Shown here piece by piece: positions 1 through 64,000 of a stretch of DNA of 64,000 nucleotides; position 1 is the stretch's first letter; every line of letters starts with the position of its first letter. The position numbers and the translations under genes are program-made. The stretch is from NCBI RefSeq assembly GCF_963678975.1, contig NC_089279.1, positions 33,795,297 to 33,859,296 on the forward strand. The letters are read 5' to 3'. This DNA is from Dysidea avara. Its lineage: Eukaryota > Porifera > Demospongiae > Dictyoceratida > Dysideidae. A model generated the notes under the pieces. That model made no database searches. It saw only the letters and a list, made by a program, of their open reading frames with translations, and was not told the DNA's origin.

Positions 1-1436
1 TTATTACTATATATTAGTGCTTAAAACTGCTATATATACATAAAAAATTCAGTCCTGAAACATGTGAAGTACCTTTAGCTTCTGGGAGGTTGTACATATA
101 TCCTGCAGCTGGTGCAGTCCCCCTTGCCAAACCCTGGATCCCTGAATATCAGCTGTGCAAGATCTTAAGAGAAGGGTGAGGTAGACAAGCTTATTATTAC
201 AATGTTAATAAGAACAGTCCACTACTGCAATAATATCTAATAGACATTTGTTAGAACTCGTGAAAAAGACTAATGCATGTGAACCATGAGTAAACCTCTT
301 GGCCATTGTGCCAAATATTATGATGTACATACTACGTAAATAAAATTCAATTTCTTTACATACACTGATCTACAGTATGGCAAAAATTGCATGTTTGTAG
401 CTATAAATTATGAAAACTTACAGTTTAGCTGAAAACTTGATGTTAAGGTTGTAATGCTTCTATTTACAACCACAATACTGATGAAATTGAAACAACCTTA
501 AAACTGTACTATGAGATCCTATACAGTCAGTCTTTAGCTACCCACATTTAAATTTTCCTCTTTGACTTATGTGACAAATTAATATTGTGTAAAGAATAAT
601 GACAAAAATTGTAACCAGGATATGTTGCTGGTGTTAGTGTTATCTAAGCTATAGAATCTTACCTCTACAACTGTTCTTATATTTATCTCGATTGCAACTC
701 TCTAACAAATTTTTGTATCTATAGCATGTGTGTGACAGCACCAGTGCATACAACCTCCACAGCAAAATGTGATACTAACATGTAATCACCATATTTAACT
801 GTCTACTGAACACAACACATGATGAAATCATTGTTTGTTTTAGATATGTACAATGAATAACAATTCATGCATAGCACTATATCTGCTACATATACTCTAC
901 TAAGATAAGCATTTGTAAGTGTATACATGTTGTAAAGTAACTGCATAAACTTAGTGCACCTATACTTTGTACATATGCAGCTGCACGAATCATCACATCA
1001 GTTTTCTGTGGAATTTATTTGAATGCAGAGGCCCGAGAAAGTATTTGCATAAATGTTTTGAGATGGAAGATTTGTTTATACTTCTGTCTACAGCACTAGG
1101 CCTCTTGGTTTACACAAGTTTATAAAATTTACATAAGTGTAAATCATACCTCATGCCCATTACAAAGCCTCCAATTATAATAATTTGATACTCTTTAAAT
1201 AAAAAAAAAATTAGATCATTGTTGTTTAAGTACAACTGTACATTACACATGTTACCTCTGACATATACTTATTGACTAAAACACCAGTGACCAGCACCAG
1301 TTTGCTATTCATGTTACATGCATCAAACTGTAAACTACAAAACAAAATTATGACTAGACAAACAAAACTACACAAAATAAAAAGAGTCCATTGCTACTCT
1401 TGTAGTAATTCACTGAATGTTATTAGATAGGAGAGA
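1..1436. other. intergenic DNA, 3' flank of TGF-beta copy 1
   Basis: No coding region is recognisable. From about 950 onward the sequence matches the stretch from about 4960 to 5440, so the 3' flank belongs to the ~4-kb duplicated unit that carries each TGF-beta gene. Nothing definite is seen in the first 900 bases. Confidence 0.6.
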
Positions 1437-2670
1437 TCATACACAACCACATGAGGTAGCTCTAGCTGGAACATTTTTGTAGATGGTCTCATGAGTCAAA
1501 TCATTGTAGAACACCATTTGTATCAGTTCAAAATTAGTTGGTACACAACACCTCTTTGGTGCCCCTGCATGGCCTCTAGTCTGGTAGTAGTGGAGGGAAA
1601 GAATACTTGCATAATCAGTTAATGATTCTACTGGTAGTCTTGGACAGTGACCCCCACATACCCCAACATCAAATGACTTGGGGATCATCAAATGGACATT
1701 GCCTGCACTTATGGCAGTGTTGCTAACCTCCATCTTTTGAAGATGACATGACACATGTGATGTCTGAATAGAACTAGAACTGTTACTTTCACGTCTTACT
1801 TTCTTGTGCTTCATATCTGACATCTTTTTGTCTTGTAACACTTCACTCAAGAATTTGTTAGTGTTATCACGAGTGAACACAACTAACAAAGGTTCAGTGT
1901 TCAGAATGTCTTCTTGTTCCCCAGATGAGTAAACACCTTCACATGATAGTTGTTGTTCTCCTTTAGTCAGTGTCACTTTCAAGCCATAGTTAACCCATCC
2001 TTGTTTCCAGCTCTCAACTATTGGAGTGACATCAAATGTTTTCCACCCTGGACTAGAGTCAGTGTGTTTGAAAGTGAGCTTTAGAGGTGAGTTAATGTTG
2101 TTGTAATTGAGCAGGTAATAAATATTGACCTCATAGTAGTCTCTTGGCATTGAGATCTTCTGTAGTAGACGTAGTTCAGCATGAATTATTTCCTCTCCAT
2201 CAATGCTGGCCTTGTCAATGTCGAATTTATAATATCCACAACCAATATCTGCACAACAACAACAATAATATTAAGGCAGTTCCAAATAGGCAATAATATA
2301 CTAGTATGTTATATAGAAGATGTTTGTGCATGCCTTCAGTATATACAGCACACGTACCCATTGCTTGATTCTCAAAGGATCGTATTGTGTTTGCTTTGGT
2401 CATCTTTTGGTCTTTCAGTGTATGGGCCGGTTCACTGGGAAAGTAAAAGTTGACAAATAGATCCTTCAAGTAGCTGGGTAGAGTTGCATTGGTTAGTTCA
2501 CTAGCAAATTCACTCATTTTGAAATTGTCGTCAATATTCTCTGAGTCTGAATTGGCTTCCCTTCTAGTCACCTTCACTGGCTGCTGCTCCTCTACCAAAT
2601 GTCTGATGGGAACTGAGTGAACTGTAAAATGACTGATAGTTAGTAGCAGGCACACTGAGAACTTCATCAT
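1437..2670 (-). CDS. TGF-beta superfamily ligand precursor, copy 1 (2 exons)
   Basis: Secreted growth-factor precursor of about 374 residues. Exon 1 is 2358-2670 and exon 2 is 1437-2248. The 109-bp intron runs GTACGT to GCAG with phase 1, and the joined frame stays open. The start is the ATG at 2670, giving MMKF and then a hydrophobic signal peptide. A propeptide follows, with an NAT glycosylation sequon. Residues KVRR just before the C-terminal ~117 residues look like a proprotein-convertase site. The C-terminal domain has seven cysteines in cystine-knot order: a single C, then VCGGHC, RCCVPT and the terminal CGCV. By family knowledge the ligand dimerises and binds serine/threonine kinase receptors. 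Copy 2, 3 kb away, differs at only six positions in the mature domain. BMP versus TGF-beta/activin subclass cannot be assigned by eye. Confidence 0.93.
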
Positions 2671-2733
2671 CTTGTTATCTCCTTACTTGCTTCAAATTCT
2701 GCTAAACTGATGTGTAGTCTACAAATCAGCTAG

Positions 2734-2740
2734 TTTTATA
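2734..2740 (-). promoter_or_regulatory. TATA box of TGF-beta copy 1
   Basis: TATAAAA on the minus strand lies 64 bp upstream of the ATG. The same element, in the same surrounding sequence, occurs before copy 2. Confidence 0.55.
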
Positions 2741-2919
2741 CATCTCTACTGTAACATAATCTGCCACCCCATGTAATCTCATCTTTACTGCTGTGGGAAG
2801 ATCATTACTCCCCTTGCTTAATATGGTCTATTATAGGGTGGGTATACCTGCAGCAGCAACTGAAACATGGAAAAAATTGCTGGCATTTTATTGAACTGGC
2901 ATTTGGCCTTTGATTATAA

Positions 2920-3010
2920 ATAGCCATAATATACATAGTTATAAATAGCCATACTGTACATGGTTATAAATAGCCATATTGTACATGGTTATAAATAGCC
3001 ATATTGTGCA
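2920..3010. repeat. minisatellite around the motif TTATAAATAGCCAT
   Basis: Four head-to-tail copies of a ~25-bp unit containing TTATAAATAGCCAT, each followed by a short TGTACATGG-like spacer. Copy 2 of the ligand unit has only one such motif near 6953, so this short array expanded after the duplication or contracted in copy 2. Confidence 0.75.
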
Positions 3011-3379
3011 TGTAAGTTGACTGCATTAAAACTGTGTACAGCTTTCAATCACACATGCAATCAAAAAAATAATATATACTGTCCTGAAGTAGTAACTGAA
3101 TAATATTATCTTGTTTTGAGTAGCTATAAGTGGGCACAAGCATCACTGCCTTATATAGAAGCCTTTAAATAGCTCCTTACACTTCTATTCTAGTAGTATG
3201 TACTCAACTGAAAATTATATACACCCTACTTGTAGCTATTTCATTTTATGAAGGTGCTAAGGATACTATAGCAACATGTAGGACAACAAAAGACTGAAGC
3301 TATCAAATTAAATTATTTTCTAGAAATAATTGATCCACATTATTAGAAATGTATCATATTTAGTTTATAGATATCATAC

Positions 3380-3690
3380 TTCACCACTGTAGTATTGGAT
3401 TAATGGAGAGTACATGAGGATATCAGGTGGAGGAGGTTAGTGCGTAGTTATTAAGGAGGAACAACTCCCTATGAATTCTTTTAATATCCTATATATGCAC
3501 TTCCAAATTTAGTCTTTACATGAGTGTCATTGTATTGATACTCTCCCTGATTAGTGTGGAGAATATTATGTTGACTGGTCAGATTAGCTGATCAAAAACA
3601 ATCTTTGTGAAGTCATGGTTGCTGTCCATCCTCCTTGATCACTGCATGTGTTGGCCATTTTTAATTTCACATTAACACAACAAGAATATT
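3380..3690. repeat. dispersed repeat D, copy 1
   Basis: A ~300-bp block with recognisable landmarks: AGTATTGGATTA, GGAGGAACAACTCC, ATTAGTGTGGAG, GTTGACTGGTC and CATCCTCCTTGATCA. Related blocks lie at 4290-4570, 7275-7570 and 8170-8420, all upstream of the TGF-beta copies, and a weak one at 30640-30860. It has no coding potential. A MITE is possible, but I could not find ends. Confidence 0.6.
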
Positions 3691-3894
3691 ATTAAATGTT
3701 AATTTGGTATATAGCTACTGATGGTGACTTGATCTCCAGGCAACTCACAGTCTAGACAAGTGTCTATTCTATGGAACTAAACAGCCCAGGAACAGATATT
3801 TATATGCCTGCTTGTCTGTGATTAACTATATAGTAATTTTCAAACAAAATAATTATACGTTTTTATATTATATGTTGCATATCTATTATCCTGT

Positions 3895-4014
3895 AACATC
3901 AACGTACATCACCTAACATCAACGTACATCACCTAACATCAACGTACATCACCTAACATCAACGTACATCACCTAACATCAACGTACATCACCTAACATC
4001 AACGTACATCACCT
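3895..4014. repeat. 20-bp minisatellite, 6 copies
   Basis: Six exact tandem copies of a 20-bp unit, AACATCAACGTACATCACCT. It is absent from the equivalent region of unit 2. Confidence 0.95.
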
Positions 4015-4289
4015 ATGTGTTGTTGGAGGATGATTTAGCAAGGACGATAAAGTACCACTTTAAAACTAATTATTACCATGAGTATATGATGCTAAAAGTG
4101 TATTAATTTTGAGCATATACAGCTGGCAATGGGAAGAACAAGCTAGGTGAAGGACTAAAAATTAATAAGCCATGATCAAAATTAATCTTGTGGGAGAAAA
4201 GCAATGAAAAATTGAAATGTTTTAGTAGATTAGACGAGATCCATACATATCATAATTCAGTTTTACATACACAGGTATCAAGTTTCACC

Positions 4290-4570
4290 TGCAAACACAG
4301 TAGTATTGGATTACTGGAAATTTAAGATTAGGTGAGGAATAACTCCTCCTGTATTATTGTAATATCCTATATACATATACTTTTCCAAATTTGGTGTGTT
4401 TTTTTGAGTTTCATTGTAGTTGTATATACCCTCTGATTAGTGTGGAGGGTGTATGTTGACTAGTCATACAAGCTGATCAAAACAATCCTTGTGATGCCAA
4501 TGGTGGTTGTTCCATCCTCCTAGATGGGTGTGTAGGTCACTTTTAATTTCACGTTAACAAAACAAGATTA
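4290..4570. repeat. dispersed repeat D, copy 2
   Basis: Second block of the repeat within the upstream region of TGF-beta copy 1. It shares GGAGGGTGTATGTTGACTAG and GCTGATCAAAACAATCC with the copy at 8170-8420. Confidence 0.6.
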
Positions 4571-4621
4571 CAATACATTATGTGTTGTTTACATGAACAC
4601 TATTGAACCTTGTAGGATGTG

Positions 4622-4622
4622 G

Positions 4623-4678
<56 letters not shown>
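4622..4678. repeat. (GT)n microsatellite
   Basis: About 27 GT dinucleotides in a row. The reverse-strand frame reading (TH)n is an artefact of this tract. Confidence 0.95.
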
Positions 4679-4679
<1 letters not shown>

Positions 4680-5451
4680 TGAGGTAGCATAGACAAGTGG
4701 CTTGAGCATCAGCCTGGTAATCAAAAGGTTCCAGGTTGATGCCCAGTTATGCCAATTTAGTGTTGTTGTAGTTTCCTTGAACAAGAAACTTTACTGTAAC
4801 TCAGACACTTTGCTTCAGCCTACCCAGATGTATATTGGGGGACCTGGTGGCCAGGTGTCAACTAGGGATTCCGAAGCAGCCTACCCAGCTGTAACATGGA
4901 TGCATAGGTAGCTGATGTTTACTGGAAAAGCAATTGCCTTTTATATGTTGCAATGGCATGAACTTTGTGCACCTACACTTTGCGCAGTCATAACATCAGT
5001 TTTCTGTGGAGTTTATTTGAATGCAGAGGCCAGGAAGCATTTGCATAAATTAATATGTATTTTGAGATGAAAGATTTATTCATTCTCCTGTATATAAAGC
5101 ACTAGCACTCATGGTTTACGCAAGTTTATAAAATTTGCATTAGTGTAAATTATACCTCAACCCAATACAAAGCATTCATAGTAAAGTGACACTTTTGTAA
5201 TAAAAAAAATTACATTAGATCATTGTATCATTGTTGTACAATTACACATACACATACACCTCTGACATTATACTTATTGACTAAAACACCATTGACCAGC
5301 TCCAGTTTACTTTTCATGTACTGTACGTACATACATTAAGCTGAAAACTATACAAAACAAAATTATGACTAGACAAACAAAACTACACAAAATAAAAAGA
5401 ATCCATTGCTACTCTTGTAGTAATTCACTGAATGTTATGCGATAGGAGAGA

Positions 5452-6711
5452 TCATACACAACCACATGAGGTAGCTCTAGCTGGAATGTTTTTGTAGATA
5501 GTCTCATGAGTCAACTCATTATAGAACACCGTTTGGATCAGTTCAAAATTAGTTGGTACACAACACCTCTTTGGTGCCCCTGCATGGCCTCTGGTCTGGT
5601 AGTAGTGGAGGGAAAGAATACTTGCATAATCAGTTAATGATTCTACTGGTAGTCTTGGACAGTGACCACCACACACTCCAACATCAAATGACTTGGGGAT
5701 CACCAGATGGACATTGCCTGCACTTATGGCAGTGTTGCTAACCTCCATTTTTTGAAGATGACATGCCACATGTGAGGTCTCAATAGAACTAGAACTGTTA
5801 CTTTCACGTCTTACTTTCTTGTGCTTTACATCTGACATCTTTTTTTCTTGTAACACTTTACTCAAGAATTTGTTAGTGTTATCATGAGTGAACACAACTA
5901 ACAAAGGTTCAGTGTTCAGAATGTCTTCTTGTTCCCCAGATGAGTAAACACCTTCACATGATAGTTGTTGCTCTCCTTTAGTCAGTGTAACTTTCAAGCC
6001 ATAGTTAACCCATCCTTGTTTCCAGCTCTCAACTATTGGAGTGACGTCAAATGTTTTCCATCCTGGACTAGAGTCAGTGTGTTTGAAAGTGAGCTTTAGA
6101 GGTGAGTCAATGTTGTTGTCATTGAGGAGGTAATAAATATTGACCTCATAGTAGTCTCCTGGCATTGAGATCTTCTGTAGTAGACGTAGTTCAGCATGAA
6201 TTATTTCCTCTCCATCAATGCTAGCCTTGCTAATGTTGAATTTATAATATCCACAACCAGTACCTATACAATAATACCATATAATAATTCAAATGGACAA
6301 CAATATAACTACCTATATAGCTATTTAGAGCATGTAATTTTTAACCTTAAGTACAGCGGACGTACCTATTGCTTGATTCCCAAAGGATCTTATTGTATTT
6401 GCTTTGGTCATCTTATGGCCTTTTAGTGTATGCACTGGTTCACTGGGAAAGTTAAAGTTGACAAAGAGATCCTTCAAGTAGCTGGGTAGAGTTGTGTTGG
6501 TTAGTTCATGAGCAAATTTGTTCATCTCAAGACTGTCATCGATGTTCTCTGAGTCATCATCAAGACTCCATGAGTCTGAATTATTGGCTTCCTTTCTAGT
6601 CACCTTCACTGGTTGCTGCTCCTCTACCATATGTCTGATGGGAACTGAGTCAACTGTAAAATGACTGAGAGTGAGTAGTAGTAGAATCAGGTACACTGAG
6701 AACTTCATCAT
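5452..6711 (-). CDS. TGF-beta superfamily ligand precursor, copy 2 (2 exons)
   Basis: Tandem paralogue of copy 1, about 385 residues. Exon 1 is 6366-6711 and exon 2 is 5452-6263, exactly 812 bp as in copy 1. The intron is 102 bp with phase 1. The ATG at 6711 (MMKF) is chosen because it aligns with copy 1; the upstream in-frame extension has only a TTG. It has a signal peptide, a propeptide with an NTT sequon, a KVRR cleavage site and a seven-cysteine C-terminal knot (VCGGHC, RCCVPT, CGCV). The propeptide has an extra acidic stretch around SWSLDDD that copy 1 lacks. The mature domain differs from copy 1 at six residues, all outside the cysteines, so both products should fold the same way. The strong conservation suggests both copies are functional or the duplication is recent. 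Confidence 0.93.
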
Positions 6712-6787
6712 CTTGTTAACTCCTTTAGTTACTTGTTTCAAGTTCTGCTAAATCACTCCACTGAAGTATGGTCCGTGATTCAGCTAC

Positions 6788-6794
6788 TTTTATA
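6788..6794 (-). promoter_or_regulatory. TATA box of TGF-beta copy 2
   Basis: TATAAAA on the minus strand, 77 bp upstream of the chosen ATG and aligned with the element before copy 1. Confidence 0.55.
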
Positions 6795-8590
6795 TGTCTC
6801 TACTGTAACATAACCTATCAACCCTTGTAATCTCATCTTTACTACTGTTGGAAAATCATTACTTCCCTTGATTAATATGGTCTACAATAGTGTGGGTATC
6901 TGCAGTGACATAAAAATAGCTGGCATTTTATTGAACTGGCATTTGGCCTTTGGTTATAAATAGCCATGTTATACGTGTGAGTTAACTACATCATTACTGT
7001 GTACAGCTTTCAATTATATGTGCAATTAAAAATATGTACTGGCTTGACTGGATTAAGTTATCTTGTTTTGAGAAAGTGAACACGAGCATCACTGATTTGT
7101 GCTCCTTACACTTCTAGTAGTAGTGCTAAAATTATATGCACCCCACCTGTAGCTATTCATTTTATGAAAGAGCAAAATGTAGGACAACAAAAAAACTTTT
7201 CTTTTCTATATAGAAATAATTGATTCACATTATTAGAAATGTATCGCATTAATTTTAGTTTGAAGGCATCAAACTTCATCACTGTAGTGTTGTATTACTG
7301 GAGGGTACAAGAGGATATCAGGTGGAGGAGGTTAGTTCATTTAAGGAATAAATACCCCTGTGAATTCCTATGCACTTCCAAATTTGGCTTAATATGTATA
7401 TATGAGTATCATTGTACTGATACTCTCCCTGATTAGTGTGGAGGGTATATGTTGACTGGTCAGATTAGCTGATCAAAAACAATCTTTGTGATGCTAATGG
7501 TAGCTGCCCATCCTCCTTGATCAGTGTGTAGGCCATTATTAATTTCACTTTAACAAAACAAGAATATTAAGTGTTAGTTTGCTAGCTATTATCTCAGTAT
7601 AGACTACCAGAAGTCTGATAGCTTGAGTGTGTATAACAAGGTATTAGGATCTTGACATTGCAGAAGCACTGTTGAGCTGGTGGTGACTTGATCTCCAGGC
7701 AACTCACAGTCTAGGCAAGTGTCTATTCTATGGAGCTGAACAGCCCAGGAACAAATATTTATATGCCTGATTGTCTGTGACTAACTATATAGTAATTTGC
7801 ATATTATGTTGTATGTCCAACATAGTCCAACATAACAAATCGTAGCGACATCTGTTCAACTAGTGTTTGTGTACATATTATGTAGTTAGAGGAGAGTTTA
7901 GTAGGGATCATTTTAATACTATTACCATTCATGTGCTATCTAAAGATATGACATAAGCTACAAGTGTATTTGTATTTTGAGCATATAGGCAATGGAAAGA
8001 ATAAGCTACGCAGGTGAAGGATTAAATTCTCATAAAAATTAATATGTAGGTGGTAATCAAAATTATACTAAAGCTATTGAAATTTGAAATACTTTGACAA
8101 GATACATATGTACGTATCACAAGTCAGTTTTACAGGTATCAAGCTTCACCTGTAAACACAATAGTACTGGATTACTGGGGATATAAGATTAGGTATGTAG
8201 TTAAGGAGGAACAACTCCTTCTGTATTATTGTAATATCCTATACTTATCCAAATTTAGTGTTTGTTAGTTTCATTGTAGGTATACCCTCTGATTAGTGTG
8301 GAGGGTGTATGTTGACTAGTCGTACAAGCTGATCAAAACAATCCTTGTGATGCCAATGGTGGTTGTTTCATCCTCCTTGATGAGTGTGTAGGCCAGTTCT
8401 AATTAAACAAGATTACAGTGTATTATGTGTTGTTTACGTGAACTCAGTTACATCATCCTTGTAGGATATGGTTGGATTGTGGTGAATAACACATGGGTTC
8501 TGTGGTTACTAAATGCCATTAAATGTAATAGTGAAACTTATTTTCTAGTCATTGATACTTGGCCCGGTTCAAGCTGCATGAACATGACTA
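6795..8590. other. upstream region of TGF-beta copy 2 with repeat D
   Basis: Non-coding. It aligns with 2741-4620 and carries two further copies of dispersed repeat D (7275-7570 and 8170-8420). The (GT)n tract and 20-bp minisatellite of the first unit are missing. No gene is seen. Confidence 0.6.
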
Positions 8591-9700
8591 TAATCTTGTG
8601 CTTTATATCTAATATTCTTTCATCTTAGAAATTTGTTGGTGTTATCGTGATATGTGTGAACGCAACTAACAAAGGTTCGGTGTTCAGTATATCTTCTTGT
8701 TCCCCAGAAGAGTAAACACTTCACATGATAGTTGCTGTTCTCCTTTAGTCAGTGTAACTTTCAAGCCATAGTTAACCCATCCTTGTTTCTAATTCTCTCC
8801 TGGACTAGAGTCAGTGTGTTTGACACTACTATAAATTCAATGTGTTTGACGCTAAGCTTTATGTGAGTTGATGTAGTCATAGAGCAGGTAATAAGGCTCA
8901 TAACAGTCTCCTGACATTAAGATCTTCTGTAGTAGAAATAGTTCAGCATGAATTATTTCCTCTCCCTCAATATACTGGCTTTGTCAATGTTAAAATTTAT
9001 AATGTCCACAACCAGCAGCTGTGGAAAGATAACATGCATACTAACTTTATTATTGTTATTCGAACTTTACAGTGGCCAGCACTGAAGGTCTGTGCTGCAG
9101 CCTTTGGATTACCTAACAGAAACTGGAGACTTTAAATGATCATTACTTAACCTACAGTAGTTGATAATGAGGTGAAACCAGAAAATGGGTCAAAAAAGGA
9201 AAAAATCCCTCCTACCCCAGGATTCAAACCACAGGCCACCCAATGTCTAGTCGAGCACCACACTCAGTCTCCTTCAGGAGGGAATTTGTAATGTAAATAC
9301 TGTATTCTAACTGTGTACTTTCAAACGCTATGCACACATTTCGAAGTATATGTGTATGTAGTACATAACTACATGTACACATACCATTAATTGGTTCTCA
9401 AAGGATCGTATTTTATCTTTTGATATTTCAGTGTATTGGCTGATCCACTAGGAAAGCTAAACTTGACATACAGATCCAGTCCTTCAGGTATGTAGCTGGG
9501 TAGGGATGCATTAGCTATGTAGTTCATGGACAAGTTTATTCTGTATAAGACCATAAACGTTCTCTAGGTCAAGATTAGCTGATTAGCTTCCCTTCTAGCC
9601 ACCTTCACTGGTTGCTGCTCATCTACCATATGTCTGATGGGAACTGAGTGAACTGTAAAATGACTGATGGTAGTAGTGTAAACAAGCACACTGAGAGCTT
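8591..9700 (-). pseudogene. third TGF-beta copy, broken, propeptide only
   Basis: The minus strand of 8591-9000 aligns with the 5' half of exon 2 of the two intact genes. The strand of 9385-9700 aligns with exon 1, including the signal-peptide region. The homology stops at 8591, beside the codons for the basic cleavage site, so the whole cystine-knot domain is absent. The exon-2 part has a small indel in the block corresponding to IDKASIDGEE and a stop after a NSHKA-like segment. The intron region is expanded to ~380 bp and holds a SINE. Because both exons keep their genomic order around the intron, this is a truncated tandem duplicate, not a processed copy. Confidence 0.85.
9064..9291 (-). 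mobile_element. tRNA-derived SINE, copy 1
   Basis: On the minus strand the element starts with a tRNA-like head: an A-box-like GACTGAGTGTGG and a B-box-like GGTTTGAATCC. An unrelated body follows, ending in CAGCACAGACCTTCAGTGCTGG. The same order occurs on the plus strand at 34769-36797, which confirms it as an interspersed element. It sits inside the former intron of the third TGF-beta copy. Confidence 0.75.
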
Positions 9701-9719
9701 CAGCACTTCTTTTGTGATA

Positions 9720-10171
9720 TCAAATAAACAAAGTAGTTGATGATTATACACATACAATATTATATGCATGTAGCAGTTGTCAACATTTTATCTGATACTG
9801 CTGATGTGATCTTTCTAGATACACCCATAGTCACTCTTACTCGATATCTTCTGTTGCCTTGGATTTTAGCAGAACATAAAGTGTACAAAAATGACTGGTA
9901 TTTTAACTCATCAAATAACAAAATGATCACCCCTGTAGTCATCAATCAGTACATAGCAAAGGTAAGGCCATGGAGCAACTGAAGCAGCCAAATCTATTTA
10001 TTGTCAGCAGTTACCAAACTTTTACATTGATGCATGTCTGTGATGTACTTTTGGTAAAGGATGAAGACTCAAATTAAAAAGGCTACATATGTTTGAGAAA
10101 CAAGTTTTTCTGAGTCAATTAAAATATATTGGACTGAATATTTGTACAACTTCAGCTAATATACTTTAGAC
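9720..10171. other. short non-coding spacer before the large repeat block
   Basis: Unique-looking AT-rich DNA. A plus-strand open frame at 9737-9982 has no recognisable domain. Nothing else is seen. Confidence 0.4.
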
Positions 10172-10987
10172 ATCAAGACACACGATAGTGTGTCGTGCGG
10201 CCCAAGAAGCCGGCGCGCCACACCGTGAGTATATTAACAGGAAGAAAGAAAACGCAATTTTCACACCTATGTAGCTCTGTGATCCCTTATCCGATTGGAA
10301 CCAAATTTGCTGGAGACGTGCCGCCCAGCTAGGGTAGTCTACATACCAAATTTGAAGAAAATCGCTCCAGCCATTTCCGAGATACGAGCGAACAAAATTT
10401 CGTTTTAATTTCTTCGTTTTTTTCTTCTTCTTCTTCTTCTTCTTCTTCTTCATCTTCTTCATTTCGCACACTTCGCAAAATTCGCCATAAAACACGAATG
10501 CGTGCTCGGATTTGGCTGAAATTTGGCACACTTAAAGGGCTCATTAAGGCGGATCTCCGTACCAACTTTGGTAGGAATCCGATGAACAGTCACGGAGTTA
10601 TGACCGATTATTTGCGTAAAATAAGGTCGAAGGTCTGTCACGCCTACAGGGTAAACGCCTTGGAGGAATCAGTTGAAAATTGATATGTAGATGGAGCAAC
10701 CATCGTAGGAGTGCCTTTTTGTGGTTTGAAAGGAATCGGGATAAAGACCATGGAGATATGACACGAAACCCAACCTGTGTCAAAATTACGCGATCGATTT
10801 TTATGAATAAAAAAACTATTAGTTTTCGTATCTACCAGGCAAACTGCTTAGAGCAACGAGCTGAAAATCAGTATGTAGCTGGAATAATCATCATAGAAGG
10901 TCCTTGCAGTAGTACAGAAGAATCGGATTACAAATCACTGAGTTATGATTCGAAAGGCAACTAGGTGCAGCAAATGCGAGATCGAGA

Positions 10988-11006
10988 TACTCTAATAGAA
11001 CAGTCA
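10988..11006. repeat. recurrent motif TACTCTAATAGAACAGTCA
   Basis: A 19-bp motif at the leader/array junction of unit 1. It recurs at the same place in units 2 and 3, at 41071-41089 and 50451-50469, and inverted with one change at 48807-48825 and 50497-50515. With one change it also occurs at 62696-62714. Confidence 0.8.
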
Positions 11007-14000
11007 CCCTAATAAAGCATTCAGCTGCATTTATAATTTACTCAGTTATATTACATTGTAAGTTATTCTGTGGGGAATTCAGCTACAAACAAGTCAACCT
11101 GTAGTCAGATCAGCTAGAAGAAGGTACCTAATAGAGAGTTCAGCTACAAATAAACCATCATGTAGAGAGTTCAGCTCAAATAAATCACCCTGTAGAGAAT
11201 TCAGCTACAAACAAATTGCCCTGTAGAGAGATCAGCTAGAAGAAGTTACCTTGTAGAGAGTTCAGTTACAAAGAAACAATCATGCAAAGAGTTTAGCTAC
11301 AAACAAATCACCCAGTAAAAAGTTCCGCTATGAACAGATCACACTGTAGAGAGTTCAGTTAGAAACAAGTCATCCTGTAGAGAGATCAGCTAGAAGAAGT
11401 TACCTTGTAGAGAGTTCAGCTACAAACAAATCACCCTGTAGAGAGTTCAGCTACAAACAAGTCACCCTGTAGAGAGATCAGCTAGAAGAAGTTACCTTGT
11501 AGAGAGTTCAGCTACAAACAAATTACCCTGTAGAAAGTTCAGTTACAAACAAGTCACCCTGTAGAGAGATCAGCTAGAAACAAGTCATCCTGTAGAGAGT
11601 TCAGCTAGAAGAAGTTACGTTGTACAGAGTTCAGCTACAAAGAAACTACCATGTAGAGAGTTCAGCTGCAAATAAATCGCCCTGTAGAGAGTTCAGCTAC
11701 AAACAAATCACCCTGTAGAAAGATCCGCTAGAAGAAGTTACCTTGTAGAGAGTTCAGCTACAAACAAATCACCCTGTAGAAAGGTCAGCTAGAAGAAGTT
11801 ACCTTGTAGAGAGTTCAGCTACAAACAAATCACCCTGTAGAGAGTTCAGCTAGAAACAAGTCACCCTGTAGAGAGATCAGCTAGAAACAAGCCACCCGTA
11901 GAGAGTTCAGCTAGAAGAAGTTGCATTGTAGAGAGTTCAGCTACAAAGAAGCTACCTTGTAGAGAGTTCAGCTGCAAACAAATCGCCCTGTAGAGAATTC
12001 AGCTACAAACAAATCACCCTGTAGAAAGGTCAGCTAGAAGAAGTTACCTTGTAGAGAGTTCAGCTACAAACAAATCACCCTGTAGAGAGTTCAGCTTCAA
12101 ACAAGTCACCATGTAGAGAGTTCAGCTAGAAGAAGTTACATTGTAGAGAGTTCAGCTACAAAGAAGCTACCTTGTAGAGAGTTCAGCTGCAAATAAATCG
12201 CCCTGTAGAGAGTTCAGCTACAAACAAATCACCCTGTAGAAAGATCCGCTAGAAGAAGTTACCTTGTAGAGAGTTCAGCTACAAACAAATCACCCTGTAG
12301 AGAGTTCAGCTTCAAACAAGTCACCATGTAGAGAGTTCAGCTAGAAGAAGTTACATTGTAGAGAGTTCAGCTACAAAGAAGCTACCTTGTAGAGAGTTCA
12401 GCTGCAAATAAATCGCCCTGTAGAGAGTTCAGCTACAGACAAATCACCCTGTAGAAAGATCCGCTAGAAGAAGTTACCTTGTAGAGAGTTCAGCTACAAA
12501 CAAATCACCCTGTAGAGAGTTCAGCTTCAAACAAGTCACCATGTAGAGAGTTCAGCTAGAAGAAGTTACATTGTAGAGAGTTCAGCTACAAAGAAGCTAC
12601 CTTGTAGAGAGTTCAGCTGCAAATAAATCGCCCTGTAGAGAGTTCAGCTACAAACAAATCACCCTGTAGAAAGATCCGCTAGAAGAAGTTACCTTGTAGG
12701 GAGTTCAGCTACAAACAAATCACCCTGTAGAAAGGTCAGCTAGAAGAAGTTACCTTGTAGAGAGTTCAGCTACAAACAAATCACCCTGTAGAGAGTTCAG
12801 CTAGAAACAAGTCACCCTGTAGAGAGATCAGCTAGAAACAAGCCACCCATAGAGAGTTCAGCTAGAAGAAGTTACATTGTAGAGAGTTCAGCTACAAACA
12901 AGTCACCATGTAGAGAGTTCAGCTAGAAGAAGTTACCTTGTAGAGAGTTCAGCTACAAACAAATCACCCTGTAGAGAGTTCAGCTACAAACAAGTCACCC
13001 TGCAGAGAGATCAGCTAGAAACAAGTCATCCTGTAGAGAGTTCAGCTAGAAGAAGTTACCTTGTAGAGAGTTCAGCTACAAACAAATCACCCTGTAGACA
13101 GTTCAGCTACAAACAAGTCACCCTGTAGAGAGATCAGCTAGAAACAAGTCATCCTGTAGAGAGTTCAGCTAGAAGAAGTTACATTGTAGAGAGTTCAGCT
13201 ACAAAGAAACTACCATGTAGAGAATTCAGCTACAGAAGAAGTTACCTTGTAGAGGGTTCAGCTACAAACAAATCACCTTGTAGAGAGTTCAGATAGAAAC
13301 AAGTCACCCTGTAGAGAGTTCAGCTAGAAACAAGCCACCCGTAGAGAGTTCAGCTAGAAGAAGTTACATTGTAGAGAGTTCAGCTACAAAGAAGCTACCT
13401 TGTAGAGAGTTCAGCTGCAAACAAATCGCCCTGTAGAGAATTCAGCTACAAACAAATCACCCTGTAGAAAGATCAGCTAGAAGAAGTTACCTTGTAGAGA
13501 GTTCAGCTACAAACAAATCACCCTGTAGAGAGTTCAGCTTCAAACAAGTCACCATGTAGAGAGTTCAGCTAGAAGAAGTTACATTGTAGAGAGTTCAGCT
13601 ACAAAGAAACTACCATGTAAAGAGTTCAGCTGCAAACAAATCGCCCTGTAGAGAATTCAGCTACAAACAAATCACCCTGTAAAAAGATCAGCTAGAAGAA
13701 GTTACCTTGTAGAGAGTTCAGCTACAAACAAATCACCTTGCAGAGAGTTCAGCTAGAAACAAGTCACCCTGTAGAGAGATCAACTAGAAACAAGCCACCC
13801 GTAGATAGTTCAGCTAGAATAAGTTACACTGTAGAGAGTTCAGCTACAAAGAAACTACCATGTAGAGAGTTCAGCTGCAAACAAATTGCCCTGTAGAGAA
13901 TTCAGCTACAAACAAATCACCCTGTAAAAAGATCAGCTAGAAGAAGTTACCTTGTAGAGAGTTCAGCTTCAAACAAATCACCTTGTAGAGAGTTCAGCTA

Positions 14001-16230
14001 GAAACAAGTCACCCTGTAGAGAGATCAACTAGAAACAAGCCACCCGTAGATAGTTCAGCTAGAATAAGTTACACTGTAGAGAGTTCGGCTACAAAGAAAC
14101 TACCATGTAGAGAGTTCAGCTGCAAACAAATTGCCCTGTAGAGAATTCAGCTACAAACAAATCACCCTGTAGAAAGATCAGCTAGAAGAAGTTACCTTGT
14201 AGAGAGTTCAGCTACAAACAAATCACCCTGTAGAGAGTTCAGCTAGAAACAAGTCACCCTGTAGAGAGATCAGCTAGAAACAAGCCACCCATAGAGAGTT
14301 CAGCTAGAAGAAGTTACATTGTAGAGAGTTCAGCTACAAACAAGTCACCATGTAGAGAGTTCAGCTAGAAGAAGTTACCTTGTAGAGAGTTCAGCTACAA
14401 ACAAATCACCCTGTAGAGAGTTCAGCTACAAACAAGTCACCCTGCAGAGAGATCAGCTAGAAACAAGTCATCCTGTAGAGAGTTCAGCTAGAAGAAGTTA
14501 CCTTGTAGAGAGTTCAGCTACAAACAAATCACCCTGTAGACAGTTCAGCTACAAACAAGTCACCCTGTAGAGAGATCAGCTAGAAACAAGTCATCCTGTA
14601 GAGAGTTCAGCTAGAAGAAGTTACATTGTAGAGAGTTCAGCTACAAAGAAACTACCATGTAGAGAATTCAGCTACAGAAGAAGTTACCTTGTAGAGGGTT
14701 CAGCTACAAACAAATCACCTTGTAGAGAGTTCAGATAGAAACAAGTCACCCTGTAGAGAGTTCAGCTAGAAACAAGCCACCCGTAGAGAGTTCAGCTAGA
14801 AGAAGTTACATTGTAGAGAGTTCAGCTACAAAGAAGCTACCTTGTAGAGAGTTCAGCTGCAAACAAATCGCCCTGTAGAGAATTCAGCTACAAACAAATC
14901 ACCCTGTAGAAAGATCAGCTAGAAGAAGTTACCTTGTAGAGAGTTCAGCTACAAACAAATCACCCTGTAGAGAGTTCAGCTTCAAACAAGTCACCATGTA
15001 GAGGGTTCAGCTAGAAGAAGTTACATTGTAGAGAGTTCAGCTACAAAGAAACTACCATGTAAAGAGTTCAGCTGCAAACAAATCGCCCTGTAGAGAATTC
15101 AGCTACAAACAAATCACCCTGTAGAAAGATCAGCTAGAAGAAGTTACCTTGTAGAGAGTTCAGCTACAAACAAATCACCTTGTAGAGAGTTCAGCTAGAA
15201 ACAAGTCACCCTGTAGAGAGATCAACTAGAAACAAGCCACCCGTAGATAGTTCAGCTAGAATAAGTTACACTGTAGAGAGTTCGGCTACAAAGAAACTAC
15301 CATGTAGAGAGTTCAGCTGCAAACAAATTGCCCTGTAGAGAATTCAGCTACAAACAAATCACCCTGTAGAAAGATCAGCTAGAAGAAGTTACCTTGTAGA
15401 GAGTTCAGCTACAAACAAATCACCCTGTAGAGAGTTCAGCTACAAACAAGTCACCCTGTAGAGAGATCAGCTAGAAACAAGTCATCCTTTAGAGAGTTCA
15501 GCTAGAAGAAGTTACATTGTAGAGAGTTCAGCTACAAAGAAACTACCATGTAGAGAGTTTAGCTGCAAACAAATCGTCCTGTAGAGAATTCAGCTACAAA
15601 CAAATCACCCTGTAGAAAGATTAGCTAGAAGAAGTTACCTTGTAGAGAGTTCAGCTACAAACAAATCACCTTGTAGAGAGTTCAGCTACAAACAAGTCAC
15701 CCTGTAGAGAGATTAGCTAGAAACAAGCCACCCGTAGAGAGTTTAGCTAGAAGAAGTTACATTGTAGAGAGTTCAGCAGTTTAGCTGCAAACAAATCACC
15801 CTGTAGAGAATTCAGCTACAAACAAATCACCCTGTAGAAAGATCAGCCAGAAGAAGTTACCTTGTAGAGAGTTCAGCTACAAACAAGTCACCCTGTAGAG
15901 AGATCAGCTAGAAACAAGCCACCCGTAGAGAGTTTAGCTAGAAGAAGTTACATTGTAGAGAGTTCAGCAGTTTAGCTGCAAACAAATCGCCCTGTAGAGA
16001 ATTCAGCTACAAACAAATCACCCTGTAGAAAGATCAGCTAGAAGAAGTTACCTTGTAGAGAGTTCAGCTACAAACAAATCACCCTGTAGAGAGTTCAGCT
16101 ACAAACAAGTTATCTGGTAGAGGGATCAGCTAGAAGGATCACCTTGCAGAGAGTTCAGCTACAAACAAGTTATCTGGTAGAGGGATCAGCTAGAAGGATC
16201 ACCTTGCAGAGAGGTCAGCTACAAAGAAAT
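11007..16230 (+). repeat. 30-31-bp minisatellite array with higher-order structure (unit 1)
   Basis: About 170 tandem monomers built as TGTAGAGAGTTCAGCTACAA plus ACAAATCACCC, or as ATCAGCTAGAAGAAGTTACCT variants. The types alternate in ordered blocks. The diagnostic variants CCTGCAGAGAG (13,000 area and 14441) and CCTGTAGACAG (13091 and 14533) repeat at 1442 bp, showing a higher-order module. The array in unit 2 has the same length. No transcript or protein is predicted. Confidence 0.93.
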
Positions 16231-16342
16231 CACCCTGCTTCATCTTTTCTTCTTCCTGTAGTAAAGAAAAAAATGACAGGTTAAAAAGCCCTAAAGCCGG
16301 CCATAGGTCGGCTTTGGGGTATACAAATGCAAAAAGAAGTGA

Positions 16343-16671
16343 AATCTAATCCAAAACAGCCAAGCTGTAAAAAAAGAGTGCGGCCCTGAGAAAGGCTATG
16401 GTGAAAAAAGATGTGAAATCCAAGGTGGCGGCCAAGAAATGGCTGTGATGGTAGGTTAATGGTAAAAATTTTAATAACAGCAATTCAGTGAATTTGGTGC
16501 CGCTTGGTCTTGGCACAAAATTCACTTGAATTGTCGTTATTAAAATTTTTACCATTAACCTACCATCACAGCCATTTCTTGGCCGCCACCTTGGATTTCA
16601 CATCTTTTTTCACCATAGCCTTTCTCAGGGCCGCACTCTTTTTTTACAGCTTGGCTGTTTTGGATTAGATT
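16343..16671. repeat. perfect-looking hairpin (foldback), unit 1
   Basis: Two inverted arms of ~155 bp flank a short centre. The left arm starts AATCTAATCCAAAACAGCC and the right arm ends GGCTGTTTTGGATTAGATT. The centre has its own small stem, GTGCC/GGCAC. The arms match at nearly every base apart from small differences near the loop. The open frame inside it is a shadow of the palindrome. It occurs again at 30214-30541 but is missing from unit 2. Confidence 0.93.
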
Positions 16672-16677
16672 CTATAT

Positions 16678-19600
16678 ATCAAGACACACGATAGTGTGTC
16701 GTGCGGCCCAAGAAGCCGGCGCGCCACACCGTGAGTATCAAGACACACGATAGTGTGTCGTGCGGCCCAAGAAGCCGGCGCGCCACACCGTGAGTATATT
16801 AACAGGAAGAAAGAAAACGCAATTTTCACACCTATGTAGCTCTGTGATCCCTTATCCGATTGGAACCAAATTTGCTGGAGACGTGCCGCCCAGCTAGGGT
16901 AGTCTACATACCAAATTTGAAGAAAATCGCTCCAGCCATTTCCGAGATACGAGCGAACAAAATTTCGTTTTAATTTCTTCGTTTTTTTCTTCTTCTTCTT
17001 CTTCTTCTTCTTCATCTTCTTCATTTCGCACACTTCGCAAAATTCGCCATAAAACACGAATGCGTGCTCGGATTTGGCTGAAATTTGGCACACTTAAAGG
17101 GCTCATTAAGGCGGATCTCCGTACCAACTTTGGTAGGAATCCGATGAACAGTCACGGAGTTATGACCGATTATTTGCGTAAAATAAGGTCGAAGGTCTGT
17201 CACGCCTACAGGGTAAACGCCTTGGAGGAATCAGTTGAAAATTGATATGTAGATGGAGCAACCATCGTAGGAGTGCCTTTTTGTGGTTTGAAAGGAATCG
17301 GGATAAAGACCATGGAGATATGACACGAAACCCAACCTGTGTCAAAATTACGCGATCGATTTTTATGAATAAAAAAACTATTAGTTTTCGTATCTACCAG
17401 GCAAACTGCTTAGAGCAACGAGCTGAAAATCAGTATGTAGCTGGAATAATCATCATAGAAGGTCCTTGCAGTAGTACAGAAGAATCGGATTACAAATCAC
17501 TGAGTTATGATTCGAAAGGCAACTAGGTGCAGCAAATGCGAGATCGAGATACTCTAATAGAACAGTCACCCTAATAAAGCATTCAGCTGCATTTATAATT
17601 TACTCAGTTATATTACATTGTAAGTTATTCTGTGGGGAATTCAGCTACAAACAAGTCAACCTGTAGTCAGATCAGCTAGAAGAAGGTACCTAATAGAGAG
17701 TTCAGCTACAAATAAACCATCATGTAGAGAGTTCAGCTCAAATAAATCACCCTGTAGAGAATTCAGCTACAAACAAATTGCCCTGTAGAGAGATCAGCTA
17801 GAAGAAGTTACCTTGTAGAGAGTTCAGTTACAAAGAAACAATCATGCAAAGAGTTTAGCTACAAACAAATCACCCAGTAAAAAGTTCCGCTATGAACAGA
17901 TCACACTGTAGAGAGTTCAGTTAGAAACAAGTCATCCTGTAGAGAGATCAGCTAGAAGAAGTTACCTTGTAGAGAGTTCAGCTACAAACAAATCACCCTG
18001 TAGAGAGTTCAGCTACAAACAAGTCACCCTGTAGAGAGATCAGCTAGAAGAAGTTACCTTGTAGAGAGTTCAGCTACAAACAAATTACCCTGTAGAAAGT
18101 TCAGTTACAAACAAGTCACCCTGTAGAGAGATCAGCTAGAAACAAGTCATCCTGTAGAGAGTTCAGCTAGAAGAAGTTACGTTGTACAGAGTTCAGCTAC
18201 AAAGAAACTACCATGTAGAGAGTTCAGCTGCAAATAAATCGCCCTGTAGAGAGTTCAGCTACAAACAAATCACCCTGTAGAAAGATCCGCTAGAAGAAGT
18301 TACCTTGTAGAGAGTTCAGCTACAAACAAATCACCCTGTAGAAAGGTCAGCTAGAAGAAGTTACCTTGTAGAGAGTTCAGCTACAAACAAATCACCCTGT
18401 AGAGAGTTCAGCTAGAAACAAGTCACCCTGTAGAGAGATCAGCTAGAAACAAGCCACCCGTAGAGAGTTCAGCTAGAAGAAGTTGCATTGTAGAGAGTTC
18501 AGCTACAAAGAAGCTACCTTGTAGAGAGTTCAGCTGCAAACAAATCGCCCTGTAGAGAATTCAGCTACAAACAAATCACCCTGTAGAAAGGTCAGCTAGA
18601 AGAAGTTACCTTGTAGAGAGTTCAGCTACAAACAAATCACCCTGTAGAGAGTTCAGCTTCAAACAAGTCACCATGTAGAGAGTTCAGCTAGAAGAAGTTA
18701 CATTGTAGAGAGTTCAGCTACAAAGAAGCTACCTTGTAGAGAGTTCAGCTGCAAATAAATCGCCCTGTAGAGAGTTCAGCTACAAACAAATCACCCTGTA
18801 GAAAGATCCGCTAGAAGAAGTTACCTTGTAGAGAGTTCAGCTACAAACAAATCACCCTGTAGAGAGTTCAGCTTCAAACAAGTCACCATGTAGAGAGTTC
18901 AGCTAGAAGAAGTTACATTGTAGAGAGTTCAGCTACAAAGAAGCTACCTTGTAGAGAGTTCAGCTGCAAATAAATCGCCCTGTAGAGAGTTCAGCTACAG
19001 ACAAATCACCCTGTAGAAAGATCCGCTAGAAGAAGTTACCTTGTAGAGAGTTCAGCTACAAACAAATCACCCTGTAGAGAGTTCAGCTTCAAACAAGTCA
19101 CCATGTAGAGAGTTCAGCTAGAAGAAGTTACATTGTAGAGAGTTCAGCTACAAAGAAGCTACCTTGTAGAGAGTTCAGCTGCAAATAAATCGCCCTGTAG
19201 AGAGTTCAGCTACAAACAAATCACCCTGTAGAAAGATCCGCTAGAAGAAGTTACCTTGTAGGGAGTTCAGCTACAAACAAATCACCCTGTAGAAAGGTCA
19301 GCTAGAAGAAGTTACCTTGTAGAGAGTTCAGCTACAAACAAATCACCCTGTAGAGAGTTCAGCTAGAAACAAGTCACCCTGTAGAGAGATCAGCTAGAAA
19401 CAAGCCACCCATAGAGAGTTCAGCTAGAAGAAGTTACATTGTAGAGAGTTCAGCTACAAACAAGTCACCATGTAGAGAGTTCAGCTAGAAGAAGTTACCT
19501 TGTAGAGAGTTCAGCTACAAACAAATCACCCTGTAGAGAGTTCAGCTACAAACAAGTCACCCTGCAGAGAGATCAGCTAGAAACAAGTCATCCTGTAGAG

Positions 19601-22600
19601 AGTTCAGCTAGAAGAAGTTACCTTGTAGAGAGTTCAGCTACAAACAAATCACCCTGTAGACAGTTCAGCTACAAACAAGTCACCCTGTAGAGAGATCAGC
19701 TAGAAACAAGTCATCCTGTAGAGAGTTCAGCTAGAAGAAGTTACATTGTAGAGAGTTCAGCTACAAAGAAACTACCATGTAGAGAATTCAGCTACAGAAG
19801 AAGTTACCTTGTAGAGGGTTCAGCTACAAACAAATCACCTTGTAGAGAGTTCAGATAGAAACAAGTCACCCTGTAGAGAGTTCAGCTAGAAACAAGCCAC
19901 CCGTAGAGAGTTCAGCTAGAAGAAGTTACATTGTAGAGAGTTCAGCTACAAAGAAGCTACCTTGTAGAGAGTTCAGCTGCAAACAAATCGCCCTGTAGAG
20001 AATTCAGCTACAAACAAATCACCCTGTAGAAAGATCAGCTAGAAGAAGTTACCTTGTAGAGAGTTCAGCTACAAACAAATCACCCTGTAGAGAGTTCAGC
20101 TTCAAACAAGTCACCATGTAGAGAGTTCAGCTAGAAGAAGTTACATTGTAGAGAGTTCAGCTACAAAGAAACTACCATGTAAAGAGTTCAGCTGCAAACA
20201 AATCGCCCTGTAGAGAATTCAGCTACAAACAAATCACCCTGTAAAAAGATCAGCTAGAAGAAGTTACCTTGTAGAGAGTTCAGCTACAAACAAATCACCT
20301 TGCAGAGAGTTCAGCTAGAAACAAGTCACCCTGTAGAGAGATCAACTAGAAACAAGCCACCCGTAGATAGTTCAGCTAGAATAAGTTACACTGTAGAGAG
20401 TTCAGCTACAAAGAAACTACCATGTAGAGAGTTCAGCTGCAAACAAATTGCCCTGTAGAGAATTCAGCTACAAACAAATCACCCTGTAAAAAGATCAGCT
20501 AGAAGAAGTTACCTTGTAGAGAGTTCAGCTTCAAACAAATCACCTTGTAGAGAGTTCAGCTAGAAACAAGTCACCCTGTAGAGAGATCAACTAGAAACAA
20601 GCCACCCGTAGATAGTTCAGCTAGAATAAGTTACACTGTAGAGAGTTCGGCTACAAAGAAACTACCATGTAGAGAGTTCAGCTGCAAACAAATTGCCCTG
20701 TAGAGAATTCAGCTACAAACAAATCACCCTGTAGAAAGATCAGCTAGAAGAAGTTACCTTGTAGAGAGTTCAGCTACAAACAAATCACCCTGTAGAGAGT
20801 TCAGCTAGAAACAAGTCACCCTGTAGAGAGATCAGCTAGAAACAAGCCACCCATAGAGAGTTCAGCTAGAAGAAGTTACATTGTAGAGAGTTCAGCTACA
20901 AACAAGTCACCATGTAGAGAGTTCAGCTAGAAGAAGTTACCTTGTAGAGAGTTCAGCTACAAACAAATCACCCTGTAGAGAGTTCAGCTACAAACAAGTC
21001 ACCCTGCAGAGAGATCAGCTAGAAACAAGTCATCCTGTAGAGAGTTCAGCTAGAAGAAGTTACCTTGTAGAGAGTTCAGCTACAAACAAATCACCCTGTA
21101 GACAGTTCAGCTACAAACAAGTCACCCTGTAGAGAGATCAGCTAGAAACAAGTCATCCTGTAGAGAGTTCAGCTAGAAGAAGTTACATTGTAGAGAGTTC
21201 AGCTACAAAGAAACTACCATGTAGAGAATTCAGCTACAGAAGAAGTTACCTTGTAGAGGGTTCAGCTACAAACAAATCACCTTGTAGAGAGTTCAGATAG
21301 AAACAAGTCACCCTGTAGAGAGTTCAGCTAGAAACAAGCCACCCGTAGAGAGTTCAGCTAGAAGAAGTTACATTGTAGAGAGTTCAGCTACAAAGAAGCT
21401 ACCTTGTAGAGAGTTCAGCTGCAAACAAATCGCCCTGTAGAGAATTCAGCTACAAACAAATCACCCTGTAGAAAGATCAGCTAGAAGAAGTTACCTTGTA
21501 GAGAGTTCAGCTACAAACAAATCACCCTGTAGAGAGTTCAGCTTCAAACAAGTCACCATGTAGAGGGTTCAGCTAGAAGAAGTTACATTGTAGAGAGTTC
21601 AGCTACAAAGAAACTACCATGTAAAGAGTTCAGCTGCAAACAAATCGCCCTGTAGAGAATTCAGCTACAAACAAATCACCCTGTAGAAAGATCAGCTAGA
21701 AGAAGTTACCTTGTAGAGAGTTCAGCTACAAACAAATCACCTTGTAGAGAGTTCAGCTAGAAACAAGTCACCCTGTAGAGAGATCAACTAGAAACAAGCC
21801 ACCCGTAGATAGTTCAGCTAGAATAAGTTACACTGTAGAGAGTTCGGCTACAAAGAAACTACCATGTAGAGAGTTCAGCTGCAAACAAATTGCCCTGTAG
21901 AGAATTCAGCTACAAACAAATCACCCTGTAGAAAGATCAGCTAGAAGAAGTTACCTTGTAGAGAGTTCAGCTACAAACAAATCACCCTGTAGAGAGTTCA
22001 GCTACAAACAAGTCACCCTGTAGAGAGATCAGCTAGAAACAAGTCATCCTTTAGAGAGTTCAGCTAGAAGAAGTTACATTGTAGAGAGTTCAGCTACAAA
22101 GAAACTACCATGTAGAGAGTTTAGCTGCAAACAAATCGTCCTGTAGAGAATTCAGCTACAAACAAATCACCCTGTAGAAAGATTAGCTAGAAGAAGTTAC
22201 CTTGTAGAGAGTTCAGCTACAAACAAATCACCTTGTAGAGAGTTCAGCTACAAACAAGTCACCCTGTAGAGAGATTAGCTAGAAACAAGCCACCCGTAGA
22301 GAGTTTAGCTAGAAGAAGTTACATTGTAGAGAGTTCAGCAGTTTAGCTGCAAACAAATCACCCTGTAGAGAATTCAGCTACAAACAAATCACCCTGTAGA
22401 AAGATCAGCCAGAAGAAGTTACCTTGTAGAGAGTTCAGCTACAAACAAGTCACCCTGTAGAGAGATCAGCTAGAAACAAGCCACCCGTAGAGAGTTTAGC
22501 TAGAAGAAGTTACATTGTAGAGAGTTCAGCAGTTTAGCTGCAAACAAATCGCCCTGTAGAGAATTCAGCTACAAACAAATCACCCTGTAGAAAGATCAGC

Positions 22601-22939
22601 TAGAAGAAGTTACCTTGTAGAGAGTTCAGCTACAAACAAATCACCCTGTAGAGAGTTCAGCTACAAACAAGTTATCTGGTAGAGGGATCAGCTAGAAGGA
22701 TCACCTTGCAGAGAGTTCAGCTACAAACAAGTTATCTGGTAGAGGGATCAGCTAGAAGGATCACCTTGCAGAGAGGTCAGCTACAAAGAAATCACCCTGC
22801 TTCATCTTTTCTTCTTCCTGTAGTAAAGAAAAAAATGACAGGTTAAAAAGCCCTAAAGCCGGCCATAGGTCGGCTTTGGGGTATACAAATGCAAAAAGAA
22901 GTGAAATCTAATCCAAAACAGCCAAGCTGTAAAAAAAGA
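16678..22939 (+). repeat. large tandem unit 2 (hairpin lost)
   Basis: It starts with two tandem copies of the first 59 bp (16678-16736, then 16737 onward), whereas unit 1 has one. The distance from a leader landmark (17242) to GTGCGGCCC (22940) is 5698 bp, exactly as in unit 1 (10680 to 16378). The ~5.2-kb array therefore shows no net indel between them. At 22940 the left hairpin arm stops at GTGCGGCCC and is joined to the same 9 bases of the next unit's 59-bp head. Confidence 0.9.
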
Positions 22940-25900
22940 GTGCGGCCCAAGAAGCCGGCGCGCCACACCGTGAGTATCAAGACACACGATAGTGTGTCGT
23001 GCGGCCCAAGAAGCCGGCGCGCCACACCGTGAGTATATTAACAGGAAGAAAGAAAACGCAATTTTCACACCTATGTAGCTCTGTGATCCCTTATCCGATT
23101 GGAACCAAATTTGCTGGAGACGTGCCGCCCAGCTAGGGTAGTCTACATACCAAATTTGAAGAAAATCGCTCCAGCCATTTCCGAGATACGAGCGAACAAA
23201 ATTTCGTTTTAATTTCTTCGTTTTTTTCTTCTTCTTCTTCTTCTTCTTCTTCATCTTCTTCATTTCGCACACTTCGCAAAATTCGCCATAAAACACGAAT
23301 GCGTGCTCGGATTTGGCTGAAATTTGGCACACTTAAAGGGCTCATTAAGGCGGATCTCCGTACCAACTTTGGTAGGAATCCGATGAACAGTCACGGAGTT
23401 ATGACCGATTATTTGCGTAAAATAAGGTCGAAGGTCTGTCACGCCTACAGGGTAAACGCCTTGGAGGAATCAGTTGAAAATTGATATGTAGATGGAGCAA
23501 CCATCGTAGGAGTGCCTTTTTGTGGTTTGAAAGGAATCGGGATAAAGACCATGGAGATATGACACGAAACCCAACCTGTGTCAAAATTACGCGATCGATT
23601 TTTATGAATAAAAAAACTATTAGTTTTCGTATCTACCAGGCAAACTGCTTAGAGCAACGAGCTGAAAATCAGTATGTAGCTGGAATAATCATCATAGAAG
23701 GTCCTTGCAGTAGTACAGAAGAATCGGATTACAAATCACTGAGTTATGATTCGAAAGGCAACTAGGTGCAGCAAATGCGAGATCGAGATACTCTAATAGA
23801 ACAGTCACCCTAATAAAGCATTCAGCTGCATTTATAATTTACTCAGTTATATTACATTGTAAGTTATTCTGTGGGGAATTCAGCTACAAACAAGTCAACC
23901 TGTAGTCAGATCAGCTAGAAGAAGGTACCTAATAGAGAGTTCAGCTACAAATAAACCATCATGTAGAGAGTTCAGCTCAAATAAATCACCCTGTAGAGAA
24001 TTCAGCTACAAACAAATTGCCCTGTAGAGAGATCAGCTAGAAGAAGTTACCTTGTAGAGAGTTCAGTTACAAAGAAACAATCATGCAAAGAGTTTAGCTA
24101 CAAACAAATCACCCAGTAAAAAGTTCCGCTATGAACAGATCACACTGTAGAGAGTTCAGTTAGAAACAAGTCATCCTGTAGAGAGATCAGCTAGAAGAAG
24201 TTACCTTGTAGAGAGTTCAGCTACAAACAAATCACCCTGTAGAGAGTTCAGCTACAAACAAGTCACCCTGTAGAGAGATCAGCTAGAAGAAGTTACCTTG
24301 TAGAGAGTTCAGCTACAAACAAATTACCCTGTAGAAAGTTCAGTTACAAACAAGTCACCCTGTAGAGAGATCAGCTAGAAACAAGTCATCCTGTAGAGAG
24401 TTCAGCTAGAAGAAGTTACGTTGTACAGAGTTCAGCTACAAAGAAACTACCATGTAGAGAGTTCAGCTGCAAATAAATCGCCCTGTAGAGAGTTCAGCTA
24501 CAAACAAATCACCCTGTAGAAAGATCCGCTAGAAGAAGTTACCTTGTAGAGAGTTCAGCTACAAACAAATCACCCTGTAGAAAGGTCAGCTAGAAGAAGT
24601 TACCTTGTAGAGAGTTCAGCTACAAACAAATCACCCTGTAGAGAGTTCAGCTAGAAACAAGTCACCCTGTAGAGAGATCAGCTAGAAACAAGCCACCCGT
24701 AGAGAGTTCAGCTAGAAGAAGTTGCATTGTAGAGAGTTCAGCTACAAAGAAGCTACCTTGTAGAGAGTTCAGCTGCAAACAAATCGCCCTGTAGAGAATT
24801 CAGCTACAAACAAATCACCCTGTAGAAAGGTCAGCTAGAAGAAGTTACCTTGTAGAGAGTTCAGCTACAAACAAATCACCCTGTAGAGAGTTCAGCTTCA
24901 AACAAGTCACCATGTAGAGAGTTCAGCTAGAAGAAGTTACATTGTAGAGAGTTCAGCTACAAAGAAGCTACCTTGTAGAGAGTTCAGCTGCAAATAAATC
25001 GCCCTGTAGAGAGTTCAGCTACAAACAAATCACCCTGTAGAAAGATCCGCTAGAAGAAGTTACCTTGTAGAGAGTTCAGCTACAAACAAATCACCCTGTA
25101 GAGAGTTCAGCTTCAAACAAGTCACCATGTAGAGAGTTCAGCTAGAAGAAGTTACATTGTAGAGAGTTCAGCTACAAAGAAGCTACCTTGTAGAGAGTTC
25201 AGCTGCAAATAAATCGCCCTGTAGAGAGTTCAGCTACAGACAAATCACCCTGTAGAAAGATCCGCTAGAAGAAGTTACCTTGTAGAGAGTTCAGCTACAA
25301 ACAAATCACCCTGTAGAGAGTTCAGCTTCAAACAAGTCACCATGTAGAGAGTTCAGCTAGAAGAAGTTACATTGTAGAGAGTTCAGCTACAAAGAAGCTA
25401 CCTTGTAGAGAGTTCAGCTGCAAATAAATCGCCCTGTAGAGAGTTCAGCTACAAACAAATCACCCTGTAGAAAGATCCGCTAGAAGAAGTTACCTTGTAG
25501 GGAGTTCAGCTACAAACAAATCACCCTGTAGAAAGGTCAGCTAGAAGAAGTTACCTTGTAGAGAGTTCAGCTACAAACAAATCACCCTGTAGAGAGTTCA
25601 GCTAGAAACAAGTCACCCTGTAGAGAGATCAGCTAGAAACAAGCCACCCATAGAGAGTTCAGCTAGAAGAAGTTACATTGTAGAGAGTTCAGCTACAAAC
25701 AAGTCACCATGTAGAGAGTTCAGCTAGAAGAAGTTACCTTGTAGAGAGTTCAGCTACAAACAAATCACCCTGTAGAGAGTTCAGCTACAAACAAGTCACC
25801 CTGCAGAGAGATCAGCTAGAAACAAGTCATCCTGTAGAGAGTTCAGCTAGAAGAAGTTACCTTGTAGAGAGTTCAGCTACAAACAAATCACCCTGTAGAC

Positions 25901-28900
25901 AGTTCAGCTACAAACAAGTCACCCTGTAGAGAGATCAGCTAGAAACAAGTCATCCTGTAGAGAGTTCAGCTAGAAGAAGTTACATTGTAGAGAGTTCAGC
26001 TACAAAGAAACTACCATGTAGAGAATTCAGCTACAGAAGAAGTTACCTTGTAGAGGGTTCAGCTACAAACAAATCACCTTGTAGAGAGTTCAGATAGAAA
26101 CAAGTCACCCTGTAGAGAGTTCAGCTAGAAACAAGCCACCCGTAGAGAGTTCAGCTAGAAGAAGTTACATTGTAGAGAGTTCAGCTACAAAGAAGCTACC
26201 TTGTAGAGAGTTCAGCTGCAAACAAATCGCCCTGTAGAGAATTCAGCTACAAACAAATCACCCTGTAGAAAGATCAGCTAGAAGAAGTTACCTTGTAGAG
26301 AGTTCAGCTACAAACAAATCACCCTGTAGAGAGTTCAGCTTCAAACAAGTCACCATGTAGAGAGTTCAGCTAGAAGAAGTTACATTGTAGAGAGTTCAGC
26401 TACAAAGAAACTACCATGTAAAGAGTTCAGCTGCAAACAAATCGCCCTGTAGAGAATTCAGCTACAAACAAATCACCCTGTAAAAAGATCAGCTAGAAGA
26501 AGTTACCTTGTAGAGAGTTCAGCTACAAACAAATCACCTTGCAGAGAGTTCAGCTAGAAACAAGTCACCCTGTAGAGAGATCAACTAGAAACAAGCCACC
26601 CGTAGATAGTTCAGCTAGAATAAGTTACACTGTAGAGAGTTCAGCTACAAAGAAACTACCATGTAGAGAGTTCAGCTGCAAACAAATTGCCCTGTAGAGA
26701 ATTCAGCTACAAACAAATCACCCTGTAAAAAGATCAGCTAGAAGAAGTTACCTTGTAGAGAGTTCAGCTTCAAACAAATCACCTTGTAGAGAGTTCAGCT
26801 AGAAACAAGTCACCCTGTAGAGAGATCAACTAGAAACAAGCCACCCGTAGATAGTTCAGCTAGAATAAGTTACACTGTAGAGAGTTCGGCTACAAAGAAA
26901 CTACCATGTAGAGAGTTCAGCTGCAAACAAATTGCCCTGTAGAGAATTCAGCTACAAACAAATCACCCTGTAGAAAGATCAGCTAGAAGAAGTTACCTTG
27001 TAGAGAGTTCAGCTACAAACAAATCACCCTGTAGAGAGTTCAGCTAGAAACAAGTCACCCTGTAGAGAGATCAGCTAGAAACAAGCCACCCATAGAGAGT
27101 TCAGCTAGAAGAAGTTACATTGTAGAGAGTTCAGCTACAAACAAGTCACCATGTAGAGAGTTCAGCTAGAAGAAGTTACCTTGTAGAGAGTTCAGCTACA
27201 AACAAATCACCCTGTAGAGAGTTCAGCTACAAACAAGTCACCCTGCAGAGAGATCAGCTAGAAACAAGTCATCCTGTAGAGAGTTCAGCTAGAAGAAGTT
27301 ACCTTGTAGAGGGTTCAGCTACAAACAAATCACCTTGTAGAGAGTTCAGATAGAAACAAGTCACCCTGTAGAGAGTTCAGCTAGAAACAAGCCACCCGTA
27401 GAGAGTTCAGCTAGAAGAAGTTACATTGTAGAGAGTTCAGCTACAAAGAAGCTACCTTGTAGAGAGTTCAGCTGCAAACAAATCGCCCTGTAGAGAATTC
27501 AGCTACAAACAAATCACCCTGTAGAAAGATCAGCTAGAAGAAGTTACCTTGTAGAGAGTTCAGCTACAAACAAATCACCCTGTAGAGAGTTCAGCTTCAA
27601 ACAAGTCACCATGTAGAGGGTTCAGCTAGAAGAAGTTACATTGTAGAGAGTTCAGCTACAAAGAAACTACCATGTAAAGAGTTCAGCTGCAAACAAATCG
27701 CCCTGTAGAGAATTCAGCTACAAACAAATCACCCTGTAGAAAGATCAGCTAGAAGAAGTTACCTTGTAGAGAGTTCAGCTACAAACAAATCACCTTGTAG
27801 AGAGTTCAGCTAGAAACAAGTCACCCTGTAGAGAGATCAACTAGAAACAAGCCACCCGTAGATAGTTCAGCTAGAATAAGTTACACTGTAGAGAGTTCAG
27901 CTACAAAGAAACTACCATGTAGAGAGTTCAGCTGCAAACAAATTGCCCTGTAGAGAATTCAGCTACAAACAAATCACCCTGTAAAAAGATCAGCTAGAAG
28001 AAGTTACCTTGTAGAGAGTTCAGCTTCAAACAAATCACCTTGTAGAGAGTTCAGCTAGAAACAAGTCACCCTGTAGAGAGATCAACTAGAAACAAGCCAC
28101 CCGTAGATAGTTCAGCTAGAATAAGTTACACTGTAGAGAGTTCGGCTACAAAGAAACTACCATGTAGAGAGTTCAGCTGCAAACAAATTGCCCTGTAGAG
28201 AATTCAGCTACAAACAAATCACCCTGTAGAAAGATCAGCTAGAAGAAGTTACCTTGTAGAGAGTTCAGCTACAAACAAATCACCCTGTAGAGAGTTCAGC
28301 TAGAAACAAGTCACCCTGTAGAGAGATCAGCTAGAAACAAGCCACCCATAGAGAGTTCAGCTAGAAGAAGTTACATTGTAGAGAGTTCAGCTACAAACAA
28401 GTCACCATGTAGAGAGTTCAGCTAGAAGAAGTTACCTTGTAGAGAGTTCAGCTACAAACAAATCACCCTGTAGAGAGTTCAGCTACAAACAAGTCACCCT
28501 GCAGAGAGATCAGCTAGAAACAAGTCATCCTGTAGAGAGTTCAGCTAGAAGAAGTTACCTTGTAGAGGGTTCAGCTACAAACAAATCACCTTGTAGAGAG
28601 TTCAGATAGAAACAAGTCACCCTGTAGAGAGTTCAGCTAGAAACAAGCCACCCGTAGAGAGTTCAGCTAGAAGAAGTTACATTGTAGAGAGTTCAGCTAC
28701 AAAGAAGCTACCTTGTAGAGAGTTCAGCTGCAAACAAATCGCCCTGTAGAGAATTCAGCTACAAACAAATCACCCTGTAGAAAGATCAGCTAGAAGAAGT
28801 TACCTTGTAGAGAGTTCAGCTACAAACAAATCACCCTGTAGAGAGTTCAGCTTCAAACAAGTCACCATGTAGAGGGTTCAGCTAGAAGAAGTTACATTGT

Positions 28901-30541
28901 AGAGAGTTCAGCTACAAAGAAACTACCATGTAAAGAGTTCAGCTGCAAACAAATCGCCCTGTAGAGAATTCAGCTACAAACAAATCACCCTGTAGAAAGA
29001 TCAGCTAGAAGAAGTTACCTTGTAGAGAGTTCAGCTACAAACAAATCACCTTGTAGAGAGTTCAGCTAGAAACAAGTCACCCTGTAGAGAGATCAACTAG
29101 AAACAAGCCACCCGTAGATAGTTCAGCTAGAATAAGTTACACTGTAGAGAGTTCGGCTACAAAGAAACTACCATGTAGAGAGTTCAGCTGCAAACAAATT
29201 GCCCTGTAGAGAATTCAGCTACAAACAAATCACCCTGTAGAAAGATCAGCTAGAAGAAGTTACCTTGTAGAGAGTTCAGCTACAAACAAATCACCCTGTA
29301 GAGAGTTCAGCTACAAACAAGTCACCCTGTAGAGAGATCAGCTAGAAACAAGTCATCCTTTAGAGAGTTCAGCTAGAAGAAGTTACATTGTAGAGAGTTC
29401 AGCTACAAAGAAACTACCATGTAGAGAGTTTAGCTGCAAACAAATCGTCCTGTAGAGAATTCAGCTACAAACAAATCACCCTGTAGAAAGATTAGCTAGA
29501 AGAAGTTACCTTGTAGAGAGTTCAGCTACAAACAAATCACCTTGTAGAGAGTTCAGCTACAAACAAGTCACCCTGTAGAGAGATTAGCTAGAAACAAGCC
29601 ACCCGTAGAGAGTTTAGCTAGAAGAAGTTACATTGTAGAGAGTTCAGCAGTTTAGCTGCAAACAAATCACCCTGTAGAGAATTCAGCTACAAACAAATCA
29701 CCCTGTAGAAAGATCAGCCAGAAGAAGTTACCTTGTAGAGAGTTCAGCTACAAACAAGTCACCCTGTAGAGAGATCAGCTAGAAACAAGCCACCCGTAGA
29801 GAGTTTAGCTAGAAGAAGTTACATTGTAGAGAGTTCAGCAGTTTAGCTGCAAACAAATCGCCCTGTAGAGAATTCAGCTACAAACAAATCACCCTGTAGA
29901 AAGATCAGCTAGAAGAAGTTACCTTGTAGAGAGTTCAGCTACAAACAAATCACCCTGTAGAGAGTTCAGCTACAAACAAGTTATCTGGTAGAGGGATCAG
30001 CTAGAAGGATCACCTTGCAGAGAGTTCAGCTACAAACAAGTTATCTGGTAGAGGGATCAGCTAGAAGGATCACCTTGCAGAGAGGTCAGCTACAAAGAAA
30101 TCACCCTGCTTCATCTTTTCTTCTTCCTGTAGTAAAGAAAAAAATGACAGGTTAAAAAGCCCTAAAGCCGGCCATAGGTCGGCTTTGGGGTATACAAATG
30201 CAAAAAGAAGTGAAATCTAATCCAAAACAGCCAAGCTGTAAAAAAAGAGTGCGGCCCTGAGAAAGGCTATGGTGAAAAAAGATGTGAAATCCAAGGTGGC
30301 GGCCAAGAAATGGCTGTGATGGTAGGTTAATGGTAAAAATTTTAATAACAGCAATTCAGTGAATTTGGTGCCGCTTGGTCTTGGCACAAAATTCACTTGA
30401 ATTGTCGTTATTAAAATTTTTACCATTAACCTACCATCACAGCCATTTCTTGGCCGCCACCTTGGATTTCACATCTTTTTTCACCATAGCCTTTCTCAGG
30501 GCCGCACTCTTTTTTTACAGCTTGGCTGTTTTGGATTAGAT
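22940..30541 (+). repeat. large tandem unit 3 (longer array)
   Basis: A partial 59-bp head (22940-22975) is followed by a full one from 22976. The leader is near-identical to units 1 and 2. The array is 1070 bp longer: leader landmark to GTGCGGCCC is 6768 bp. The CCTGCAG marker occurs three times (25800, 27242, 28498), spaced 1442 and 1256 bp. One extra 1442-bp module and two 186-bp losses account exactly for 1070. The full hairpin closes the block. Confidence 0.9.
30214..30541. repeat. hairpin (foldback), unit 3
   Basis: Same ~155-bp inverted arms and centre as 16343-16671. It marks the right edge of the 20-kb block; unique-looking sequence resumes at about 30542. Confidence 0.92.
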
Positions 30542-30639
30542 ATATATTTCAGCATGCACATAGAGTTACCCATGATTAATTCACGTACCAGGAATATATC
30601 AGTTATCAAGCTTTATCTCTACAAGGCTATAATTGTAGG

Positions 30640-30860
30640 AAGTATTCATACTGGGTTACTGGGAGCATTAATATGTGACCAACTAAGGAGAAGAACTCCT
30701 CTGTGTTACTCAAATCCTACATTGCCACGCTACAGTATAGCATCGTTATAGGGACACCCTCTACTAAGTGTGGAGGGTAAGACAAATGTTGACCATTTTT
30801 GAATGAGTCAATGGTAGCTAGGTCCTTAATCTCAGTTAATTATTAGTGGCCTGTATACTC
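30640..30860. repeat. diverged copy of dispersed repeat D
   Basis: Shares the order of landmarks with the TGF-beta upstream repeats: CTGGGTTACTGG, AGGAGAAGAACTCC, ACCCTCTACTAAGTGTGGAG and GTTGACC. It is much more diverged. Confidence 0.4.
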
Positions 30861-31087
30861 TTAAAATGTGGAGACTTACTGAAATTGCATGTTGTAAAGT
30901 AAGTATGCAACAAAAACAGAGCTAAAATGATGCTGTGTTTGTGTATGTAGCTTGTGAACACATAATTATGTTTAAAGGTTAGGGACACATTGTGCATACT
31001 TTGTAACATAAATTCCTGTAATGCTGCATAGCAGTACACTATTTGAATAATATGGTTCAGCGGCATCGACTCTACCTGATTAAATGG

Positions 31088-34000
31088 TTATAGACCCAAG
31101 GTATATTCAGTATCCTTGGACAATGACTGTCGAGATTTCAGTTTAGATGGTGTCTCTGTGATCACGTCGGTTAACTCATCCAGGAGACCGGAGGCATACA
31201 AGTCCTCGTAGTTTCTACTTATGGAAATAAAATATCAAAAGTTAGTTTATATGCAAATAAACTTGTTTATATTATATTATGTTAGTACAGAGAGTAAATT
31301 GAAGACTAAAGAGGAACTCTACATCTGTAAAGACACTTAGAATTCCAGTAGACTCTGACAATTGTATTGTCAATAGTCAGGCAACTAAGAACTTAATAGC
31401 AGTCACTGGAACTTAAGGATTCGGCGGCATCGACTCTACCTGATGGTGTTACTATTGCAAGGCGTTCAACAACGTCCTTGGCAAATGACCTCGGGGACAT
31501 AGGCTTCTTGTTGGGGGTCTCACCAATGATATCTGCAGACACATCCAGGAGACTACTATCCATGTCTTCAATAATGCTACTTGTGTGGTGGAGAAAAAAA
31601 AATGTAAATAATAAAATGTTTAGTTTTAATACTGTAGTAAGTTATGATATGTGTTAAGAGGTGATTGGTGAGAGAGAAGATGGTAGACGGAACTCTGTGA
31701 CATTGTTCAGAATTCTAGGGGACTCTGACAATAGTATTGTCAATAGTCAGGTAGCTAAGAACTTAATACTAGTCACAACAGTATTTGAATAGTATGGTTC
31801 AGCAGCATCGACTCTACCTGATTAAATGGTTACAGACGCAAGGTATATTCAGTATCCTTGGACAATGACTGTCGAGATTTCAGTTTAGATGGTGTCTCTG
31901 TGATCATGTCGGTTAACTCATCCAGGAGACCAGAGGCATACAAGTCCTCGTAGTTTCTACTTATGAAAGTAAAATATCAAAAGTTAGTTTATATGCAAAT
32001 AAACTTGTTTATATTACAATTATGTTAGTACAGAGAGTAAATTGAAGACTAAAGAGGAACTCTACATCTGTAAAGACACTTAGAATCTGACAATGGTATT
32101 GTCAATAGTCAGGTAACTAAGAACTTAATAGCTTAATAATAACTCATTTTTTACATTGAAGTTGTAATGTACAAAATGAGTTACTACTATCCATGTCTTG
32201 AGACTACTATCCATGTCTTCAATAATGATATCTGCAGACACATCCAGGAGACTACTATCCATGTCTTCAATAATGCTACTTGTGTGGTGGAGAGAAAAAA
32301 AATGTAAATAATACAATATTTAGTTTTAATACTGTAGTAAGTTATGATATGTGTTAAGAGGTGATTGGTGAGAGAGAAGATGGTAGACGGAACTCTGTGA
32401 CATTGTTCAGGATTCCAGTAGACTCTGACAATGGTATTGTCAACAGTCAGATAACTAAGAACTTAATAACTTAATAATAACTCATTTTGTACATTGAAGT
32501 TGTGAATCTGCATATAAGTGTATGTGTTACAATTTTTTGATTTGATTGATTTGACTTTTTGTTTAAACTCAAGACATTTGGCATAGCCATTCTTCCATGC
32601 CAGAGTACATAAAGTATACAAAGACAAAGTACAAAAATGAAGAACACAAACGGATAAGTAAATAAATAATTGACAAATGCAAAACAACCAAAAAGTTAGA
32701 CAATTAAATATACACACACATTATCTATTTTTAGTCAAGTAGTAAGACTTCATTCTAGATGTAATAGATAGTTAATTTTTAACACTACATTCCATAATAA
32801 ATTTTTAAAACTACTCTGCACACAGTGCTTTCTCCAGATCAAAAAGATACATAATAGTTATACGGGCACAATGTGGTCACTATATTATCTTTAACCAGGA
32901 GAGATGGAGAGGTGCCCTTCACCATGTGTGTAACCTCCATCACTGGTATGGAGGAGAATGTGAGCATGACACATTACCTGAGCCACCCACTGTCAATGGT
33001 GTACAGGTGGACTACTTTGTCCGTGGTGATGCTCACTATGTACTTCTCCAAAAACTACTGATGGATAAGACGTGGATGAAGTCATTGAAATATTTCACAC
33101 AATTCAGGTGTAATAACTTGCTCATCTGTGTGCAATGTCTGATAAATTCAGTGAATATTATACTATTAAATGTGTACTGGTATATATAGCTGAACATGTA
33201 AGCACCCTCCCTTATTTTATTACTTTTATTTCTATACTATTCAAATACTGTTGTGTGACTGGTGATATTTTAGGCCAGAAAATCCATCCCTAATATTGTA
33301 CACATAACCCATCCCTGATTACAGAACTACTCAATATGTAACATGGAGTCTTCGCTTAGTCTTCGCCGATTCTAATGTGACCCGCTCTCAATTTTAATTG
33401 TATTAATAATCTTTTGAGATATCCAAATTTGATAATTCATATTTAACCTCTATGCCTTACATGTATCTACTTGAAACTTTGTTACATAAATATTATTGTA
33501 CTATGCAACAGTTGTAAAGTGACTACCTTTTCTACAAGGCAAGTTATGAGTTGTCAATTGAAAAGGCTAGACCAGATTACATAGCTATTTGTTAGTGTAA
33601 TCAAACATAATATGTATGTATGCATTATTTCGTGAATTAGCCTATACAATGAATTAGCCTATACAATGAATTAGCCTATACAATGCCACTTGTACTGTAG
33701 TTGTAATGTGAATTAGCCTATACAATACCACTTGTACTGTAGTTGTAATGTGAATTAGCCTATACAATACCACTTGTACTGTAGTTGTAATGTGAATTAG
33801 CCTATACAATGCCACTTGTACTGTAGTTGTAATGTGAATTAGCCTATACAATGCTACTTGTACTGTAGTTGTAACATTACCAGTATCATTTATTCGTTGT
33901 TGATTAAGGCATAATGTGCACACCACATAACAGTCTATTGGAGAAATTAATTATGTGGGTGGACAAACCCCAAAAGTACAATCTACTAAGGGCCTGAGGG

Positions 34001-34149
34001 TTTATAAATTTCATAGACTCCACATTGTGCCCGTATAACTGTTTTAGACTCTATTTCACATTACACTCAGATACTTACCTCATCCACGGCTGTTTCTGCT
34101 GTAGGCTCGGAAAAAGCGACTGGTTTTCTTGCGATAATACTAGCGCCAT
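31088..34149 (-). CDS. unidentified gene: short first exon and several homologous terminal-type exons
   Basis: First exon 34079-34149: ATG in a good context (GCCATGG) coding MALVLSQENQSLFPSLQQKQ and then PWM, ending phase 2 at GTAAGT. Downstream on the same strand are exons that all start after an AG with one base completing a Ser codon. A1 is 31830-31959, B1 is 31393-31579 and A2 is 31088-31217. Each fits the first exon in frame and ends in its own stop. A codes SRNYEDLYASGLLDEL onward. B codes SSIIEDMDSSLLDVSADII onward. The two align: ED, LLD, D-I/V-I, ETP-K, S-L/F-x-KD. They look like tandemly duplicated alternative last exons. I do not recognise the protein. It is acidic and Ser/Thr-rich with TP sites. 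Splicing is inferred, not proven. Confidence 0.4.
32125..32278 (-). pseudogene. extra, rearranged copy of the B-type exon
   Basis: It starts at the same acceptor position as exon B1 and codes SIIEDMDSSLLDVSADII. It then repeats IEDMDSSL through an internal duplication and runs into a non-homologous tail. It probably is not a normal exon. Confidence 0.4.
32463..32898. other. non-coding stretch with part of an inverted-repeat end
   Basis: AT-rich; no gene is seen. At about 32851-32874 AATAGTTATACGGGCACAAT matches the inner end of the inverted repeat at 33983-34405, directly before the exon at 32899. Confidence 0.45.
32899..33107 (+). CDS. exon of a multicopy THAP-associated/transposon-like protein family (fragment)
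   Basis: Open from an acceptor (AACCAG) to a donor (TTCAG/GTGTAA). It codes RWRGALHHVCNLHHWYGG, ECEHDTLPEPP, VDYFVRGDAHYVLLQKLLMD and KTWMKSLKYFTQFR. This layout (W...H..N.H, C.H, then L..L..D..W.K.LKY...F) matches a repetitive animal protein family. Its members often carry an N-terminal THAP domain, and the next exon usually continues with a T-x-LE motif. No neighbouring exon was found, so this is either one exon of a decayed gene or a captured exon. Family membership is from memory of the pattern. Confidence 0.5.
33634..33872. repeat. 42-bp minisatellite, ~5 copies
   Basis: Unit begins GAATTAGCCTATACAATGCC and continues ACTTGTACTGTAGTTGTAATGT. The repetitive 90-residue minus-strand open frame over it is an artefact of the array. 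Confidence 0.9.
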
Positions 34150-34405
34150 GGCAACTATGCGTCCTCACGTGACAAAATAATAGCGCTCGTTAAATCACTG
34201 AACGTGAACAATGCGTAGCGATTGGATAAACCTAGATTTTGAGCATATGCTATATTGTGTCTGAAGGCGTGGAGTATATTAGAAAACAAGGTGGAGTATA
34301 TGAGATTTATTACCCACCCAAAACAGCCTAAACAGGGTCTAAATAATAGTTATACGGGCACAATGTGGAGTCTATGAAATTTATAAACCCTCAGGCCCTT
34401 AGTAG
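33983..34405. repeat. inverted repeat enclosing the putative first exon
   Basis: Arms of ~61 bp. The left arm starts CTACTAAGGGCCTGAGGG (33983) and the right arm is its reverse complement ending at 34405. Between them lies the putative first exon and promoter of the minus-strand gene. It could be a MITE-like element or a local inverted duplication. Confidence 0.75.
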
Positions 34406-34421
34406 CGTACGAGTGCCCGTA

Positions 34422-34706
34422 TAACTGCTTTAGACTCTATTTCACATTACACTCAGATTACTTACCTCATCCACGGCTGTTTCTGCTGTAGGCTCGGCTA
34501 AAGCGGCTGGTTTCTTACGATAATACTAGCGCCATGGCAACTATGCGTCCTCATGTGACTAAATAATCGCGCTCGTTAAATCACTGCACATGAACAACGC
34601 ATAGCGATTGGACAAACCCGATTTTGAGCATGTGTCATATTGTGCTTGAAGGCGTGGAGTATATTAGAAAACAAGGTGGAGTAGAACCCACCCAAAACAG
34701 CCTAAA
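34422..34706 (-). pseudogene. duplicate of the promoter and first exon
   Basis: Direct repeat of about 34040-34325. The ATG lies at 34535 in the same GCCATGGCGCTAG context and the GTAAGT donor is kept. A base change gives an in-frame stop after MALVLS, and there is a nearby one-base deletion, so this copy cannot code the same N-terminus. The CACGTG at 34166-34171 in the first copy is CATGTG here. Confidence 0.55.
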
Positions 34707-34709
34707 TTT

Positions 34710-34744
34710 CAGACCTTCAGTGCTGGTCACTGTAAAGTGCTAAT
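34710..34744 (+). mobile_element. 3'-end fragment of the SINE
   Basis: CAGACCTTCAGTGCTGGTCA and the next bases match the 3' end of the SINE found at about 36763-36797. It is a solitary SINE tail directly upstream of the next SINE. Confidence 0.6.
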
Positions 34745-34912
34745 AATAAATACTTTAGGTTTAAGGAAGAAAATCCATCCCTCCTGGAGGAAGACTGAGT
34801 GTGGCCCCGACTAGACATTGGGTGACCTGCAGTTCGAATCCTGGGGTTGGAGGGATGTTTTTTCCCTTACTTTGGCCTCTTTTCTGTTACACCTTATCAG
34901 TCAGTCAGTAAG

Positions 34913-36683
34913 TAGTGTTGTTTTAGTACTGCTAAATCATTTTAGTTTGATTCTAGTTTTAGTACCATTAGTTAGCTGTAGTTTTAGTTAGTTTAGTTCT
35001 ATAGTACCCCTAAATACCTGCAATTTTAGTTGGTTTTAGTTCTAGTACTCTCAGCTAACTATAGTTTTAGTTAGTATTAGTTCTAGTACCCAGCTCTTCT
35101 GTAATTTTAGTTAGTATTAGTTGCAGTACCCAATTTTAGTTAGTTTTAGTTAGTGTACTACTAGTATGTTCAGTTTATATTATAATCTGAATCTGAATCA
35201 GTGAAACCAAATTCAACCCTTGCCATACAGAGGCTATTAATATACCCAGTTGCACACTTTCACACATCTATTGCACAGCAAGAATTTAAATTATATTTGA
35301 ATGTACATTTTGTTCTTTCGCAAGAATATCTCTCGTTCTAGATTACGGTTTGTTAAACGATTTCTTTTACTTCTGGTAACCTCTCCCCCTGAAGAAAAAA
35401 TTCTCTCAACAGGAGCTGATGATGCAGGTGTTGCGAGAATTTCGCAAGCAGTTAAAGCCAGATCTGGAAACTCATTTTTTTTCTTCTGCCAAAACTCAAA
35501 AGGATCGATTTTTTATCATCTTTACTAACTTTGGATTCTATGTACCGATTCAATTGTTGCTCCTCCAGTGATATTGTGGTTGATATGTTCTCTTGATGGT
35601 CCTGTTCATCGTTTTCTTCATCTAGCAGTCTACTGACTCGATCTAAATGTTTAAAGCGTTTTGCAGGTGGGGGCTGTCCATCTTGATCATCATTTGAAAT
35701 TGGCAAATTAATTTCATCATTGTCATTTTCTTGACTTCCTGGTGACGATTGTTCCGTTTCTTCAGCGTGTCTGTTAATATGCATTAGTTGTAATATGAAC
35801 TCTTTTGCCTTTTCTAGCTGTTTATCATTCAGTATCTTACGATATGCAGGGTTTACCAAAGTGGTTGCTACATAAACTGGATCAAAATTAGGCATATCAG
35901 GATTGGTAGCAAACATAAATCTTCGGTTTAAATCAATAAGCATTCTCCTGGATACTACAGCTACTCCACTGGTTTTGCACATTTCTTCTAAGTGCAGGTT
36001 TAGTTCTTTAAGGACAGGAATAACCATTGCAATGGTTGTGCTGTTTTCGGCTGAAGTAATGTTAGTGTGGTGAGCAAATGGCTGAAGTAGTTGTTGAATG
36101 AATTCTAAATGCTTCCACTGTGTTGCAGTAAGGTTGTCCCAGGCAAGTTCATCAAGACTGGCCTTTAAATTCTGTACCACAAACTGAACCATCATTAGTT
36201 TTTACACCACATACACTTTTGTCATTGATCTTATCAAACCTAAAGTAGCCACATACTCCAGTTGACTTTGGTCTTCCACCTCCACTTGCCATTTTATACA
36301 AATAAACAAATGCTTTAAATAATTGAGTTTAAATAGCAGAAAGAAAAATGCTTAATCAGCAGAATCAATGGTAACACATTTGTGGTATGTGTATCATTTG
36401 CAAGCATCAACATCTTCAAAGAAAAGTACTAATAGGAATAATCTTTTAGGCATAGGATTACATGAAACCTTTTAGTTAGTTCCAGTTCTTGAACTCAAAG
36501 TTGAAAAGGTTTTGGTTTAGTTTTAGTTTTTGAACCAGAAGTTTAAAGAATTTTAGTTTAGTTATAGTTTTTGAACCAAAATTATTCATAAATTTAGTTT
36601 AGTTCTAGTGTACCAAAACTAAAATTAAATAGCTGTACTAAAAGTGTATTTAGTTCTAGTACTTTAGAACCAAAACAACACTA
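34913..36683 (-). mobile_element. hAT-family DNA transposon with 8-bp target duplication
   Basis: Termini TAGTGTTGTTTTAGTAC and, inverted at the other end, TAGTGTTGTTTTGGTTC. They are flanked by TCAGTAAG at 34905-34912 and 36684-36691, the 8-bp target duplication typical of hAT elements. Subterminal regions are dense in short TTTTAGTTAG repeats, as expected for transposase binding. The element is 1771 bp, too short for a full-length copy, and has lost the middle of its transposase gene. It lies inside a SINE, so it is younger than that SINE. Confidence 0.93.
35291..36292 (-). pseudogene. hAT transposase remnant
   Basis: The N-terminus starts at the ATG at 36292 (MASGGGRPKSTGVCGYF) and resembles a BED-type zinc-finger start with two CxxC-like cysteines. 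An internal deletion then joins it, out of frame, to the C-terminal third. The open frame to 35452 has LEFIQQLLQPFAHHT and the helical region typical of late hAT transposase. The dimerisation motif (FPDLALTACEILATPASSA, then PVERIFSSGG, RNRLTNRNLE) lies in another frame after a frameshift near 35510 and ends at a stop at 35291. Most of the catalytic RNase-H-like domain is missing, so the element is non-autonomous. Confidence 0.9.
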
Positions 36684-36797
36684 TCAGTAAGTCAAGCCGC
36701 TCATTAGGTCTAAGTCCCTGAAATTAGGTTAGGTAATCCTAAGGCTGCAGCACATGTTGCCGTCAGACCTTCAGTGCTGGTCACTGTAAAGTGCTAA

Positions 36798-38185
36798 TTA
36801 CATAATTACATAACCAAGTAATAACAAGTATTATTTTTAACTTAACAAGTAATAATAATAATAAGTGACGTCATAAATAATTAATTAAATAATTAATTAA
36901 TGTACAGCGAAACTACTTAGCACACACACAAATGCTCACCGGGATTGTGTTAGACGGTAGTAAAACAGGAAAAATAAAAAGGGATTTTTTTCTTCCGTGC
37001 CTTCGTTATTGAATACAGTTTTCCATATAACGCCATCCTTTTTCAGTGCCTGACAACCAGTAACTCGTTAGTTACCACTCGTAAAACCTATTTGCGTGCC
37101 CAGAAACTAGTAAGGCCGGTTTGTAGCTCATAGCAACCAATTCAAATGCGCTGCGCCGCCTGCGCGTTAAACCAGGCGCTTGACTCCTTGTCTCCTATGA
37201 GGGAAAGCACTATTATTGGTGGAAGCAACGATGTTTTCTTACTTGGAAGTTAGTTCTATGTAATGTACTCCAACTATTACTTTACTGCAAGTAGTTTTTA
37301 GGGTATTCCATTTGAGTATTAAAATGCGCAAAAGCATTAGAATACACTCACGAGATTTTAGCCAATAGTCAGTAGGGGAAAAGTCTTATTATTGGACCAA
37401 ATTTACAAGTTTGTACTACTGTCAAATCACTGATACTACGCTGTGTGGTCTGTTATTTAGTGACTAGTCCATAAGTGGTGACTTACTATTTGTAGCTACT
37501 GTACAAGCATTGTTTAGCTATTAAAAAGGTAGCAAAACAAAATTTCTATGATAAAAGACTCTGTTTACTGTGCTCAGGATCGAGTAAGGGGCACCAAGAA
37601 ATAGTTTTTCATATAGAGCAGTCATTCTTATAAGACTTGTTTGTGTTTCATGTGTATGCAGCTTCTGTAGACATATCAGTACTGTGCATGTTGTACACTA
37701 ATGATGCAGACACATGTGTCATAAGATAAATAATATACTTTGAACATTTGCTTTTACCATATGCTTGCAGCACTAGATGTGCAACTGCTGGTCAAGACAA
37801 ATCTATTGTAGATAACATGGCTTATAGCTACTACAGCATTCAAACCAATATTGTTAACACTGAGTAATAATGACTACAATAGCAGTGCAAATGTAGATGT
37901 AATGAGCTATTCAATTTGTGGATGGTAACAGTGTTAGTGGAGTTTGTACTAAGATTCTGTCTTATAGCAGTGCTGCCTGTTCACGTCCCAAAACAAACCC
38001 AAAGATTCACTCGCAAACAACTATAAACTTGTTGCTAACTACTCGCATAACAATAGTCTATATATCGCATACATACAGTATGCTATAGGATACTAATATA
38101 ATTATGTTCTAGTTAAATGTCTGTTGTTACATATAGCTTGTAATGTATGACTGTGTACAGTACGTATGTATGATGACTTACGATA
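36798..38185. other. gene-free region, first half of a diverged duplication
   Basis: No gene is recognisable. Blocks from about 37600 on match 40000-40900 in the same orientation (landmarks GACATATCAGTACTGT, AATCTATTGTAGATA, ACATGGCTTATAGCTAC, CTACAATAGCAGTGC). The GC-rich stretch near 37130-37210 could be an unmethylated promoter-like spot, but no transcript start can be placed. Confidence 0.5.
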
Positions 38186-39060
38186 TGTGACCGTCTCAGC
38201 GAATACCTGTCTAGTTCGCACAAGCATGAGTATTTAGAAAATAGAAATTTTAAAATAATCCGTAAAATTACACATGCTACAAGAAAAAAATATACAAGTT
38301 TTTATCGGGCCAGTACTCAAAGAAGGAAGATTCAAATCAATTAAACTATGCACCATCTTTGTTTTAGAATCTTCCAATGGTTTGTGTGTCACGTGAGTTT
38401 GTTTACAGAGCAGTAGACATAAACAAAGTTATTGCTGTTTTTTTTTTAACAAAACCACCTTCATACCCTTATGCACAGGTGAATGCAAGGCAAAAACTAT
38501 ACCTTAGTTGGTCTGCCAATCCATGGTGAACATTGTAAGCCAAATTTCAACTTTGTAGACTAATCCAAATGGAAGTTACAGGGTATGACTGCGAATGCAA
38601 GCGCCTGTAGTTTATTTTTAGTTTAGTCACCGTACAAATTGATTTCCTTGTTCTTCCTACTTTCTAGCACTGTAATTCCAAAACTACTCACCACAGAAGG
38701 CTGAAACTTTGGTGAACCATTTCTTGGACTATGCAGATAATGCTGAGAAATTAAAAAAAAATATTTGGAGGTTGTGCGAACTAGACAGGTTTTCACTGAG
38801 ATGGTCACATATGTGATTATTGTATGTACATTCAGTAAAATTAAGTAGTGGATATCATTCAATCTTTCTTTAATAATGTTACTCTGTGTTGTGTTGGCCG
38901 GTCCATCTGTAATGCTATAATTTTTATAGCATACTGTAGTATTGTTACTAGGTTTTACTGAGAATAAAGCAGATGGGGTTGATAATGGCCCTATTCAGTG
39001 TCATACTGTACATGGTATTGGGGACGTTAGCTTTATATAAGTTGACCATATAATATTATT
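37600..39060 (+). repeat. diverged direct duplication, copy A
   Basis: Collinear with 40000-40900 through several blocks, once the TIR element at 38186-38809 is set aside. Many indels and substitutions indicate an old event. No coding function is seen. Confidence 0.6.
38186..38809. mobile_element. TIR element (MITE), TA target site
   Basis: Terminal inverted repeats begin TGTGACCGTCTCAGCG and, inverted, TGTGACCATCTCAGTG. The similarity extends through CCTGTCTAGTTCGCAC. It is flanked by TA on both sides, which points to the Tc1/mariner group. It is 624 bp with no transposase frame. The minus-strand open frame at 38623-38862 crosses its end and is not a gene. Confidence 0.75.
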
Positions 39061-39999
39061 AATTGTGTACACCGAGCACAGAGTTGACGCTTGTTTTCTG
39101 TGTAATAGTGTTGTGAACCGGTATGGAAAAACTGATTAACTGGTATTGTCTTTTGCCCACTTACTTGGTAGACTTCTGCTGACAAGTGATAATGTCATAG
39201 CATAACCTCAAAGCATGTGTAAATGCTGTGTAACAACAAAATAATATTTAGGCAATTTGCAGTTGTCAATTTGGCAAAATACACACTATTTAATTTTTAT
39301 TAAATTTACTTCTAAATTGGCTCTACACTGTTGCAGATGTTGTAGGCTGACAGAAGGATGAATTTGTATCCTGAATGTTTGTTGTGCTGAAATGTCTGCC
39401 TTGTAGATTTAGTGTTCAGTCACAGTGAGCTGTCCACTGATCCCTTTCATAGGGTTAGATCATCCGATGCGCAATCAAATATCTGGATTGGATCATGTGT
39501 GCGATGGATCAATTAGTTCACGTTGAAGTGTTTTAACTTAGTCCTGCTATATACAATCTATTTTTTTTATGAGCCACACCCACTTATCGTTATCATGTAC
39601 AGGGTGTGTATCTCGAAGTAATACAGTAAACCTTTGATTTCTTTAGGATGTCATATCAAGTTACACATACAGTGTTGACAATGTCATCAGTGGACTGCTT
39701 ATTGCAAACTACAAGGGTTATTGAAACTTAATGCTGAGTAGATACCTGACCAACTAACACATTAAAATTGACTATAGGCATTGCATCATCGCTTCGAGAT
39801 ATGCATATGCACAGGCTATATACTGAAGTAGGATACTCTCCTCTCTTTATATATTATGAACTCTTGCTAGTGGCCATGGGCTTGGCTCCATGTAAGCTCA
39901 CAGACAGTATCAAACATAAGATTCATGCAGACTGTAATACTCTAATTGATAAATGAATACAAGCAGCGTCTTATAATTAGAGTGAATTTGTTAGTTTGT
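39061..39999. other. gene-free region between the two duplication copies
   Basis: AT-rich and without recognisable coding sequence. The 62-residue plus-strand frame at 39768-39956 has no identifiable domain. Confidence 0.4.
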
Positions 40000-40900
40000 G
40001 CGTAAAATCACTGATACAAGCAGTTTTTCTTATAAATAATACTTGTTCGTGTTTCATGTATACAGCTTTCCTAGACATATCAGTACTGTCCATTTGGTGC
40101 ATATAGGCACACATGTCAGAGAATGATAGTATAGCTTTGAGCATCTTATTTAAAGATCACTTTCACCATACCTTGCAGCAGTTTGAATGTGTGACTACTG
40201 GCTAAGACCAATCTATTGTAGATACACTTTTCTGTACACTTCGTAGAATGAAATTAATTTGTGTGTGAACATGGCTTATAGCTACCATAGCAAATAAACC
40301 TATCACTTTACAATTATATTGGAGTACTGATGGCTACAATAGCAGTGCTAATGTAAATGTATTGAGCTAGTCATTTTGGGAGTGGGTAGCCATGTTGGTA
40401 GTGTGCATACTAAGATTCTATCATATAAACTATTGGCATATAGCTTATAATGTATGTGGACAGTATAGATCCTCGCTAACCCAAACTCCTGTAATCTAAT
40501 CCCAACAGTAGAAATGACTGTTCTATTAGGGTATTTTGAGAACAAGTGTTTGTTCTATTACAGTATTTGAATAGGGTTCTGTATTATAGTTTATAATCTG
40601 AACAATTTTACTACTTTTATCAACTTGAGAACAGTGCTGTTCAGATTATTGAGGATCCACTGTTTAATAAATTGCTATAATATCCATTATTAGCTTACAA
40701 TGTGCGACTGTTGTGTGCACATATGATAAAATTAAGTGATGGATAACTCCCAATCTTTTTATGATAGTTTTTCTCTGTGTTGGTTGATCCATCTGTTTCC
40801 CTATAATTTTGATAACATACTTTAACATTGTTACGAAGTTGTACTGGGCTTTCAGTGTCTTTGTATTGGTACTGGTGACATCAACTTTATAATATTACCA
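40000..40900 (+). repeat. diverged direct duplication, copy B
   Basis: Matches 37600-39060 in order. It lacks the TIR element, so that element inserted after the duplication or only in copy A. Confidence 0.6.
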
Positions 40901-41341
40901 TGTATTTTGTGTATGTACACTGTGCACATGGCTTTCCCCTTGTTATCTGTACAGTGGTCCTTCTATTATTTAAATTCATTAAATAATGGGAAGTTAAAAC
41001 CGATTGATTTATACACAGAATTCCATTCAAATACTCTAATAGAACATACAGTGTACACTCTGAAACAAAATACTCTAATAGAACAGTCACTTCTGTTTGA
41101 ATAACAAAACATTTGGGTATCGATGGCCGAACATTAAAGGGACCACTGCACTGGGGATGTGTAACCTATTAGAGTATTTTCCATTACATGAACATTCTAT
41201 TAGAGCATGTGTATGTTTTATTAGAGTAGTTGAACATAACTCTATATAAACAAATGGGCTTCATTTATTTGAACAAATTCACTTAACTGGAGTTGTTTTA
41301 TATGTTAACAAATTTACTTGGTTATGTGTGACCCGGTCCTA

Positions 41342-41363
41342 GTAATAATAATAATAATAATAA
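41342..41363. repeat. (AAT)n microsatellite
   Basis: Seven AAT units directly abut the start of the retroelement fragment that follows. Confidence 0.9.
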
Positions 41364-41681
41364 AAGCGTAGGACTTACGAACAACGTGTGCGTGAAATTG
41401 AAACGGCATCATTCACACCTCTTGTGTTCTCAGCTTTGGGAGGAATAAGCAAGCCTGCAGAAACCACCTACAAAAGATCAGCCTCACTCCTTGCTACAAA
41501 GAAGAATCAACAATATAATGTTATGATCACCTTTATTCGCTGCAGATTATCTTTTTTCCTACTACGTTCGGCTATCATTTGTCTTCGTGGAAGTCGTTCT
41601 GCTGCTGGTCGGTCTCATAAAGATCTCACTGACTTTTCTCTTGCTGTGAGTGAGGGAAAGCTCCCTCCTTCTGACTGATGA
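41364..41681 (+). mobile_element. 3' fragment of a reverse-transcriptase element
   Basis: Codes the extreme C-terminus of the same element family as 46911-48500. It reads KRRTYEQRVREIETASFTP and then LVFSALGG, and ends with SLAVSEGKLPPSD and a stop. Everything upstream of the (AAT)n tract is missing, so the copy is 5'-truncated. A fossil with no function of its own. Confidence 0.75.
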
Positions 41682-41702
41682 ACTATCTGCAATTTTTTTG
41701 TG

Positions 41703-42490
41703 TGTGTTTGAATAATTTAAATGAAAAAAATAATAGGAAGGGTAAGGGCGTTGGGTTTTATCGAATTCCTAAAGATCCTCCTGAGCGAAGACGTAGATGG
41801 ATTGCAGCTATTCGCCGCGTTAGATGGCAACCTACTGAAGAAACTCGGCTTTGTGGACTGCATTTTGTTTCAGGTATGCTAGTTAATTGAGTTTTTCCAT
41901 GAAGGGCCATCTAGCTAAATGTGCTATTTATAACCCTCCAGTGCTCAACTGGTAGACTTGATAATAATTATACAGCCAAGTACAGCTTGCCAGTATCTGT
42001 TATAGAATCAGAAAACATAGATACATTTACTAATTACTTATTATCTATCTAATTGTTTGCTGTATATTTTATGTGTATGTGTGATGTCTTTGGGGTGTTG
42101 ATCGCCCCTGGGCGCATCGGCAATTGCCATCTGCCTAGTAACAATAAATAAATTAATTAATTAACATACAACCAAGTACTAAGAATAATATGAAATGTGG
42201 TTAAAATTACGTAATAAATAATGAATGAATGAATAAATAAATAAATAAATAATAAATAAATAATGTTTGAGAAAACTACAAGGCCTAGATTCTCATGTGA
42301 ATGAAGGCACAACCATATAATAAGTATGCCTGTTCGTGCTGATGACTTGACCGTACGTGTAATTCTATATAACGCCCAGCACCATACCCTTGCTTAATTA
42401 CAGATTGTGTGAAGGAGAAGATCATTAAGCATCCGCGGAGTGATAGCAGGAGAGCCAGAGGCCATTTTACACGTAAACAAAAAGATTACA
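41703..42490 (+). CDS. THAP-domain exon plus a candidate following exon (partial gene)
   Basis: Exon 41703-41873 codes a THAP zinc-finger core: KGVGFYRIPKDPPERRRRW, IAAIRRVRWQPTEETRLC, then GLHFVSG. The C-x2-H pair and the conserved tryptophans and proline are present. The N-terminal cysteine pair is read only as CVC, so it may be damaged or supplied by an upstream exon. The exon ends TTTCAG/GTATGC. A candidate next exon, 42404-42490 (acceptor TTACAG, donor AA/GTAAGT), continues in phase as DCVKEKIIKHPRSDSRRARG and HFTRKQKDYK. THAP domains bind DNA in host regulators and P-element-type proteins. The rest of the gene is not visible. Confidence 0.6.
42060..42265 (+). mobile_element. probable LINE 3' tail and AT-rich tract
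   Basis: CGCATCGGCAATTGCC, CTGCCTAGTAACAATAAATA and an (AATA)-rich run resemble the tail near 59650 in reverse (ATCGGCATGCCCAGCAATAA). It lies in the intron between the two THAP exons. Confidence 0.4.
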
Positions 42491-42500
42491 AGTAAGTTTA
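42170..42500 (+). repeat. duplicated block, copy A
   Basis: Matches 43800-44140 in order: AATGTTTGAGAAAACTACAA, GAAGGCACAACCATATAAT, GTTCGTGCTGATGACTTGAC, then the candidate exon and its GTAAGT. The other copy has changes that spoil the exon frame. Confidence 0.75.
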
Positions 42501-42513
42501 AATGTTTGTAACT

Positions 42514-42771
42514 GTGTATAGGCAACACAATTTTACATCATCCAACAAACAAAGTAACTTCTACTTTAACAGATTACCAAGAACCTACAATGGTCTACCA
42601 GTACTTGACTTAAATCAACCTTTTTCCACCATTAAATCACAGTTACTCAAGATCTTCTGGCAGTATTTTACAAACAATTTTGACTCTGACAATCCTCACA
42701 GTCTGCACTTTGTTTGCCCTTGTAGTACCTGCTCCAATTCTCCTCACCCACCAAACTTCAGCAGTAATTAA
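42514..42771 (+). mobile_element. 5'-truncated LINE, ORF2 C-terminus
   Basis: Codes a typical LINE C-terminal tail: RQHNFTSSNKQSNFYFNRLP, RTYNGLPVLDLNQPFSTIKS, then CPCSTCSN and a stop. The pattern F.NR.P..(Y/W)N.LP is common at the end of CR1/L2/jockey-like polymerases. It has no upstream reverse-transcriptase domain. Confidence 0.7.
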
Positions 42772-42867
42772 TAATTTTTTTTCTTGTTCTCTCTTAAAAT
42801 AAGTACTTATATAAGTAAGTTTATTATTAAATACACATGTAAGTTTTAAAATTATAGGATAGTTCAA

Positions 42868-43799
42868 CTATATATCAAATGTAAATGTATGTAATAACTT
42901 TAGCCAGCTAACTTAATTTGATTGTAATTCTATACATTCAATTGTAAATATAAGTTGTACGTATACTTTTTCTGGCTGTGGACACCAGTTGCCCACAGAC
43001 CTTTAATGCAGGCCTTGCCTGCATTAAAAAGCAGTTAAAATAAAATTTAAAAAAATTTGCATCCAGGATGTGCACTCCAGTGAACAACCAGCCGATGCCC
43101 AGCTGATTCGCTCGTAAACAACCAGCTGATGCACTCGTGAACAACAAGGTAATGAGTAATGTAATACTTGTAGTTGTATTATACATCTTCATCCTTCATC
43201 TGGCTTGCTAGCAGCTGGAATTATTTTCCACCTGGCTTCATCAGTTACTACGCTACTGTGAGTCTGTAATAAACAAGAAGATGCATTGCTGCATATACAA
43301 CAATGTGTAACTATCTCTTGTATGTTGTGCATGGCTGTATACATGATATTATAGACTGATCACTGTGCCAACTAGTGCCAATGTCACACCGCTAATATAC
43401 TGGCACATCACCAGTGGCCTCTACTGAGTTACAATGGAGTCTATTGTGCCATATTGGCTTGATTGGGATCATTTGCTAATTGAGCCATCACCATGTACCT
43501 TGTTCTGCATAGCCGCACTTCACTGCTGAGTCATTTTCAAAGACACGTCACACCTACAATATAAACTTTCAGTATAGCTAACTTAACTTGGTTTTGTGTC
43601 AGTTGTGTTTTAGTATTGTGGTTTTCTGATGCCAGTTAAACTCCCTTGACTGTGTACATATGCATATGTATCATTTCCTGTGCATCTTTTCTACATGATC
43701 TGCACACAGTGTGTTGGCTATGCACTGTTTGTACATGCCCCATTAGTAGGTTGTCCCATTGGTGATTGTACTTGGTTGTATTTGCCCCGGGCCTAGTAA
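42868..43799. other. non-coding region
   Basis: No gene is seen. A probable second LINE-like tail, CCCCGGGCCTAGTAAAG followed by AT-rich sequence, ends near 43830. Confidence 0.35.
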
Positions 43800-44140
43800 A
43801 GTACTAAAATAATAAGAAATGCAGTTGAGATTACGTCATAAATAATAATAATGAATAAATACATAATCAAATAAATAAAATAAATAATGTTTGAGAAAAC
43901 TACAAGGTCTAGAGACATGAACTAACCGGAGATAGATTCGCCTGTGAACGAAGGCACAACCATATAATCATCGCTCCTGTTCGTGCTGATGACTTGACCA
44001 TACGTGTAATTCTATATAATTCCCAGTACCACACCTTTGCTTATTTATGGATTGCGTGAAGGAGATTAGCGATGTCCGTGTAGTGACAGCAGGAGAGCCA
44101 GAAGCCACTTTACACGTAAAATTACAAGTAAGTTTTTATG
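43800..44140 (+). repeat. duplicated block, copy B
   Basis: Counterpart of 42170-42500. It keeps the GTAAGT donor but has lost the AG acceptor (TTTATGGATTGCG) and has indels in the exon, so it is a dead copy. Confidence 0.7.
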
Positions 44141-44179
44141 TTGGCAAGTTATAAAGTACCGGCAGTCACGTGCATTAAA

Positions 44180-44330
44180 AAAAATTAGACAAAAACCCAA
44201 GAAAGTGAAAAAAAAGTCTCAGCAGGGGCTCGAACCCCGGGCATCCATACTCATAAGCAATGTTCATAACCATCATACCACCGGTGCTGCAGCTACTCAC
44301 CTCCTTTAGTTTCTACCTTATAAACATCCG
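44180..44330 (-). mobile_element. tRNA-like SINE head
   Basis: On the minus strand an A-box-like TGGTATGATGG is followed ~40 bases later by a B-box GGGGTTCGAGCCCC. The acceptor-like ends pair only partly and the anticodon stem is poor, so it is not a working tRNA gene. An A/T-rich tail follows. It is a different family from the SINE at 9064 and 34769. Confidence 0.5.
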
Positions 44331-44350
44331 ACTGAAGTGACTTCTATATA

Positions 44351-44653
44351 CAAGTACACGAAAAATTTGGAATTTTTAACTAGAGTAGGGACGACAGTAC
44401 ATTGATAAAAAGTACTGAAACAAGTGCATAGGGGTAGTGAACAATACTAAAATACAGTTAAATAATAAGACGTATTACATCCCTACTGTGCATTTCCATT
44501 CTGGCATCTTAAGCACAGTAGGGATATAACACGTCTTATTATTTAACTGTATTTTAGTATTGTTCACTACCCCTATGCACTTGTTTCAGTACTTTTTATC
44601 AATGTACTGTCGTCCCTACTCTAGTTGAAAATTCCAAATTTTTCGTGTACTTG
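44351..44653. mobile_element. foldback element
   Basis: Two inverted arms of ~145 bp flank a loop of about 15-20 bp (around CATTCTGGCATC). The left arm starts CAAGTACACGAAAAATTTGG and the right arm ends CCAAATTTTTCGTGTACTTG. No target duplication is obvious and no open frame is meaningful. Confidence 0.85.
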
Positions 44654-46910
44654 TTTGTTAACTTTTTTTGTAAATCATTTTATTATAGCTGGTGACCCCA
44701 CACATACCACATCTGAAAAGGCAACGTATGCCCCAGCTATATCAATTATCATGTGAAAAGTGAAGTTACCATTACACTTCGTTGTCAGCTATGTTCAACC
44801 CGTTACACACCATTTTAATCAAGAACTTGTTGAAAGCATTTCGGGTCGATCTGAAAGCTTGTTTGGGTTTAGTTTTACCTCACTAATACTGCCTCATCAT
44901 TGTAAGGGAAAATTGAGGCTGATGTTTGGGTGATATTATTTTGTGGGCCACGTCTACTCCTTTGTGGTCCCTACTGTACAGTTACTATCGTACTGTATGA
45001 TAAGCCCTACTCTACCTTTTACACAATCATTAGCTATAACTTTGTTAACAATGATTTTACCAAGTAAGCTATACTTTTCTTTGTACCTGTCATAGATTAG
45101 CTATACAGTACACATTGATCATTGTAGTGGGAATATGGTGGAACACAACAAGTAATTGCTACACATAAGGACGATGCTGCTGGAACGACTGAAAACTGAC
45201 AAGGAATTGTGACAAAATATAATATGCAGGGTTTCTATGAGATTATGCACTTAATACATTATTATTCATGCATTGAATTAGAAGTTTTGTATATGCATTT
45301 TACATTTAATAGTGTTAACAGCTTTAGATAGTTATTTGACTATTCCAATCATGTATGTATATGGTTTTGCTGACTTGTGTAGACAATTGTAAGCACATGC
45401 AAGGATACATAAAGAAGTGTTAATACATTACCAGAAATTTGGTACATTTTTGGTCGTGTGCATTAGTGTAGACAACCTGTGTAAAATATTCATATAATAC
45501 AATCACTTTTGAATGCAATGTTTTTAAAGCTATGCATATGTTGGAATAAATGTCTAATGATTGAAACCAACACATTCCAAAGGGTTTGAAGCCATTTAGT
45601 CCCTAACCACAATATTATCTTGCACTAACCTCAAAATTTGCTTCCACTTAGTACACTTCAAAGCCATACTGTGTATGTAGTGTGTGTCTGTGTCTGCATG
45701 GTTTAATCATGGCACATTTATACCTCATAAATTAGAGTGTTAACCACATCAAAGGGATACTCGAAATAACTGTTTGTGTGCTTTAACTTTCTCAGTTAAG
45801 GAACATTGTGTGAGATATAAACTGTTTGTTTCTTATTTTTTTTCAATTTCTGTTGTAATTTACAAGTACATGTTCCTTTATAGCCTGCAGCTCGTCTATA
45901 CAAAACCATTCATCCGGAAGCCACAAGTCACTGACTAAACTGATGATTGTTTCTAATGTGCATGCATGTGTGCATGTTATTGCATTTTTAAATTAATTGA
46001 GTTGATTGACTATAATGTAGTCTGTATCACAACGCGTACGCCATAAGTGTCTTGTCCTGGAGGAAGCTGGTCTATCACATCATACTTCAGTAGTTTTGCT
46101 TTGTTATTATCGCTAGCATAACTAGTCGAGCAATTTTTGGTCCAAATTTACACCAGATTTAACCTTAGATGGGTAAATTCTCAAAAAATCTTCTGTGGGG
46201 GCATGCCCCCAGGCCCCCTAGACGAGAGCATGCTAAAGCATGCTCTAGGTTTTGCACTGTGTACGTGCATATATGCTCAAAACTCCTTACTTTAAAACAG
46301 CACCCATCATAGTCTGCTGATTTTATTACAAGCATTTTCTAGTTCGATGTACGTGATTTTAATATACCCTGAAAAGTAGACTATCTCATTTGGCGCCAGT
46401 TTCAGCTAGCTACTACTTTCGTAGTTTACTTGCTGGAGAAAACAGAACACCTATAATTAGTTGGATTGAGCTTTCTAAGTAAGGTCAGTGCTGGATTTGC
46501 CTATTAATGACGAATGACGTAGGCAATACGTCATAGACTGAAGCAGTTTCTAATTTGTTGGAGCACCGCTAGTGGACATTTATGGACGGCCTGGAACCAT
46601 AAGTAGATGGCTGTATTTAGCGAAGGTTTTAGCCTACGCGTTAATAATAAGGTGAAAATGATTGGTTACATACAGACTCAACCGACTTCGTAGGGTGAGT
46701 GAGTTTATTGTATGTTAAACCCATACATTTGGGCCTACCGAACCATAGTCTGTATTGCCACATGTAGACGGACTTCAATCCTACCAAATGGGTCATTTAA
46801 CCTCTATTATACAAAATTTCATTACCTTCACTGCAGAGCGGAAATTGTACACCGCTATTTGAGATATATTGCCAATCCAACACTGTATGTCAATTTAATT
46901 TTTAATCAGT
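44654..46910. other. gene-free region
   Basis: No coding region is recognised. Near 46187-46250, GGGGGCATGCCCCCAGGCCC followed by CCCTAGACGAGAGCATGC resembles the end of a DNA element, but no partner end was found. Confidence 0.4.
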
Positions 46911-48500
46911 AGGCCCATGACCTCAAATTTCTGGTATTGTTGGGTCCTGCATTTGGCTACAATGTAAAACCATCTAAATCATGGCTGATTGTGAAAGCAG
47001 AACATCTAGATTTAGCTAAGAATCTTTTTGATGGATGTGGTGTGGGTATCACAGTGGAGGGTAAGCGTCACCTTGGTGCTGCTATAGGATCTCCTACCTT
47101 TGTCCAGCATTATGTGAATGAGAAGGTTGAGTATTGGGTGTCTTGTGTGCGGAAGTTAAGTGTGATTGCAAAGACTCAGCCTCATGCTGCTTATTGTGCT
47201 TTCATGCATGGTCTTATTAGTAAGTGGACATATTTTTTACGAACGCTGCCCAGAATTTCTGACTATCTTCAACCTCTTGAAACAACTATTTTTACAGAAT
47301 TTATTCCTGCTGTTACTGGAAAATTTGTCAGTGATTTAGAGCGAGAGTTGTTTTCTCTTCCAGCACGAATGGGAGGCCTGGGTCTGTGCAACCCTTCTGC
47401 TAATGCTAACTTTGAATTTGATTCTTCCATTCAAGTTACCTCATCTTTAACCAAGGAGATCATTGAACAACAGACTTGCTTTAGGATGTCAGTGGTTAGT
47501 TCCCAGCGTCAAGCTAAGGCTGATGTTATAGCTTTGAGACATCGGCAGCTGGTTTGTAAGCAATCGGAACTCACAACACAGTTGCCAGCTAGTTTACGTC
47601 GTATTGTTTCTTTATCTAGTGAGAAAGGTGCCTCATCATGGTTATCAGTGCTTCCTATTGAAGAACATGGTTTTGCACTCCATAAAGGCTGATTTAGGGA
47701 TGCACTGTGTCTACGATATGGTTGGTTGCCCAATGGTCTACCTGTTAAGTGTGTCTGTGGTCATGGCTTTACTGTTGATCATGCAATGAATTGTGCTACA
47801 GGTGGTTTCCCTACTCTACGTCATAATGAACTTAGGGACTTCACTGCTGCTGCTCTGTCTGAAGTATGTCATAATGTGGCCATTGAACCAGTGATGCAAC
47901 CCCTGTCTGGTGAGTCCTTTCGCTATGCCACAGCTAATGTGAAGGATGAGGCACATTTAGATGTAAGTGCACATGGTTTTTGGGGAAGTCGTCATCAGAA
48001 GGCTTTCTTTGATGTTAGAATTTTCAATCCAACTGTTCCCAGTTATCGAAACACAGCGGTTTCTTCCTTGTACAGAAGGTTTGAAAGAGATAAACAAAGG
48101 ATGTATGAACAGAGAATAAGAGATGTTGAAATGAGCTCATTCACTCCATTGGTTTTCTCCACTTTTGGAGGAATGGGTAGTGCAGCTACAGTTGCTTATA
48201 AGCGTCTAACTTCTATGCTATCTACTCAAAGGGGCCAATCTTACAGCATTGTTGTATCATGGATTAGATGTTCCACCAGCTTCTCTTTGCTCAGGTCAGT
48301 AGTGACCTGCTTGCGTGGAGCAAGGTCACACCGTGGCAGCCCTGTGATTATTGGAGCACTTGACCTTGCTATTTCGGAAGGCCAAGTGTTGCCATCTCAT
48401 TGTTATTTTTGAGTTTACAGTCTTTTTGTCCAGCACTTTTACCATCTGGTGCTGGGGGTGGTGGCAAGGGGTGCAGGCATCCCGGGAAAAAAATTTAATT
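46911..48500 (+). mobile_element. non-LTR-like reverse-transcriptase element, broken
   Basis: A fossil copy of a retroelement whose 5' part, including the polymerase core, is missing. What remains is the region after the polymerase (KPSKSWLIVK, HLGAAIGSPTFV, TQPHAAYCAFMHG, LPARMGGLGLCNP) and a C-terminal part. The C-terminal part (HLDVSAHGFWGSRHQKAFFD, VRIFNPTVPSYR, SFTPLVFSTFGG) looks like a PD-(D/E)XK nuclease-type domain. The 3' end has GGTGCTGGGGGTGGTGGCAA and an A-rich tail. A related copy at 61909-62160 has a 14-bp target duplication and an A-tail, which supports target-primed insertion. The copy carries a few breaks. Exact clade is unresolved. Confidence 0.75.
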
Positions 48501-48580
48501 AAAAAATCCACAGCACTATAGCTATATGGCTGCGCATGGATGAGGTCACTACTCTTTCATGCTCGTATATATATATACCC

Positions 48581-48961
48581 AGGGGCGGAGGAAGTAATTG
48601 ATATGAGGGGGGGCTGGGCTGACCCAGACTTATGGACTACTTTGTCTCTGGTTTGGTAAGGTGAGATGAAAAAAAAAAAAGTCGCAACCAACTGACAAAA
48701 GCTGCCCACCTCACCAGCTACGGATTTATAGCTGATAAACTACATAAAATCTTTACATAGCTCGCCACACATTGCTCTAACTAAGACTGTGACTGCTTTA
48801 TTAGAGTGACTGCTCTATTAGAGTATCTCAATCTTATCGCGGTTTTCAGCCCCACTCCAAGAAGGATAATTTCGGGCGTGATATCATTCTGAGGGGGGGC
48901 TAAGTCCCCCTCAGCAGACCGAGGGGGGGCTTCAGCCCCCTAGCCCCCCTTTCCGCCGCCT
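48581..48961. mobile_element. TIR-like element with G-rich ends
   Basis: Starts AGGGGCGGAGGAAGT and ends, inverted, AGGCGGCGGAAAGG. G/C-rich subterminal strings (CTCAGCAGACCGAGGGGGGG) are typical of some non-autonomous DNA elements. It contains an inverted copy of the TACTCTAATAG...CAGTCA motif at 48807. A target duplication is not clear. Confidence 0.55.
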
Positions 48962-50204
48962 ATATGTATATACCAACAGCATGCCATGCATGCATGCACA
49001 GATTGCACACAATCACCTTTGCTGCATGTTTCTTCCGATCGTTCGCAGTTAATAATGAGGCTATAGCTATGATGCAGCTTGTTGTCATCCAGAACTAGAA
49101 CAGTGCTTGTGCTCCATGGCAGACTTACCTGCAGGTATAGCTATAAAAGGCTGTCACAGCAATTTATGATCGTTCGTAGATATCGCCTCTTCCATCCTTT
49201 TCCGCCAGTTTCTAGCAACGCCACAATTGTACCTTTGCTACAGTAGCTAGCTACAGTGCTACACGCATAATTTCGCAGCTACAAAATCACATGTTGCTTG
49301 CTGGCAAAAGGAATAGAGGATAACACCCCCGGGTTGAGAGTCAACTGGGTGCATTCCACAAGCACTCATCATCTCTAGCACAACTACCTCACAGTGAATT
49401 GGTTAAGTCTACTTTATAGATGACTACAAGAGCAAGCTACCCTGACATAGTCACATAGGGAACTTTGCAGAAAGACATATAGGAAGAGCTGCATTTGTAG
49501 CAATTGTGAGGTAAGAAGATGTGGCATGATTCGCTATTAATTTGCTATCTGTCATTGCATGGCAGTGGGATCCGCCATCAACATCACCTAGCTACGTAAA
49601 GTTTCCAAAGGAAGTGACACAAGTAGTTACTGATGCTTTCAAAACTTGGACTGCTGATGATGTCTTGTAGATGAAAGTTCTGCTATAGTTCTTGGAAATG
49701 AGTATTTTGTGGTCTATTGAAGTTTGGCAGTGGAGAAACTTGTGATCATGGATGGATCTTGTGAAAGCTATGAATGACACTGTACCAGAAATAGTATACA
49801 TTAATTCAAGGTTTGCCACAGAAAAAAATTTCCATAGCAATATTTTATTGTAACAAAATTTTTACAGATGCTACCTATAAGAACTATATATAACTAGTGA
49901 TGAAACAGATTATGAGAAGAAAGCTGCACTCAACAGACAGAAGTAAAAGAGCAAATCTACATTAATTTTAGTAATGTAACATCCCTCAGAGAAAACGAAT
50001 CCTGAAGGTGTCAAGAACTTCATTTTGTGAACTGAAAATTATAGTTGCTGTACAAATGATGTGCTTTTTTTACTTATTAATAAAATACGTATTGTGGGTA
50101 GTAAATACAACACAGGAGCGAGACATTGCTAGCTATATTACTAGCGCAGTATAAAGCAGATGCACAATATAGAAAATGTTGATTTCAGCTACAGGATTTT
50201 TTAC
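48962..50204. other. gene-free region
   Basis: No gene, RNA or repeat is recognised with confidence. Confidence 0.4.
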
Positions 50205-50212
50205 ATCCTGTA

Positions 50213-50660
50213 TAGGGACCCGCCGATTATGCTCATAATTTTACCTGTTATGCTATGCTGCACTGCTCAAAAATTCACCTATTATGCTTAAATTAATGCT
50301 CAATATTTACCTATTATGCTCGATTATGCTCAATGTTCATGCCTTAGTTCATATGCTTTGCTATTAGTTTAACACTGTATAGAAAGAAAAAAATGAGTGG
50401 CTGGAACACAAATAATAAATTCTTGCTGCATTTAAGAGAAAAGATCGATATACTCTAATAGAACAGTCAGTTGTATGATTGTACTATTAGAGTTACTGAC
50501 TGCTCTATTAGAGTATATCGATCTTATTTTGCAATTGTCATTTTCCAGCAAGAATTTATACTATCGTACAAATATTTAACCTATTATGCTGGCATTATGC
50601 TCAATGCTTTTAGGTACCTATTATGCTCAAAATTATGCCAGCATAATCGGCGGGTCCCTA
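50213..50660. mobile_element. hAT-type MITE with 8-bp target duplication and inner foldback
   Basis: Terminal repeats TAGGGACCCGCCGATTATGC and its inverse, flanked by ATCCTGTA at 50205-50212 and 50661-50668. Subterminal parts repeat CCTATTATGCTCAA. The centre (about 50420-50555) is a second inverted repeat (AAATTCTTGCTG ... CAGCAAGAATTT) holding two facing copies of the TACTCTAATAGAACAGTCA motif. No coding sequence. Confidence 0.9.
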
Positions 50661-50981
50661 ATCCTGTATGCATTTCACAGTGTTAAAATGTACATTTCTC
50701 CACTGCCTCATTTCCAGCACCATTCTAGATGCAGTAAATCTTTCTCTATCCTCTGTATGAAACTTTACTGAAATCCACTAATTTTCTGAGTATGAAATGT
50801 TGCTGAAATGTCAAATTTCATGCACATTTTATACTCATTACCTACAAGCTGACATGGAACTTTTCGCCCAGTGATAGTTTTAACAAACTAATTCAATTTT
50901 TATTAAAATCAGAACAAAATGACACTTGCAGCCATTACAGTCATAAAATAGTACAAAGTGAAAACTAAAGAAAAGTAACTA

Positions 50982-53852
50982 CTAACATCTAATAGTGTGC
51001 AGTCTTGTTTGACATCCTCTACTTCCTCTGTTCTTGTTAATTTCTTCCTCTAGTGATTTAATCCTCTTCTTAACATCTTCAGTGTAACGGGGTAGCCATA
51101 GCTCTTCTAATGTGTCATTGTGCTGGAGGGATTGTACTAGACGTTGAGCAGCTTCTCCACTGATCTGGTTGCCCCTCATCACCAGCACAACTAGTGATGT
51201 GTTGTTGCTGATTGTAGTGGCGATGACATTGCAAGCTTCATCAGTGATGGGATTGTCATCAATGTAGAGCTCCTTCAGTTTGTTCCCCTTTGCTAGTGTA
51301 GTGAAGAGGGTAATAGCTGATGGTAATGATAAGCTGGTACTACTCATGTACAGTTTCACTAGCCTAGAGGAGGGATGGGTCAACATGTTGTAGAGAGCAG
51401 GGTCCTCTCCGATGGTGTGGTTACTACTAATCCTCAACTCTTCCGCTCTACAGTGGATGGTGAGGTCACTAATGGAGGAAGAGGAAGATCTAGTGAGGTT
51501 ATTGCACGTCAAGTTAAGGAATGCAACTGTGACATCATGTGACATCAGATTGCGGTGAAGGACATGAAAACCACTATCGTGGATATGGCAGGAGAACAAG
51601 TTAAGCTTCTTCCACTCCTTGTAAGGTGTGCAGGTAAGGAAGAGTGTAACACACTCAACATCATAAATGGTTAGGCTAGTCCTCTCAAGTTTGATTACTT
51701 TATCATTGAAAGTTTTTCCTTGTTGTATAGAAGTATAAAAGGCTTTGTCATTGGCCTCATAGAAGCAGCGGAATAGTCGAAGACACTTCAGTTGATCCTT
51801 CAAGTATGTTTCAGTGATAGCGATCGTGTTGTCCCCGCCAGAGAGAAATTGTTTAAAAGCAGATCGCTGTCCCTTGGTAAGCAAGGTGTACATTGCAAAC
51901 ATGTTGGAATGAATATCGCTCCAGAATTTCGCTTTGAGCACTCGCAGCTCTTCGTCTGGTGGAAGCTGAGTGATATGGTAAGAGGACAAAAACTCCTGAA
52001 TAGAAAAGTGGACAAAGTTGAATGTCATCATTTTCCCAGCCAGCCCAAAGTGCTCAACAGCCTGCAGTAGCCCAAATCCGTTTAGGCCTCCTTTGATAGC
52101 TTCAATGCCTGGACAAGCTGCTCTCATCTCCTCCAAAGTAAAGATTAGCTTGTTGTTATTAAGACCCTCAAGTGATAGTTTTGATAACTGCTGAAGTATT
52201 GTACTATAGGGCTCGGGGAGTTTGGCTAGATCAGTGATGGTGTTATCAAGAGGTTGACTAGACTTGGCAAGATGTCGACAGATGGTAAGACAGATGAAGT
52301 AATTGTAGAGCTGTGTAGAACTGCTGGGAAGGGGAATTCCTTTTTTGTGCAGGTAAATCAAGATTGCCATGTTGAAGGGGATGAAACACAGGCCATTGAT
52401 AGTCAGATTACCTTCAAGATATTCGGTGAGCTCTTTGACTGCATGTGGCTGTCCCTTCAGAGACTGTTCAATGTATAGCTTTCGCTCATCTTCAGCAAAG
52501 CCCAAGATGTCAACTCTGATGGTTGCATCTTCTCGTAGTCCCACCGAGGCATGTGGACGAGACGACACTACCAAGCCACAATGAGGTATCACCTGACGTT
52601 CCAGTATATCAGCAACTAAACTATCTTCCTGTAAGTTAACTGGGAATTCATCGTATCCGTCAAAAAGGAGAACAATGTCTTTGCCACCATTCTTAAAGAG
52701 GTAATCACTAGATGCCGTGGCAATTTCTGTAGCTTTCCTGTCTCTTTTGCAGAACAACTTAAGAAGGTCATCAACAAGTGACACCTGCTGCACAGCTGGA
52801 CTACGCAACTGGAGGAGGAGAACTAACTTAAACTTTTGTAAACACTTTCCTGTTGCCCAGTTGTATGCAATTTCTTGCATTAGTGAAGACTTCCCAATGC
52901 CAGGCAAACCCTCAACTAAAATGAAATGCGCATCATCACTCTCTTGTAGTGGAGCTAAGATATCAACTAGCTGTTTAGTTGTCTTACTGTTATCAAGTGC
53001 TTCTCTCAGTGATTGATGGCTATCTTGTGGGTAATGCTTGGGATGAACACCGCCTAATTGGACTGATTCAGCCAACTGAAGTGCAGCTGCTTGTTCGACA
53101 GTATGTTCGCCTTGATAGTGAATTAGTAAAACTGGTATAAAGTCCTTCGGTCGGTTTGGTGGCCAAGCATCTTTGTCAACAGCAAACCTTTTTTGTATAC
53201 TAAGTTGCTTCACCCTGTCGGACAATATGGAGACTCCTATTAACAACACATAAAATTGAGCACACAATAATGTGTCCACTCTACCTTGATCAGTGACCGT
53301 TGACTTGTTCATGTCAGGTTTGGAGGTCACTATAGTTAGTGAAGACAACACAATAGCAATAATTGTTTACCTACATACACATGCTATACACACAATATAG
53401 CTAGTCACCTTTATCAGGAGCTTGATCACTGGACACTGCAGGTGACTCGATAACTTTAAACAACTTCTCCCAACTAGCAGAGGGGTCCACTTCAAGCCAC
53501 TCCTCCAACACAGCATCACAACAAGGCTCAGCCTTATCATGATTGTCATATTTTATGATGTCAAGTCTTCCTTTGGGTAGACCCAGTAGTGTTCCTATCA
53601 CACTCCAACGAATAGCATAATTTGGAGTAATGTGGTTATGAAGATCCTTCAGTAGTGGAGTACTGGTAGCTGTAGTATGTGTACTCCGTATACTACACTG
53701 TAATGTATCCGGATATTAGTATACTTACCCTTCTCAGGTGTTATAAACTGGTTTAGTCCTTCATGGTAACTTCTATCCATGTCTATCACTTGTACACGTA
53801 GTAACTGACTAACAACTAAATTGTCAAAGGAACAACTTTCTACAGTCACGCC
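50982..53852 (-). CDS. NLR-type receptor: death domain, NACHT, LRR (5' end not found)
   Basis: Cytoplasmic innate-immune-type receptor, at least 894 residues. Pieces in order are 53729-53852, 53409-53669 (death domain), 53285-53329 and 50982-53236. Introns of 59, 79 and 48 bp have GT...AG ends and matching phases. The death domain includes WSVIGTLLGLPKGRLDII and VLEEWLEVDPSASWEKL. The NACHT ATPase has Walker A GLPGIGKSS and Walker B IVLLFDGYDEFP, followed by VVSSRPHASVG. C-terminal leucine-rich repeats include LKELYIDDNPITDEA and LVVLVMRGNQISGEAA. By family knowledge such proteins oligomerise on ligand sensing and signal through the death domain. The 48-bp intron is also open in frame, so a 16-residue retained form is possible. 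The first exon and start codon were not identified. Confidence 0.88.
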
Positions 53853-54929
53853 CTGTAAACAATAAAACAGTATATTTCCGTTCGCGCGTCGTCCTCCTAG
53901 CCCTGCGCGCTGTGGCGAGACTACTCCATCCATCCATGTTGTGACAGAAACTACTGAAAGGTTCCGTGATCCTGTTTATAATCGGTAAGTGGTAAAATTG
54001 ATACTGAGTTTTGTCACTACAAGGGTTCAAAGTACTATAAAGACTGCAAGGACAGCTAGGACCTCTGAGTCGGGTGGACCGGGTGTTAGTCTCGCCCCCA
54101 GCCCACAAGGGTGGTCTGGCGACACGCAATAGAAACGCATGGCTGTAAAACAAAGCCGTACAACAGGTAGGGTAGGGTATAATGTACAGACCAGACCCAC
54201 AGTATAATCTACGGACCAGACCTGCGTCATTATTAGGTTACCATTATTCCATGGAACGGAATGGCATATTCCGTGGCATTATTCTCCGGAACGGAACAGA
54301 GCAGACACACGTTCCCCCCCAGCGCATCAACTATAGTATTTCTTGGTGGCCATGGACGTCCTGGAACGGCTAGATCTATAAGGGAAGTTCTATAGACTAC
54401 ATTCAACTCTAAATCTATAGCTATCATGTCTGCAAAGCTATAGCATAAAAACTAGTAGTCGCAGTATTATGTCTGTTTTATTACAGTACTAATAAACTTA
54501 AAGGTTGTCTCTCAACTTGGACCAGTCCCCAAGTCTCAACTATGTATGTAGCTATACAGTATGTCTAATTTAACCTTGCTACATAGGTTGATGCCACAGT
54601 GAAAACTTGAAAATTCTTACAGGAAGCAAGAATACACAGTTGAACAGCAAAAATTGAATACAACTATGTTGATAACACCAACATCATCGAGTAAAATAAG
54701 TGACAAAGTATTAGCATATACAGTAAATTAACACAATTAAATTAAAAGCAGTACAGCAAATAAATGGTACAACGATAGACTACACTGTAACACTTACTAA
54801 ACACTAATTAGTTTCAACACAGTTTTGACAACTCCAGCGTACATTCTTTGTCTAAGGTGCTTCAACAGAAACTGGAGAAATGCATACATCCCCATGGTAC
54901 CATTCTGAACACTCCAAACAGCATATCAT
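53853..54929. other. upstream region of the NLR gene
   Basis: It should contain the missing first exon and promoter; neither could be placed. The GC-richer part at 53880-54130 is a candidate. Near 54238-54280 a short imperfect palindrome (TTCCATGGAACGGAATGGC, ATATTCCGTGG) is present. Confidence 0.4.
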
Positions 54930-55560
54930 TGGAGGTCAACGTGGCATGCCAGGCATCCAGTAAGCCTTTGCATGTTCAGTTTATTTTCAGATTTTTCTTC
55001 TTTTGCCTCTGATTGGTAACATAGAAAAACATTGTTGTTCAATACAAGATGAGAGATGGCTACACATCTTATAGGGTAGCCAAATACTAATGTGCCAGGG
55101 TTTTCACCTAAACACAGGAGCACTGCATATGCAATGCTGAACAAACCACAATCATTACATCCAGTCTGTTTATGAACATCTACAAAGTTAAAGGTAAATT
55201 CTGATTTTGTTGGTGTGCAGTAAACAGGCCACTTGCATTAGTTGTGATAAGAAAACATACTATCAAAAACCAACGCATCTTTTCTGGTTGAGTTACTAAT
55301 TGTCACCCAGTGATTTCTGTTGCTGTCATGTATAACTTGAGTGAAAGCACTTTCAACAATCAAATAACTCAATAGCCAACATCTTGAAATTTTGTTTGAA
55401 CTACTTGTTCATATTATATTGGTTAGCATTGATAATTGCAACATTAATCCAATCACCCGACAATACCACAGTTTTGTCCACATCCACGAAGTGTAATTCA
55501 TCAATCCAGGAATGGGTGTCTTCATCTTTGGACGATTCGCTGTATGTATCAGCAGTCTTT
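54930..55560 (-). pseudogene. decayed Ulp1/C48-like cysteine peptidase fragment
   Basis: Minus-strand stretches spell the family's landmarks in order. GDWINVAIINANQYNM resembles the substrate-binding start, HDSNRNHWVTISNS carries the catalytic-type histidine, a VFDS acidic position follows, and KQTGCNDCGLFSIAYAVLLC carries the DCG cysteine. The pieces do not share one frame and several breaks are evident. Such peptidases occur both in hosts and in several transposon classes, so the origin is open. Confidence 0.6.
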
Positions 55561-55569
55561 CATTTTGTA

Positions 55570-56984
55570 GGAGGATGCTGCTTCTTTTCACTGAGTCGTA
55601 TACTTTGAACAAGTTTTTGGAAGCTTCATTGACAGGTTGACTCGATGGAGAGCTGTCCAAAAGGAGTGATCCACTGTGTGATGAGCCTTCCTCACTGCAC
55701 ACTAGATGATCTGCATGTTGGAGCAAACATATTAACTGTTAACATAATGATATTAACTTCCAAACAAGTAAGGAAATATTAATCCTTTTTTTCCTGCTAA
55801 AAAATAAAAAATGTATGGTTATTGTTAGTAGCAGAGCCCATATTAAATTAGCTCTAAATAGAGTAGAAACCTGGTCAGCATGTTCTATATAATTTCATTG
55901 GTGTGAACCAAGCAGTCAAAGAAAAGTATTGAGAGAGAAAGTGGCAAAATGAGTGCTACCATTAGATGTTTGTATATCACCACCACAATGTGACACTGCA
56001 GTGCATCAAAAAGCTACTATCTATGCTATTCTTGTCCAGAAAGTAAGAAATGACATTTTGTTGTTGGTCTTGCCATTTTTTTTCTATCTAGTAAACAACT
56101 ATATACAGGCTACCAACACTTCAGTAACTCCACCACAGGCTTAGCAAACCCATTCAGACATCAAAGAAAGAGATTTGATAACATTTTAGCTTAACTAGTT
56201 TCAGCCATTAAAATTATCACCACTAGTGTTCATTTTGCTCAATTGATGGTAAATCCATTCTCAAGTTGCATTAGAAGGAGGCTCAAGGAGCCTGTGAAGC
56301 CTGATCTTTACAAAGTTGTTGCATTTAAGAAGATTATAAATTGTAGCTAGGTTTGGAGCAGTCAGGCTGTTCCGCTGAGAGACAACATGTCAAACAAACA
56401 CACACTCACCTCTTTTACTGATTCTTGTCCACTCACATAAGTTTTCAAATTTTGTGTTAGGGCCATACACATTGCAACATACAGCAGTACTAAATTTCTC
56501 TTTCATAAATCAAGTCAAAAGTTCAGTTTTCAACTGAGTGGCCTTTGTTTATAAAAACGGCTCTGAATCTCTCATCAAAATCACGGAGATCTGCTATAGT
56601 ACCTAAAATGTAACTCTCAGTCCTTCTTAGCTCTGGTCTACCACACTGGTTCTGCCGTCCAGGTTGTTTTCCACTCTGGTTCTGTCATCCAGGTCATCTT
56701 TCACTCTGGTTCTGCCATCAGAATTGCCTTCCATTCTGGTTCTTTCTGCTATAAGCACTTTCTATAACTACAGCAAAGACTGAATTCACCACAAAAGGAC
56801 TTCTTTGCATTCGTCACCAACTCACCTTCTTCATCTTGTGTTCCCTCGTGTTGTCACCTCTGATGACAGTTGCAGGTTACGTGATAAAATTGGGAATGTC
56901 TATTTTACGGACCGGACCGGACCGTCGGTCTGGAAGTTCCTGTTTAGGCTACTACAATGAGATAACTTGTTATTATGATTATGA
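55570..56984. other. gene-free region with a short minisatellite
   Basis: At 56637-56755 about four imperfect ~30-bp repeats contain CACTCTGGTTCTGCCATC. No gene is seen. TTTTACGGACCGGACCGGAC at 56912 resembles TTTTACGGACCAGACTAG at 57920. Confidence 0.45.
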
Positions 56985-57215
56985 TTATGATTAGATACTG
57001 GAAAGACAGCACTCAGTGCTGGTTACATCCAGGAGGGGGGGGGACCCTCAAAACAAAAAGGGACAACAAATCTAGTCCAAAAATACAATTATTAAACTGT
57101 TCTAGTGACTCTGTATCGATGATGTGATTAGGGAGGTTATTCCATTGCTTGATAGTTCCTGGAAAGTAACTCTGTTGGTAAGCAAGTGTTCTAGTTGTTT
57201 CTCATCAACCGCCCG
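56985..57215 (-). mobile_element. 5'-truncated LINE, ORF2 C-terminus
   Basis: The minus strand codes TRTLAYQQSYFPGTIKQW, then NNLPNHIIDTESLEQFN, and a stop. This is the usual (F/Y)FPRTI..WN.LP ending of a LINE polymerase. It ends with a short (AATCAT)n tail at about 56975-56998. Confidence 0.75.
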
Positions 57216-59640
57216 CATCAAATCTTGTGTACATGTGAACTCATTATTGCAGATTCAGACATTACTCGTGAGTTTTTTCACTACTGTGCTGGTTCCAATG
57301 CTTTCTAGAGCATCAGCAACCACTGAGGCACCATCAGTGAGTGCTATATGAGAATATTAGCATTAGTACCGTGACCTACCCTATGTCTACGAATGGGTTA
57401 TCATCTCTAAGAGTCATAGTAGCTCTAGTGTTTCTTTTGTTACAAGCCTGCAGCAGCCCCTCCCCTAATAGACTAATCAGCCTGCAGATGCTAACTAACA
57501 CGCGGAATCGGCAGCTTCTGCTTGCTGCTGCTGCTGCTGCTGCTGAAGATATACCACCCTAAGACTGCATGGTGAAGGTACTAACTACTGTGGAGTTCTC
57601 GTAAAGGACTCTCTGATTTAGAAAGCCTTGTTATTACTGTGGTGAAGAAGCTGAAGTATATTTGAATTCTGAACTGCACGCCAAACACCTAAAATTCTAA
57701 AATAAAAAGGTAGACCATTATTATTGGTTTTGTCATAGATTCTCTAGTGTAGCTATAGTAGTAGCCTAGCTACATTAAACTTCTGCAATTTATAAGACTT
57801 AAAAAATAATGAGATAACCCTCCCGCCCGCATGTGTGATTCTATGAGAAGCTGATGAGAAACAAGTAATCTCATTGTAGTGGCCTTAGCAAGCCAAATGT
57901 TTAATACGTTCAAGTTTATTTTACGGACCAGACTAGAAATAATCTGTGTGCCAGCCCACGAGCATTTTGCCAGCTCTGTCGTGCCCGGATGATTGTAGCT
58001 TCACATTGGTCCGAAAAAAAAAAAAAGCTTCACATTGGTCTGGTCACTCCGAGGGTCCGACACTCTTGAAATCTCATACGCTTCGTCAGAAATCACATTT
58101 GAAATCATGAAATCACACACTCAAAAGAAATCAGAAATCACACTTTTTGAAAACGAAAATCGTAAAACTCCGTACATTTCCGTAAATTACGAACGCATTG
58201 AATTACGCGATATTATTAATTGGAACATAACAGAAGTGATTTAAGGCCCAAATCACTTGATCTGGCACTGGTTCGGCTGCCAATCTCTAGAATTTTACAG
58301 CCCAAGCTGAGTCCACTAATGGTCAAAAGCTTCCATCACTGGAGCCATAGTGCCTCTAAAATCTATGCTGGAGCCACACGAGTGATCTGAGAATCCATCT
58401 CGGAATCTTATTCAGTTTTAACTAGCAATTTAGGCTCTACTCGCAGCCACAAGTGACGGTACATCATAGTGACTGCATGGGTTAATGATGAAACGGGTAA
58501 ACCATGTAGAAGGGCTGCAAACTATAAGCACACTTTTGCAAAGAAAGTATAGGTCCCAGCGTTAGCTTCAGGACAAATAATTATGCAGCTTGTCTAGAAA
58601 ATATGTATGTCAGTACTGGTTAGTAACTAGCTACTAGGTGTAACTTTTCAAAGATTAGCTCACATAATATGATTCTGCTTGTTCAGCTGACCCACTAAAC
58701 ATCTTTACATAACTCGCAAGCAAACATTTCATATAAAACAATCCTGGAATACACAATGAAGACCATGGATGTATCCAGATCAGTTGACTGTGTACTTAGG
58801 TGTTTCCTGCCACTGTGGTTGTTAGTCAATATGAAATGAGATCAGGGTTGTTAACAGAGAGCCATTCCAGTTTTCAATACCATTGTGAAGGAAGGGGTGT
58901 GCACGTTACTGATGTTAGCAGAGATATTGTTTATGTCAACTTTCAGGTGTGATTTAATCTATTGTGTATTATAAAACTGGTAGGTAATACATACAAGTAG
59001 CTATCTTTCTGCATATAGCTAAGTCAGCTTCATGCAGATTAAATACATCACATATTGATCAGATAAGGTTTATAAGTTCTGCTAAATTTTGCAGGTATGT
59101 TCATTGCTGGCAATGCATCATACTGGTTTGCATTATATTATCTGAAGAACTGATAATGCAGGATGCATTGGAGCTAACAGTGTATAGCACACAAATTTTA
59201 CGGAGAACAATTACCTAATCAGTGACTTTATGGAAATGCAATGCCAAAATGGTCCTCAGACACTATGCTCTTTGCTCGGAGGACATTATAGATTTTGTTT
59301 AGGTTTTATAATGTAGTTAAGTAGGTGTAGCTTGTAAGTAGTTTAGTTTATTGTAATTAGTGTGGTAGTTTGTAATTTGCTAGTCTTTGTATTCTTTTGT
59401 GCTTAACTTTTCTGTGTACTTGTTTGTTATCTATTTTTGTAAATAATTTTACACCTTTTTCATTACCTAATCATTACTGATTGAGTCCAAGTCTATACCT
59501 ACCAAAGATACTGTTTTAAATTCATCATAACTCAGTGATAAAAGTGTAACTGAAATCATGTGGACCCACTGATGACACGCAACCATGTAATAGTAACCAA
59601 TTCCAATATACTTAATTAATCACATGTATCACCATCAGCT
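57216..59640. other. gene-free region
   Basis: A (CTG)n tract lies at 57521-57545. At 58060-58140 short GAAATCAC-type repeats occur. At 59405-59455, GTGTACTTGTTTGTTA followed by TTTTTGTAAAT matches 44644-44690. No gene is recognised. Confidence 0.4.
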
Positions 59641-59649
59641 ACTTTTATT

Positions 59650-59995
59650 ATTATTATTGCTGGGCATGCCGATGTGCCAAGGGGACGTGAGTAATGCTCC
59701 AAGGAAAAAATACACAAGATAACAACAGTACTGCTTTGTTATATCTACCGGTAAAGACGATACTCGACAATGCCTAACATTGCCTGTACCATTTTTACTT
59801 CACAGCACAAGTATGTAGTAGCTTTTTGATAATGCATGCTTTCTGACTCAATCACTGAAGTTGGCAAATTATTCCAGTCGATGACAGCTCTTGGAAAGAA
59901 GGAATGCCGGTTCATGTAGCTAAGTACCTGGATGAAGTGGTAAGGGTAGTGGTGTCTAGTTGAACATTGTGTGGCTAAGAGGATAATGGTATTGA
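59650..59995 (-). mobile_element. 5'-truncated LINE, ORF2 C-terminus
   Basis: The minus strand codes STRHHYPYHFIQVLSYMNRH, SFFPRAVIDWNNLPTSVIES and a short tail. The 3' part has ATCGGCATGCCCAGCAATAA and an (ATA)n tail near 59645. Same group of LINEs as 56985-57215, but a different copy. Confidence 0.78.
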
Positions 59996-60109
59996 TAGGC
60001 TGCAGATAAGTCGTGGATTGCCTCGTTAAAATGCCGGCGGCTAGCTATAACTAGGCCAGTGCGGCATTCCTTGATCCACGCCTATTATTTTTTTACTCTT
60101 GTTAGAATA

Positions 60110-60367
60110 TAACTTATGCACGAAGTTCTGGGACGGTTTCTATTCATTTTTAGACAGCCTCTTTACACTGTTAGCTTACCTGTTAATCATCAGCACTACC
60201 GTACGACCACAACCGCAAACCATCACCGCTACTGGTGCCTGGAATCATCTCAGCCAGACGGCTTTGGCCCCAGTATCTTTGCTTACGAACTAGGCTCTAG
60301 TGAAGATATAACTTTTACCATCCAGTTTACTGATGGCGAAGCTTCTAGACCTATTCTAGCTCCATGA
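60110..60367 (+). other. unrecognised GC-richer open frame
   Basis: An 83-residue open frame starting at the ATG at 60116, including YRTTTTANHHRYWCLESS and SSEDITFTIQFTDGEASRP. It is GC-richer than its surroundings. I recognise no domain and see no clear splice signals, so it may be an exon or chance. Confidence 0.15.
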
Positions 60368-60371
60368 GAGT

Positions 60372-60500
60372 CAACAATGGTGAAATCACGGAAATCACGA
60401 AATCAAAATTGAAATCACGAAATCACAATTGAAATCATGAAATCACTAATGAAATCATTGATTTCAGAGAAATCACTGTGATGTCGAAATCTCGTACGCC
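60372..60500. repeat. short GAAATCAC(G) repeats
   Basis: Roughly ten imperfect GAAATCAC/GAAATCATGAAATCAC repeats ending GAAATCTCGTACGCCCTTCG. The end matches GAAATCTCATACGC at about 58069, beside the similar repeat there. The two may be ends of one element or separate copies. Confidence 0.5.
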
Positions 60501-61629
60501 CTTCGAGAAAGTGGCGGACCCCCCGGGTCACTCTCCAGCGTACTGGGCGTACGCGTATCTAGCTAGCTATAGCCCTGCAAAGCCATTTTAACTACAGTAA
60601 CTGTAGTTTACAGTAAATAGCAACCTCGATAACAACTATTCACTAGTGAAGCTTGCTCGTTCATATCAGAGACGACGATTATCTTAGTAATCTTGCTAGC
60701 TAATGCTTTTAGCTACCTGGCAGCACAGCAAACGTTTAGCTAATATAGTGTCGAGCATGCTGTTCAGGTGATAGAACAAATCAAATGATTGCAAATAGTG
60801 GTTACTCAACAATATATCAGTCTGTACATGTAGCAGCTTGAAAGCTTTTCATACAACCAAATAATCAAGCATGTGTATAGATAATGATTTGAAGCACAGC
60901 CTGTATTTGTAAGCAATACTGCATGACCAAGGAAAATATCTGTTCGAAGCATCTTTGTTGCCAAAGTAGCTACCACCGAAGCCCGCGAAGGTACCACTTT
61001 TCATCAGATCACTGATATCTGGTTGTCTTGGAATGTAGAATCACACTGTTTTGCTGTCAGACTTTAAATGCCCTCTTCTTATAGAAGTTTCCTTTACTAT
61101 AGGGAACATTGAAAACTATAGTGCTGTATGATCTTGAAGACATTTCAATAAATTCCCACAGCTGGTCATAATTAAAGTAAAGATCCAAGTTGTCAACCGG
61201 CCAAGGCACAAAGCAACGGATAAGTAATGCTAATAATTTATATGCCACAGTCATCAAGATTCTCGTGTATGCATGCACGTCTACAAAATTTAGAATATGC
61301 ATGAACTCTCTGTCTGTCGCAAACAAACCATTTGAGCTCAAACATGATAGTTAGCTACATGCTATATAACATAAACATATGTAATTCCTGGCCAGTGATG
61401 TCTGTCACCATCATGTAGCTTGAATATAATTATCACTGACTGCTGAGTATGTATAGTTTATTGTGAGTCCATGAAAAACATTTTGGCTGATTGCACAGGG
61501 TAAACTGGCTGACATTGATAATACTGCAATTTGTCCATACATGCTCCTGTGGTGATCGTTGCATGCTTTATCAGAAACCCTGAGTATAGTGACTTGTATT
61601 ATAATAATGCACGTACATTATTATTATGA
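60501..61629. other. gene-free region
   Basis: No gene is recognised. The minus-strand open frame at 61057-61341 lacks an ATG start and any known domain. Confidence 0.35.
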
Positions 61630-61908
61630 ATCAAGACACACGGTAGTGTGTCGTGCGGCCCAAGAAGCCGGCGCGTAACACCCGTGAGTATATTGACAGG
61701 AAGAAAGAAAACGCAATTTGCGCACCTCCGTAGCTCTGTGCTGCCTTGATGAAACAAGACGATTTTTGCTGTGGACACTCCCTCCACCTTCAGCACTTCA
61801 CATTCCAAATTCGAGCGAAATCGCTTCAAGCGTTCCCGAGATATGCGACTTCAAAAATTGGCTTAGTTTCTTCGTTTTTTTTCTTCTTATTTTTCTTCCT
61901 CTTTTTGC

Positions 61909-62160
61909 TTTTTTTTTTCCCTGGGGTAACCAGCACCTCTTGCCACCACCCCTAGCACTAGATGTTGAAGTGCTAGACAAAAATTGGACTGAGATTAAAG
62001 GGAGCAATTTAAATAATTAGGGGGAAGGCACCCGACCCTCTGATAGTACAAAGTCAAGTGCCCTATGGCTGATGGGACACTTGACCTTGTACTATCAGAG
62101 GGTACAAGGTCAAGGTACAAGGTCAGGGTACAAGGTCAGAGGGTACTATCAGACCCTTCA
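61909..62160 (-). mobile_element. 5'-truncated retroelement copy nested in the unit leader
   Basis: Flanked by CTTCCTCTTTTTGC at 61895-61908 and 62161-62174, a 14-bp target duplication. The A-tail is the T-run at its left edge. The minus strand ends with the 3' signature GGTGGTGGCAAGAGGTGC, as in the element at 46911-48500, and its coding tail (ALDFVLSEGRVPSP) matches ALDLAISEGQVLPS there. A ~30-bp inverted repeat (CCTCTGATAGTACAA) sits at 62035-62103. Confidence 0.85.
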
Positions 62161-62714
62161 CTTCCTCTTTTTGCACACTTATCAAAACTGCTATAAAACG
62201 CGAACGCCATATCCGATCGCCTTGAAATTTGGCACACAGAAGGGGGGTATAAAGGCGCATCTCTGTACCAACTTTGGCTGGAATACGATAAACAGGCAAA
62301 GAGTTATGAGCGATTAATCACGAAAAATAACACCAATATGTTGTCACGCCTACAGGGTAAACTGCGTATGGGAAGAAGCTGAAAATCGGTGGGTGAATAG
62401 GTTAACTATTGAACCTCAAACCTTTTGTGGTTTGAAAGAAATCGAGCTAAAAACCAGTAAGATACAACGAAAAAACCAACAGTGTGTAACAATTACGCAA
62501 TCGAGATTAGCTAATAAAAAAAACGACTGCTTGCCACGCCTACCAGGTAAACCGCTTGAGGTAATGCTTTGAAAATCGCTGTACAGATGGAGTTATCATC
62601 TTAGGAAGGCTCTTCAATGGTGTAGAAGAATCAGACTTAAAGCCACGGAGTTATAACACGAAATCCAACTTGGTGTAGCAAGTGCGAGATCGAGATACTC
62701 TAATAGAGCAGTCA

Positions 62715-64000
62715 TCCTAATAGAGCAGTCATCTTAATAGAGCAGTCACCCGAAGAGAATTCAAGAGATCAGTTAGAAACAAGTAACCTGTATAGAGATC
62801 AGCTACAAACAAGTCACCCTATAGAGAGATCAGCCACAAACAAATCGCCCAGTAGAGAGATCAGCTAGAAGAAGTTACCTTGTAGAGAGTTCAGCTACAA
62901 AGAAACCATCATGTAGAGAGTTCAGCTGCAAACAAATCACCTGTAGAGAGTTCAGCTACAAACAGATCTCCCTGTAGAGAAATCAGCTAGGAGAAGTTTC
63001 CCTGTAGAGAAATCAGCTAGGAGAAGTTTCCTTGTAGAGAGTTCAGTTACAAAGAAAACACCATGTAGAGAATTCATTTACAAACTAGTGACCCTGTAGA
63101 GACATCAGCTAGAAGAAGTTACCTTGTAAAGAGTTCAGTTGCAAAGAAACCATTCTGTAAAGAGCTCAGCTGCAAACAAATCACCTGTACAGAATTCAGC
63201 TACAAACAAATCACCCTATAGAAAGATCAGCTAGAAGAAGTTACCTTGTTGATAGTTCAGCTACAAACAAATCACCCTGTAGAGAGATCAGCTAGAAGAA
63301 GTTACCTTGTAGAGAGTTCAGCTACAAAGAAACCATCATGTAGAGAGTTCAGCTGCAAACAAATCACCTGTAGAGAGTTCAGCTACAAACAGATCTCCCT
63401 GTAGAGAAATCAGCTAGGAGAAGTTTCCCTGTAGAGAAATCAGCTAGGAGAAGTTTCCTTGTAGAGAGTTCAGTTACAAAGAAAACACCATGTAGAGAAT
63501 TCATTTACAAACTAGTGACCCTGTAGAGACATCAGCTAGAAGAAGTTACCTTGTAAAGAGTTCAGTTGCAAAGAAACCATTCTGTAAAGAGCTCAGCTGC
63601 AAACAAATCACCTGTACAGAATTCAGCTACAAACAAATCACCCTATAGAAAGATCAGCTAGAAGAAGTTACCTTGTTGATAGTTCAGCTACAAACAAATC
63701 ACCCTGTAGAGAGATCAGCTAGAAGAAGTTACCTTGTAGAGAGTTCAGCTACAAAGAAACCATCATGTGGAGAGTTCAGCTGCAAACAAATCACCTGTAG
63801 AGAGATCAGCTACAAACAAATCTCCCTGTAGAGAGATCAGCTAGGAGAAGTTTTCTTGTAGAGAGTTCAGTTACAAAGAAACCACAGTGTAGAGAATTCG
63901 TTTACAAACTAGTGACCTTGTAGAGACATCAGCTAGAAGAAGTTACCTTGTAGAGAGTTCAGCTACAAAGAAACCATTCTGTAAAGAGCTCAGCTGCAAA
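62715..64000 (+). repeat. 30-31-bp minisatellite array with 427-bp higher-order period
   Basis: Same monomer family as the 11-30 kb arrays, but with its own variants (AGAAATCAGCTAGGAGAAG, TTCATTTACAAACTAGTGAC). The landmark at 62881 recurs at 63308 and 63735, exactly 427 bp apart, so the higher-order module differs from the 1442-bp one in the other arrays. Confidence 0.9.

Follow-up and report, generated by a model that had tools for sequence, protein, structure and literature searches.

A tandem block of three minisatellite-carrying units in Dysidea avara, possibly a mobile element on the way to satellite DNA

Layout of the tandem block and its diverged relative

The window, a 64,000-nucleotide stretch of Dysidea avara DNA, contains a tandem block of three noncoding units arranged head to tail (6499, 6212 and 7566 bp in order), each consisting of a leader of about 0.9 kb, a 31-bp minisatellite and a tail. 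A related copy begins further along the same strand.

10172-16670, + strand: unit 1, with leader, minisatellite, tail and terminal palindrome
10172-11059, + strand: leader of unit 1, with a diverged internal repeat and, at 10410-10460, a TTC microsatellite
11078-16234, + strand: minisatellite of unit 1, 31 bp, 167 monomers
16737-22948, + strand: unit 2, tail truncated within the left arm of the palindrome
17640-22796, + strand: minisatellite of unit 2, 31 bp, 167 monomers, identical to the unit 1 array
22976-30541, + strand: unit 3, longer array, terminal palindrome complete
23879-30105, + strand: minisatellite of unit 3, 31 bp, 202 monomers, with a 186-bp deletion and a 1256-bp duplication relative to unit 1
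61630-64000, + strand: diverged related copy with the same start, about 249 bp inserted near 61907-62155, and repeats of 17 bp and 31 bp; truncated by the end of the window

By self-BLAST, 10172-16386 and 16737-22948 are 99.95% identical over 6215 aligned columns, and 10172-16228 matches 22976-29013 at 94.5% with gaps counted. Neither base-by-base comparison nor tiling by exact pieces revealed any substitution between units. Compared base by base, the leader of unit 2 departs from that of unit 1 only in a 3-bp TTC indel and matches that of unit 3 at every one of its 885 bp. Exact pieces of unit 1 tile the whole 6681 bp of array plus tail in unit 3, which resolves the length difference into the deletion and the tandem duplication listed above. 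What distinguishes the units is one TTC, these two changes in array 3 and, at the 2/3 junction, the absence of the greater part of the terminal palindrome. An earlier note on this DNA had described three nearly identical units with arrays of equal length in units 1 and 2; both comparisons bear this out, the two arrays being identical over 5178 bp. Its proposal that the duplication is very recent, or that the copies are being homogenised, is supported by the zero substitutions. A coding role for the arrays was rejected, as they hold no open reading frame of at least 110 aa and the longest stop-to-stop frame in array 1 spans 81 aa.

The diverged copy at 61630, reported earlier as a single relative of the block, is real. 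It starts at the same base as the tandem unit, its modules follow in the same order and its monomers are related; its array runs past the window end, so that its left end alone is visible. The head is the best-conserved stretch, with 93% identity over 60 columns, while the 13 leader windows after it range from 65 to 88%. In the 50 bp upstream of the two loci, 17 of 50 positions agree, and the best local match between the left flanks is reached by 486 of 500 shuffles with 100-bp flanks and by 84 of 500 with 300-bp flanks; the flanks are thus no more alike than shuffled DNA. Mean monomer likeness is 0.78 between the loci and 0.82 and 0.76 within them. Since the between-locus value is about that within loci, the array predates the split of the two.

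Junctions and growth of the array

The three units are joined by two unequal junctions.

16671-16677, no strand: TCTATAT, a 7-bp filler separating unit 1 from unit 2, not derived from the present outer flanks
16678-16736, + strand: additional copy, in tandem, of the opening 59 bp within the 1/2 junction
22940-22975, + strand: 2/3 junction, a partial extra head fused to the left arm of the palindrome at the 9-bp GTGCGGCCC

The defined ends attributed to the unit by the earlier note are present in part: units 1 and 3 close with the terminal palindrome, but unit 2 has lost most of it, and each internal junction holds an extra head (59 bp at one, a 36-bp part at the other). The 2/3 junction equals the 1/2 junction minus 323 bp, and the loss of the palindrome lies between 9-bp direct repeats. 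Extra head sequence occurs at both internal junctions and is absent from the left end of the block, indicating that the trimer grew from one head-to-tail junction. Unit 2 combines the leader allele of unit 3 with the array of unit 1, a mix expected of a crossover product; this rests on one TTC indel, and a TTC change that arose later in unit 1 would fit equally. Unequal crossing-over is enough for the growth from two units to three and explains the trimer equally well. The junction contains neither outer flank, and for this reason a simple tandem duplication of the locus as it now stands, with breakpoints in its flanks, was rejected. The 8-bp TTCTATAT, formed by the filler and its preceding base, recurs with further similarity beside a palindrome at 44350; this recurrence was set aside as chance in AT-rich DNA.

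Ends, folds and comparison with known elements

Both ends of the unit contain sequences capable of folding.

10172-10230, + strand: head of unit 1, 59 bp, starting ATCAAG, with an 18-nt palindrome at 10177-10194
10237-10252, + strand: purine-rich sequence, a weak candidate subterminal inverted repeat, with an inverted match just past the array (15 of 16 columns)
16288-16320, + strand: small GC-rich stem-loop in the unit 1 tail, 15-bp stem, folded on the identical copy at 30159-30191
16344-16670, + strand: terminal palindrome of unit 1, arms of 144 nt with 2 mismatches
30116-30130, - strand: inverted partner of the purine-rich sequence at 10237-10252
30159-30191, + strand: small GC-rich stem-loop in the unit 3 tail, 15-bp stem
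30215-30541, + strand: terminal palindrome of unit 3, same sequence as in unit 1

A stem had been proposed at the start of the unit, and the head is indeed more stably folded than most of its shuffles (z -2.9, with 2 of 200 equally good), though the fold of lowest energy differs from the simple 18-nt palindrome. Allowing up to 3 mismatches, this palindrome occurs at five sites, all in heads, and has no copy in the tails. The small stem proposed in the tail is recovered, the region scoring z -4.4 against shuffles. The terminal hairpin, likewise proposed, stands for units 1 and 3, where the 327-bp palindrome reaches z -41, but is mostly missing at the 2/3 junction. This palindrome may be the end of the element or a nested MITE; a second long, unrelated palindrome (44350-44654, arms of 142 nt) shows that MITE-like palindromes occur in this window. 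Rfam gave no match in the window at the gathering score. With relaxed thresholds, 10140-11200 gave 3 matches, all far under the cut-offs, and 30080-30600 gave 20, all below the cut-offs, the best four being microRNA-precursor models in the palindrome. A ribozyme or known RNA was rejected, and the microRNA-precursor scores were taken as those expected of any long hairpin.

The features of Helitrons and Helentrons were compared with these ends. The left ends at 10172 and 61630, and the internal heads, read ATC; canonical Helitrons begin with 5' TC after a host A, and here the A is possibly the element's own first base. No CTRR was seen by eye at the placed unit ends in either orientation: unit 3 ends in GGATTAGA before T, and the reverse-orientation end is CTTGA before T. 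In that orientation some 4-5 nt separate the 18-nt palindrome from the end, compared with about 11 nt between the 16-20-nt hairpin and the 3' end in canonical Helitrons. In place of the 11-15-bp subterminal inverted repeats (subTIRs) near both ends of Helentrons and HINEs, there is only the purine-rich inverted pair, which is weak and sits 65 bp inside the unit; its score is reached by 7 of 500 shuffles when matched to the tail without the palindrome and by 26 of 500 when matched to the whole tail. The two independent left flanks end in GAC and TGA, not in the TT or T-rich target of those elements. The right end of the tandem block offers one outer context, and the placement of the 3' end rests on this one locus. 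Helentrons and HINEs have a stem-loop near the 3' end; the stem at 30159-30191 lies 350 bp from the unit end if the long palindrome is counted in. Helentrons and HINEs also insert with no target-site duplication, and none was seen by eye at the outer flanks, a comparison confined to one tandem array. As the earlier note had stated, Rep or helicase and a clear CTRR end are not apparent: Pfam matches to transposase, Rep, helicase or endonuclease were absent from the 16 scanned of 18 window ORFs of at least 110 aa.

The closest known kind is that of HINEs carrying tandem repeats, namely DINE-1 and Cg_HINE. Cg_HINE of Crassostrea gigas are non-autonomous Helentrons with satellite-like central repeats (PMC7492417). 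They share with the present unit a structured left flank with a microsatellite, central tandem repeats that travel with the element and a palindrome in the right flank, in this order. Their monomers, however, average 140-180 bp, mostly in 5 copies or fewer and at most 29, against 167-202 monomers of 31 bp here, and the unit differs further in having no 11-12-bp subTIR pair at its ends, no TT at its left ends and a 327-bp terminal palindrome. HINE-Mo likewise has a palindrome a few bases from its 5' end, and DINE-1 and HINE-Mo share the 3' stem-loop, the noncoding nature and, in some copies, internal tandem repeats (PMC4067079); unlike them, the tail carries no subTIR copy, there is no TT insertion site and no Helentron partner was found. 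Helitrons arrayed in tandem have also been published from plants and bats, as have circular head-to-tail Helraiser intermediates, many of them imprecise (PMC5876387, PMC2267711, PMC12628747). The head-to-tail copies resemble these arrays, and the junction lacking a 3' end recalls their several 5' and fewer 3' ends; in contrast, the unit has no CTRR, and its 1/2 junction retains the full 3' palindrome and contains the filler of 7 bp with the additional 59-bp head. A literature search of titles and abstract openings yielded no publication known to describe this unit. Exact-pattern scans of viral contigs gave no matches, a result confined to viruses that says little about animals, and in the scan of prokaryote contigs a single match in a bacterial metagenome-assembled genome (L001) was judged chance because the likeness is confined to the 21-bp pattern.

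Origin of the unit

Taken as a whole, the locus is best, if tentatively, explained by an old, noncoding, non-autonomous mobile element that carried its satellite along. The earlier claim of a mobile unit with its own satellite gains support from the common start base, the best-conserved head, the module order, the related monomers and the unlike left flanks, but is limited to one extra locus with one visible end. Rolling-circle spread, also proposed there, agrees with the architecture and the head-to-tail joining, which resemble tandem-repeat-carrying Helentron derivatives; however, the CTRR end, the terminal subTIR pair and the TT target expected of such elements were not seen, nor was a transposase match in the ORFs scanned.

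The differences among the units (one step in a microsatellite, indels in the array, a duplication, and a deletion between short direct repeats) need no transposase, and the block could be a complex satellite in the making, produced by segmental duplication followed by replication slippage and unequal crossing-over alone. The two loci begin at exactly the same base after left flanks that are unrelated, and the head is their best-conserved part; this speaks against such an origin, as does a first junction that lies within 7 bp of the unit ends and holds neither present flank, and we regard this origin as unlikely. Slightly better placed, but still doubtful, is a transposon of another class, for example of foldback or MITE type, inserted beside itself and then multiplied by unequal exchange, with the 327-bp palindrome perhaps a nested MITE. 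The unrelated palindrome at 44350-44654 fits such a scheme, and a review describes transposable-element dimers that arise through insertion-site preference; yet no target-site duplication surrounds the palindrome or the array, judged by eye, and no terminal inverted repeat links the head with the tail end. Near-perfect identity over 6 kb is difficult for assemblers, and the true locus might hold fewer or another number of units. Such an artefact is very improbable, given that the units differ distinctly in junctions and array length and that no outer flank is duplicated at the junctions.

Under the mobile-element explanation, an old 31-bp minisatellite would have been carried along, flanked on the 5' side by a conserved, structured end and on the 3' side by one rich in hairpins, and the element would have been moved by proteins encoded elsewhere, perhaps through a rolling-circle-like (Helitron- or Helentron-like) process able to join head to tail. 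Imprecise joining or adjacent insertion may have produced the first junction, with its filler and repeated head. The dimer would then have become a trimer by unequal crossing-over, or both would derive from the same concatemer, and a deletion between the 9-bp direct repeats would later have removed the greater part of the palindrome from one junction. A more specific version has a low probability: a rolling-circle-type family with a giant near-perfect hairpin as its 3' end and a body made mostly of self-carried minisatellite, an element turning macrosatellite, in which rolling-circle joining made the junction and terminator loss through the 9-bp head/tail repeat was a step to a terminator-less array.

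The seeding of satellite DNA by transposons is mostly inferred from decayed arrays. At this locus the steps remain legible: an old minisatellite, one common junction, growth free of substitutions, indels in the array and the disappearance of one terminus through a deletion between short repeats. Should its ends be confirmed by dispersed copies, rolling-circle joining and unequal crossing-over could be tested directly against each other here. The locus may be a recent snapshot, of a kind already known, of how mobile DNA seeds satellite DNA.

Structure and identity of the tandem units

About the block of tandem repeats, self-BLAST delimits three units arranged head-to-tail:

10172-16670, plus strand: unit 1, 6499 bp
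16737-22948, plus strand: unit 2, 6212 bp
22976-30541, plus strand: unit 3, 7566 bp

Every unit opens with a leader of 885-888 bp, followed by a 31-bp minisatellite (167, 167 and 202 monomers in units 1, 2 and 3) and a short tail. A near-perfect palindrome of 327 bp, with 144-nt arms and two mismatches beside the loop, closes units 1 and 3, and the end of unit 2 falls within its left arm. On the plus strand between 11078 and 30108, the arrays show a strong A-over-T skew of about +0.25 to +0.30 per kb, which drops in the leaders; GC skew is near zero.

Leaders 2 and 3 are identical, while leader 1 carries one additional TTC. Arrays 1 and 2 are identical across 5178 bp. Unit 3 equals unit 1 exactly over 3451 bp from the array start and over the final 1995 bp; in its middle, 186 bp are missing and a 1256-bp stretch is doubled in tandem. 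Exact pieces of unit 1 cover 6681 of the 6681 bases of the unit 3 array and tail, so that no base substitution is seen between units in the leaders, arrays and tails compared, confirming the nearly identical triplicate described in the earlier note. Within array 1, mean monomer identity is only 82% (1500 random pairs). Together with the substitution-free units, this argues for an old array and a triplication that is either young or homogenised.

Junctions and growth of the array

At the 1/2 junction, the palindrome is followed by the filler TCTATAT, a supernumerary head (the first 59 bp of the unit) and the leader. The 2/3 junction is the same arrangement minus 323 bp: the 9-bp direct repeat GTGCGGCCC occurs both in the palindrome arm and in the head, and the deletion runs from one occurrence to the other, so that only 36 bp of the supernumerary head are left. 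A 9-bp repeat common to head and tail is in itself not beyond chance (17/200 shuffles). Both junctions hold extra head sequence, which the left end of the block lacks; this argues for descent from one common ancestor junction. The filler is built from neither present flank (the left ending in TTTAGAC, the right starting with ATATATTTC).

Unit 2 combines the TTC allele of unit 3 with the array of unit 1. This mix is predicted by a crossover between misaligned units yielding the trimer, and equally by a rolling-circle concatemer in which the TTC of unit 1 changed once later. In a published model, tandem Helitron arrays form once the 3' terminator has been lost. The 2/3 junction resembles a loss of this kind, yet the array also contains the intact 1/2 junction and so did not depend on it.

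Palindromes, folding and coding content

The 327-bp palindrome may be the 3' end of the element, or it may be a MITE inserted prior to the triplication; no target-site duplication is visible by eye at it. Another palindrome of similar size and unrelated sequence lies elsewhere:

44350-44654: second long palindrome, MITE-like, with 142-nt arms, 3 mismatches and a 21-nt loop

In DNA folding, the heads of unit 1 and of the related copy at 61630 score z -2.9 and -3.0, the tail stem region -4.4 and the palindrome region -41. At minimum energy, the head folds by pairing stretches that lie farther apart rather than the 18-nt palindrome itself. No Rfam family matches in the window at gathering score.

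The window holds 18 stop-to-stop ORFs of at least 110 aa, 16 of them scanned against Pfam (8 at E 0.001; 8 further, plus 2 repeats, at E 1); those at 16898 and 23137, near copies of the scanned ORF at 10333, were left out. Among the 16, only TGF-beta-like and NACHT-LRR matches exceed the curated cut-offs. Two similar neighbouring TGF-beta-like genes occupy the minus strand (1437-2682 and 5452-6747), with propeptide and ligand domain at 1437-2270 and 5452-6288. A 794-aa open frame (50982-53366, minus strand) contains a NACHT domain and a leucine-rich repeat. Genes of these kinds point to an animal host, possibly a sponge.

The 19-bp motif TACTCTAATAGARCAGTCA recurs with 0-1 mismatch to its A form, in several contexts and both orientations (plus strand: 10988, 17550, 23789, 41071, 50451, 62696; minus strand: 40515, 48807, 50497), and is included in a small hairpin at 50441-50525. 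At 33667-33874, a 42-bp repeat occurs five times with 98% matches, overlapping a 17-bp repeat.

Possible relationship to Helitrons and probable mobility of the unit

The evidence for the Helitron/Helentron-like spread proposed in the earlier note amounts to a resemblance in part order and behaviour; the membership tests are mostly negative or indecisive. Published Helentron derivatives carry satellite-like arrays between a microsatellite-bearing left flank and a palindrome-bearing right flank, an order also found here. The literature also describes Helitrons in tandem and circular intermediates joined head-to-tail, often imprecisely, and the present units are joined head-to-tail. Read by eye, the unit ends as placed show no CTRR in either orientation and the two left ends no TT; the tails hold no copy of the head palindrome. 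An inverted purine-rich pair (15/16 columns) is weak, its score being reached by 7/500 shuffles against the tail without the palindrome and by 26/500 against the whole tail; ungapped, it is reached in 4, 27 and 2 of 200 shuffles with 0, 1 and 2 mismatches allowed.

The copy at 61630 opens with the same ATCAAG as unit 1, and the two heads show 93% identity across 60 columns. Identity is 65-88% in 13 leader windows beyond the head, and BLAST aligns the leader halves at 77% and 72%, parted by an insertion:

61907-62155: insertion in the leader of the 61630 copy, about 249 bp

Part of this insertion resembles 48423-48493, reversed. The array, 40 monomers up to the window end, shows a mean identity of 0.78 to unit 1 monomers and 0.76 among its own. 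Monomers are thus about as alike between the loci as within them, and the unit probably had its present composition before the two loci diverged.

Upstream, 17 of 50 positions agree with unit 1, and of 500 shuffles, 486 and 84 do as well as the best local match of the 100-bp and the 300-bp left flanks, so the flanks appear unrelated as far as tested. Evidence for dispersal amounts to a single extra locus with a single visible end; the shared start, the similar head and the unrelated left flanks make the mobility suggested in the earlier note likely. The favoured reading is a non-autonomous element that would be mobilised in trans and that has the structured head as one of its ends.
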